From: Rubrivivax sp.
GTDB lineage: Bacteria; Pseudomonadota; Gammaproteobacteria; Burkholderiales; Burkholderiaceae_C
NCBI GenBank assembly: GCA_016790395.1
Contig: JAEUPH010000145.1
Coordinates: 1-42,095 of the forward strand
DNA length: 42,095 nt
Reading direction: 5' to 3'
Position numbers and translations under genes: made by a program. The notes beneath the pieces were generated by a model. That model saw only the letters and a list, made by a program, of their open reading frames with translations, did no database searches and had not been told where the DNA came from. Shown one piece after another: positions 1 to 42,095 of the stretch (position 1 is the stretch's first letter; every line of letters begins with the position of its first letter).

Positions 1-644
1 ACGCCGGCCAGGGCCTGGTCCAGCAGCAGCCGGTTGCCGGACTCCTGCGACACGCTGATGAACTCATAGGCCGCCAGGTCCGCCCAGGCGACGCGGCGCT
101 TCCGGGCCAGCGGGTGGTCGCGCCGGCAGGCGGCGACGAAGCGCTCTTCGCGCAGCGTGATGAACTCCAGCTCGGGTTCCTGGCTGCCGACGAAGTTCAG
201 GCCGAAGTCGGCCTCGCCGCGCAGCACCAGGCCCAGCACCTCGTTGGCGCTGGCGTCCAGCACCTTCACGCGCACGCGCGGGAACTGCGTGCGGAAGGCC
301 TGCACCACCTGCGAGACGTAGTAGTAGACGGTGGACGGCACGCAGGCCAGCGCCACTTCGCCCATGCGCGTGGCGGCCACGCCCTGCAGGCCCAGCAGCG
401 TGCCGTCCAGGTCGTCCAGCAGCGTGCGCACCTTGTGCGCGAAGTCGCGGCCCACGGCGGTGAGGCTGACGCGGCGCGTGGTGCGTTCCAGCAGCTTCAC
501 GCCCAGCGCCTGCTCCAGCTTGTCGATGCGGCGGCTGAAGGCGGGTTGAGAGATGTGGACGGCCTCGGCGGCACGGCGGAAGTTGCCGAGTTCGGCCACG
601 GCGCGGAAGGCCTGCAGGTCGTTCAGGTCGAAGGCGATGGCCAT
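1..644 (-). CDS. LysR-family transcriptional regulator (3' end cut by window)
   Basis: Reading leftward from the ATG at 644-642, about 214 codons are visible before the window ends. The first 65 residues form a typical LysR winged helix-turn-helix (start MAIAFDLNDLQAFRAVAEL, then a SQPAFSRRIDKLE recognition helix and a LLERTTR wing). The rest is the start of the LysR substrate-binding domain. LysR proteins bind a T-N11-A box and respond to a pathway metabolite. The gene is divergent from the PrpF/CoA catabolic genes and a textbook LysR box lies 15 bp upstream of its start, so it probably controls both itself and that cluster. The effector cannot be read from sequence; an organic acid intermediate such as itaconate or aconitate is a guess. 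The visible part shows no frameshift. Confidence 0.93.
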   Translation of the reverse strand, partial: MAIAFDLNDLQAFRAVAELGNFRRAAEAVHISQPAFSRRIDKLEQALGVKLLERTTRRVSLTAVGRDFAHKVRTLLDDLDGTLLGLQGVAATRMGEVALACVPSTVYYYVSQVVQAFRTQFPRVRVKVLDASANEVLGLVLRGEADFGLNFVGSQEPELEFITLREERFVAACRRDHPLARKRRVAWADLAAYEFISVSQESGNRLLLDQALAG

Positions 645-658
645 CGGTGGCTCCGGTA

Positions 659-681
659 ATTGATGCCGATTCTGGATCAAT
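659..681. promoter_or_regulatory. LysR-type operator (ATTGAT-N11-ATCAAT)
   Basis: A perfect 6-bp inverted repeat, ATTGAT at 659-664 and ATCAAT at 676-681, is separated by exactly 11 bases, which matches the T-N11-A consensus of LysR regulators. It lies in the 90-bp divergent region between the lysR gene (start 644) and the PrpF-family gene (start 735). It is the only A/T-rich dyad there. It is very likely the main recognition site of the divergent regulator. Confidence 0.65.
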
Positions 682-734
682 CATTCAGTTCTTCGCAATT
701 CACATGCATGAGTCGCCACGTCACGATTCGGCCC

Positions 735-2810
735 ATGCCCAGCCTCACCGTCCCCTGCGTCCTGATGCGCGCCGGCACTTCGCGCGGGCCCTTCTTCCTG
801 CGCGAGTGGCTGCCCGAAGGCGATGCCGCGCGCGACGAGGCCTTGATCGGCGCCATCGGTGCCTCGGACCTGCTGCAGGTGGACGGCGTGGGCGGCGGCA
901 GCACGCTCACCAGCAAGGTGGCCATCGTCTCGAAGAGCGCCGAGCCCGGCTGCGACGTGGACTACCTCTTCGCCCAGGTGGGCGTGGGCGACAAGAGCGT
1001 GGACACGCGGCCCAACTGCGGCAACATGCTCTCGGGCGTGGCGCCCTTCGCCATCGAGCAGGGCCTGGTGAAGGCCCAGCCCGGCCAGACGCGGGTGCGC
1101 GTCTTCAACGTCAACACGCGCTCGCGCATCGACGTCACGGTGCAGACGCCCGGCGGCCGTGTCGCCTACGAAGGCAGCACGGGCATCGACGGCGTGGCCG
1201 GCACGGCGGCGCCCATCCAGCTGGACTTCCTGGACGCCTGGGGCGCCGTCACCGGCTCGGTGTTCCCCACCGGTCGGCGCATCGACACGCTGCTGGGCAT
1301 CGAGGTCACCTGCATCGACGCGGCCATGCCGCTGGTCATCGTGCGCGCTGCCGACCTGGGCCTGAGCGGCCGCGAGTCACCGGCCGAACTGGACGCGAAC
1401 CGCGAACTGCTGGCGCGCCTGGAAAGCCTGCGCCTGGCCGCCGGCGAGGCCATGGGTCTCGGTGACGTGCGCGGCAGCGTGGTGCCCAAGCCCGTGATCG
1501 TGAGCGCCGGCGACGACGAGCACGGCATCACCTCGCGCTACTTCACGCCCAGGCGCTGCCATGCCTCGCATGCCGTCACCGGAGCCATCGGTGTTTCGGC
1601 CGCCTTCGCGCTGCCCGGCACGGTGGCCAGCGGCAGCACCTTCGTCCAGGGTGAGCGCCGCGTGGCGGTGTTGCACCCGCAGGGGCGCATCGATGTCGTC
1701 GTGGCCATCGAGGGCCAGGGCGAGCACGCCGCCATCCGCCGCGCGGCGCTGGTGCGCACGGCGCGAAAGATCCTGCAAGGCGAACTGCACATCCCCGACT
1801 ACGTGTTCTCGAAACCGATCAACGAAGGAGACAGACCGATGAACCCCGCGAAGAAGCTCGCCGCGCCCCTGCTGGCGGCGGCGCTGGCCGCCGCTGCGCC
1901 CATGGCGCTGGCGGCCTACCCCAGCAAGACCATCACCATCGTCGTGCCCACCGCCGCCGGCGGCGGCAACGACGCCATGGCGCGCACCATCGCACAGAAG
2001 CTGGGGCCGATCCTCGGCCAGACCATCATCATCGACAACCGCGCCGGTGCCAACGGCAGCATCGCCAGCGAGTTCGTCGCGCGGTCGGCCGCCGACGGCC
2101 ACACGCTGATGTTCGGCTACATCGCCACGCACAGCATGAACCCGGCGCTGCAGAAACTGCGCTACGACCCCGTGGCCGACTTCGAGCCCGTGGGCCTGGT
2201 GGGCTACTCGCCCACGCTGATGGTGGCCACCGCCAACGTGCCGGTGAAGGACGTCAAGGACCTCGTGGCCCAGCTCAAGGCCAAGCCCGACAAGTTCACC
2301 TACGCCAGCGCCGGCAACGGCACGGCGCCGCACTTCGCGGCCGAACTGTTCAAGCTCAACGCCGGCGTGGTGATGCTGGGCGTGCCCTACAAGGGCTCGG
2401 CGCCGGCCGTCAGCGACACCATCGGCGGCCAGACGCAGTTCATGTTCCCCAGCCTCTTCACGGCGCTGCCGCACGTCAAGAGCGGCAAGCTCAAGGCCCT
2501 GGCCATCGCCGGGCCCAAGCGCACGCCGCTGCTGCCCGAGGTGCCGACGCTCAAGGAAGCCGGCGTCGACGGCGTGGACGTGCAGCAGTGGTACGGCTTC
2601 TTCGCGCCGGCCAAGACGCCCAAGGCCGTGATCGAACAGCTGAACAAGGCGCTGAACCAGGTGCTGAACGACAAGGAGATCATCCAGCGCATCGAGGGCC
2701 ATGGCGCCGACGTCGAGACCAGCACGCCGGAGCAGCTGGGCGCGCTGGTGAAGAGCGAGCTTGTAAAGTGGAAGACCGTGGTGCAAAAAGCAAAGCTCAC
2801 GGCCGACTGA
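735..2810 (+). CDS. PrpF-family isomerase reading in frame into a Bug-family binding protein
   Basis: Residues 1-368 are a complete PrpF-family protein: MPSLTVPCVLMRAGTSRG start, conserved Lys at about 61 (STLTSKVAIV) and PNCGN around Cys95. This family includes 2-methylaconitate isomerase PrpF, 4-oxalomesaconate tautomerase GalD and the fungal aconitate delta-isomerase Adi1, all moving a double bond in unsaturated tricarboxylates. The start at 735 fits family members; in-frame starts upstream (663, 708) fall in or near the operator. No stop codon follows the expected PrpF end (around YVFSKP). The frame continues through a ribosome binding site and the ATG of a Bug protein at 1839, giving 691 residues with an internal signal peptide. 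I expect two polypeptides in practice, or a lost stop or one-base sequence error near 1823. The neighbours suggest aconitate isomerisation. Confidence 0.85.
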   Translation: MPSLTVPCVLMRAGTSRGPFFLREWLPEGDAARDEALIGAIGASDLLQVDGVGGGSTLTSKVAIVSKSAEPGCDVDYLFAQVGVGDKSVDTRPNCGNMLSGVAPFAIEQGLVKAQPGQTRVRVFNVNTRSRIDVTVQTPGGRVAYEGSTGIDGVAGTAAPIQLDFLDAWGAVTGSVFPTGRRIDTLLGIEVTCIDAAMPLVIVRAADLGLSGRESPAELDANRELLARLESLRLAAGEAMGLGDVRGSVVPKPVIVSAGDDEHGITSRYFTPRRCHASHAVTGAIGVSAAFALPGTVASGSTFVQGERRVAVLHPQGRIDVVVAIEGQGEHAAIRRAALVRTARKILQGELHIPDYVFSKPINEGDRPMNPAKKLAAPLLAAALAAAAPMALAAYPSKTITIVVPTAAGGGNDAMARTIAQKLGPILGQTIIIDNRAGANGSIASEFVARSAADGHTLMFGYIATHSMNPALQKLRYDPVADFEPVGLVGYSPTLMVATANVPVKDVKDLVAQLKAKPDKFTYASAGNGTAPHFAAELFKLNAGVVMLGVPYKGSAPAVSDTIGGQTQFMFPSLFTALPHVKSGKLKALAIAGPKRTPLLPEVPTLKEAGVDGVDVQQWYGFFAPAKTPKAVIEQLNKALNQVLNDKEIIQRIEGHGADVETSTPEQLGALVKSELVKWKTVVQKAKLTAD
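1825..1830 (+). promoter_or_regulatory. Ribosome binding site inside the fused frame
   Basis: AAGGAG sits 8 bases before the ATG at 1839. Its presence inside an uninterrupted reading frame argues that the Bug protein is started independently rather than made only as a fusion. Confidence 0.7.
1839..2810 (+). CDS. Bug-family (TctC-like) tripartite tricarboxylate transporter binding protein, internal start
   Basis: Starting at the ATG at 1839 this gives 323 residues, the normal length for the family. Residues 1-26 are a Sec signal peptide (MNPAKKLAAPLL, alanine-rich core, cleavage near ALAAY). The mature protein begins with the Bug hallmark YPSKTITIVVPTAAGGGNDA, and shows RAGANGSIA, a GSAPAVSDT-type ligand loop and the DVQQWYGFFAPAKTP motif. 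Bug proteins bind carboxylates in the periplasm and hand them to TctA/TctB permeases; no such permease is in the window. The position after the isomerase and before the porin suggests capture of the pathway substrate, perhaps aconitate, itaconate or tricarballylate. The reading frame is open upstream into the PrpF domain (see the fused entry). Confidence 0.9.
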   Translation: MNPAKKLAAPLLAAALAAAAPMALAAYPSKTITIVVPTAAGGGNDAMARTIAQKLGPILGQTIIIDNRAGANGSIASEFVARSAADGHTLMFGYIATHSMNPALQKLRYDPVADFEPVGLVGYSPTLMVATANVPVKDVKDLVAQLKAKPDKFTYASAGNGTAPHFAAELFKLNAGVVMLGVPYKGSAPAVSDTIGGQTQFMFPSLFTALPHVKSGKLKALAIAGPKRTPLLPEVPTLKEAGVDGVDVQQWYGFFAPAKTPKAVIEQLNKALNQVLNDKEIIQRIEGHGADVETSTPEQLGALVKSELVKWKTVVQKAKLTAD

Positions 2811-2862
2811 TCGCCGAAGAATCCCAGGTTCCCCTCAACCCGTCGGCTGGAGACAAGACCCG

Positions 2863-3942
2863 ATGAACAAGATCCTCAAACACGCAGCCCTGGGCACCGT
2901 GGCGCTGGCCGCCTGTGGCGCCCAGGCGCAAAGCTCGGTCACCGTGGCCGGCATGGCCGATGCGGCCGTGCGCAGCGTCAGCAACCAGGGCGTGGGCAGC
3001 GTGAAGTCGCTGGTCAGCGGCAGCAACTCCACCAGCCGCATCATCATCCGCGGCGTGGAAGACCTGGGCGGCGGCATGTCGGCCAGCTTCTGGCTCGAGC
3101 ACGGCCTGGCCCTGGACACCGGCGCGGCGGCGCAGGCCACGCAGTTCTGGGACCGCCGGTCCACGGTCAGCCTGTCGGGCAAGAGCTGGGGTGAAGTGCG
3201 CGCGGGCCGCGACTTCGTGCCCACCTACGTGGGCTGGAGCCGTTTCGACCCCTTCGGCCACATCGGCGCGGCCGGCTCGAACAACTTCGCCACCGCCACG
3301 CCCAACGGCCCCATCCGCAGCGCCTTCGGCACCAACCCGAACACCACGGTGCGGGCCAACAACGCGCTGCAGTACTTTCTGCCGGCCGGCCTGGGCGGGC
3401 TGGAAGGCAGCCTGATGCTGGCCGCTGGCGAGGGCGGCGCCGTGGCCAGCGGCCTCACCAAGGTCACGGGCCTGCGGCTGGGCTGGGCGGGTGGCGGCTA
3501 CGGCCTCTCGGTGGCCACGGCCACCAGCGAGAACAGCCTCACCACCGCGGGCAAGTTCAAGGACACGGCCATCGGCGGCAATGCGACGCTCGGCAGCCTG
3601 CGCCTGACCGCAGCCTGGCGCAAGTTCGAGCAGAACGCCGCCGAGCAGACCAACGTGATGGTCGGCGCCATCTATTCCATGGGCCAGAGCGACATCAAGT
3701 TCTCCTACCTGAAGGCGAACATGGCCGGCCGCGTCGGCACCACCGTGATCGACGCGAACGACGCCACACAGATGGGGCTGGGCTACATCTACAACCTGTC
3801 CAAGCGTTCGGCGCTGTACACGCACTACGCGCGCATCAGCAACAAGGGCGCGGCCACCTTCGTGGTGCCGGGCGGGCCCGCGGGCATCGGCGGCGGCAAG
3901 ACCTCCACCGGCTACGAAGCCGGGCTGCGACACACGTTCTGA
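2863..3942 (+). CDS. Gram-negative trimeric porin
   Basis: This 359-residue protein has a signal peptide of about 22 residues (MNKILKHAALGTVALAACGAQAQ) and the Burkholderiales porin start SSVTVAGMADAAV. It then shows alternating aromatic/glycine beta strands (WDRRSTVSLSG, WGEVRAGRDF) and ends in GLRHTF, the C-terminal Phe recognised by the BAM complex. It would form an outer-membrane diffusion channel. Cys18 lies in the signal peptide and is not a lipobox, since cleavage after AQAQ is more likely. A GGAGA ribosome site precedes the ATG. Lying between the Bug protein and the CoA-pathway enzymes, it probably lets the organic acid substrate cross the outer membrane. Confidence 0.93.
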   Translation: MNKILKHAALGTVALAACGAQAQSSVTVAGMADAAVRSVSNQGVGSVKSLVSGSNSTSRIIIRGVEDLGGGMSASFWLEHGLALDTGAAAQATQFWDRRSTVSLSGKSWGEVRAGRDFVPTYVGWSRFDPFGHIGAAGSNNFATATPNGPIRSAFGTNPNTTVRANNALQYFLPAGLGGLEGSLMLAAGEGGAVASGLTKVTGLRLGWAGGGYGLSVATATSENSLTTAGKFKDTAIGGNATLGSLRLTAAWRKFEQNAAEQTNVMVGAIYSMGQSDIKFSYLKANMAGRVGTTVIDANDATQMGLGYIYNLSKRSALYTHYARISNKGAATFVVPGGPAGIGGGKTSTGYEAGLRHTF

Positions 3943-3952
3943 TCTTTGCTTG

Positions 3953-3957
3953 AAGGA
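3953..3957 (+). promoter_or_regulatory. Ribosome binding site deciding a GTG start
   Basis: AAGGA lies 6 bases before GTG at 3964. This favours the GTG over the in-frame TTG at 3946, which has no such site and would lie only 4 bases after the porin stop. Confidence 0.65.
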
Positions 3958-3963
3958 AACCCG

Positions 3964-4809
3964 GTGGACGACCTGACTGCCTGGATCGGCCGCAGCGAGA
4001 CCGTGCACGACATCCTGGGCGCGACGCCGGTGGTGGCGCTCACGGCCACGCTGGACCACCCTGCCACGCCGGTGTCCACCGGCATGCCGCTGCCACCCCT
4101 GTGGCACTGGCTGTACTTCCTGCCCATGCACCGGGCGAGCGAGATCGGGCCCGACGGCCACGCCAGGCGCGGCGGCTTCCTGCCGCCAGTGCCGCTGCCG
4201 CGCCGCATGTGGGCCGGCAGCCAGTTCGAGTTCCACGCGCCGGTGCGGGTGGGCGACGCGGTGGCGCGCAGGAGCACCATCGCCGACGTCACCGTCAAGC
4301 ACGGCCGCACCGGGCAACTGGTGTTCGTGAAGGTGAAGCACGAGCTCTTCTGCAATGGCGCGGCGGCGCCCGCGCTCACCGAGTTCCACGACATCGTCTA
4401 CCGCGAGGCCAAGCAGCCCGGCGACGTGGAACCGCCGCCCGTGCCAGCGCCCACCGGCGCACCCTGGCAGCGCGGCCTGGTGCCGGACGACGTGCTGCTG
4501 TTCCGCTACAGCGCGCTCACCTTCAACGGCCACCGCATCCACTACGACCGCAAGTACGTGACCGAGGTGGAGGGCTACCCGGGGCTCATCGTGCACGGCC
4601 CGCTGATCGCCACGCTGCTGATGGACCTGCTGCGCCGCGAGGCGCCCGACGCCGACGTGGCCGCCTTCCGCTTCAAGGCCGTGCGGCCGACGTTCGACGG
4701 CCGGCCGATGCAGGTGAACGGCCGCCGCGAAGGCCACGAGGTCAAGCTCTGGGCGCAGGACCACGACGGCTGGCTGACGATGGACGCCGTGGCCACGCTG
4801 CGGAGCTGA
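3964..4809 (+). CDS. MaoC/hot-dog acyl-CoA hydratase, itaconyl-CoA / mesaconyl-C4-CoA hydratase type
   Basis: From the GTG at 3964 the protein has 281 residues. It is a double hot-dog protein: an N-terminal FAS1-like dehydratase domain (about 1-150; DLTAWIGRSE start, GGFLPPVPLPRRMWAGS at about 70-86) and a C-terminal MaoC-like domain with FRYSALTFNGHRIHYD at 180-195 and LIVHGPL at 208-214, the active-site region. Relatives hydrate itaconyl-CoA to citramalyl-CoA (Ich) or mesaconyl-C4-CoA (Meh). The stop is 4 bases before a class III CoA-transferase, and a CitE-like lyase follows. This is the Ict-Ich-Ccl trio of itaconate breakdown, so itaconyl-CoA is the likeliest substrate. The mesaconyl form is the main alternative. 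Confidence 0.87.
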   Translation: MDDLTAWIGRSETVHDILGATPVVALTATLDHPATPVSTGMPLPPLWHWLYFLPMHRASEIGPDGHARRGGFLPPVPLPRRMWAGSQFEFHAPVRVGDAVARRSTIADVTVKHGRTGQLVFVKVKHELFCNGAAAPALTEFHDIVYREAKQPGDVEPPPVPAPTGAPWQRGLVPDDVLLFRYSALTFNGHRIHYDRKYVTEVEGYPGLIVHGPLIATLLMDLLRREAPDADVAAFRFKAVRPTFDGRPMQVNGRREGHEVKLWAQDHDGWLTMDAVATLRS

Positions 4810-4813
4810 CGCG

Positions 4814-6013
4814 ATGCAACCGCTGAAGGGCATCACCGTCGTCGCGCTGGAACACGCCATCGCAGCACCGTTCTGCACGCGCCAGCTGGCCGACCTGGGC
4901 GCCCGCGTCATCAAGATCGAACGCCCCGGCGTCGGCGACTTCGCGCGCGGCTACGACCAGCGCGTGAAGGGCCTGGCCTCGCACTTCGTCTGGACCAACC
5001 GCAGCAAGGAGAGCCTCACGCTGGACGTGAAGCACCCGCGCGCCGCCGAGCTGCTGCTGAAGCTGGTCACCGAGAAGGCCGACGTCGTGGTGCAGAACCT
5101 CGCCCCCGGCGCCGCGGCGCGCTTGGGCGTGAGCTGGGACGCGCTGCAGGAACGCCGGCCCGACCTCATCGTCTGCGACATCAGCGGCTACGGCGACGAC
5201 CCGTTCGTGCCCGGCCCCTTCCGCGACAAGAAGGCCTACGACCTGCTGATCCAGAGCGAGAGCGGCTTCGTCAGCGTCACCGGCACGCCGGACGAACCCA
5301 GCAAGGCGGGCCTGTCCATCGCCGACATCTCGGCCGGCATGTACGCCTACAGCAACATCCTGGCCGCGCTGCTGCAGCGGAACGTCGATGGTCGCGGTCG
5401 CCGCATCGACATCAGCATGCTCGAAGCGATGGGCGAGTGGATGGGCTACGCCATGTACTACGCCTTCGACGGCGCCCCGCCGCCGCCCCGTGCCGGCGCC
5501 GCGCACGCCACGATCTACCCCTACGGCCCCTTCCCCTGCGGCGATGGCAAGACCGTGATGCTGGGCCTGCAGAACGAACGCGAGTGGCAGCAGTTCTGCG
5601 CCAAGGTGCTGCTGCAGCCCGCGCTGGCGCAGGACGAGCGCTTCACCGGCAACGCCAAGCGCAGCGCGAACCGCGAGGTGCTGCGCGCGATGATCGTCGA
5701 GACCTTCGGCGCGCTCACCGCCGCGCAGGTGACCGAGCGGCTGGAAGAGGCGCAGATCGCCAACGCCGAACTGCGCGACATGGCCGGCCTCTGGCGGCAC
5801 GAACAGCTGGCCGCGCGCGGCCGGTGGCGCGAAGTGGGCACCTCGGCCGGCCCGGTGCCGGCGCTGCTGCCGCCCGGCAGCTGGGGCGGCACCGCGGGCG
5901 AGCCGCGCATGGACGCCGTGCCCGCGCTGGGCCAGCACACCGAGGCCATCCTGCACGAGCTGGGCGTTGACGAAACAGGCATCGCCGCGCTGCGCGAGGC
6001 CGAGGCCATCTGA
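4814..6013 (+). CDS. Class III (CaiB/BaiF) CoA-transferase, probably itaconate or mesaconate CoA-transferase
   Basis: This 399-residue protein starts with LKGITVVALEHAIAAPFCT and LADLGARVIKIERP, the usual family III opening. The catalytic Asp is about residue 171 in GLSIADISAGMYAY. Family III enzymes move CoA from a donor such as succinyl-CoA to a carboxylate through aspartyl-CoA intermediates. The genes on both sides encode a hydratase and a CitE-like lyase that would act on the product. The CoA acceptor is therefore most likely itaconate (Ict) or mesaconate. A GGAG lies 8 bases before the ATG, overlapping the end of the previous gene, so translation is probably coupled. Exact acceptor and donor cannot be told from sequence. 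Confidence 0.9.
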   Translation: MQPLKGITVVALEHAIAAPFCTRQLADLGARVIKIERPGVGDFARGYDQRVKGLASHFVWTNRSKESLTLDVKHPRAAELLLKLVTEKADVVVQNLAPGAAARLGVSWDALQERRPDLIVCDISGYGDDPFVPGPFRDKKAYDLLIQSESGFVSVTGTPDEPSKAGLSIADISAGMYAYSNILAALLQRNVDGRGRRIDISMLEAMGEWMGYAMYYAFDGAPPPPRAGAAHATIYPYGPFPCGDGKTVMLGLQNEREWQQFCAKVLLQPALAQDERFTGNAKRSANREVLRAMIVETFGALTAAQVTERLEEAQIANAELRDMAGLWRHEQLAARGRWREVGTSAGPVPALLPPGSWGGTAGEPRMDAVPALGQHTEAILHELGVDETGIAALREAEAI

Positions 6014-6017
6014 ACCC

Positions 6018-6821
6018 ATGCCGGCACGCAGCTACCTGTTCGTGCCGGGGGACCGGCCGGAACGCTTCGCCAAGGCGCTGGCCAGCGGCGCCGACGCGGT
6101 GGTGCTGGACCTGGAAGATGCCGTGGCCCCGTCGGCCAAGGACGCGGCGCGCGCCGCCATCGCCGCCTGGCTCACCACGCTGCCCGAACGGGATCGCGTG
6201 GTGGTGCGCATCAACGACGCCCACAGCCCCTGGTACGACGCCGACCAGGAGATGCTGGCCGGCGCAGGCGCCGCTGCCGTGATGCTGCCCAAGGCCGAAG
6301 AGCCCGAGGTGCTGGAAGCGCTGTCCGCGCGCTGCCGCGGCGTCGCCATCTTGCCGCTGGTGGAGACGGCGCGCGGCATGCTCGCCGCACAAACCCTGGC
6401 CGCGTCCACCGGCGTGCAGCGTCTGGTCTTCGGCACGCTGGACTACGCGCTGGAGCTGGACCTCGGCACCGACCCCATCGCGCTCGATGCGGGCCATGCG
6501 CAGCTGGCGCTCGTCTCGCGCGCGGCCGGCATCGAAAGCCCGGTGGCCGGCGTCACGACAGCGCTGGACGACGAGGCCCAGCTGCTCGCCGACTTTGCCC
6601 GCGCACGTGCACACGGCTTCGGCGCCAAGCTGTGCATCCATCCCAGGCAGGTGGCACCGCTGCATGCGGCGCTGAGGCCTGCGCCGCAGGAGCTGGACTG
6701 GGCGCGCCGCATCCTGGTGGCCGCCGAACGGTCGGCCGGCGCCGCGGTGCAGGTGGACGGCCGCATGGTCGACCGCCCCGTCATCGAACGCGCACGCCGC
6801 ATCGTCGCGCGCGCCGGCTGA
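6018..6821 (+). CDS. CitE-like citramalyl-CoA lyase (HpcH/HpaI family)
   Basis: The chosen ATG at 6018 gives 267 residues and the family start ARSYLFVPGDRPERF; an in-frame start 51 bases upstream would overlap the transferase. Motifs are VVLDLEDAV (29-36, magnesium site), VVVRIND (62-67), VMLPKAE (88-94), LPLVETARGM and FGTLDYALEL. The fold is a TIM barrel that splits 3-hydroxyacyl-CoAs. In the itaconate pathway this enzyme (Ccl) cleaves (S)-citramalyl-CoA to acetyl-CoA and pyruvate. The 4-base gap after the transferase and the following lyase gene support a single operon. Malyl-CoA or citryl-CoA lyase activity is possible but less suited to the context. Confidence 0.88.
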   Translation: MPARSYLFVPGDRPERFAKALASGADAVVLDLEDAVAPSAKDAARAAIAAWLTTLPERDRVVVRINDAHSPWYDADQEMLAGAGAAAVMLPKAEEPEVLEALSARCRGVAILPLVETARGMLAAQTLAASTGVQRLVFGTLDYALELDLGTDPIALDAGHAQLALVSRAAGIESPVAGVTTALDDEAQLLADFARARAHGFGAKLCIHPRQVAPLHAALRPAPQELDWARRILVAAERSAGAAVQVDGRMVDRPVIERARRIVARAG

Positions 6822-6862
6822 ACCGCACGACACGACTTACGAGAGACAAGGACCCCGCCGCC

Positions 6863-8224
6863 ATGGCCGCTTCCATCATCGACAGCAGCATCTTCCAGGG
6901 CATCTTCACCACCGACGCCATGCGCGCCGTTTGGAGCGACGAGAACCGCACCGCCAAGTACATCGACGTCGAGCGCGCGCTGGCCCGGGTGCAGGCGCGG
7001 CTGGGCCTGATCCCGCAGGAGGCCTGCGACGAGATCGTCAGCCACTGCGAGCTGGCGCAGATCGACATGGCGCGACTGCGCCAGCAGACCGAGCGCATCG
7101 GCTACCCCATCCTGGGCGTCGTCACGCAGATCAACCAGCTGTGCCGCGACAAGCTGGGCGAGTACGTGCACTGGGGCGCCACCACGCAGGACATCACCGA
7201 CACCGCCACCGTGCTGCAGATCCGCGAGGCGCTGCAGCTGGTGGACGACGAGCTGGTGGCCATCGCCAAGGCCTTGGGGAAGCTGGCGAAGGACCATCGG
7301 CTGACGCCGGTGATCGGCCGCAGCAACCTGCAGCAGGCCATCCCCGTGACCTTCGGCTACAAGATGGCGGGCATCCTGGCGTCGGTGCTGCGGCACCGCG
7401 AGCGCATCGCGCAGCTGCGCGAACGCGTGCTGGTGGGCGAGTTCGCCGGCGCGGCCGGCACGCTGGCCTCGCTGGAGAGCGGCGCGATGGAGACGCAGGC
7501 GGGTCTGTGCGCCGAGCTGGGCCTGGCGCAGCCCGTGATCGCCTGGCACACGATCCGCGACAACATCGCCGAAGTCGGCGCGGTGCTGGGCCTGATCGGC
7601 GGCACGCTGGGCAAGCTGAGCACCGACGTGAAGCTGATGATGCAGACCGAAGTGGGCGAGGTCTACGAGCCCTACCACCATGGCCGCGGCAGCAGCAGCA
7701 CCATGCCGCAGAAGCGCAACCCGATCAGCAGCGCCTACACGCACGGCGCCATCAGCGTCGTGCGCCAGCACGCGGCGGCGCTGATGGACGCGATGGTGGC
7801 CGACCACGAGCGCAGCACCGGGCCGTGGCAGATCGAGTGGATCGTGCTGCCCGAGTCCTTCTGCCTGCTGGCCGGTGCACTGAAGCAGATGCGCACCGTG
7901 CTCGAAGGCCTGGAAGTGGACCCCGCCGCGATGCGCCGCAACATCGAGATGACGCAGGGCCTGGTGATGAGCGAAGCGGTGATGATGGGCCTGGGCCGCT
8001 TCATCGGCCGCGAGTACGCGCACGACCTGGTGTACGACCTGTGCCGCGAATCGCTGAAGACCCAGCGCCCGCTGCTGGACCTGCTGGCCGAGCACCCGCA
8101 GATCAACGCCCACGTCAGCCGCGAGCAGCTGCTGGCGATGCTGGACCCGGCCAACTACCTGGGCCAGAGTGGCGTGATGGTCGACCGCGTGCTGGCCGAA
8201 CTGGAGCGTCAACTCGGGGCATGA
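6863..8224 (+). CDS. Class II fumarase/aspartase-superfamily lyase (PcaB-like; candidate trans-aconitate decarboxylase)
   Basis: From ATG 6863 the protein has 453 residues. It carries the superfamily signatures HWGATTQDITDT (103-114) and GRGSSSTMPQKRNP (274-287), the loop with the catalytic serine. It most resembles 3-carboxy-cis,cis-muconate cycloisomerase (PcaB) and adenylosuccinate-lyase-like proteins. No other protocatechuate genes and no purine genes are nearby. Instead it follows the itaconate-type CoA enzymes and shares an operon with a PrpF-family isomerase. In Ustilago maydis, itaconate is made by Adi1 (PrpF family) and Tad1 (this superfamily), so a trans-aconitate decarboxylase role is proposed here. 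That is inference; a true cycloisomerase, or a lyase for another tricarboxylate, remains possible. A GAGAGACAAGGA stretch precedes the start. Confidence 0.85.
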   Translation: MAASIIDSSIFQGIFTTDAMRAVWSDENRTAKYIDVERALARVQARLGLIPQEACDEIVSHCELAQIDMARLRQQTERIGYPILGVVTQINQLCRDKLGEYVHWGATTQDITDTATVLQIREALQLVDDELVAIAKALGKLAKDHRLTPVIGRSNLQQAIPVTFGYKMAGILASVLRHRERIAQLRERVLVGEFAGAAGTLASLESGAMETQAGLCAELGLAQPVIAWHTIRDNIAEVGAVLGLIGGTLGKLSTDVKLMMQTEVGEVYEPYHHGRGSSSTMPQKRNPISSAYTHGAISVVRQHAAALMDAMVADHERSTGPWQIEWIVLPESFCLLAGALKQMRTVLEGLEVDPAAMRRNIEMTQGLVMSEAVMMGLGRFIGREYAHDLVYDLCRESLKTQRPLLDLLAEHPQINAHVSREQLLAMLDPANYLGQSGVMVDRVLAELERQLGA

Positions 8225-8234
8225 TGCGCGCTCG

Positions 8235-9539
8235 ATGACCGCAGCGCTTCTCCACACCCTTCCCAACGGCGTCCGCGTGCTCGCGCTGCCGCAGCCCTGG
8301 CGCCAGGGCGTCAACCTCAGCGTCTTCGTCGCCAGTGGCAGCCTGCACGAGCCGCGGCGGCTGAACGGCATCAGCCATGTCGTGGAGCACATGGCCTTCA
8401 AGGGCACGGTGCGGCGCGACAACGCCAGCATCAACCTCGACGCCGAACGCCTGGGCGCCGACGTCAACGCCCACACCGACAAGGACCACACGGCCTTCCA
8501 CATCGACGGCCTGGGTCGCGACCTGCCGGCCTTCGTGGAGCTGCTCTCGGACATCGTGCTGCACAGCACCTTCCCCGAGGTGGAACTGGAGCGCGAGAGG
8601 CAGGTCATCCGCCACGAGTTCACCGAGTTCGACGACGACCCGGCCACCACCGCCTTCAACGTCTTCGACCGCGCCTGCTGGGGCTGGCACCCGCTGGCGC
8701 AGCCGGTGATCGGCCGCCGTGCCAACCTGGAGCGCTTCACCGGCGACGACCTGCGCGGCTGGGTGGCGCAGCAGTACGTGCCCGGCCGCGTGATGGTGGC
8801 GGCGGTGGGCGGGCTGGACGCGTCGGCCTTCGTTCGCGCCGCCGAGGCGGGGTTCGGCGCACTGCGCGGCGCAGCGCTGCCGGTCCCGGCGCCGCCGTCC
8901 TGGCTGGGCGGGATCAAGTTGCGGCGCCTGTCGGGCAGTTCGCAGTGCCACGTCATCGTCGGCCATGCCGCGCCGCCGCTGGCCGACCCCGCGCATCATG
9001 CCTGGCGTCTGGCCGCCGCCGTGCTGGGCGAGGGCATGAGCTCGCCGCTGCTGGACCGCCTGCGCGAGCGGCGAGGCCTGGCCTACCACGCGGCCTGTTC
9101 GGCCGACATCGGCCCGCTGGCCGGCCAGTTCGTCGTCGAGGCCGCCACCGCGCCCGAGCAGGCCGTGGAGGTGCTGGACGAGATCGCCGCGCTGCTGGCG
9201 GCGCACGCCGAGCGCGTCTCGCCGGTGGACCTGGAGCGTGCCCGCGAGCAGCTCGTGGTGCGCGCACTGCGCACCCCCGAGCAGCCCGTGCGCCTGCTGG
9301 AGACCACCGTGCAGGAAGTCTTCGCGCTGGGTCGGCCGGCCGACCCGGCGTCAGCCATGGCGCGGCTGCGCGCGCTCACGGCCGACGACGTGCGCGCGGT
9401 GTTCCGCCAGATGCAGGCCGCGGTGCCCGCGGTGGCCTTGGCCGGCCAGGTGCCGGCGGCGGTGCGCCTGCGGGCGCAGGCGCTGTTCGGCAACTGCCAG
9501 AATCCCCACGAAGAAGACCCTGAAGGAGACACACCATGA
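8235..9539 (+). CDS. M16-family zinc metallopeptidase
   Basis: This 434-residue protein has the inverted zinc motif HVVEH at 48-52 and the third ligand near Glu128 (VIRHEFTEFDDDP), so it looks catalytically competent. The N-terminal half is the catalytic M16 domain (about 10-155) and the C-terminal half is the inactive M16C domain (about 165-345), with RERRGLAYHA in the usual place. No signal peptide is seen, so it probably acts in the cytoplasm, or in the periplasm by an unseen route. It starts 11 bases after the lyase and overlaps the next Bug gene by ATGA, so it is cotranscribed with catabolic genes, an odd setting for a peptidase. Its target is unknown. Confidence 0.9.
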   Translation: MTAALLHTLPNGVRVLALPQPWRQGVNLSVFVASGSLHEPRRLNGISHVVEHMAFKGTVRRDNASINLDAERLGADVNAHTDKDHTAFHIDGLGRDLPAFVELLSDIVLHSTFPEVELERERQVIRHEFTEFDDDPATTAFNVFDRACWGWHPLAQPVIGRRANLERFTGDDLRGWVAQQYVPGRVMVAAVGGLDASAFVRAAEAGFGALRGAALPVPAPPSWLGGIKLRRLSGSSQCHVIVGHAAPPLADPAHHAWRLAAAVLGEGMSSPLLDRLRERRGLAYHAACSADIGPLAGQFVVEAATAPEQAVEVLDEIAALLAAHAERVSPVDLERAREQLVVRALRTPEQPVRLLETTVQEVFALGRPADPASAMARLRALTADDVRAVFRQMQAAVPAVALAGQVPAAVRLRAQALFGNCQNPHEEDPEGDTP

Positions 9540-10507
9540 CCATCACCCGACGTACCGCGCTGGCCGCGTCCACCCTGGCCGTGCCCGCGCTGGCCCGCGC
9601 GCAGGCCGGCTGGCCGAAGCAGAGCATCCGCTTTGTCGTGCCCTTCGCGCCGGGGGGCACCAGCGAGATCGTGGCGCGCACGGTGGCGCAGGAGCTCACC
9701 AAGCAGTTGGGACAGACGGTCTACGTCGACAACAAGGGGGGCGGCGCCGGCATTCCCGCCATGCAGGACGTGGCCAAGGCCGCGCCCGACGGGCACACCA
9801 TCATCCTGGGCCACGTGGGCTCGCTGGCGGTGAACCCGTACATCTTCCCCAACCAGCCCTACGACGTGAACCGCGACTTCATCCCGGTCACGCTGCTGGC
9901 CAAGGTGCCCAACCTCTTCGTCATCCATCCCAGCGTGCCGGCGAACAACTTCCGGGAGTTCGTGGCCCACGTGAAGAAGAACCCGGGCAAGCTGAACTAC
10001 GGCTCGGCCGGCAACGCCAGTGCCGGCCACCTGGCGATGGAGTACCTGAAGCTGGTGACGGGCATGTTCATCACGCACATCCCCTACCGCGGCACCGGCC
10101 CGCAACTGACGGATCTTCTGGCCGGCCGCACCGAAGCCAGCAGCGCCGGCCTGCCCGCGCTGCTGCCGCACATCAAGAGTGGCAAGTTGCGCGCCATCGC
10201 CGTGGGCACGCCGCAGCGACTGCCGGCCCTGCCCGACGTGCCGACGGTGGCCGAGATGGGCTTCAAGGACTTCGAGACCTCGCAGTGGTACGGCATCCTG
10301 GCACCGGCCGGCACGCCGCGCGAGGTGGTCAAGCGGCTGCAGGAAGAATCGCAGAAGGCGCTGAAGAGCAACAGCGTGACCGAGCGATTCGCCAGCGACA
10401 GCGCGGTGGGGGGCGGCGGGCCGCCGGAGGAGTTCGCGGCCTACATCGCGCAGCAGCAGAAGACCTGGAAGGACATCGTCAAGCGCGCGGGCATCAAGCC
10501 GGATTGA
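9536..10507 (+). CDS. Bug-family (TctC-like) periplasmic binding protein
   Basis: This 323-residue protein overlaps the peptidase stop by 4 bases and has AAGGAG 7 bases before its ATG. The signal sequence MTITRRTALAASTLAVPALA carries twin arginines and ends at ARAQA, so Tat export is possible. The mature part has SIRFVVPFAPGGTSEIVA, a THIPYRGTGPQLTDL ligand loop and SQWYGILAPAGTPREV, all Bug family hallmarks. It sits directly before tcuA, so tricarballylate or aconitate is the natural ligand guess. No TctA/TctB membrane partner is nearby, as is common for Bug proteins in Burkholderiales. Confidence 0.93.
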   Translation: MTITRRTALAASTLAVPALARAQAGWPKQSIRFVVPFAPGGTSEIVARTVAQELTKQLGQTVYVDNKGGGAGIPAMQDVAKAAPDGHTIILGHVGSLAVNPYIFPNQPYDVNRDFIPVTLLAKVPNLFVIHPSVPANNFREFVAHVKKNPGKLNYGSAGNASAGHLAMEYLKLVTGMFITHIPYRGTGPQLTDLLAGRTEASSAGLPALLPHIKSGKLRAIAVGTPQRLPALPDVPTVAEMGFKDFETSQWYGILAPAGTPREVVKRLQEESQKALKSNSVTERFASDSAVGGGGPPEEFAAYIAQQQKTWKDIVKRAGIKPD

Positions 10508-10510
10508 TGG

Positions 10511-10588
10511 ACCCCCAGGCTCACTTCGTTCGCCACCCCCCGAGGGGGCTCTGTCTGCGGACCGGCGGAGCCGGATCCGCGCCAGGCC
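10511..10588 (+). repeat. Intercistronic palindromic repeat, copy 1
   Basis: The core at 10511-10549 reads CCCCCAGGCTCACTTCGTTC and then a CCCCC-CGA-GGGGG hairpin. Close copies lie at 37592-37631 and 40878-40916 on the minus strand. The flank to about 10588, including a shared AGCCGGATCCGCGCC, also matches the flank of copy 2. It fills the gap between the Bug gene and tcuA. All three copies sit between genes of one operon and have the same orientation relative to transcription. Confidence 0.8.
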
Positions 10589-10596
10589 CTGGTCGC

Positions 10597-10600
10597 GGAG
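10597..10600 (+). promoter_or_regulatory. Ribosome binding site deciding a TTG start
   Basis: GGAG lies 9 bases before the TTG at 10610, just downstream of the repeat. It supports TTG over the in-frame GTG at 10631, which falls too close to the Rossmann motif. Confidence 0.5.
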
Positions 10601-10609
10601 ATCTTCGTC

Positions 10610-12025
10610 TTGTCGTCCTCATCGCTTGATGTGCTCGTCATCGGCGGCGGCAACGCCGCCCTCTGCGCCGCGCTGACCGCGCGCGAAGCCGGCGCCTCGG
10701 TGCTGATGCTGGAGGCCGCGCCGCGCGAATGGCGCGGTGGCAACAGCCAGCACACGCGCAACATCCGCTGCATGCACGACGCGCCGCAGGACGTGCTGAC
10801 CGAGGCCTACCCCGAAGAGGAGTTCTGGCAGGACCTGCTGAAGGTCACCGGCGGCAGGACCACCGAGCCCCTCACCCGCCGCGTCATCCGCGACTCGCAC
10901 CACGTGCGCGGCTGGATGCGCCGGCACGGCGTGCACTTCCAGCCGTCGCTGTCGGGCACGCTGCACCTCAGCCGCACCAATGCCTTCTTCATGGGCGGCG
11001 GCAAGGCGCTGGTCAACGCCTACTACCGCAGTGCCGAGGCGCTGGGCGTGCAGGTGCGCTACGGGGCGCCCGTGAAGCACATCGAACTGCAGGGCAGGGC
11101 CTTTGCGGCGGCCGTGCTGGACAGCGGCGAGCGCATCGCCGCCCGCGCCTGCGTGCTGGCCGCCGGTGGTTTCGAGAGCAACCGCGATTGGCTGCGCGAG
11201 GCCTGGGGCACCAACGAGCGCGGCGAGCAGCCCGCCGAGCAGTTCCTCATCCGCGGCACGCGCTTCAACCAGGGCGTGTTGCTCAGGGACCTGATCGCCC
11301 AGGGCGCCGACACCATCGGCGACGCCACGCAGGCGCACATGGTGGCCATCGACGCCCGCGCGCCGCTGTACGACGGCGGCATCTGCACGCGGGTGGACTG
11401 CGTCTCGCTGGGCATCATGGTCAACCGCGAAGGCCGGCGCTTCTACGACGAGGGCGAGGACTTCTGGCCCAAGCGCTACGCCATCTGGGGCCGCCTGGTG
11501 GCCCTGCAGCCGGGGCAGGTGGGGCATTCGATCATCGACGCGAAGGCCATCGGCCGCTTCATGCCGCCGGTGTTCAAGGGCGCTCGCGCCGACACGCTGG
11601 AAGACCTGGCGAAAGAACTCTCGCTGCCGCCCGACACCTTCGCGGCCACCGTGCGCGAGTTCAACGCCGCCTGCCGCGAAGGAAGCTTCGACCACGCCGT
11701 GCTCGACGATTGCCACACCGAAGGATTGAGCCCGGCGAAGACGCACTGGGCTCGGCCGATCGACACGCCGCCCTTCTTCGGCTACACGCTCAGGCCCGGT
11801 GTCACCTTCACCTACCTGGGCCTGAAGACCGACGAAGCCGCGGCGGTGCACTTCGGCGGGCGGCCCAGCGGCAACCTCTTCGTCGCCGGCGAGATGATGG
11901 CCGGCAACGTGCTGGGCCAGGGCTACACCGCGGGCGTGGGCATGACCATCGGCACCGTGTTCGGGCGGCTGGCCGGCGCTTCGGCCGCGCAGGCCGTCAA
12001 GGAGACCGCGCGTGCAGGCGCTTGA
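10610..12025 (+). CDS. tcuA: FAD-dependent tricarballylate dehydrogenase TcuA
   Basis: This 471-residue flavoprotein of the FrdA/SdhA-like family starts with the dinucleotide-binding motif [19 protein letters not shown]. Other family features are [31 protein letters not shown] and the C-terminal [20 protein letters not shown], which packs the FAD. TcuA of Salmonella oxidises tricarballylate to cis-aconitate, which relieves the toxicity of that citrate analogue. The neighbour tcuB overlaps by 14 bases and is its known redox partner, so the assignment is strong. TTG is the likely start. The product cis-aconitate is a plausible substrate for the PrpF-family isomerase upstream, linking this gene to the CoA enzymes. 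Confidence 0.92.
11999..12004 (+). promoter_or_regulatory. Ribosome binding site deciding the tcuB GTG start
   Basis: AAGGAG lies 7 bases before GTG 12012, inside the end of tcuA. It supports a GTG start overlapping tcuA by 14 bases. Confidence 0.7.
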
Positions 12026-13115
12026 ATCGCTCATCGCCGAGGCCGAGGTCTCGCGCGTGCTGCAGATCTGCAACGCCTGCCGCTACTGCGAAGGCTTCTG
12101 CGCCGTCTTCCCGGCCATGACGCGGCGGCTGGACTTCCCTCCTGCCGATGCGCACTACCTCGCCAACCTGTGCCACAACTGCGGCGCGTGCCTGCACGCC
12201 TGCCAGTACGCGCCACCGCATGAATTCGCGGTCAACGTGCCGCAGGCGATGGCGAAAGTACGCGGCCGCACCTACGAGCACTACGCCTGGCCGCCAGCCT
12301 TCGGCGCGGCCTACCGCAAGAACGGACTCGTGCTCTCGCTGGCGCTGGCCGCGGGCCTGGCGCTGTTCCTGGGGCTGGCGTCGAAAGTGAATGGCATTCC
12401 GCCCGGCGGGAGCTTCTACGACATCTTCCCGCACGGCCTGATGGTGTCGCTGTTCCTCCCGGTGTTCGCCTTCGCCGTGCTCGCGCTGGGCATCGGCATC
12501 GCCTGCTTCTGGCGGGACGGGGCTCCCGGTGCGACCAGCAGCCCGGCCGTGGCCGAGGCCGCGCACGATGCGCTGACGCTGAAGTACCTGGATGGCGGCC
12601 ACGGCCAGGGCTGCAACGAAGAAGCCGACCGCTTCACCCGAGAGCGCCGCGCGGTGCACCACGCCACGTTCTACGGTTTCGGGTTGTGCTTTGCATCCAC
12701 CAGCGTGGCCACGGTCTACCACTACGTCTTCGGCTGGGTCGCGCCCTACGGCTGGACCAGCCTGCCCAAGCTGCTGGGCGGGGCCGGCGGTGTGCTGCTG
12801 GTGCTGGGCTGCGCCGGCCTGCTGCGCCTGCGCCTGAAGCGTCACCACGAGCACCAGCTCAGCGAGCAGCGCCCCATGGACCTGGCCTTCATCGCCTTGC
12901 TGGGGCTCACCGGTGCCAGTGGCCTGATGCTGGCGCTGGCGCACGGGACGGCGGCTTTGCCCGCGCTGCTGTGCCTGCACCTCGGTGCGGTGATGGCCCT
13001 CTTCGTGACGCTGCCCTACGGCAAGTTCGCGCATGCCGGCTACCGCGTGGCGGCGTTGCTGAAGTGGGCCGTCGAGAAGCGCCAGCCCCAGCGCCTGAAG
13101 CTCGGCTCGGAATGA
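12012..13115 (+). CDS. tcuB: Tricarballylate utilization protein TcuB (Fe-S membrane electron carrier)
   Basis: The 367-residue protein has two four-cysteine clusters, Cys20/23/26/30 ([11 protein letters not shown]) and Cys54/57/60/64 ([11 protein letters not shown]), each fit to hold a [4Fe-4S] centre. These are followed by about six hydrophobic segments from residue 100 onward. TcuB reoxidises the FADH2 of TcuA and passes electrons to the membrane quinone pool. The start is GTG 12012 with a strong ribosome site; the stop overlaps the next regulator by ATGA, so tcuA-tcuB-lysR is one translational unit. The usual TcuC permease is absent; Bug proteins may replace it. Confidence 0.93.
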
Positions 13116-14299
13116 GCGCGGTGCCGGCGCTGCGGCTGCTGCGCTGCGTGGTGGCGGTGGCCGAGGCCGGCAGCGCGGCGCGCGCCGGGGCGCGCCTGCA
13201 CCTGTCGGTGTCGGCCGTCACGCGCGCGGTGCAGCAGGCCGAAGCGCACATCGGCCTGCCCCTGTTCGAGCGTGGCGCGCGCGGCATGGTCGGCACGCCG
13301 GCCGGCCAGCTGCTGGTGGCGCGCGCCGGGCGGGCCTTCGCCGAGCTGCAGCGCGGCCTGGGCACGGGCCTGCTGCCGCGGGTGAGTGATGCCATGCTGG
13401 ACGCCTTGCTGGCCGTGGCCGAGACGGGCAGCGAAGGGGCGGCCGCAGCGCGGCTGGGTCTGTCCCAGCCCGCCGTGCACGGCGCGCTGCGCCAGCTGGA
13501 GCATGGCGCGCGCCAGCCCCTCTTCGAGCGGACGCGGCGCGGCACGCGGCTCACCGACGCCGGGTTGACCCTGCTGCGCCACGCCCGGCTGGCGCTGGCC
13601 GAGTTGCGCACGGGGCAGGACGAGCTGGCGGCCTTCCTCGGCCTGGCGCCCGGCCGCGTGGCGCTGGGCGCACTGCCCATGGCGGCCGACGTGCTGGTGC
13701 CGCAGGCGCTGTCAAGACTCTTCGCCGAGGAGCCGGCCCTGCAGGTGACGGTGGTGGACGGCACCTACGAGGCCTTGCTGCACCAGCTGCGCCACGGGGA
13801 CATCGACTTCATCGTCGGCCCGCTGCGCGGCACCGCCGCGCCGGCCGACGTGGCCGAGCAGCTGCTCTTCGATGACCGCCTGCGCCCGGTGGTGCGCGCT
13901 GGCCATCCGGCACGGGCGGGCGACCGGCCCCCGCGCCGTCTGAAGGCGTTGCTGCGGTGGCCCTGGGTGGGCCCGTTGCCCGGCACGCCGGCCCGTGCGG
14001 CTTTCGAGCGGGCCTTCACGGCCGCCAGCCTGGACGTGCCGACCGTGGTGCTGCAGGCCAACAGCCCGGCCGTCGTGCGATCGGTGCTGATGGCCGGGGA
14101 TGCGGTGGCCATGCTGTCGCCGCTGCAGATTCGCGCCGAGCTGGCTTCGGGCCTGCTGGCCCTGCTGGCGGTGCCGGTGCAGGGCACCGAGCGGGCCATC
14201 GGCGTCACCCTGCGGCGCGATGGCCTGCCTTCGCCGGCCTGCGTGCGCCTGCTGGCCGCCCTGCAGGCCGTGGCTCGCGTCGCGTCGCCGGAGTCATAA
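13112..14299 (+). CDS. LysR-family regulator with two N-terminal helix-turn-helix domains
   Basis: The 395-residue protein is about 90 residues longer than a normal LysR protein. Residues 7-66 form one LysR winged helix ([22 protein letters not shown]) and residues 95-155 form a second ([20 protein letters not shown] then [15 protein letters not shown]). A single substrate-binding domain follows (about 180-385, [20 protein letters not shown]). The first wing and helix are less typical than the second. It overlaps tcuB by 4 bases and would work like TcuR, controlling tricarballylate genes. The doubled DNA-binding domain may let one protomer touch two half-sites. No frameshift is needed to explain it. 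Confidence 0.9.
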
Positions 14300-14367
14300 G
14301 CCGAACGCAAACCTGTCGAGTGGGTGCGCGCTGGTCCTGCCGCGGGCTTGGCGCCATCATCCGCGGC

Positions 14368-14384
14368 TGCCCGGCTCCCGGGCA
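14368..14384. terminator. Hairpin between the LysR gene and the next Bug gene
   Basis: TGCCCGG, a 3-base loop CTC and CCGGGCA form a perfect 7-bp stem just before the ribosome site GAGGAG (14387-14392). There is no U-tract, so it may be a weak terminator, a pause or a messenger-processing signal. Confidence 0.35.
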
Positions 14385-14398
14385 CCGAGGAGTTGCCC

Positions 14399-15370
14399 AT
14401 GAGCGTCACCAGACGCCACTTCACCGCCACCGCGCTGCTGGCCTCGGCCTGGCCGAGGCTGACGCATGCCCAGGCCTGGCCGAGCAAGCCCTTGCGTGTC
14501 TTCGTCGGCTACAGCGCCGGCGGGGCGGTGGACGTGATCGCACGCGCCGTCGGCCAGCCGCTGGGCGCGGCGTTGGGCCAGACGGTGGTGGTGGAGAACA
14601 AGCCCGGCGCCGGCACCAACATCGCCATGCGCGCGCTCATCGACAGCCCGGCCGACGGCCACACGCTGATGCTGGTGGCCAATGCCGTGGCCGCCAATCC
14701 CACGCTGTACCAGCCGCCGCCCTTCGACCCGCAACGCGACCTCACGCCCATCTCGCTGGTGGGCCGCGTGCCGGTGGTCATCGCGGCCAACGCGGCGAGC
14801 GAGGTGAACTCGCTGCAGAAGCTGATCGCGCTGTCCAGGGCCAAGCCCGGCTCCATCAACTTCGGCAGCCCGGGCAACGGCTCCACGCCGCACCTGGCGG
14901 TGGAACTGTTCCAGCGTGCCGCCGGCATCGAACTCGTGCACGTGCCCTACAAGGGCGGCAGCCAGGCCATCACCGACACGCTGGCGGGCCACATCCAGAC
15001 CGTGGCCGTCAACGCGCTGGAAGTGCAGGCCCAGGTGAAGGCCGGCAAGCTGCGCGTGCTGGCGGTGCTGGCGCCAGAACGCAGCCCCATCTTCCCCGAT
15101 GTGCCCAGCATCGCCGAAAGCGGCTACCCGGGCTTCGAGGCGAGCGTCTGGTACGGCTTCGTCGGCCCGGCCGGCGTGCCGGCGCCGGTGGTGGCGCGGC
15201 TGCATGCCGAGATCCAGAAGATCCTGCTGCTGCCCGAAGTCAAGGGCCGCCTCGCTTCGGCCGGCGGCGAGGTGCTGCCAGGGCCCGTGGAGCGCTTTGC
15301 CCAGTTGCTCCTCGACGAGAAGAACCGCTATGGAAAGCTCATCCGTGAAGCCAAGATCCAGCCTGATTGA
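14399..15370 (+). CDS. Bug-family (TctC-like) periplasmic binding protein
   Basis: The ATG at 14399, preceded by GAGGAG at a 6-base spacing, gives 323 residues. The N-terminus MSVTRRHFTATALLASAWP matches the Tat consensus (T-R-R-x-F), with likely cleavage after THAQA. Family motifs are PLRVFVGYSAGGAVDVIA, KPGAGTNIA, HVPYKGGSQAITDT and SVWYGFVGPAGVP. It belongs to the periplasmic carboxylate-binding proteins. It follows the regulator after about 100 bases and overlaps the next lipoprotein gene by 41 bases. Its ligand cannot be read from sequence. Confidence 0.92.
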   Translation: MSVTRRHFTATALLASAWPRLTHAQAWPSKPLRVFVGYSAGGAVDVIARAVGQPLGAALGQTVVVENKPGAGTNIAMRALIDSPADGHTLMLVANAVAANPTLYQPPPFDPQRDLTPISLVGRVPVVIAANAASEVNSLQKLIALSRAKPGSINFGSPGNGSTPHLAVELFQRAAGIELVHVPYKGGSQAITDTLAGHIQTVAVNALEVQAQVKAGKLRVLAVLAPERSPIFPDVPSIAESGYPGFEASVWYGFVGPAGVPAPVVARLHAEIQKILLLPEVKGRLASAGGEVLPGPVERFAQLLLDEKNRYGKLIREAKIQPD

Positions 15371-16160
15371 GCGTCGGGCGCTGCTGCTCGGCACGCTGGC
15401 CCTGCTGGCGGGCTGCGCCAGCGCGCCACCGGCGCCGCCGGCCGAGGTGCGCCAGGCGCTGGCGCCCACGGGCACGCTGCGCTTGGCGGTGTACGCGGGC
15501 AGCCCGACTTCCATGGTGGCCGACGCGCCGGACGCCGAACGCCGCGGCCTCACCGTGGACATCGGCCGCGAGATGGCGCGTCGCCTGGGCGTGCCGGCGC
15601 GCGTCGTCGTCTACCCGCGCGTGGCCGAGGTGGTGGCGGCGCTGCAGCGCGGCGATGCCGACGTGACCATCACCAACGCCACGGCCGAACGCCAGAAGAT
15701 CCTCGACTTCGCGCCGCCGCTGGTGGCGCTGGAACTGGGCGTGCTGGTGCGCGCCGGCTCGCCGGTGACCTCGCTGGAGAGCTGGGACCGACCCGATGCC
15801 CGCATCGGCGTGAGTCAGGGCAGTTCGTCGGAGCGCGTGCTCGGTGCGCGGCTGAAGTCGGCGAAGCTGGCGCCCCAGCCCACGCTGCAGCATGCGGCCC
15901 AGGCCCTGCGCCAGCGCGAGATCGACGCTTTCGCCACCAACAAGGCCATCCTGAACGAGTTGGCGGTTCAGGTGCCCGGCGCGCGCGTGCTGGACGGTCG
16001 CTGGGGGCTGGAGCACCTGGCCCTGGGCACCGGCAAGGGCCGCGACGCCGCGCTGGCCTGGCTGAAGGACTTCAACACCGCCATGGCGGCCGAGGGCCAG
16101 GTGGCCCGTGCCGCCGAACGCGCCGGCCTCCGCGGCACGGCGCCCGCAGAGACCCGATGA
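15330..16160 (+). CDS. Family 3 extracellular solute-binding lipoprotein
   Basis: From ATG 15330 the protein has 276 residues. It begins with a lipoprotein signal, RRALLLGTLALLAGC, with the lipidated Cys at about residue 29. Then follows an SBP_bac_3 fold: GTLRLAVYAGSPTSMV, GLTVDIGREMARRLGVPARVV, VAALQRGDADVTITNATAERQKILDF, RIGVSQGSSSERVL. Such proteins usually bind amino acids or small polar solutes for ABC importers, yet no ABC permease is close by and both neighbours are Bug proteins. The first 41 bases overlap the preceding Bug gene in another frame. It could be a sensor or scavenging accessory; this is uncertain. Confidence 0.88.
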   Translation: MESSSVKPRSSLIERRALLLGTLALLAGCASAPPAPPAEVRQALAPTGTLRLAVYAGSPTSMVADAPDAERRGLTVDIGREMARRLGVPARVVVYPRVAEVVAALQRGDADVTITNATAERQKILDFAPPLVALELGVLVRAGSPVTSLESWDRPDARIGVSQGSSSERVLGARLKSAKLAPQPTLQHAAQALRQREIDAFATNKAILNELAVQVPGARVLDGRWGLEHLALGTGKGRDAALAWLKDFNTAMAAEGQVARAAERAGLRGTAPAETR

Positions 16161-17137
16161 ACACGATGAAGCCTCACGCTCAACGCCGCAACCTCCTGGC
16201 TGCTCTGGCCGCCACGACGGTGGCGCCCTGGTCGCGCGCGCAGTCCGCCAAGCCGCTGCGCCTGATCGTGCCCTTCACCCCCGGGGGCAGCACCGACATC
16301 CTGGCCCGCGCCATCGCGCCCCGGCTGGGCACTGCCCTGGGCCAGAGCGTCATCATCGACAACAAGCCCGGCGCCGGCGGCTCGCTGGGCGCGGGCGAGG
16401 CGGCCAAGGCCGAGCCCGACGGCAACACGGTGCTGATGGGCCACATCGGCACCCTGGCAGTCAACCCGGCCATGTACCCCAAGCTGAGCTACGACCCGCT
16501 GAAGAGCTTCGTGCCCGTGGCCTGGGTGGCGCGTGTGCCGAACGTGCTGGTGGTGAACGCGGCGTCGCCGGCGAAGAGCTTCAAGGATTTCCTGGAACTG
16601 GCGCGGCGTTCGCCGGGCAAGCTGGCCTTCTCCTCGGGCGGCAACGGCAGCGCGGCACACATCACCTTCGAGTTCCTCAAGCTGCGCGCGAAGCTCTTCC
16701 TGCTGCACATCCCCTACCGCGGCACAGCGCCTTCGGTGACCGATCTCATCGCCGGCCAGGTGGACGCCACCTTCACCGGCGCGCCGGCCGTGCTGCCGCA
16801 CGTGAAGAGCGGTCGGCTGCGTGCGCTGGCCGTCAGCAGCGCACAGCGCATCGGGCCGCTGCCGGATGTGCCCACGGTGGCCGAGAGCGGCTTCCCGGGC
16901 TGGGAGGCCGACCAGTGGTACGGCGTGGTGGCGCCCGCCGGCACACCGGCCGCCCGCGTGGCGCAGCTCAACGCCGAGATCAACAAGGCGCTGGCGCTGC
17001 CCGAAGTGGCGCAGCAGCTGGCGGTGGAAGGTGCGGTGCCGATGCCGGCCACGCCCAGGGCTTTCGGCGAGCTCATCGCACGCGAGATCCCGCGCTGGGC
17101 CGAGGTGGTGAAGGCGGGCAACGTCAAGCCGGACTGA
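16157..17137 (+). CDS. Bug-family (TctC-like) periplasmic binding protein
   Basis: This 326-residue protein overlaps the lipoprotein gene by ATGA. The signal region MNTMKPHAQRRNLLAALAAT has a twin arginine and ends near SRAQS. Hallmarks are PLRLIVPFTPGGSTDILA, NKPGAGGSLGAGEA, HIPYRGTAPSVTDL and DQWYGVVAPAGTPAARV. Together with the gene downstream it makes a tandem pair of Bug paralogues that differ widely, which suggests different ligands rather than recent duplication. The membrane partner is absent from the window. Confidence 0.93.
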   Translation: MNTMKPHAQRRNLLAALAATTVAPWSRAQSAKPLRLIVPFTPGGSTDILARAIAPRLGTALGQSVIIDNKPGAGGSLGAGEAAKAEPDGNTVLMGHIGTLAVNPAMYPKLSYDPLKSFVPVAWVARVPNVLVVNAASPAKSFKDFLELARRSPGKLAFSSGGNGSAAHITFEFLKLRAKLFLLHIPYRGTAPSVTDLIAGQVDATFTGAPAVLPHVKSGRLRALAVSSAQRIGPLPDVPTVAESGFPGWEADQWYGVVAPAGTPAARVAQLNAEINKALALPEVAQQLAVEGAVPMPATPRAFGELIAREIPRWAEVVKAGNVKPD

Positions 17138-17176
17138 GCCGGGCCCGGGCCGCGCGGCGCATCGCGTCGCGAGGCT

Positions 17177-17182
17177 TAGCAT
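17177..17182 (+). promoter_or_regulatory. Candidate -10 element 7 bases before an ATG
   Basis: TAGCAT ends 6 bases before the A of ATG 17189, so initiation at the usual distance would give a leaderless message. No good -35 hexamer is visible and no Shine-Dalgarno precedes the gene. Support is weak. Confidence 0.25.
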
Positions 17183-17188
17183 CGGCGC

Positions 17189-18178
17189 ATGGCCCAGCCT
17201 CTCCCCCGCCGTCATGCCTTGCTGCTGCTGGGGTCGGCTGCCTGGGTGGCCGCAGCGTCGCCGCTCGGCGCCCAGGGCCGCTACCCCGACAGGCCGATTG
17301 CCCTGCTCGTGCCTTTCGCGCCCGGCGGCATCGCCGACATCACGGCGCGCGCCGTCGCCGAGCAGATGACGAAGTCGCTGGGGCAGCCGGTCGTCGTCGA
17401 AAACCGGCCGAGCGCCGGCAGCATCGTCGCCAGCCAGGCTGTGGCCGCCGCGCGGCCGGACGGGCACACGCTGCTCCTCATGAGCAACAGCAACGCCGTG
17501 AGCGTGGGCCTGTTCAGGAAGCTGCCCTACGACCCGGTGAAGGACTTCGCACCGGTCAGCCTCCTGGGCAGCTTCGACATCGGGGTCTTCAGCGACGCGG
17601 CCAGGGGCCGCTTCAAGACGCTGCACGAGGCGCTGGCCTGGGCGCGTGCCCACCCGGGCCGGCTCAATGTCGGCAGCATCGCCGTGGGCAGCACGCAGCA
17701 CCTGGCTGCCAAGCTCTTCGAGATCGTGGCCGGCGTGGATGTGCTGGTCGTGCCCTACAAAGGCAGCCCGGCCGTGCTGACGGCGCTGCGCTCGGGCGAG
17801 ATCGACATCGCCTTCGAGATCGTCGGCCCCATGCTGCCGCAGGTGCAGGCCGGCGCGGTGCGCGCCCTGGCCGTCTCGGGCGACCAGCGCAACAGTGCGC
17901 TGCCCGACGTGCCGACGTTGAAGGAAGCCGGCGTGGCCCACTACAGCGTGGCTTCCTGGAACGCCATCGCGGCCCCCGCCGGCACGCCACCGGCCGTGGT
18001 GCAGCTGCTGAACAGGGCCGTGCACGACGCCCTGGCCTCGCCCGCCGTGCAGGAGAAGCTGGGCAAGGGCGGCATGCGGCTGGCTTCCAGCACGCCGACC
18101 GAACTGCAGACGCTGCTGGTCAGTGAAATCAAGCGCTGGGGCGACGTCATCCGCGCAGCAAAGATCGAACCCGAATGA
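17189..18178 (+). CDS. Bug-family (TctC-like) periplasmic binding protein
   Basis: This 329-residue protein has the leader MAQPLPRRHALLLLGSAAW, with paired arginines and cleavage near PLGAQG. Motifs include PIALLVPFAPGGIADITA, NRPSAGSIVASQAV, VVPYKGSPAVLTAL and APAGTPPAVV. It lacks a clear ribosome site and is preceded by a TAGCAT sequence. Its 3' end overlaps the hydrolase gene by ATGA. The position between a second Bug gene and a hydrolase suggests uptake of a compound that the hydrolase then acts on, but the ligand is unknown. Confidence 0.92.
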   Translation: MAQPLPRRHALLLLGSAAWVAAASPLGAQGRYPDRPIALLVPFAPGGIADITARAVAEQMTKSLGQPVVVENRPSAGSIVASQAVAAARPDGHTLLLMSNSNAVSVGLFRKLPYDPVKDFAPVSLLGSFDIGVFSDAARGRFKTLHEALAWARAHPGRLNVGSIAVGSTQHLAAKLFEIVAGVDVLVVPYKGSPAVLTALRSGEIDIAFEIVGPMLPQVQAGAVRALAVSGDQRNSALPDVPTLKEAGVAHYSVASWNAIAAPAGTPPAVVQLLNRAVHDALASPAVQEKLGKGGMRLASSTPTELQTLLVSEIKRWGDVIRAAKIEPE

Positions 18179-18882
18179 GCACCACACCGCTTCTCTTCCT
18201 GCCGGGCCTGCTGTGCGACGCCGCCGTGTGGGCGCCGCAGATGGCCGCCCTGGGCCGCAATGCCATGGTCGCGGCCTACGGCAGCGCCGACACGCTGGGC
18301 GAAATGGCCGAGATCGCGCTGGCCGCCGCACCGCCAGGCCGCTTTGCACTGGCCGGCCACTCGATGGGCGGCCGCGTGGCCTTCGAGGTGCTGCGCCGTG
18401 CGCCGGAGCGCGTGGAGCGGCTGGCGTTGCTGGACACCGGCATCGCCCCGCTGGCGGCGGGCGACGCGGGCGAGACCGAGAAAGCCGGCCGCCTGCGCCT
18501 GCTGGCGCTGGCGCGCGAGCAGGGCATGCGCGCCATGGCCGCCGACTGGGCGCAGGGCATGGTGCACGAAAGTCGCCTGGGCGGCCCCGTCTTCGAGGCG
18601 GTGCTCGACATGTTCGAGCGCCGCACTGCGGACATCTTCGCGGCGCAGATCCACGCGCTGCTGCACCGCCCCGACGCCACGCCGCTGCTGGCCGGCATCG
18701 CCTGCCCGACGCTGGTGCTGACGGGCGAGCACGACCGCTGGAGCCCGCCCGACACGCACCGCCGCATCCAGGCAGGGATCCCGGGCTCTCGGCTGGTGCT
18801 GGTGCCTGGCAGCGGCCACATGACGACGATGGAGGAGCCGGCCGCCGTGACGGCGGCGCTGGCCGCCTGGCTGAGCGCCTGA
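18175..18882 (+). CDS. Alpha/beta hydrolase
   Basis: This 235-residue protein has the nucleophile elbow GHSMGG with Ser63, the acid Asp187 in LTGEHDRWSP and the base His215 in PGSGHMTT, a complete catalytic triad. The start LLFLPGLLCDAAVW supplies the oxyanion-hole region. There is no signal peptide, so it is cytoplasmic. It overlaps the preceding Bug gene by 4 bases and is the last gene of the forward block. It may hydrolyse an ester, lactone or thioester connected with the acids imported by the block. The family is too broad to choose a substrate. Confidence 0.88.
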   Translation: MSTTPLLFLPGLLCDAAVWAPQMAALGRNAMVAAYGSADTLGEMAEIALAAAPPGRFALAGHSMGGRVAFEVLRRAPERVERLALLDTGIAPLAAGDAGETEKAGRLRLLALAREQGMRAMAADWAQGMVHESRLGGPVFEAVLDMFERRTADIFAAQIHALLHRPDATPLLAGIACPTLVLTGEHDRWSPPDTHRRIQAGIPGSRLVLVPGSGHMTTMEEPAAVTAALAAWLSA

Positions 18883-18890
18883 ACGCGCCT

Positions 18891-18920
18891 CTTGAAATCG
18901 CGCCGGATGGCACCACCATC
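18891..18920 (+). promoter_or_regulatory. Candidate heat-shock (sigma-32) promoter of htpG
   Basis: CTTGAAA at 18891-18897 matches the sigma-32 -35 element. About 15 bases later CCACCATC (18913-18920) resembles the CCCCATNT -10 element. It lies 58 bp upstream of htpG, a classic heat-shock gene. The -10 overlaps a perfect inverted repeat. Confidence 0.5.
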
Positions 18921-18927
18921 CGGCGCG
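18899..18927. repeat. Perfect 12-bp inverted repeat before htpG
   Basis: CGCGCCGGATGG (18899-18910), loop CACCA, then its exact complement CCATCCGGCGCG (18916-18927). It may be a terminator of the upstream operon, an operator, or a 5' hairpin of the htpG message. The following ACCCTTTCTC is only weakly U-rich. Confidence 0.7.
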
Positions 18928-18948
18928 ACCCTTTCTCACATCCCCACG

Positions 18949-20823
18949 ATGACCATGGACAAGAAAACGCTCGCCTTCCAGGCCGAGGTCAAGCAGATCC
19001 TGCACCTCGTCACGCACTCGCTCTACTCGAACAAGGAGATCTTCCTGCGTGAGCTGGTCTCCAACGCCTCCGACGCCTGCGACAAGCTGCGCTTCGAGGC
19101 GCTGGACAAGGCCGAGCTGTTCGAGGACGCGCCGAACCTGGAGATCCGCGTCTGGTTCGACGAGGCTGCCAAGACCATCACCATCCGCGACAACGGCATC
19201 GGCATGAGCGCCGAGGAGGCCGTGGCCCACCTGGGCACCATCGCCAAGAGCGGCACGCGCGAGTTCATGGCCAAGCTGGAAGGCGACCAGAAGAAGGACG
19301 CCAACCTGATCGGCCAGTTCGGCGTGGGCTTCTATTCGGGCTTCATCGTCGCCGACCGCATCACGGTGGAGACCCGCCGCGCCGGTGCCAAGCCGGAAGA
19401 GGGCGTGCGCTGGAGCAGCGAGGGCACGGGCGACTTCGAGGTCGAGACGATCGAGCGGGCCCAGCGCGGCACCGACGTCATCCTGCACCTGCGCGACGGC
19501 GAGGAGGAGTTCCTCTCGCACTGGAAGCTGAAGTCCATCATCGGCAAGTACAGCGACCACATCAGTCTGCCGGTGCTGATGCCCAGGCAGACCTGGGACG
19601 ACGAGGCCAAGAAGCAGGTCACCACCGACGAGTGGGAGCCGGTGAACAAGGCCGCCGCGCTGTGGACGCGTTCCAAGAGCGACGTGACGGACCAGGAATA
19701 CCAGGACTTCTACAAGCAGATCAGCTACGACCAGGACGCACCGCTGGCCTACACCCACAACCGCGTGGAAGGCCGCACCGAGTACACGCAGCTGCTGTAC
19801 GTGCCGGCCAAGGCGCCCTTCGACCTGTGGAACCGCGACAAGCGCGGCGGCGTGAAGCTCTACGTCAAGCGCGTCTTCATCATGGACGACGCCGAGGCGT
19901 TGATGCCGGTGTACCTGCGCTTCGTGAAGGGCGTGATCGACAGCGCCGACCTGCCGCTGAACGTCAGCCGCGAGCTGCTGCAGGAAAGCCGCGACGTGAA
20001 GGCCATCCGCGAAGGCAGCACGAAGAAGGTGCTGTCCATGCTGGAGGACGTGGCGGAGAACCAGAAGGACAAGTACGCCGAGTTCTGGAAGCAGTTCGGC
20101 GCCGTGCTCAAGGAAGGCGTGGGCGAGGACCACCAGAACCAGGAGCGCCTGGCCAAGCTGTTCCGCTTCGCTTCCACGCAGGCCGACGAAGGCGTGTCCT
20201 TCGCCGACTACGTGGGCCGCATGAAGGAAGGCCAGGACGCCATCTACTACATCACCGCCGACACGCTGGCCGCCGCCAAGAGCAGCCCGCAGCTCGAGAT
20301 CTTCCGCAAGAAGGGCATCGAGGTGCTGCTGCTGGTGGACCGTGTCGACGAGTGGATGCTGAGCCACCTGTACGAGTTCGACGGCCACGCGCTCACCAGC
20401 GTGGCCAAGGGCGCGGTGGACCTGGGCCAGCTCCAGGACGAGGACGAGAAGAAGCGCGCCGAAGCCACGGCCGAGGCCTTCAAGCCCACGCTGGAGCGCC
20501 TGAAGATCACGCTGAAGGACCGCGCCAAGGACGTGCGCACCACCACCCGGCTGGTGGACTCGCCGGCCTGCATCGTGGTCGACGAAGGCGACATGAGCTC
20601 GCACCTGGCGCGCCTGCTCAAGCAGGCCGGGCAGGGCGCGCCGAAGTCGCAGCCCATCCTGGAGGTGAACCCCGAGCACGCGCTGCTGAAGAAGCTGGAA
20701 GCCAGCGAGCAGTTCGACGAACTCGCCCAGATCCTCTTCGATCAGGCCTTGCTGGCCGAAGGCGGGCAGTTGGAGGACCCGGCCGCCTACGTGCGGCGCG
20801 TCAATCGGCTGCTCGTGGCCTGA
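18949..20823 (+). CDS. htpG: Molecular chaperone HtpG (bacterial Hsp90)
   Basis: The protein has 624 residues from ATG 18949; ATG 18955 (MDKKTLAF) is an equally good start. The N-terminal GHKL ATPase domain shows [21 protein letters not shown], the ATP-binding Asn, RDNGIGM and [11 protein letters not shown]. The middle domain has [11 protein letters not shown] and the [14 protein letters not shown] segment with the catalytic Arg. The C-terminal domain supports dimerisation. HtpG is a cytoplasmic ATP-dependent chaperone for stress-damaged and specific client proteins. It is preceded by a sigma-32-like promoter. It is unrelated to the catabolic block upstream, from which a hairpin separates it. 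Confidence 0.97.
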
Positions 20824-20870
20824 GCGCCACAGGCCACTCCCCCGTCACGGTCAGCCCTGCACGAGGCTCC

Positions 20871-20876
20871 TAACAT
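20871..20876 (+). promoter_or_regulatory. Candidate -10 element for the lipoprotein gene
   Basis: TAACAT lies about 50 bases upstream of the lipoprotein start in the gap after htpG. No convincing -35 was found. It is listed because the lipoprotein gene stands alone. Confidence 0.25.
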
Positions 20877-20926
20877 CCATGATCGTGGGTGCGCCGCCTC
20901 GGCGTACCGTGAACGGGGAGAACGAC

Positions 20927-21967
20927 ATGGCTTCGATACTCTTGCGACGGCGCGGCTGGGTTGCCGCGGGTCTGGTCTTGGTCCTGGCTGCTTGTGGCGG
21001 CGGGGGGGGCGGCGACAGCGGTCCTGGCCCCAGCGAGGCGCCGGTCGGCCCGCCCGCCACGGCGGCAGCGCTCGGCACCACGTCGGCCGAGGCGACCGAG
21101 GTCGTCAAGGCCGCCGTCGCTGGCGCCGACGGCCTGGCGGCCCGCTACACCTCGATGAACAGCTTCACGGCGCTGTTTGGCGTTCCCATCGCGCAGGGCC
21201 AGGCCGTGCCCATGGCGGCTTTGCGCGCCTTTGCCCGCGTGGCGCCCGTGCCGGGTCGCCAGCGCGCACTGGCGGTCACCAACGTCGGCTGCCTGGAGGT
21301 GGTGGACGGCCCCTGCACCGGCAGCGCCGTGTTCGACACCAACATTCCCGACACAGCCACCTCGGTCTCCGCCGGTCAGTACCTGGAGGTCACCTTCAAC
21401 GCCATTTCCGGCTACGTGCTGGGTCTGCCGGTCACGCTGAGCGGCCGCCTGCGCGTGGAGTTCCTGACGGCGGTGAACCTGAACGCAGCGCAGCTGACCA
21501 GCGTCTCGATGCGGCTGAAGTTCGTGAACCTCGCCGGCAGTGCCGACGGCGTCGCCTATGGCCCGCTCAACGAACTGCTGGACCTGAACCTGGACAGCAC
21601 GGGCGAGGCCACGCTCACCAGCGGCGGCGCACGCTACGGCACGCTGGAAGGCGTGAGCGTCACCGGCGCGGGCAGCTACAGCATCGGGTCCGGCACCGTG
21701 AGGTCTGCCTTCGCCAGCACGGGTGGCTATGCCGACCTGCGGCTGACGAACTGGCGCAGCAGCGGCGGCCGTGCCCTGGCGGGTTCGCAGGGCAGCGTCA
21801 GTGCCGGGTCGACGACGGCTGCGGTGTCGGTGTTGTCCTCGTCCAGCACGAGCGTGGTGTATGGCGTCACCTTCACAGCGGGCGCCTCGGTCGTGAGCTA
21901 CCGTGTCACGGGCGCCTATGCCGGCGGCACGGGGTCGCCCAGCTACACCGTCGCCAGCGGCAGCTGA
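20927..21967 (+). CDS. Glycine-rich N-terminus putative lipoprotein of unknown function
   Basis: ATG 20927 with GGGGAG 6 bases upstream gives 346 residues; an ATG at 20879 is in frame but lacks a ribosome site. The N-terminus (RRRGWVAAGLVLVLAAC) is a lipoprotein signal with the Cys in LAAC, followed by a run of six glycines encoded partly by a G8 tract (21002-21009). The mature part is rich in Ser, Thr, Gly and Val and predicted to be beta. It has a possible disulfide (CLEVVDGPC). I do not recognise a family. It is probably anchored to the outer membrane. It ends 6 bp before the convergent kinase gene. Confidence 0.8.
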   Translation: MASILLRRRGWVAAGLVLVLAACGGGGGGDSGPGPSEAPVGPPATAAALGTTSAEATEVVKAAVAGADGLAARYTSMNSFTALFGVPIAQGQAVPMAALRAFARVAPVPGRQRALAVTNVGCLEVVDGPCTGSAVFDTNIPDTATSVSAGQYLEVTFNAISGYVLGLPVTLSGRLRVEFLTAVNLNAAQLTSVSMRLKFVNLAGSADGVAYGPLNELLDLNLDSTGEATLTSGGARYGTLEGVSVTGAGSYSIGSGTVRSAFASTGGYADLRLTNWRSSGGRALAGSQGSVSAGSTTAAVSVLSSSSTSVVYGVTFTAGASVVSYRVTGAYAGGTGSPSYTVASGS

Positions 21968-21973
21968 AGCGGC

Positions 21974-22960
21974 TCAGCCGCCCATCGCTTCGAGCTGTTC
22001 GCGCAGCTGCGCCGTCTGCTGGCTCCAGTAGGCGGCGCTGCCGAAGAAGGGAAAGTTCAGCGGGAAGGTCGGGTCGCGCCAGCGCTCGGCCAGCCAGGCG
22101 CTGTGGCGCACCATGCGCAGGGTGCGCAGGGGTTCGATCAGGGCGCGTTCGCGGTCGTCGAAGTCGCTGAACTGCTCGTAGCCGGCCAGCAGTTCGTCCA
22201 GCTGGCGCGCCATGGTGCGGTGGTCGCCCGAGACCAGCATCCACAGATCCTGCACGGCCGGGCCCTGCATGGCGTCGTCCAGGTCCACGACGTGGGGCGC
22301 GCCGTCGCGCCAGAGCACGTTGCCCAGGTGGCAGTCGCCGTGCAGGCGCAGCGTGGTCAGCGGCGCTGCCGCAGCGAAGGCGGCTTCGGCGGCGGTCAGC
22401 GCGGCGGTGCAGGCCGTCTGCCAGCCGGGAAGCTCGGCGTCGGTGACGAAGCCGCCCCTCAGCAGCAGGTGCATGGCGCGCTGGCCGTCGGTGCGGACGT
22501 CCAGGTGGTGCCGGTGCTCAAAGGGACGGCGCCTGCCCACGGCATGCAGGCGGCCGATGAAGCGCCCGATCTGGCGCAGCGTGCCCGGATCCTCCAGTTC
22601 CGGCTCGCGGCCGGCGCAGCGCAGGGCTGCGGCAAAGCGGTGCCCGAAACCCAGGGCCAGCGTGGGAGGGCTGCCCGCCAGCGTGACGCCCGGCCCGGCG
22701 AACGTCAGGGCCAGGGGCGGCACCACCGGGACCTCGGCCTCGGCCAGCTCCAGCGCGAAGGCGTGCTCCTCCAGGATCTGCGCGTCGCTCCAGCGAGCCG
22801 GCCGATAGAACTTGGCCACGACGGCGCGCCCGTCTTCCAGAAAGACCTGGAAGACGCGGTTCTCGTAGGAGTTCAGTTGCAGCACGCGACCGTCGCCGCG
22901 CAGGCCTGCGGCATCCAGCGCATCGAGCACCTGCTGGGGATCGAGGGCGGAGAAATCCAC
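21974..22960 (-). CDS. srkA: Stress response kinase A homologue (SrkA/YihE/RdoA)
   Basis: The 328-residue protein begins at a GTG directly after the stop of the upstream gene (TGAGTG). It has a choline-kinase-like fold: Lys50 in RAVVAKFYRP, the catalytic loop HGDCHLGN (207-214, Asp209 and Asn214) and the metal-binding Asp226 in VVDLDDA. SrkA phosphorylates protein Ser/Thr and protects cells from stress-linked death through the Cpx/MazEF network in E. coli. Length and motifs match the family. No terminator separates it from the convergent lipoprotein gene. Translation is probably coupled to the DUF2726 gene. Confidence 0.92.
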   Translation of the reverse strand: MDFSALDPQQVLDALDAAGLRGDGRVLQLNSYENRVFQVFLEDGRAVVAKFYRPARWSDAQILEEHAFALELAEAEVPVVPPLALTFAGPGVTLAGSPPTLALGFGHRFAAALRCAGREPELEDPGTLRQIGRFIGRLHAVGRRRPFEHRHHLDVRTDGQRAMHLLLRGGFVTDAELPGWQTACTAALTAAEAAFAAAAPLTTLRLHGDCHLGNVLWRDGAPHVVDLDDAMQGPAVQDLWMLVSGDHRTMARQLDELLAGYEQFSDFDDRERALIEPLRTLRMVRHSAWLAERWRDPTFPLNFPFFGSAAYWSQQTAQLREQLEAMGG

Positions 22961-23617
22961 TCAGTGCCGCAGCGCCGGGCTGGGCGGGTCTTCCACGATG
23001 CCGCCGAGCTCGTCGAAGGTGGAGTCGGACGCCGTGGAGTCCGCCCAGCGATTGGCCCGCTCCTGGCGACGGTGGGCCACGGTGCTGGAGAGCTTGGCGC
23101 GCGTCTGGCTGACGGGCAGTACCGGCGCCGGTTCGACCAGCGGCGGCACCAGCCCGCGCAGTTCTGGCAGCGAGGGCACCTCGCCCGGCGCGCATCTCAG
23201 GTAGCGGACGTTGCAGGCAGCCACCACGGCATCCTTGATGTCCTGGGCGCGCCGCGAGCTGCCGCGCCGACTCTCCAGGTCAACCACCGCCAGCACGTCG
23301 CCCGCCTCGTTGCAGATGGCGAATGTCACGTGGATGGCGCCCAGCAGCTGGAACCAGTAGCGCACGTCTCCCTGGCGCGGTGGCTGGCAGAAGCGCACGA
23401 GCGGCAACTTGGCCAGGACGATGTGCTGGGGCAGCGCGGCCCGCAATTGGCGGTAGACCTGCCGCTCGTCGGCGCTGAATACCGAGCGCGCGTTCAGCGG
23501 CCAATCGGCAGGGAGCTCGGCGAACGAAGGCCGAGCGCGCCGACGCCGCAGTCCGATGAGGGCCAGCAGGGTGACGAGCAGCAGCGCGAGCGTGATCCAG
23601 AGCGTGGCTTGCGTCAT
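22961..23617 (-). CDS. DUF2726-type membrane-anchored protein of unknown function
   Basis: The 218-residue protein has one N-terminal transmembrane segment (about 5-24, LWITLALLLVTLLALIGL), a basic stretch RRRRAR, then a domain like DUF2726 (about 45-155: VFSADERQVYRQLRAALP, VRFCQPPRQGDVRYWFQLL, VLAVVDLESRRGSSRRAQDIKD). The E-S-R and D-I-K-D residues resemble nuclease-like folds, but I cannot show activity. The C-terminal tail is low in structure. It directly precedes srkA with no gap, so the two are cotranscribed. On the minus strand TAGCAT at 23653-23648 could be its -10 element. Confidence 0.82.
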   Translation of the reverse strand: MTQATLWITLALLLVTLLALIGLRRRRARPSFAELPADWPLNARSVFSADERQVYRQLRAALPQHIVLAKLPLVRFCQPPRQGDVRYWFQLLGAIHVTFAICNEAGDVLAVVDLESRRGSSRRAQDIKDAVVAACNVRYLRCAPGEVPSLPELRGLVPPLVEPAPVLPVSQTRAKLSSTVAHRRQERANRWADSTASDSTFDELGGIVEDPPSPALRH

Positions 23618-23655
23618 GGGCGAGGGCTGGGTTACAGCCGGTGACGGATGCTAAC

Positions 23656-23674
23656 GGCCCCCTGAACCGGGGCC
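23656..23674 (-). terminator. GC hairpin after the acetyltransferase gene
   Basis: GGCCCC, a 7-base loop and GGGGCC form a 6-bp stem about 30 bases past the acetyltransferase stop (minus strand). No U-tract follows, so termination is only suggested. Confidence 0.35.
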
Positions 23675-23703
23675 ACCCTGCACTCACGGGGCAAGGCGCG
23701 AAT

Positions 23704-24324
23704 TCAGCCCAGGCCCGGCAGCAGCCGCCCCAGGCGTCGTGCCTGCAGCTTCATCCGGTAGTCCAGTTCGCCGGCATGGAGGCCCAGGAATTCCTGCAAC
23801 TGCGAGGCCAGCGAATCGCCCGGCAAGGGCAGTTCGGCGCGCACGTCCGGGCCGTCGAAGCGGATCGTTGCCCCGGCCTGCTTCACGATGTGCAGCATGG
23901 CGGCGTTGTCGCGCGCCAGGTAGATGACCAGCTGGCGCACAGCCCGGTTGCGTGCATGGGTGACGGCATGGTCGAACAGCGCGCTGCCCAGGCCTCGGCC
24001 GCGCAGGTGAGCGTGCACGGAGACGCCGAACTCGGCGCCCTCGCGCAGGGGATCGAAGGCCAGGTGGGCCATGGCCACCAGGGCCAGACCGCTGTCGAAG
24101 ACGCCGAAGACGCGGTCGCGGTCCAGGTCGATCTGCCTGGCATACCGCTCCAGGTGCTCGTCGGTGGCGACATGACCGAAGCGCCGCAGTCGGTCTTCGG
24201 ACGTCAGCGCCAGCAGGTGCTGGACGATGCGCGGCCGGTGGCGTTCGCCCAGCGTGCGCACGGGGGCCCAGGCGCAGACGCGTTCGGCGCCGAGCGTCAG
24301 CAGGTCGTAGGGTCTGAGGGTCAT
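23704..24324 (-). CDS. GNAT-family N-acetyltransferase
   Basis: The ATG at 24324, with GAGGA 7 bases upstream on the minus strand, gives 206 residues. The acetyl-CoA binding motif is VHAHLRGRGLGSALFDHAVTHA (R-G-R-G-L-G), preceded by the beta strand ALVAMAHLAFD. The N-terminal 45 residues (RHRPRIVQHLLALTSEDRLRRFG) resemble the lead-in of stand-alone bacterial GNATs that precede this motif. It could acetylate a small molecule or a protein; the acceptor is unknown. It is divergent from rplM, across a 350-bp gap that contains a 12-bp palindrome. TACTAT on the minus strand (24360-24355) could be its -10 element. Confidence 0.88.
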   Translation of the reverse strand: MTLRPYDLLTLGAERVCAWAPVRTLGERHRPRIVQHLLALTSEDRLRRFGHVATDEHLERYARQIDLDRDRVFGVFDSGLALVAMAHLAFDPLREGAEFGVSVHAHLRGRGLGSALFDHAVTHARNRAVRQLVIYLARDNAAMLHIVKQAGATIRFDGPDVRAELPLPGDSLASQLQEFLGLHAGELDYRMKLQARRLGRLLPGLG

Positions 24325-24372
24325 GCGCGGTCCTCGGGCAGTGGTTGGCGGCGGATAGTACCGGTTTGACCT

Positions 24373-24384
24373 AGGGTTAACCCT
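24373..24384. promoter_or_regulatory. Perfect 12-bp A/T-centred palindrome between divergent genes
   Basis: AGGGTTAACCCT is a perfect palindrome in the divergent region between the acetyltransferase and rplM. It lies just upstream of the likely acetyltransferase -10 element and about 67 bp before the rplM TATACT. It may be an operator; no known factor is evident. Confidence 0.35.
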
Positions 24385-24450
24385 CAAATCAACCCGGCGT
24401 TTCCCCGGGTCTCCGCACTGCGGACACCGGCGCAAGCCCCGGCGCCGGCG

Positions 24451-24456
24451 TATACT
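24451..24456 (+). promoter_or_regulatory. Candidate -10 element of the rplM-rpsI operon
   Basis: TATACT matches the sigma-70 -10 consensus closely. The -35 region is poor, as is common for GC-rich ribosomal promoters. It would give a leader of about 210 bases before rplM. Confidence 0.5.
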
Positions 24457-24461
24457 CGCGG

Positions 24462-24494
24462 GCTTTCCCCGAATTTCGGCCGGGGAAGAAGCCT
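24462..24494 (+). promoter_or_regulatory. Hairpin in the rplM leader
   Basis: Starting right after the TATACT element, GGCTT and AAGCC flank an inner CCCCG/CGGGG stem with an AATTTCGGC loop. The position at the very 5' end of a ~210-base leader suggests message stability or ribosomal-protein feedback. I do not match it to a named leader family. The rest of the leader to 24674 contains nothing else I can name. Confidence 0.35.
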
Positions 24495-24674
24495 TCCTCT
24501 GGCACCTTGGGCCCGGCTGCTGCCGGTGTCCGGAAAGCCCTCGAGGCCGCCCTGCGAGCGCACCTTCACAAGTGTCGCCAAGGGGCCGGGTCTTCAGGGG
24601 CGGTGCTGGCGGGTGAGTTTGCCGATGAACCGCGTGCCCGGCGTCTTGCCAGGCGCGCACCTCGAGAGACCCTC

Positions 24675-25103
24675 ATGAAGACCTTCAGCGCCAAGCCGGC
24701 CGAGGTGAAGCATGAATGGTTTGTGATTGACGCCACCGACAAGGTGCTCGGTCGTGTTGCCAGCGAAGCAGCACGCCGTTTGCGCGGCAAGCACAAGGCC
24801 ATTTACACGCCTCACGTCGACACGGGTGATTTCATCATCGTCGTCAACGCGGAGAAGCTCCGTGTCACCGGGGCCAAGGCCACGGACAAGATCTACTACC
24901 GCCACAGCGGCTACCCCGGCGGCATCTATGCCACGCCCTTCAAGGACATGCAGGCCCGGCACCCCGGCCGCGCCCTGGAGAAGGCCGTGAAGGGCATGCT
25001 GCCCAAGGGCCCCCTGGGCTACGCGATGGTCAAGAAGCTGAAGGTGTACGCGGGCCCCGCCCATCCGCACACCGCTCAGCAGCCCAAGCCGCTGGAGATC
25101 TGA
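24675..25103 (+). CDS. rplM: 50S ribosomal protein L13
   Basis: The 142-residue protein matches bacterial L13 along its whole length: [53 protein letters not shown], the GYPGG turn and the C-terminal [15 protein letters not shown]13 binds 23S rRNA early in 50S assembly. A GAGAGA stretch precedes the ATG. It forms the usual operon with rpsI, 4 bases downstream. A long leader (about 210 bases from the TATACT) may carry control by the operon's own product, as in other bacteria. Confidence 0.98.
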
Positions 25104-25107
25104 AGCG

Positions 25108-25500
25108 ATGATCGGAACCTGGAACTACGGCACCGGCCGTCGCAAGAGCAGCGTCGCTCGCGTCTTCATCAAGAAGGGCAGCGGCCAGATCGTCATCAAC
25201 GGCAAGACCATCGATCAGTACTTCGGTCGCCAGACGTCGATCATGATCGTCCGCCAGCCGCTGCTGCTGACCGGCAACGAAGAGGCCTTCGACATCAAGA
25301 TCAACGTGCACGGCGGCGGCGAGTCCGGCCAGGCCGGCGCGGTGCGCCACGGCATCACCCGGGCGCTGATCGACTATGACGTGGCCCTCAAGCCCGACCT
25401 CAGCCGCGCCGGCTTCGTGACGCGTGACGCGCGCGAAGTCGAACGCAAGAAGGTCGGTCTGCACGGCGCCCGTCGCCGCAAGCAGTTCAGCAAGCGCTGA
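25108..25500 (+). CDS. rpsI: 30S ribosomal protein S9
   Basis: The 130-residue protein carries the S9 features [41 protein letters not shown] and the basic C-terminal tail RRRKQFSKR, which reaches the decoding P site and touches tRNA. It lies 4 bases after rplM, in the arrangement found in nearly all bacteria. A GC hairpin with a UUCG loop follows the stop. No unusual features are seen. Confidence 0.98.
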
Positions 25501-25508
25501 CGATCGCT

Positions 25509-25532
25509 GCCGGGGCGCTTCGGTGCCCCGGC
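25509..25532 (+). terminator. UUCG-capped hairpin after rpsI
   Basis: GCCGGGGCGC, the tetraloop TTCG and GTGCCCCGGC make a 10-bp stem with one G-T pair, 8 bases after the rpsI stop. It lacks a U-tract, so it may act as a messenger 3' end stabiliser or a partial terminator before the next gene at 25549. Confidence 0.5.
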
Positions 25533-25548
25533 CGGCGTTCCTGCCGCC

Positions 25549-26262
25549 ATGCGCTGGAAGCTGTTGCGCCGCCGGCTTTCGGTGAGCGCTCCCCGCATGA
25601 TCGTGCGCAGCCACGTGCCGTGGCCTTTGCGCTGGGCCGCGGCGGCCGTGGTGCTGGGCTTTTCGGCCGCCATCGCGCTGTGGGCCTTCGAGTTCGGCAA
25701 GAGCATCGCCGGCCTGGACCGCGATGCCAAGGAAGAGCTCTCCCGGCTCCGGGCAGAGATTGCCCAGCTCAAGGAAGAGCACGCCAGGTCGCGCCATGTG
25801 GCGGACACCGCCGAGAGCCTGCTCAAGACCGAGCGCACGGCGCAGGAGCATCTGGTTCAGCAACTGCGCCAGTCGGAGTCCGAGCGGCAGCTGCTGCAAG
25901 CTGACCTGGGCTTCTTCGAGAAGTTGCTGCCCACCTCGGGAGAAGGCCTTCAGTTGCGGGGCCTGCGGGCCGAGGCCCGCAGCCCGGGACAGGTTCGCTT
26001 CCAGATGCTGGTGGTGCAGAACGGCAAGGCCCCGACCGAGTTCAAGGGCCGCTATGAGGTGCAGCTGAATGGGCTGCTCGACGGCAAACCCTGGAGCCAG
26101 CTGCTGCCCGACGGGCCGAAACTGCTTCAGCTCAAGCTTTACACCCGGGTGGAAGGAACGGTCGACCACCCGGCGGCGGCCGTGATAAAAACCGTCCAGG
26201 CCCGGGTGCTCGACGCCCAGGGCAACACGCGGGCCTCGCAGTCCGTGAAAGTGCTGCCTTGA
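25549..26262 (+). CDS. Coiled-coil inner-membrane protein of unknown function (DUF6776-like)
   Basis: From ATG 25549 the protein has 237 residues; ATG 25597 (MIVRSHVPW) is an alternative. One transmembrane helix (about 30-50, WAAAAVVLGFSAAIALWAF) is followed by a coiled coil rich in Glu, Leu and Arg (about 58-120, LSRLRAEIAQLKEEHAR through ESERQLLQADL). A soluble beta domain completes it (about 125-237, QVRFQMLVVQNGKAPTEFKGRYEVQL). It resembles the DUF6776 proteins usually found beside bactofilin in betaproteobacteria. The gene order with bactofilin and erpA is kept in this order of bacteria. A role in envelope or cell shape is possible but not shown. Confidence 0.82.
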   Translation: MRWKLLRRRLSVSAPRMIVRSHVPWPLRWAAAAVVLGFSAAIALWAFEFGKSIAGLDRDAKEELSRLRAEIAQLKEEHARSRHVADTAESLLKTERTAQEHLVQQLRQSESERQLLQADLGFFEKLLPTSGEGLQLRGLRAEARSPGQVRFQMLVVQNGKAPTEFKGRYEVQLNGLLDGKPWSQLLPDGPKLLQLKLYTRVEGTVDHPAAAVIKTVQARVLDAQGNTRASQSVKVLP

Positions 26263-26295
26263 GCGGCAAGACAAGAAATGCCAGGAGACCGCCTC

Positions 26296-26694
26296 ATGCC
26301 ATGGTTCGGCAAGAAGAAGCCGGCACCGATCCGCAGCCTCGTCTGCGAAGGCACCGTCGTGCAGGGGAACCTCCGGTTCGTCGAAGGTCTGCGCATTGAT
26401 GGTGAAGTGCAGGGCGATGTCACTTGCGATGGCGAGCGCAGCCTTCTCGTCATCAGCGAGAAAGCCCGCGTGTGCGGGAAGGTGAAGGCCGGCCATGTGA
26501 TCATCAGCGGCGAAGTCCGCGGGCCGATCACCGCACTTGAACTGCTGGAGCTGCAGCCCGGCGCCCGCGTCACCGGCGATGTCCGCTATGAACTGCTCGA
26601 GATGCACCAGGGCGCCATGGTCGAAGGCGAATTGCGCCCCCTGAAAAGCACCGACAAGCCCGCTTTGAAACTCGCGGCGTCCAACGACGCCTGA
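26296..26694 (+). CDS. Bactofilin (polymer-forming cytoskeletal protein)
   Basis: ATG 26296, with AGGAG 8 bases upstream, gives 132 residues; the ATG at 26278 lacks a good ribosome site. The protein is a short right-handed beta-helix of repeated hydrophobic rungs, with typical phrases [23 protein letters not shown] and [31 protein letters not shown]. It has the short disordered tails usual for bactofilins ([29 protein letters not shown]). Bactofilins self-assemble without nucleotide and place cell-wall enzymes. An M23 endopeptidase lies nearby (28235-29683), in line with links seen elsewhere. Confidence 0.9.
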
Positions 26695-26717
26695 CATTCC
26701 GCCCGAAGGAGGCTCTG

Positions 26718-27092
26718 ATGAACGCGCTCGCCGAACCCCTGAATCCGTCCGCCGACGAACTGCCGCCGCCGCTGGTCTTCACCGACAGCGCCGCGGCCAA
26801 GGTGGCGGACTTGGTGGCCGAGGAAGGCAACCCCGACCTCAAGCTCCGCGTCTTCGTGCAGGGCGGCGGCTGCTCCGGCTTCCAGTACGGCTTCACCTTT
26901 GACGAGGTCGTCAACGAGGACGACACGCAGATGACCAAGAACGGCGTCACGCTGCTCATCGATGCCATGAGCCTGCAGTACCTGGTTGGCGCCGAGATCG
27001 ACTACAAGGAAGATCTCCAGGGTGCGCAGTTCGTGATCAAGAACCCGAACGCCACCACCACCTGCGGCTGCGGCTCCTCGTTCTCGGTCTGA
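26718..27092 (+). CDS. erpA: Iron-sulfur cluster insertion protein ErpA
   Basis: The 124-residue A-type carrier has Cys52 in [12 protein letters not shown] and Cys116/Cys118 in [11 protein letters not shown], the three ligands that hold a [2Fe-2S] or [4Fe-4S] cluster. ErpA delivers clusters to apo-enzymes such as those of isoprenoid synthesis and respiration. A strong GAAGGAGG ribosome site lies at about 26704-26711. The length and the N-terminal extension ([15 protein letters not shown]) fit betaproteobacterial ErpA. It ends 6 bp from the convergent anmK. Confidence 0.95.
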
Positions 27093-27098
27093 TCGCGT

Positions 27099-28214
27099 TC
27101 AGCCGGCCGGGTACAGCGCGCCCAGCACGCGCGGCCCGGCGGCCCCGGTGACGGCGGGCAGGTTGCCCGGTCGTCGCTCCAGGAAGGCGCGGGCCAGCCA
27201 CGCGAAGGCCATGGCTTCCATCTGATCGGGGGGCACGCCCAGGGCGTCACTTCGGGCCACGCGGGTGCTGGGCAGGTGGCGTGCCAGGCGCGCCAGCAGG
27301 TCGCGGTTGAACGCCCCGCCGCCACACACGTGCAGGGACTCGGCCCCCGGCAGATGCCGGTTCAGGGCCTCGGCGGCCGTGCGGGCGGTCAGTTCCGACA
27401 GCGTTGCCATCACATCCTGCGGCGTGGCGGGAAAGCCTGCCGTCCGCCCTTCCAGCCAGGCCATGTCGAACAGGTCGCGTCCGGTGCTCTTGGGCGGCGG
27501 CAGCGAGAAGTAGGGCTCGGCCAGCAGCCGTTCGAGCAAGCCGGCATCCACCTGGCCGCCTGCGGCCCAGGCACCGCCCTCGTCGAAGCCACTACCCCGG
27601 TGGCTCGCGCACCAGCCGTCCATCAGCACGTTGGCCGGGCCGGTATCGAACCCGGACACCCGGCCGTCCGCGTGCAGCAGCGTCAGGTTGGCGATGCCGC
27701 CAAGATTGAGCAGGGCATGGTCGTGGCCGGGTTGGCCGAACAGCGCGGCGTGGAAGGCAGGCACCAGCGGCGCACCCTGTCCGCCGGCGGCCAAGTCTCG
27801 CGAGCGAAAGTCGCAGACGACGTCGATCCCGCAGCGTTCGGCCAGCAGGGCGCCGTTGATGAGTTGCACGGTGTAGCCCGTGCCGTCGTACGCATGCGGC
27901 CGGTGGCGGACGGTCTGCCCGTGGGCGCCGATGGCCGCGACCTGCGAGCGATCGAGGCTCGCCTGGGCAAGCAGGCGCTCCACCACGCAGGCGTAGGCCG
28001 CACTGAGGCCATTGGCCGCCAGAGCGGCGCGATGCAGTTCGTCCGTGCCGCTGCGGTTCAGCGCCAGCAACTCGCTGCGCAGAGACGCATCGAAAGGGAC
28101 ATGCGTGTGGACGAGCGAGGTGAAGCGTCCACCCTGGGGGTCAGGCGCGGCAAGCACCCCATCCACGCCGTCCAGCGAGGTGCCCGACATCAGCCCGATG
28201 TAGCTGTCGGCCAT
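27099..28214 (-). CDS. anmK: Anhydro-N-acetylmuramic acid kinase AnmK
   Basis: The ATG at 28214 gives 371 residues. The ATP-binding signature SGTSLDGVD is at 10-18; others are IGAHGQTVRHRP, LNLGGIANLTLL, GFDTGPANVLMD and CGGGAFNRDLLARL. The enzyme opens and phosphorylates 1,6-anhydro-MurNAc to MurNAc-6-phosphate in the cytoplasm, recycling cell-wall sugar. The gene follows the M23 endopeptidase by 20 bases on the same strand, a logical pair for peptidoglycan turnover. The frame is open further upstream, but the motif-bearing start is clear. Confidence 0.96.
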   Translation of the reverse strand: MADSYIGLMSGTSLDGVDGVLAAPDPQGGRFTSLVHTHVPFDASLRSELLALNRSGTDELHRAALAANGLSAAYACVVERLLAQASLDRSQVAAIGAHGQTVRHRPHAYDGTGYTVQLINGALLAERCGIDVVCDFRSRDLAAGGQGAPLVPAFHAALFGQPGHDHALLNLGGIANLTLLHADGRVSGFDTGPANVLMDGWCASHRGSGFDEGGAWAAGGQVDAGLLERLLAEPYFSLPPPKSTGRDLFDMAWLEGRTAGFPATPQDVMATLSELTARTAAEALNRHLPGAESLHVCGGGAFNRDLLARLARHLPSTRVARSDALGVPPDQMEAMAFAWLARAFLERRPGNLPAVTGAAGPRVLGALYPAG

Positions 28215-28234
28215 CGGCCGCCCGTGCAGCAGGC

Positions 28235-29683
28235 TTACTCGCTGCTCACGCGCTGGCCCAGCAGCGAGCCCGCCACTTCCAGCTTGGCTTGCACCGCCAG
28301 CGCAGCCTCGGCGAAGCGCGGGCGCGAGGCGGCGTCGAGCGGCACGGTTTCCGACGCCTTGGCCATGCGCATTGGATCCTGATGCTGGCCGCCAACGCGG
28401 AATTCGAAGTGCAGGTGCGGACCGGTGGCCCAACCCGTGGCCCCGACGGCGCCGATGCGGTGGCCCTGTTCGACGCGCTGGCCCCTGCGCACGTCGACGC
28501 GGCTCAGGTGGGCATAAATGGTGACGCGGTCATTGCCGTGGCGAACGTGCACGACGTTGCCGTAGCCGTTCTGCCAACCCGCCACCTCGACGATGCCGTC
28601 GCCCACCACGCGCACCGGGGTGCCCTTCGGCGCGCCGTAGTCCACGCCGAGGTGGGCCCGCCAACTCTGCATCAGCGGGTGGAAGCGCATGGCGAACCCC
28701 GAGGTGACGCGCGAGAACTCCAGCGGGCTGGCCAGGAAACTGCGGCGCAGGCTGCGGCCGTTGGTGTCGTAGTAGCCGCCGCGGCCATCGCCAGCGGTGA
28801 ACCACATGGCGCGGTGGACGCGCGTGCCGCTGACGAACTCGGCCGCCAGCACGCGGCCGGCGCCTTCGTTCCAGGCCACGGGTTCGCCGTCGGCCACCAG
28901 CGACTCGTAGACGACGCTGAAGGTGTCTCCCCGGTGCAGCTCGCGGTGGAAATCGATGTCGGTGGAGAAGATGTCGGCCATCTGCAGCGCCACCGAATCG
29001 GGGATGCCGGATTCGTCGGTGGCGCCGAACAGAGAGCTGCGGATGGTGCCGCTGGCCAGCCGCGTCTGCGTGGTGTAGGCCGCGGTTTCCAGGCGGGCAA
29101 GCCAGCGGCCGCCAACGCGCGACAGCGTCATGCGCGTGAAGTGCGTGCGGGCCAGTTCGCCGCGTTCGGCCGGGTAGCGCGCCACCAGCGTCTGGAGATT
29201 GCCGCTTTCGTCGGTGAAGGCCTGCACCATCTTGCCACCGCGCCCGGTGACGAGCTGGCGCGCCGTGGCGTCGCTGCGGATGAAGCTGCTGGCAGCCGGA
29301 TCTCGCACGCCCAGGCGGGCCAGCAGGCTCTCGGCGGTGTCGGTGCCACGCGTGATGTCGCTGCGGGTGAGCTGCAGTTCCTGGTTGGCCAGGGCCAGCA
29401 ACTGCTCGCTCATGCCTTCGGGCACGACCGTCTCGACCACCGTGCGCTGCGGCAGCAGGGCGGGGTCGGGCACCAGCGGCGCCACGGCGACCGCCGTGAT
29501 GCCGAAGCCTGCCAGCAGCGCAATGGCGCTCGCCACGAGCCCAAAGCGGTGCTCGGTGGCGAAGCGCAGCAAGCCGCGCTGGGTGCGTTCGATGGTGTTG
29601 TCCAAGGGTCGAAGGGCGACGATGTGTGGGCCGAAGTGAGCACAGGCTGGAAGCCGCGTGCCACGGGCCGTCCTAGAATCCAA
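28235..29683 (-). CDS. M23-family peptidoglycan endopeptidase (MepM-like)
   Basis: The 482-residue frame starts at a TTG (29683); a second TTG at about 29605 is possible. A cytoplasmic stretch is followed by a transmembrane anchor (about 48-70, [21 protein letters not shown]). Then come a periplasmic domain and an M23 LytM domain near residues 335-440 with the zinc ligands in [21 protein letters not shown] and [10 protein letters not shown]. It would cut peptide cross-links in murein, giving space for wall growth. The Zn motifs are complete, so it should be active. It is divergent from tyrS across a 133-bp promoter region. Confidence 0.92.
29674..29679 (+). promoter_or_regulatory. Candidate -10 element of tyrS
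   Basis: TAGAAT matches the sigma-70 -10 box and lies about 138 bases before the tyrS ATG. It falls within the first codons of the divergent M23 gene if that gene starts at 29683. The -35 is weak. Confidence 0.35.
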
Positions 29684-29730
29684 GGCGTCCTGCGTCGGGA
29701 TCGACGCCGCGTCAGCCCAGACCGGAGACG

Positions 29731-29748
29731 GGGCGAGTATACCCGCCC
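29731..29748. promoter_or_regulatory. Near-palindromic divergent promoter candidate
   Basis: GGGCGAGTATACCCGCCC reads nearly the same on both strands. TATACT on the minus strand (29741-29736) would serve the M23 gene with a leader of about 45 bases, and TATACC on the plus strand could serve tyrS. Confidence 0.35.
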
Positions 29749-29816
29749 CACCCCTCGCGAAACGCAGGTTTTCCTTGCCAACGAACCGCCGCCTTCAGCG
29801 CGGCCCGCCGCCTGCC

Positions 29817-31046
29817 ATGTCCGAGTCTGCCGCGCCCCCCCTCAGTGACCGCGTTCGCGAGGCCCTGGCCATCAGCCTGCGAGGCTGCGACGAGCTGCTG
29901 CCCGAGGCCGACTGGGTGAAGAAGCTGGCACGTTCGGAAGCCACCGGTCAGCCGCTGCGCATCAAGCTCGGGCTGGATCCGACCGCTCCCGACATCCATA
30001 TCGGCCATACGGTGGTGCTGAACAAGATGCGCCAGCTGCAGGACCTGGGGCACACGGTCATTTTTCTCATCGGCGACTTCACGTCGATGATCGGTGACCC
30101 TTCCGGGCGCAACACCACACGCCCCCCGCTGACGCGCGAGCAGATCGAAGCCAACGCGCAGACCTACTACCGCCAGGCCAGTCTGGTGCTGGACCCGGCC
30201 AAGACCGAGATCCGCTACAACAGCGAGTGGAGCGATCCGCTGGGCGCGCGCGGCATGATCCAGCTCGCGGCCAAGTACACGGTGGCGCGCATGCTGGAGC
30301 GCGACGACTTCACCAAGCGCTTCAAGGCCGGCACGCCGATCAGCGTGCACGAGCTGCTCTACCCGCTGATGCAGGGCTACGACTCGGTGGCGCTGAAGAG
30401 CGACCTGGAGCTCGGCGGCACCGACCAGAAGTTCAACCTGCTGGTGGGCCGCGCGCTGCAGAGCGAGTACGGCCAGGAGCCGCAGTGCATCCTGACCATG
30501 CCGCTGCTGGAGGGCCTGGACGGCATCGAGAAGATGTCCAAGAGCAAGAACAACTACATCGGCATCACCGAAGATCCGAACACGATGTTCGCCAAGACGC
30601 TGTCGATCAGCGACGTGCAGATGTGGAAGTGGTTCACGCTGCTGTCCTTCCGCGCCGAAAGCGAGATCGCGATGCTCAAGACCGAAGTCGAAGGCGGCCG
30701 CAACCCGAAGGACGCCAAGGTGATGCTGGCCAAGGAGATCACCGCGCGCTTCCACGGCGCGGCGGCGGCCGAGGCGGCGCACGAGGACTTCCAGCGCCGC
30801 GCCGCCGGCGGCGTGCCTGACGAGATCCCGGAGGTGACGCTGGCCGGTGCCCCGCTGGCCATCGGCGCGCTGCTCAAGCAGGCCGGCCTGGTGCCTTCCA
30901 CCAGCGAGGCGATGCGCATGGTGGAGCAGGGCGGCGTGCGCATCGATGGCGCGGTGGTCAGCGACAAGGGCCTGAAGGTGGAGCCCGGCACCGTGGTGGT
31001 GCAGGTCGGCAAGCGCAAGTTCGCGCGGGTGACGCTCGGCGCCTGA
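29817..31046 (+). CDS. tyrS: Tyrosyl-tRNA synthetase
   Basis: ATG 29817 gives 409 residues; an earlier in-frame start would pass through the promoter region. HIGH is at 61-64 ([12 protein letters not shown]) and KMSKS at 239-243. The KMSKS form, instead of KFGKT, and the overall layout place it in the TyrZ-type subfamily. The C-terminal S4 domain (about 345-405, [21 protein letters not shown]) binds tRNA. The enzyme charges tRNA-Tyr in the cytoplasm. It overlaps the CDF transporter gene by 1 base (TGATG), so translation is coupled. Confidence 0.97.
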
Positions 31047-31936
31047 TGCAGGTTGCGTCCTACCTGAAGCTCTCGGTCGCGGTGGCGCTGGCCACCATCG
31101 CGCTGAAGACCGGCGCCTGGTGGGTCAGTGGCAGCGTCAGCCTCCTGTCGGACGCCTTGGAGTCGCTGGTCAACCTGGCCGGCGCGATGTTCGCGCTGCT
31201 GATGGTGACCATCGCCGCACGCCCGGCCGACGACGACCATCCCTACGGCCACCACAAGGCCGAGTACTTCAGCAGCGGCTTCGAAGGCGTGCTGATCTTC
31301 GCTGCCGCGCTGGCCATCATCTGGGCGGCCGTGCTGCGCTTGCTGCACCCGCAGCCGCTGCAGGAGGTGGGCTTCGGCCTCGTGCTGTCGGTCGTCAGTT
31401 CGGCGATGAACGGTGCGCTGGCCTACAGCATGCTGAAGAAGGGGCGCGCTGTCCGTTCGATGGCCCTGGAGGCCGACGCCAGGCACCTCTTCACCGACGT
31501 CTGGACGTCCGCGGGCGTCGTGCTGGGCCTGCTGGCCGTGCTGGCCACCGGCTGGCAGTGGCTGGACCCGGTCATCGCCATCGCCGTGGCGCTCAACATC
31601 TGCCGCGAAGGCGGCCTGCTGATCTGGCGCTCGGCCGGCGGACTGATGGACGAGGCCCTGGAGCCCGACGCGCGCGCGCAGATCGACCAGGTGCTGGCCG
31701 AATTCGCGCACAACACCATCCGCTTCGACCACGTGGCTTCGCGCCGTGCCGGCCAGCGTCGTTTCGTGGACCTCCACATGCACATGCCGGCGTCCTGGTC
31801 GCTGGGCCGTGCGGCTGCCGTGCGCGCTTCCGTGGAGCAGGCGCTCATGGCCGCCGTGCCCGGCCTGCGCGCCACCATCCAGCTGCTGCCGCTGGACGTG
31901 GAAGCGCACGTCGACGAGGCCAGGGACCCGCTGTGA
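31046..31936 (+). CDS. Cation diffusion facilitator family metal transporter
   Basis: The 296-residue protein has about five or six transmembrane helices up to residue 200 and a C-terminal cytoplasmic ferredoxin-like domain (about 205-290, [24 protein letters not shown]). The helix 2 metal site includes Asp36 in [12 protein letters not shown], and helix 5 carries HLFTD (His147, Asp151). The [11 protein letters not shown] loop is typical of the family. CDF proteins export Zn, Fe or Mn with proton exchange. The DALES form is nearer to Mn/Fe-type or MamB/MamM-like members than to ZitB, but the metal is not certain. It overlaps both tyrS and dtd. Confidence 0.93.
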
Positions 31937-32373
31937 TCGCGCTCGTGCAGCGCGTGACCCGCGCCCAGGTGGAGGTGGCCGGCCGCACCGTGGGCGCCAT
32001 CGGCCCCGGCCTGCTGGTGCTGGTGTGCGCCGAGCCCGCCGACACACCGGCCCTCGTGGCCAAGCTGGTGGACAAGCTGCTGAAGCTGCGCATCTTCAGC
32101 GACGAGGCCGGCAAGATGAACCGCAGCGTGCAGGACGTCGCCGGCGGGCTGCTCATCGTCAGCCAGTTCACGCTGGCGGCCGACACGTCGGGCGGCAACC
32201 GCCCCAGCTTCACCGGCGCCGCGCCGGCCGCGCTGGGCCGCGCGCTCTACGAGGAGACGCTGCGGGTGGCGCGCGAGCGCCACCCGGTCGTCGAGGCCGG
32301 CGAGTTCGGCGCAGACATGCAGGTGAGCCTGGTCAACGACGGGCCGGTGACGATTCCCATCACGCTGCGCTGA
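31933..32373 (+). CDS. dtd: D-aminoacyl-tRNA deacylase
   Basis: The GTG start at 31933 overlaps the transporter stop (GTGA) and gives 146 residues, the family length. The start [20 protein letters not shown], the active-site [17 protein letters not shown] and the cross-subunit Gly-cisPro loop near NDGPVTIP are all present. Dtd is a dimer that removes D-amino acids, and glycine from tRNA-Ala, during proofreading. Its place behind tyrS suits it, since D-Tyr-tRNA-Tyr is a classic substrate. Translation is coupled. Confidence 0.96.
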
Positions 32374-32406
32374 GGCCCCCTGGGTTGAGGTGTCCGCCCC
32401 GGCGCA

Positions 32407-32426
32407 GCGTAACGGCGGCGTAACGG
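32407..32426. promoter_or_regulatory. Tandem GCGTAACGG sites 11 bp apart before the PEP-CTERM gene
   Basis: GCGTAACGG occurs at 32407-32415 and again at 32418-32426, an 11-bp period, so both face one side of the helix. A GATAACT sequence (32434-32440) resembling a -10 box follows. This suggests an activator site, for example of a response regulator, over the -35 region. Confidence 0.4.
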
Positions 32427-32479
32427 GTGCCCCGATAACTTCATCGGCACGGGCTGCGGTGGCCCGCAGGGAGCGTGCG

Positions 32480-34849
32480 ATGAGGAACAGGCGGCTGGCT
32501 CGGGTGCATCGATGGGGGCGGTGGCGGGCCGTTGCTGCGGGAGCGGCACTGCTGGCGGCCGGACCGGCGCTGGCGCAGCGCGCGCAGTCGGGGTGGCTGC
32601 TGGAGGGCTTTGGCGAATACAACAGCGTGGCCGTGGGCATCTCTTCCAACGGCATCCTGGCGGTTCGCAGCGATACCGGTGGCGCCCTGCTGAACCCGGA
32701 CGGCAGCGTCACCCGCCTGGGCACCTACCAGGGCCAGAACGTCTACGTCTCCGGTGTCAACGCGCTGGGTCAGGTGGCCGGCCATGTGTTGGACAACCAA
32801 GGGGGCGTCACGGGCCTGCGCTGGCAGGGCGGGGCGTTCACGGTACTCGATCCGACCGGCCAACTCGCCTTCATTCCCTCGGCCATCAACGACCAGGGCA
32901 CCATCGTCGGCACCGACTACTCGCAAGCGGGGACCCGTGCCATGGTCTGGAGCGATGGGACTCTGCGCGACGTGGGCCTGGCTGCCTCCCAAGCGACAGC
33001 GATCAGCCCGTCGGGGCTGGTCGCGGGAACCTTTCCCGATGCGGGCGGCGTCCTGCGGCCCTTCGTGTTCAACGGTACGTTCTCCACCATCGCGCCCACG
33101 CCGGGCCAGGCCTCCGTGGGAGGCGTTTTCGGGGTCAATGACCGTGGAGACGTGGCGGGCCACTACATCAGCGGGGCCGACCTGCCTTTCCTGTCTGTGG
33201 GCGGGCAAGCGGTCGCGCTGGGCCACCCAGACCGTGGCTCGGGCTATGCACTCGGTCTGAACGCCGATGGCCTGGCAGTGGGACGTTGGGACCATCCGGA
33301 CTTCAGCACCAGAGCCGTCCTCTACGCCCAAGGCCGCGTGATCGACCTGAACACCGTCAACGGCGTGGCCGGCAGCGGCTGGACGCTGACGGCGGCATCG
33401 GCGATCAACGATCTCGGCCAGATGGCCGTGCAGATGGGGGACGGCATCGCAACAAGCCAGGCCGGGCGCCTGACGCTGAGCGACAACGTCTGGGAAGGTG
33501 CCGTGGGTGGCCACTGGGACGACGCCGCCGGCTGGAGCCACGGCGTGATGCCCAACCGACTGGCCCATGTCTGGCTGGACCCCACGCGCAGCCTCACGGT
33601 GCTGGGGCCGGCCGGCCGCGCCGAGGTTCGGCGCTTGACCATCGGCACCGGCGCATCGGGCGGTGGCGGCATCGCCACGCTGCAGTTGAACGGCGGTACC
33701 CTCGCCGCCGTCGGTGACAGCCCCAACAACGTCAACGGCTTTCAGGGCGTTCTCATCGGCCGCAACGGCGTGCTCACCGGCGACGGTGTCATCTCGGTGG
33801 AGTCGCAGGCCGTAGGCGGCGTGTTCAACCAGGGCACGGTGCTGGCCGACAACGTGCGCATCACCGGCAGCAACCTGATCAACGGCACCCTCTACAACCA
33901 CGGCCTCATCGCCGGCCAGGCCACGGGGCCGGCGCGCATCGTCTCCAGCTACCTCTTCAACGAGACCGACGGCCGCATCCGCGTGCTGGCCGGCGAGCGT
34001 CTGACGCTGGAGGCCGCGTTCGCCAATTACGGCAGCGTGGAGGTCCTGGGTGGCCGCTTCACGCACCGCGGCGGCGGCGAGATGTCCGTGCTGTCCACGG
34101 CCGGCGTGCCGGGCCGCGTGCTGGCACAGGATGCGCTCTTCACCTTCGAGACGGGCCTGCTCGTGGCCGGTGGGCAGTTCGCGTTCTCGGGCGGCACGAG
34201 CAACGTCTTCGGCGCCATCACCGTGCAACGCTCGGCGCTGGACAACCGGGGCGGGCAGCTGATCGTCTCCGGCAACAGCCGCGTGGCCTTCTACGACGGG
34301 CTGGACGTGCAGTCCGGCGGTGAACTGCGCGTGGCGGCGGGTTCCGTGGCCAGCTTCTTCGGCCTGGTGCGTCAGCGTACCGGTGCGCTCTTCACCGGCA
34401 CCGGCACCAAGTTCTACGAAGGCGGGCTGGCCATCGGCAACTCGCCGGGAATCGGCACCGACGAAGGTGACGTCAGCTTCGGGGGCGGCAACGTCTACTT
34501 CGCCGAGATCGGCGGCACCGGGCCGGGAACGGGACACGACCAGCTGATCGTCGGCGGCCACCTCAGCTTCGGCGGCACGCTCAAGCTCGAGTCCTGGCTG
34601 GGCTACACGGGCGCCATCGGCGAACGCTACGACCTCTTCGATTGGGGTTCGGCCGAAGGGCAGTTCGACTTCATCGATGCCGGCGGTCTGCTGCTGGCCG
34701 ATGGCGCAGTGCTGGACACCAGCCGCCTGTACGTGGACGGCAGCGTGGGGATTGCGGCCGTGCCCGAGCCGGGCACCTGGGCGCTGTGGCTGGCGGGTGG
34801 CGTGTCGATCCTGGGCCTGGCGAGGCGGCGCCGGACGCGGGTGCCCTGA
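32480..34849 (+). CDS. PEP-CTERM-anchored secreted protein with HAF and passenger-like repeats
   Basis: From ATG 32480 the protein has 789 residues. A signal peptide (about 1-33, basic MRNRRLARVHRWGRWR then an AAGAALLAAG core, AQ cleavage) leads to HAF-type repeats at about 35-300 (INDQGTIVGTD, VNDRGDVAGHY, INDLGQMAVQM). Glycine-rich autotransporter-passenger-like strands follow (about 330-755, LTIGTGASGGGGIATLQLNGGT and others). It ends in VPEPGTWALWLAGGV and RRRR, the PEP-CTERM tag read by an exosortase. Such proteins go to the cell surface or exopolysaccharide layer. The exosortase is elsewhere. The gene stands alone, with its own regulatory repeats and a terminator. Confidence 0.9.
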   Translation: MRNRRLARVHRWGRWRAVAAGAALLAAGPALAQRAQSGWLLEGFGEYNSVAVGISSNGILAVRSDTGGALLNPDGSVTRLGTYQGQNVYVSGVNALGQVAGHVLDNQGGVTGLRWQGGAFTVLDPTGQLAFIPSAINDQGTIVGTDYSQAGTRAMVWSDGTLRDVGLAASQATAISPSGLVAGTFPDAGGVLRPFVFNGTFSTIAPTPGQASVGGVFGVNDRGDVAGHYISGADLPFLSVGGQAVALGHPDRGSGYALGLNADGLAVGRWDHPDFSTRAVLYAQGRVIDLNTVNGVAGSGWTLTAASAINDLGQMAVQMGDGIATSQAGRLTLSDNVWEGAVGGHWDDAAGWSHGVMPNRLAHVWLDPTRSLTVLGPAGRAEVRRLTIGTGASGGGGIATLQLNGGTLAAVGDSPNNVNGFQGVLIGRNGVLTGDGVISVESQAVGGVFNQGTVLADNVRITGSNLINGTLYNHGLIAGQATGPARIVSSYLFNETDGRIRVLAGERLTLEAAFANYGSVEVLGGRFTHRGGGEMSVLSTAGVPGRVLAQDALFTFETGLLVAGGQFAFSGGTSNVFGAITVQRSALDNRGGQLIVSGNSRVAFYDGLDVQSGGELRVAAGSVASFFGLVRQRTGALFTGTGTKFYEGGLAIGNSPGIGTDEGDVSFGGGNVYFAEIGGTGPGTGHDQLIVGGHLSFGGTLKLESWLGYTGAIGERYDLFDWGSAEGQFDFIDAGGLLLADGAVLDTSRLYVDGSVGIAAVPEPGTWALWLAGGVSILGLARRRRTRVP

Positions 34850-34854
34850 TGGCG

Positions 34855-34878
34855 AAAGGCCGCCCAAGGGCGGCCTTT
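34855..34878. terminator. Bidirectional rho-independent-type terminator
   Basis: AAAGGCCGCC, loop CAAG and GGCGGCCTTT form a 10-bp stem with A-tract and T-tract ends. It lies between the PEP-CTERM gene (stop 34849) and the convergent Bug gene (stop 34904), so it can end both messages. Confidence 0.8.
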
Positions 34879-34903
34879 CCTGCGTTGAGCCGGGTGGGAC
34901 CGT

Positions 34904-35878
34904 TCAGTCCGCGTACTGCCCTGCGGCCTTGATGACGGGGCCCCACTTGTTGATCTCGGCCTCGACGAACTTCTTGTGCTCGGCGCCGTTGATGCGGCCG
35001 TCGGTGACGACCACCGCGCCCAGGGCCTCTTCACGCTTGATGAACTCGGCGTCCTTCAGCGCGGTCTTCAGCGCGGCGTTGATGGCATCGAGCGCCGCCT
35101 TGGGCGTGCCCTTGGGCGCGTACAGGCCGTGCCAGATGCTCACGTTGAAGCCCTTCAGGCCCTGCGACTCCAGCGTCGGCAGCTTGGCCAGCGCGGGCGT
35201 GCTCAGCGGCTTGGACGTGGTCACGGCATAGGCCTTCACCGCGCCGGCGGCGATCTGGCCGGTGGTGTTGGTGGTCTGGTCGCACATGATGTCGACCTGG
35301 CCACCGAGAATGTCGTTCATGGCCGGCGCCGTGCCCTTGTACGGCACGGTGGTCATGTCCACGCCCATGGCCTGCTGGAACAGCAGGCCGCACAGGTGCG
35401 AGGCGGCACCCAGGCCGGCGTTGGCGAGGTTGATCTTGCCCTTGTTGGCGTTGATCCAGGTGCGCAGTTCGGCGAAGTTGGCGGCCGGCAGGCTGGGGCG
35501 GCCGATCAGCGTCATCGGCACTTCGTTGACCATGCCGACGTACTCGAAGTCGTCCAGCGTCTTGTAGGGCAGGTTGCGGTACAGCGCCGGACTGGTGGCC
35601 ATGCCGATGTGGTGCAGCAGCAGCGTGTAGCCGTCCGGCGCCGCCTTGGCCACCTTGGCCGCGCCCAGCGTGCCGCCGGCGCCGCCGACGTTCTCGATGA
35701 TGACCGGCTGGCCGTTCATGCTCTTGCGCATGGCCTCGGCGAGGTCGCGCGCCACCTTGTCCGTCGGGCCGCCGGCCGAGAAGGGCACGACGATGGTGAC
35801 GGGCTTTTCGGGGTAGGCGGCCAGTGCGCTGCCGGTGGCCAGCAGGGCGGTAGCGAGCGCGATCACGGTCTTTTGCAT
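34904..35878 (-). CDS. Bug-family (TctC-like) periplasmic binding protein
   Basis: The 324-residue protein starts at ATG 35878 with CAGGAGAC just upstream. A Sec signal MQKTVIALATALLATGSALA is cleaved before AYPEKP. Hallmarks are PVTIVVPFSAGGPTDKVA, VGGAGGTLGAAKVA, TVPYKGTAPAMNDIL and SIWHGLYAPKGTP. It follows the ligase gene after a 114-bp gap with a hairpin, so it may have its own message. Sec rather than twin-arginine signal sets it apart from four of the other Bug proteins here. It may take up the acid the adjacent ligase activates. Confidence 0.93.
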   Translation of the reverse strand: MQKTVIALATALLATGSALAAYPEKPVTIVVPFSAGGPTDKVARDLAEAMRKSMNGQPVIIENVGGAGGTLGAAKVAKAAPDGYTLLLHHIGMATSPALYRNLPYKTLDDFEYVGMVNEVPMTLIGRPSLPAANFAELRTWINANKGKINLANAGLGAASHLCGLLFQQAMGVDMTTVPYKGTAPAMNDILGGQVDIMCDQTTNTTGQIAAGAVKAYAVTTSKPLSTPALAKLPTLESQGLKGFNVSIWHGLYAPKGTPKAALDAINAALKTALKDAEFIKREEALGAVVVTDGRINGAEHKKFVEAEINKWGPVIKAAGQYAD

Positions 35879-35925
35879 GGCTTGTCTCCTGGGAGCGCGG
35901 GCAGTTGGGTCGCCGGGATTGTGCG

Positions 35926-35946
35926 GTGCCGGCCTCGGCCCGGCAC
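35926..35946 (-). terminator. Hairpin between the ligase and the Bug gene
   Basis: GTGCCGG, a 7-base loop and CCGGCAC form a 7-bp stem about 47 bases past the ligase stop on the minus strand. No U-tract is seen. It could end or pause the transporter operon message before the Bug gene. Confidence 0.35.
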
Positions 35947-35992
35947 AGTGGGAAATACGTAGGCCCAGCGTCTGCGGTGGCTTCGGGCCCCC

Positions 35993-37240
35993 TCAGACGG
36001 TACGCCGATCCTCGATCACCTTGCCGTCGTTGGGCAGGCTGCCGGGGGCGGCCAGCACCACCTCGCCGCGCAGTTTGGTGACGTCGCGCAGCGTGGCGGC
36101 CACGGCAGCGGCCAGGCCTTCTGCATGCGCGGCCACCTCGACGTGCAGCGTCATCTGGTCGTTGGCCATCTCGCCGCTGACGACGAGCCGGCCGCGGCCC
36201 AGTTCCGGGTGGCGCCTGAGGACCTGGGCCACCTGGCCCGGGTGCACGAACATGCCGCGCACCTTGGCTGTCTGGTCGGCGCGGCCCATCCAGCCCTTGA
36301 TGCGGCGGTTGGTGCGCCCGGTGGGGCAACTGCCCGCCAGCACCGCGCTCATGTCGCCGGTGCCGAAGCGCACCAGCGGATAGTCGGGGTTCAGCACCGT
36401 GACGACGACTTCGCCCACTTCGCCTTCGGGCACCGGGTCGCCGGTGCCTGGGCGCACGATCTCCACGATCACGCCTTCGTCCAGCACCAGCCCTTCGCGC
36501 GCGGCGGTCTCGTAGGCGACAAGGCCCACGTCGGCGGTGCCGTAGTTCTGGTAGCCCGCCACGCCGCGGGCCGAAAGCCAGTCGCGCAGCGCGGGCGGGA
36601 AGGCTTCGCCACCCAACGAGGCCTTGCGCAGGGTCGGCAGGGCCTGGCCCAGTTCCTCGGCCTTCTCCAGCGCGATTCGGAGGAAGCTGGGTGTGCCGGC
36701 ATAGGCGTCAGGCTGCAAGTCGGCCATGGCCTTGAGCTGCAGTTCGGTGTTGCCCACGCCACCGGGGAACACGGTGCAGCCGATGGCGTGTGCACCGCCT
36801 TCCATCATCGAGCCGGCCGGCGTGAGGTGGTAGCTGAAGCTGTTGTGCACCAGGTCGCCGGCGCGGAAGCCGGCGGCGAAGAGCGCACGGCCGAAGCGCC
36901 AGTAGTCGGGTGCGGCGCCTTCCGGCTCGTAGATGGGGCCGGGCGACTGGAAGACCTTGCGCGCCGGGCGCAGGCCCAGGGCGCGCCAGCCGATGGCGGA
37001 GAAGCCACCGAAAGGCCGCTGAGCGGCCTGCCGCTCCAGCAGTTCACTCTTGCGCGTGACGGGCAATTGCGCCAGCGCCAGGCGCGAATTCACGGCGGCG
37101 GCGTCCACACCGGCCAGCACGGCGGCGAAGCCGATCGTGCCCTGGGCTGCGGCCACCTGCCGCGGCAGCGCCGCCAGCTGCGCGGCCTCGCGTTCGTCGG
37201 CGCTGCGGGTTTCCAGCGCGTCGTAGTGATGCTCAGTCAT
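35993..37240 (-). CDS. Phenylacetate-CoA ligase-like adenylate-forming enzyme (PaaK family)
   Basis: The 415-residue protein looks like the PaaK branch of AMP-forming CoA ligases: LVHNSFSYHLTPAGSMMEGG, AYAGTPSFLRIALEKAEE, YQNYGTADVGLVAYE and VRFGTGDMSAVLAGSCPTGRTNRRIKGWMGRADQTAKVRGMFV, the last region holding the hinge and AMP-contact residues. It activates a carboxylic acid, possibly aromatic, to its CoA ester using ATP. The gene is last in the branched-chain-type ABC operon and overlaps the 100-residue gene by 8 bases. The pairing of importer and ligase suggests it activates what the importer brings in. The acid itself is not known. Confidence 0.88.
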   Translation of the reverse strand: MTEHHYDALETRSADEREAAQLAALPRQVAAAQGTIGFAAVLAGVDAAAVNSRLALAQLPVTRKSELLERQAAQRPFGGFSAIGWRALGLRPARKVFQSPGPIYEPEGAAPDYWRFGRALFAAGFRAGDLVHNSFSYHLTPAGSMMEGGAHAIGCTVFPGGVGNTELQLKAMADLQPDAYAGTPSFLRIALEKAEELGQALPTLRKASLGGEAFPPALRDWLSARGVAGYQNYGTADVGLVAYETAAREGLVLDEGVIVEIVRPGTGDPVPEGEVGEVVVTVLNPDYPLVRFGTGDMSAVLAGSCPTGRTNRRIKGWMGRADQTAKVRGMFVHPGQVAQVLRRHPELGRGRLVVSGEMANDQMTLHVEVAAHAEGLAAAVAATLRDVTKLRGEVVLAAPGSLPNDGKVIEDRRTV

Positions 37241-37535
37241 CGTTGTCGCTCCAGCCGGCGAGCTTCTTCTTCAGGTCGGCCACGAAGTCGCGCACATCGG
37301 CGCTGTTCTTGAGCGTCTTCGGCGCCCACTCCGGGCTGCTGCGCGAGGGACGCCTGACGATGGCGGCCTGGATGGCCGAACCGTCGATCACCGCCTTGGC
37401 GATGGCCGTGCCGCGGCGTTCGAAGCGGCCCTCGCGTTCCGTCAGTCCGGCGTCGCGCAGATCGCGCTTCAGCTTGAGCAGCGCCTCGTCGGGCTTGAAC
37501 GCCGGCAGCGCGAAGGAGAAGTCGTCCGTGTCCAC
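37233..37535 (-). CDS. Small conserved-looking protein of unknown function (100 aa)
   Basis: The frame opens at GTG 37535 and gives 100 residues (DTDDFSFALPAFKPDEALLK through LKKKLAGWSDNDD). It is rich in Lys, Asp and Arg, without signal, membrane helix or known motif that I can see. It overlaps the ligase start by 8 bases and lies after the repeat that follows LivF. No clear Shine-Dalgarno precedes the GTG. Its place in a transporter-ligase operon and the coupled overlap argue that it is real. Confidence 0.7.
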   Translation of the reverse strand: MDTDDFSFALPAFKPDEALLKLKRDLRDAGLTEREGRFERRGTAIAKAVIDGSAIQAAIVRRPSRSSPEWAPKTLKNSADVRDFVADLKKKLAGWSDNDD

Positions 37536-37552
37536 GGTGTTGTCCAGATCAA

Positions 37553-37631
37553 GCCCCGGCGCGGATCCGGCTTGGCCGGGCCGCTGCCGGAGCCCCCTCG
37601 GGGGGTGGCGAGCGAAAGCGAGCCCGGGGGC
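37553..37631 (-). repeat. Intercistronic palindromic repeat, copy 2
   Basis: On the minus strand the core (37631-37592) matches copy 1, with a one-base expansion in the stem-loop GCTCGCTTTCGCTCGCC. The flank down to about 37553 shares AGCCGGATCCGCGCC with copy 1. It abuts the LivF stop and precedes the 100-residue gene. Confidence 0.8.
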
Positions 37632-38438
37632 CTACGACAACCAGCGCTTGCGCCGCTTGTAGCTCTTCACGTCCTTGAAGCTCTTGCGGTCGCCGCCGCC
37701 CATGCCCAGGTAGAACTCCTTGACGTCCTCGTTCTCGCGCAGGTCCTTGGCGGCGCCGTCCATCACGATGCGGCCGCTCTCCATGATGTAGCCGTGGTCG
37801 GCGTAGCGCAGCGCCATGTTGGTGTTCTGCTCGGCCAGCAGGAAGGTCACCTTCTCGCGCTGGTTCAGGTCCTTCACGATCTCGAACACCTCTTCGACGA
37901 TCTGCGGTGCCAGGCCCATGCTGGGCTCGTCCAGCAGCACCATCTTCGGGTCGGCCATCAGCGCGCGGCCGATGGCGCACATCTGCTGCTCGCCGCCCGA
38001 GGTGTAGGCGGCCTGGCTGGTGCGCCGCGTCTTCAGGCGCGGGAAGTAGTTGTAGACCTTCTCCAGCGTGGCTGCCACGGCGGCCTTGCCGTCCTTGCGC
38101 GTGTAGGCGCCGGTGAGCAGGTTCTCCTCGATCGTCAGGTGCGCGAAGCAGTGCCGGCCTTCCATCACCTGGATCACGCCGCGGTCGACCATGGCCGAGG
38201 TGGACAGCTTCTCGATGCGCTCGCCGCGCAGCTCGATGCTGCCCTTGGTCACCTCGCCGCGCTCGCCCGCCAGCAGGTTGCTGACGGCGCGCAGCGTGGT
38301 GGTCTTGCCGGCGCCGTTGCCGCCGAGCAGGGCCACCACGCCACCTTCCGGCACCTGCAGGCTCACGCCCTTCAGCACCAGGATGACGTGGTTGTAGATG
38401 ACCTCGATGCCGTTGACGTTGAGGAGAACCGCGCTCAT
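37632..38438 (-). CDS. livF: Branched-chain-type ABC transporter ATPase (LivF)
   Basis: The 268-residue ATPase has Walker A GGNGAGKTT (39-47), the signature SGGEQQ (147-152), Walker B MVLLDEP (166-172) and the switch His replaced as usual in LivF (LAEQNTNMAL). The C-terminus has a basic tail (KSYKRRKRWLS). It pairs with LivG to power import. The N-terminus LLNVNGIEVIYNHVILVLKG is typical. Gene order G-H-M-binding protein-F is complete. Substrates of such importers in this group include aromatic acids as well as amino acids. Confidence 0.95.
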   Translation of the reverse strand: MSAVLLNVNGIEVIYNHVILVLKGVSLQVPEGGVVALLGGNGAGKTTTLRAVSNLLAGERGEVTKGSIELRGERIEKLSTSAMVDRGVIQVMEGRHCFAHLTIEENLLTGAYTRKDGKAAVAATLEKVYNYFPRLKTRRTSQAAYTSGGEQQMCAIGRALMADPKMVLLDEPSMGLAPQIVEEVFEIVKDLNQREKVTFLLAEQNTNMALRYADHGYIMESGRIVMDGAAKDLRENEDVKEFYLGMGGGDRKSFKDVKSYKRRKRWLS

Positions 38439-38441
38439 GGG

Positions 38442-39752
38442 TCAGCTCTGGCAGTCCTCAGGGGTGCGGCGGGTGAGCTTCTTGTCGCCGGCGTACTTGT
38501 CGGCCGCGGCCTTGACCATCGGCTTGATGATCTGCTCGTCGGCCTGCATGAAGTCGGTGGTGAAGTTCCACTTGGCGCCGTCCCAGGTGTGCACGCGGGC
38601 CCAGGTGCTGCCCATGTGGTCCTGGCACGAGGTGGACAGCGGGCGCAGCACGCCGGCGAAGCCCAGCGCGTCCAGCTTCTTCTGGTCCAGTGCCAGGTTC
38701 TCCAGGCCCCAGCGCACCTGCTCGGCCGTCATCACCTTGCCTTTGCCGAAGCGCTCCTGCGCGCGGCGCACGGCCTCGATGCCCAGCATCTGGATGATCA
38801 GGCCGCGTGTGTACAGCACCGAGCCCACTTCATCCTTCGGGCCCGTGCCCTGGCCCTTGCCGTGCACGTGCTTCAGGATGTCCTGGATGACCTTGGGTTG
38901 CTGGCCCGAGGTGTTCAGCGCCAGCGCGTTGTAGCCCTTGGCGCCGGCCCCCACGTCCTTCACGTCGGGCTCGGCACCAGCCCACCACACGCCGTACATC
39001 TTTTCGCGCGGGTAGCCGGTGGCCTGCGCTTCCTTCAGCGCGGTGCTGTTCATCACGCCCCAGCCCCACAGCAGCACGTAGTCGGGCCGGCTCTGGCGTA
39101 CCTGCAGCCAAGCGCTCTTCTGCTCCACGCCGGGCGCGGTGACCGGGATCAGCTGCAGGTCGAAGCCGTGCATCTTGCTGCGCTCGGTGAGCAGCGGAAT
39201 CGGCTCCTTGCCGAAGGGGCTGTCGTGGTAGACGAGGGCGATCTTCTTGCCCTTGAGCTTGTCCAGCCCGCCTTCCTTCTTGCCGATGGTCTGGATCAGG
39301 ATGTCGGCGCCCGTCCAGTAGCTGCCCATCAGCGGGAAGTTCCACTTGAACACGCCACCGTCCTGGCTGGCCGAGAGGCCGTAGCCCAGCGTGATGAGCG
39401 GCATCTTGTCGCCCGGCGCCTTGTCGGTCAGTGCGAAGGTGATGCCGGTGCTCTGCGGGTCGAAGAGGGTGTTGGTCTTGCCCTTCAACCGCTCATAGCA
39501 CTCCACGCCCTTGTCGGTGGCGTAGCCGGTCTCGCATTCCTCGAAGGTGATCTTCACGCCGTTGATGCCGCCATCACGCGCGTTGATCATCTTGATGTAG
39601 TCCTGCTTGCCGTTGGCCCAGGGCGTGCCGTTGGGCGCGTACGGGCCGGTGCGGTACACCAGCAGCGGGAAGAACTGTTCCTTGGCCTGCGCGAACACGG
39701 CGCCGCTGCCCACCAGCGTTGCCGCTGCCACGATCATCGGGATGAATTTCAT
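38442..39752 (-). CDS. ABC transporter substrate-binding protein, branched-chain/aromatic acid type
   Basis: The 436-residue protein is a Peripla_BP_6-like binding protein. A Sec signal (MKFIPMIVAAATLVGSGAVF, cleaved near AQA) is followed by the lobe motifs FPLLVYRTGPYAPNGTP, INGVKITFEECETGYATDKGVECYERL and LKGKKIALVYHDSPFGKEPIPLL. Length exceeds LivK/LivJ (about 370), as in aromatic-acid or acyl-type members of the family. It sits between livM and livF. With a CoA ligase at the end of the operon, a carboxylic acid ligand is more likely than leucine. Confidence 0.92.
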   Translation of the reverse strand: MKFIPMIVAAATLVGSGAVFAQAKEQFFPLLVYRTGPYAPNGTPWANGKQDYIKMINARDGGINGVKITFEECETGYATDKGVECYERLKGKTNTLFDPQSTGITFALTDKAPGDKMPLITLGYGLSASQDGGVFKWNFPLMGSYWTGADILIQTIGKKEGGLDKLKGKKIALVYHDSPFGKEPIPLLTERSKMHGFDLQLIPVTAPGVEQKSAWLQVRQSRPDYVLLWGWGVMNSTALKEAQATGYPREKMYGVWWAGAEPDVKDVGAGAKGYNALALNTSGQQPKVIQDILKHVHGKGQGTGPKDEVGSVLYTRGLIIQMLGIEAVRRAQERFGKGKVMTAEQVRWGLENLALDQKKLDALGFAGVLRPLSTSCQDHMGSTWARVHTWDGAKWNFTTDFMQADEQIIKPMVKAAADKYAGDKKLTRRTPEDCQS

Positions 39753-39776
39753 GCTTGTCTCCGGGTGAACAACTGC

Positions 39777-40841
39777 TTAATGGGGGAAGGGCCAAAGGCG
39801 CAGTTTTTCCTTGGCCGTGGACCACAGCCGCGCGATGCCGTGCGGCTCCTTGATGAGGAAGAAGACGATCAGCGAACCGAAGATCATCGTCGTCAGGTGG
39901 GCGGCCAGCGCGGTGTCGATGGACATGCCGAACCAGCGCGGCACGTTGTCCAGCGCGATGGGCAGCACCACGATGAAAGCGGCGCCGAAGAAGCTGCCCA
40001 TCACCGAGCCCAGGCCGCCGATGATCACCATGAACAGCAGGTCGAAAGAGCGGTTGATGTTGAAGGCAGCCGGCTCCCAGGACCCGAGGTGCACGAAGGC
40101 CCACAGCGCGCCGGCCACGCCGACGATGAAGCTGCTCACCGCGAAGGCCGAGAGCTTGGCGTAGACCGGGCGGATGCCGATGACGGCGGCCGCCACGTCC
40201 ATGTCGCGGATGGCCATCCACTCGCGCCCGATGTGGCCGCGCACCAGGTTCTTGGCCAGCACCGCGAAGACGATCAGGAAGCCCAGGCAGAACAGGTACT
40301 TGGCCTGCGGCGATTCGATGGGCAGGCCGAACAGCTGCAGGCTGGCCACGCTGACCGAACCCGAGCTGCTGTCGTTGGTGACCCACTTCAGCCGCAGGCA
40401 GGCCCAGTCGACGAAGAACTGCGCCGCCAGCGTCGCCACCGCCAGGTACAGGCCCTTGATGCGCAGCGACGGGATGCCGAAGGCCACGCCCACCACCGTG
40501 GCCGCCACGCCGCCCAGCAGCAGCGAGACGATGAGCGGCATGCCTTCGATGCGCGCCTGCACGTTGTAGGCCGCGTAGGCGCCCACCGCCATGAAGGCGC
40601 CGGTGCCCAGGCTGATCTGCCCGCAGTAGCCGACCAGGATGTTGAGCCCCAGCGCCGCCAGCGACAGGATGAGGAAGGGGATGAGGATGGCGCGGAACAG
40701 GTACTCGCTGGCGAACATCGGCACCAGCACCAGGGCCACCGCCAGCAGCAGCCCGATGAAGATGCGGTCCTGCGCGATCGGGAAGACCTGCTGGTCCGCG
40801 CGATAGCTCGTCTTGAACTGACCGTTTTCTCTGTAGAGCAT
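39777..40841 (-). CDS. livM: Branched-chain-type ABC transporter permease (LivM)
   Basis: The 354-residue protein has about eight to ten transmembrane helices and the LivM motif LGLNILVGYCGQISLGTGAFMAVGAY. A conserved loop for ATPase contact, GREWMAIRDMDVAAAVIGI, lies after the middle helices. An N-terminal soluble stretch (MLYRENGQFKTSYRADQQVFP) precedes the first helix. It forms the membrane channel with LivH. It lies downstream of livH across a gap of about 84 bases holding repeat copy 3. Confidence 0.94.
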   Translation of the reverse strand: MLYRENGQFKTSYRADQQVFPIAQDRIFIGLLLAVALVLVPMFASEYLFRAILIPFLILSLAALGLNILVGYCGQISLGTGAFMAVGAYAAYNVQARIEGMPLIVSLLLGGVAATVVGVAFGIPSLRIKGLYLAVATLAAQFFVDWACLRLKWVTNDSSSGSVSVASLQLFGLPIESPQAKYLFCLGFLIVFAVLAKNLVRGHIGREWMAIRDMDVAAAVIGIRPVYAKLSAFAVSSFIVGVAGALWAFVHLGSWEPAAFNINRSFDLLFMVIIGGLGSVMGSFFGAAFIVVLPIALDNVPRWFGMSIDTALAAHLTTMIFGSLIVFFLIKEPHGIARLWSTAKEKLRLWPFPH

Positions 40842-40877
40842 CAGGCCTCCCGCCGGGCCGCCCCAAGGGAGGCATGC

Positions 40878-40916
40878 GCCCCCTCGGGGGGCAGCGAACG
40901 AAGTGAGCTTGGGGGC
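40878..40916 (-). repeat. Intercistronic palindromic repeat, copy 3
   Basis: On the minus strand the core runs as in copy 1 (CCCCCAAGCTCACTTCGTTC, then CCCCC-CGA-GGGGG), with about three differences. It lies in the gap between livH (stop 40926) and livM (start 40841). Unlike copies 1 and 2 the flank is not shared. Confidence 0.8.
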
Positions 40917-40925
40917 TTCATGTCA

Positions 40926-41855
40926 TCAGACCCGATCGATGATCTTCTCGCCGAACAGCCCTTGCGGCCGCACGAGAAGGAAAGCCAGCGCCAGCACGTA
41001 GGCGAACCAGATCTCGATGCCGCCGCCGACCATGGGGCCGATGTAGGCCTCGGAGAGCTTCTCGCCCACGCCGATGATCAGCCCGCCGATCACCGCGCCG
41101 GGCACGCTGGTGAGGCCGCCCAGGATGACGACGGGCAGCGCCTTCAGGGCCACGAGCGACAGCGAGAACTGCACGCCCAGCTTGCTGCCCCAGATGATGC
41201 CGGCCACCAGCGCCACGAAGCCGGCGACGCTCCAGACGATGACCCAGATGCGCGCCAGCGGGATGCCGATGCTCTGCGCCGCCTGGTGGTCGTCGGCCAC
41301 GGCGCGCAGCGCGCGGCCGGTGGCCGTCTTCTGGAAGAAGAGGCTGAGGCCCGCCACCAGCGCGGCGGCGATCAGCGCCGCGTACAGCTCTTCCTTGTTG
41401 ACCAGGATGCCGCCCTGGAAGGTGCTCTCGAACAGGAAGATCGGGTCCTTGGGCAGGCCGATGTCGATCTTGTAGATGTCGTTGCCGAACACCGTCTGGC
41501 CGAAGCCGTCCAGAAAGTAGGCGATGCCCAGGGTGGCCATCAGCAGCGTCACGCCTTCCTGGTTCACCAGCTTGCCCAGCACCAGCCGTTCGATGATCCA
41601 GGCCACGCCGATCATGATGAGCATGGCCACGCCGAAGGCCAGCACGTTGGCCAGCAGCTGGCTCTCGAAGCCCAGCCACTCGGGCAGCCACACCGCGAAG
41701 CGCGCCATCGCCAGCGCGGCGAACAGCACCATCGCGCCCTGCGCGAAGTTGAAGACGCCGCTGGCCTTGAAGATGAGCACGAAGCCGAGCGCGACCAGCG
41801 AATACAGCATGCCCGTCATCAGGCCGCCGATCAGGGTTTCGAGGAAGGGTCCCAT
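40926..41855 (-). CDS. livH: Branched-chain-type ABC transporter permease (LivH)
   Basis: The 309-residue protein has about eight transmembrane helices. The LivH motifs are LYSLVALGFVLIFKASGVFNFAQGAM at the start, the coupling loop TGRALRAVADDHQAAQSIGIP and LPVVILGGLTSVPGAVIGGLIIG. It pairs with LivM as the channel. The start at 41855 is 9 bases after the LivG stop, so the two are translated together. Nothing is missing from the fold. Confidence 0.95.
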   Translation of the reverse strand: MGPFLETLIGGLMTGMLYSLVALGFVLIFKASGVFNFAQGAMVLFAALAMARFAVWLPEWLGFESQLLANVLAFGVAMLIMIGVAWIIERLVLGKLVNQEGVTLLMATLGIAYFLDGFGQTVFGNDIYKIDIGLPKDPIFLFESTFQGGILVNKEELYAALIAAALVAGLSLFFQKTATGRALRAVADDHQAAQSIGIPLARIWVIVWSVAGFVALVAGIIWGSKLGVQFSLSLVALKALPVVILGGLTSVPGAVIGGLIIGVGEKLSEAYIGPMVGGGIEIWFAYVLALAFLLVRPQGLFGEKIIDRV

Positions 41856-41864
41856 CGTGCTGCC

Positions 41865-42095
41865 TCAGTGTCCCGCGCCCAGGTAGGCGCTGATGACTTC
41901 CGGATTGCTGCGCACCTCGTCAGGCGTGCCGTCGCCGATCTTCTTGCCGTAGTCCAGCACCACCACGCGGTCGGAGATGTCCATCACCACGCCCATGTCG
42001 TGTTCGATCAGCACGATGGTCGTGCCGTACTCGTCGTTGACGTCCAGGATGAAGCGGCTCATGTCCTGCTTCTCCTCGACGTTCATGCCGGCCAT
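41865..42095 (-). CDS. livG: Branched-chain-type ABC transporter ATPase LivG, C-terminal part
   Basis: Seventy-six residues are visible before the window edge and the true start lies beyond 42095. The segment covers the region after Walker B: TTIVLIEHDMGVVMDISDRVVVLDYGKKIGDGTPDEV, with the switch His in IEHDMG, then NPEVISAYLGAGH, the normal LivG C-terminus. The Walker A, signature and Walker B parts are outside the window. It is the first seen gene of the operon. Confidence 0.93.
   Translation of the reverse strand: MAGMNVEEKQDMSRFILDVNDEYGTTIVLIEHDMGVVMDISDRVVVLDYGKKIGDGTPDEVRSNPEVISAYLGAGH

Follow-up and report, generated by a model that had tools for sequence, protein, structure and literature searches.

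Grasses release trans-aconitate, an inhibitor of aconitase, and itaconate is known both as an antimicrobial and as a product of a smut fungus. The window, the whole 42,095-nucleotide stretch of Rubrivivax sp. DNA analysed here, holds gene families known from several described systems that handle such acids. It has the TcuA and TcuB families in common with TcuRABC of Salmonella, where cis-aconitate is taken to go straight into the TCA cycle; that system is not known to have a Tad enzyme or the itaconate trio. The Ustilago maydis cluster resembles the window in combining a PrpF-family isomerase (Adi1) with a CMLE-like trans-aconitate decarboxylase, Tad1 (PMC4720413), and the lyases of the two are sister groups. 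That cluster differs in being fungal and biosynthetic and in including an export protein, and its gene table lists neither a CoA trio nor TcuAB (PMC4720413); the route in the window should instead be catabolic. Three enzymes, Ict, Ich and Ccl, are shared with the P. aeruginosa-type itaconate cluster. The latter serves methylsuccinate too (PMC12290011), whereas in the window itaconate should arise intracellularly from trans-aconitate; the same source gives the C. necator itaconate CoA-transferase as 60% identical to PA0882 (PMC12290011). TarRAB of Bacillus velezensis also has a PrpF-family aconitate isomerase, uptake and a LysR-type regulator, but differs in that TarA channels trans-aconitate through cis-aconitate into the TCA cycle; the terms "decarboxylase", "itaconate", "itaconic" and "tricarballyl" are absent from the main text of that paper (PMC11495376). 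In Acinetobacter baylyi, tricarballylate and aconitate metabolism are tightly linked, according to a paper citing that work (PMC12338516).

The sequence-only reading had proposed a forward block with TcuA, TcuB, a PrpF isomerase, a lyase and a CoA trio, and each of these families was recovered by a Pfam, NCBIfam or PDB match. The pathway families (PrpF, the itaconate trio, the lyase, TcuA and TcuB) all lie on the forward strand between positions 735 and 13115, as judged by profile and PDB matches (Table 1), and the intergenic spacing of -14 to 102 bases is consistent with a single operon. The observed gene content and order, relationships and residues suggest that the block very probably forms an operon that breaks down C6 tricarboxylates of plant type, its reactions, transport and induction being predictions. 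The M16 peptidase and the second Bug gene, which like the porin and the two LysR genes are additions to the sequence-only reading, sit between the lyase and TcuA, and the peptidase has the same position in another locus, L002. The start of the downstream LysR gene overlaps the TcuB stop.

Table 1. Features of the Rubrivivax block and its flanks, with the match behind each assignment
Feature	Position	Strand	Basis
LysR-type regulator, divergent, incomplete at contig start	1..644	-	HTH domain from ~644 down, by eye
PrpF-family isomerase domain, predicted aconitate delta-isomerase (cis <-> trans)	735..1838	+	Pfam PF04303, 358 bits
TctC/Bug solute-binding domain, in frame with PrpF	1839..2810	+	Pfam PF03401, 222 bits
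Gram-negative porin	2863..3942	+	Pfam PF13609, 168 bits
Ich, putative itaconyl-CoA hydratase	3946..4809	+	Best PDB match 8khg, 243 bits
Ict, family III CoA-transferase, predicted succinyl-CoA:itaconate CoA-transferase	4814..6013	+	Pfam PF02515, 342 bits
Ccl, CitE-like, putative (S)-citramalyl-CoA lyase	6018..6821	+	Best PDB matches 8khl, 9nzb, 203 bits
Tad-like lyase, predicted trans-aconitate decarboxylase	6863..8224	+	Best PDB match Tad1, 513 bits
M16-family metallopeptidase, HVVEH motif	8235..9539	+	Pfam PF00675, PF05193
TctC/Bug solute-binding protein 2	9536..10507	+	Pfam PF03401, 249 bits
TcuA, FAD-dependent tricarballylate dehydrogenase	10610..12025	+	NF006130, 743 bits (cut-off 369)
TcuB, 4Fe-4S partner of TcuA	12012..13115	+	NF011607, 583 bits (cut-off 524)
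LysR-type regulator, two tandem HTH_1 domains	13112..14299	+	Pfam PF00126 (two stretches), PF03466

The lyase is central to the proposed route. Among relatives of solved structure it matches Ustilago Tad1 best, with 54% identity over 436 residues aligned without gaps; the next are 3c8t (424 bits), a "fumarate lyase" of unstated reaction, and CMLEs at 382 and 312 bits. Identity to fungal Tad1 is 54-61% among the 106 distinct lyases of the bacterial cluster clade, and no more than 51% among the 38 remaining sequences of the sample. In a tree from which four very distant and six long-branch rows were left out, Tad1, represented by a single fungal sequence on a long branch, is sister to the cluster clade (support 100/99.9), and the AU test rejects a grouping with the "mid" clade instead (p-AU 0.0058). 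Fifteen columns of Tad1 type are kept in more than 95% of the cluster clade and are rare outside it. At the column of Tad1 S320, which differs in PDB 9h4h, serine is found in 106/106 cluster-clade sequences, alanine or glycine in 15/15 of the mid clade, and glycine or threonine in 19/19 of the low clade. The window's lyase matches Tad1 at S277 (S320), N155 (N198), R317 (R360) and G80 (G123); Tad1 I315, another site that varies in a deposited chain, is not kept (H272). We infer that the Tad1 sites differing between PDB chains are engineered positions. Thus the closest solved structure, the phylogeny, the active-site residues and the conserved gene neighbourhood all uphold the earlier assignment of the lyase as a Tad1 relative, and they support its prediction as a trans-aconitate-to-itaconate decarboxylase rather than a CMLE.

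Alternatively, the lyase could simply be PcaB, the 3-carboxy-cis,cis-muconate cycloisomerase that takes part in degrading protocatechuate, and could happen to lie beside unrelated acid genes. The two enzymes belong to one superfamily, a close homologue of the lyase carries the RefSeq name pcaB, and the score on TIGR02426 is a near miss (352.8 bits against a cut-off of 355.75). Nevertheless, the lyase falls below every NCBIfam cut-off, NF006554 included (501 bits against 595), the Tad1 match scores far above the CMLEs, and the Tad signature stands where other lyase groups have different residues. The protocatechuate 3,4-dioxygenase beta subunit exceeds its cut-off in 10 of the 36 Tad genomes searched but in none of the remaining 26, 20 of which have matches below the cut-off; it gave no match in the window's own genome, which is 75% complete. 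On score, tree, signature and this dioxygenase count the PcaB/CMLE identity was ruled out, and we regard it as very improbable.

The predicted decarboxylase is accompanied by all three itaconate families. Ich matches itaconyl-CoA hydratase 8khg far above the next different protein in the PDB, which reaches 20 bits, and Ccl matches 8khl and 9nzb, both PA0883, with 121 bits for the next protein. RipC_Ccl (NF038242) is the best-scoring NCBIfam family for Ccl at 139 bits, missing its cut-off of 375, and none of Ich, Ict and Ccl reaches a named NCBIfam cut-off. PA0882 is a family III CoA-transferase. The earlier recognition of an itaconate-type CoA trio, whose activities are predicted, is nonetheless favoured by the best matches and by the conserved place of these genes beside the lyase.

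Conservation of the neighbourhood was assessed in 42 family-wide lyase loci and in 80 database loci, the top-scoring ones among 280 relatives; the two samples, which have genomes in common, are not independent of each other. Near the lyase in the family loci lie Ich (39/42), Ict (38/42), Ccl (29/42), PrpF of at least 70% identity (27/42) and a porin of at least 50% identity (15/42). The order Ich-Ict-(Ccl)-lyase recurs on a single strand in 38 of the 42 loci, so the arrangement is not due to chance. The genome survey of co-occurrence suggested earlier thus finds the lyase recurrently flanked by Ich and Ict. At least one trio gene is present in 74 of the best 80 database loci. Thirteen family loci lack Ccl, and all eight of these genomes that were searched have a Ccl of 50-55% elsewhere; three genomes searched whose lyase locus lacks Ich (G473, G492, G180) each have it elsewhere. 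PrpF at the 70% threshold is missing from 15 loci, some of them cut by contig ends. Among the exceptions are L159, with the lyase alone, and L196 (lyase 71%), with no trio gene nearby. Around mid-clade lyases, Ich, Ccl and PrpF were found in 0 of 14 loci. On plasmids of Azospirillum, Bradyrhizobium and Variovorax the core is retained and accompanied by a gene for a DctA transporter. Among 299 genomes sampled across the phylum, the window's own lyase was the only match at E <= 1e-150, and evidence for spread outside Burkholderiales therefore comes from the database relatives and RefSeq homologues.

The PrpF domain finds its best PDB matches in YbhH (386 bits) and GalD (308 bits). Its Lys61 and Cys95, which correspond to the Lys and Cys that vary between deposited GalD chains, are present in 58 of 60 aligned relatives, and the other two have gaps at both positions. 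The domain might be read as GalD itself, a 4-oxalomesaconate tautomerase for gallate or protocatechuate breakdown, as it exceeds the cut-off of NF033377 (482.8 bits against 440) and RefSeq gives PrpF proteins of Tad loci that name. In a tree whose close PrpF proteins include 18 chosen manually, however, P. putida GalD groups (100/99) with five unfused family proteins that score 512-534 bits on NF033377, and the window's PrpF falls in a separate clade that includes proteins linked to Tad or TcuAB. The one locus scanned among the five GalD-grouping proteins (L209) contains a LigK-type aldolase; the recurrent neighbours of the window's clade are Tad-cluster or TcuAB genes, gallate genes having been sought near part of the loci. 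The known aconitate isomerases TarA, TbrA and Adi1 are, moreover, themselves of the PrpF family (PMC11495376, PMC4720413). Tree and context accordingly led us to reject GalD as the primary interpretation, though the cut-off is reached, and it seems quite unlikely. Despite its NCBIfam name the window's PrpF is probably not GalD, and its context, separation from GalD and published relatives make it probably an aconitate isomerase. Azospirillum and some other Tad clusters carry another, more distant PrpF.

A feature of this isomerase that the sequence-only reading did not mention is that its gene runs without a stop codon into a TctC/Bug domain (ORF 735-2810 within an open frame of 660-2810). The TctC part retains a Shine-Dalgarno-like site, AAGGAGAC, found with a permissive pattern and without a shuffled control, as well as its own ATG and a signal-peptide-like stretch. 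Of 60 distinct PrpF proteins with 60% identity or more, 53 share the open frame, including all 49 from Tad loci, and it is also seen in a 674-residue RefSeq plasmid CDS; because of this recurrence, the missing stop is not an assembly error. The distant PrpF proteins of Tad loci are unfused (10/10). Some fusion homologues have no signal peptide before TctC: it is absent by inspection in L175 and L178, and in L073 the TctC part has neither a start site nor a convincing signal peptide. Fusions that have lost it are predicted to be cytoplasmic two-domain proteins. An AlphaFold model of the L075 fusion has a pTM of 0.46 and a low-confidence linker, and contacts between the domains therefore cannot be read from it.

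The sequence-only reading had joined all these genes into one route from tricarballylate. The core from trans-aconitate to itaconate is conserved, but TcuAB is joined to it in a minority of loci. Both Tcu identities stand, each exceeding its curated cut-off (Table 1), and TcuB has two Cys-rich motifs. Only 4 of the 42 family loci have TcuA within about 9 kb of the lyase, and 6 of the best 80 database loci have either Tcu gene within 10 kb. It is conceivable, if rather unlikely, that the block holds two independent modules, TcuAB feeding cis-aconitate to the TCA cycle and Tad plus trio degrading imported trans-aconitate or itaconate. Such a division would fit the low frequency of linkage and an annotated Bradyrhizobium plasmid locus whose Tad core has neither PrpF nor TcuAB in the surrounding 8 kb or so. 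It fits less well with the tight forward block of the window, with the renewed association of Tad and TcuAB, variously arranged, in seven loci (L002, L006, L010, L011, L034, L173 and L175), and with the linkage of PrpF to both. Four further loci (L197-L200) were picked because TcuA lay near PrpF, and show that the link exists, not how frequent it is. TcuA occurs in 23 of 43 Tad genomes versus 63 of 256 others (Fisher p = 2.3e-4, relatedness ignored).

In the favoured single catabolic route, the acids would enter through the porin in the outer membrane and Bug-type carriers. TcuAB would oxidize tricarballylate to cis-aconitate, the PrpF domain would interconvert cis- and trans-aconitate, and the Tad-like lyase would decarboxylate the latter to itaconate. 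Ict would then form itaconyl-CoA from itaconate and succinyl-CoA, Ich would hydrate it to (S)-citramalyl-CoA, and Ccl would cleave this to acetyl-CoA and pyruvate. The conserved core would thus begin at trans-aconitate and pass through itaconate to acetyl-CoA and pyruvate, with PrpF and TcuAB feeding it in some of the clusters; the cell would probably benefit by consuming trans-aconitate, an aconitase inhibitor, without the use of aconitase. Since Tad1 and Adi1 of Ustilago are biosynthetic (PMC4720413), the genes might instead produce itaconate for secretion, but three families that degrade itaconate stand beside the lyase, as do proteins of uptake type (binding proteins, porin, DctA), which makes secretion extremely improbable.

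That the locus is real and combines known catabolic modules in a new form is well supported. No bacterial Tad route or PrpF-TctC fusion was recognised in the part of PubMed Central available under CC0, CC BY or CC BY-SA licences. A broader proposal, which we advance tentatively as falling just short of probable, is that many bacteria may share a so far undescribed pathway for trans-aconitate and tricarballylate that has itaconate as a normal intermediate inside the cell. The smut Tad1 may then derive from bacterial stock, and the isomerase may represent a novel enzyme of two domains whose TctC part binds tricarboxylates, its stages running from a nested gene with a signal peptide to a cytoplasmic fusion. 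The fusion makes testable a role for a periplasmic-type binding domain in the cytoplasm.

If the proposal is true, bacterial Tad enzymes would become available for itaconate production, and database names (pcaB, adenylosuccinate lyase, 4-oxalomesaconate tautomerase) would be corrected. Decarboxylation via itaconate would be a second route for trans-aconitate; TarA, the best described bacterial route found, returns to aconitase. There would also be a reason, apart from macrophages, for the presence of itaconate genes in environmental Burkholderiales and Azospirillum.

The forward gene block, in a genome of 3.9 Mb rated 75% complete, runs PrpF-Bug1, porin, Ich, Ict, Ccl, lyase, M16 peptidase, Bug2, TcuA, TcuB, LysR and Bug3, with intergenic gaps of −14 to 102 bases. 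Family and best-match searches bore out all the enzyme families that the sequence-only reading had assigned between 735 and 13115. From these families, their order, relationships and residues we infer a route, with its uptake and induction: the lyase would decarboxylate trans-aconitate to itaconate, the itaconate trio (Ich, itaconyl-CoA hydratase; Ict, CoA-transferase; Ccl, citramalyl-CoA lyase) would yield acetyl-CoA and pyruvate, and cis-aconitate and tricarballylate would be brought in by PrpF and TcuAB.

Positions of features in the window
Feature	Positions	Called by
PrpF-Bug1 open frame	735-2810	
TctC/Bug 1 (Bug1 domain)	1839-2810	Pfam
M16-family metallopeptidase	8235-9539	
TctC/Bug 2	9536-10507	Pfam
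LysR-type regulator	13112-14299	
TctC/Bug 3	14399-15370	By eye
TctC/Bug 4	16157-17137	Pfam
TctC/Bug 5	17189-18178	Pfam

The central step rests on the relationship of the lyase to trans-aconitate decarboxylase 1 (Tad1) of Ustilago. Five distinct Tad1 chains are its best solved relatives (505–513 bits), followed by 3c8t, an uncharacterised "fumarate lyase" (424 bits), and CMLE structures 1re5 (382) and 1q5n (312). Lyase and Tad1 align over 436 residues with 54% identity and no gaps; among named relatives of the lyase, those of Rubrivivax and Ideonella are closest. The lyase reaches none of the curated NCBIfam cut-offs, with a near miss for pcaB (TIGR02426; 352.8 bits against 355.75). Its matches at E ≤ 1e-120 in 299 genomes of the family fall into two identity sets, 70–89% (43 genomes, the window's included) and 49–54% (14 genomes, five of them also in the first set), with no values between. 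Across 144 distinct lyases, fungal Tad1 is 54–61% identical to the high set, to which the window's lyase belongs (n = 106), 45–51% to the middle set (n = 15) and never more than 42% to the remaining 23. A 54-sequence tree makes Tad1 sister to the high set (support 100/99.9), and a topology joining it to the middle set is rejected (p-AU 0.0058); a preliminary tree of 64 rows, built quickly, agrees. Tad1 is the one fungal row and lies on a long branch, so any transfer between bacteria and fungi may have run either way.

In fifteen alignment columns Tad1 agrees with more than 95% of high-set lyases, a match that is rare in the other sets. Where Tad1 has S320, which is alanine in one deposited chain (9h4h), serine occurs in 106/106 high-set lyases; all 15 middle-set lyases have alanine or glycine there, and all 19 low-set ones glycine or threonine. 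The N198 column is asparagine throughout the high set (106/106) and histidine in all 15 middle-set lyases. R360 and G123, altered in another deposited chain, are kept in 106/106 but also in the middle set, and thus are not specific to the high set; I315, altered in a third, is unconserved, with A, H or Y instead. The altered chains are presumably engineered mutants. At three RefSeq loci, L215, L216 and L217, the Tad-type lyase is publicly named pcaB or adenylosuccinate lyase family protein, and the isomerase 4-oxalomesaconate tautomerase; these names are probably misleading for this clade.

The association of lyase and trio recurs in most of 42 family loci around high-set lyases, the window's own excluded: Ich lies in the adjacent region in 39, Ict in 38 and Ccl in 29, with Ich-Ict-Ccl-lyase on one strand in 28 and Ich-Ict-lyase in 10. 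PrpF (at least 70% identity) is present in 27/42 loci and TcuA in 4/42. Of 280 relatives in the database, the loci of the best 80 were compared: 74 have at least one trio gene and 47 all three; 35 have PrpF at 70% identity or more, and six have TcuA or TcuB. Exceptions are L145, cut off by a contig end, L158, with PrpF-Bug1-porin-lyase and no trio, and L159, with the lyase by itself; at L196, from another family, no trio genes were found nearby. Thirteen genomes have loci lacking Ccl, and all eight that were searched carry a Ccl of 50–55% identity elsewhere; three genomes with Ich-less loci (G473, G492, G180) likewise have Ich elsewhere. Ich, Ccl and PrpF were found at 0/14 middle-set loci. 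A further middle-clade lyase, which shares 51% identity with that of the window, immediately precedes TcuA-TcuB (L214, G492:C140, ~5.4–9.3 kb), and its reaction may differ.

On plasmid pCB82_1 of Bradyrhizobium sp. CB82 (L217, 3770-9359) the order is DctA-Ich-Ict-Ccl-lyase. This plasmid is typed conjugative, and the cassette may therefore spread between bacteria. On annotated plasmids the core thus comes with other transporters, as also in PrpF-DctA-Ich-(unannotated gap)-lyase of Azospirillum brasilense and Ich-Ict-Ccl-lyase-DctA, with a PrpF fusion farther along, of Variovorax SRS16.

Ich matches itaconyl-CoA hydratase at 243 bits (next different protein, 20), and Ccl matches chains 8khl and 9nzb, both Pseudomonas aeruginosa PA0883, at 203 bits (next, 121). 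Ict is a family III CoA-transferase, as is the known itaconate CoA-transferase PA0882. TcuA and TcuB both exceed their NCBIfam cut-offs. TcuA is present in 23/43 genomes with a Tad-clade lyase versus 63/256 others (Fisher p = 2.3e-4, kinship ignored). TcuAB lies downstream on the same strand in the window, L002, L010, L137, L173 and L175, divergently upstream in L006 (L140 is the same genome region), and downstream on the opposite strand in L011 and L034, with TcuB alone in L030; these differing arrangements suggest that TcuAB joined Tad loci repeatedly. The regulator, with two tandem HTH_1 domains, overlaps the TcuB stop codon with its start. The M16 gene, with an HVVEH motif, stands within the catabolic block between lyase and Bug2; among the best 80 of 280 database relatives, L002 alone has it in this position.

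PrpF scores 482.8 bits against the NCBIfam model for 4-oxalomesaconate tautomerase (cut-off 440), a model that catches other PrpF proteins as well. In the PrpF tree, five family proteins (512–534 bits) cluster with Pseudomonas putida GalD (100/99), and a LigK-type aldolase adjoins the one scanned locus among them, L209; the window's PrpF falls with its close relatives in a clade apart from GalD. Related PrpF proteins (64–78% identical) adjoin TcuAB in four Tad-less loci, L197-L200, which were picked for that adjacency. The aconitate isomerases TbrA and TarA are described as PrpF-family (PMC11495376), and oxalomesaconate tautomerase is given as the closest homologue of Adi1 with known function (PMC4720413). 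The Lys and Cys that vary between deposited GalD chains are conserved in the window's PrpF and its relatives. Azospirillum and certain other Tad loci have PrpF proteins that are only 44–53% identical and branch in other parts of the tree, so the isomerase was either recruited repeatedly or replaced. Escherichia coli YbhH (6otv), a putative isomerase in its PDB entry, groups with the PrpF of Azospirillum Tad clusters (L054, L055, L056, L060, L064; support 91/83, with long branches flagged), which hints at an aconitate isomerase function for YbhH.

PrpF and Bug1 form one open frame with no stop codon between them, as at L075:12522-14549 and L215:16850-18874. The fusion is present in 53 of 60 distinct PrpF proteins with 60% identity or more and absent from the other seven (fused in 49/49 from Tad loci, 4/11 from Tad-less loci); the distant PrpF proteins (44–53%) at Tad loci are unfused in 10/10. 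Forty fusions, the window's included, have a Shine-Dalgarno-like site in the linker together with an ATG or GTG and a stretch resembling a signal peptide, and free exported Bug1 could therefore be made besides the fusion. In the other 13, two of them (L175, L178) assigned by eye, the linker has no signal peptide; ten of these and L073 also lack such an internal start. The TctC domains of this class are expected to remain cytoplasmic. One such fusion, in Variovorax SRS16, is annotated in RefSeq as a single 674-aa protein (WP_162571173.1), adjoined by a separate binding-protein gene that starts with a signal-peptide-like stretch. Both classes retain the glycine-rich and SAG.GT motifs of TctC, and our guess is that the fused domain feeds or senses substrate. 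Five TctC/Bug genes or domains lie inside 17 kb of the window; no TctA/TctB membrane partner appeared among the part of its ORFs that was scanned.

No description of the combined route was found in the openly licensed part of PubMed Central. In the nearest published bacterial trans-aconitate system, trans-aconitate is isomerised into the TCA cycle, whereas the window's route is predicted to decarboxylate it to itaconate; "decarboxylase", "itaconate", "itaconic" and "tricarballyl" are absent from the main text on that system. The route would bring together known kinds of enzyme in a combination that is apparently new.
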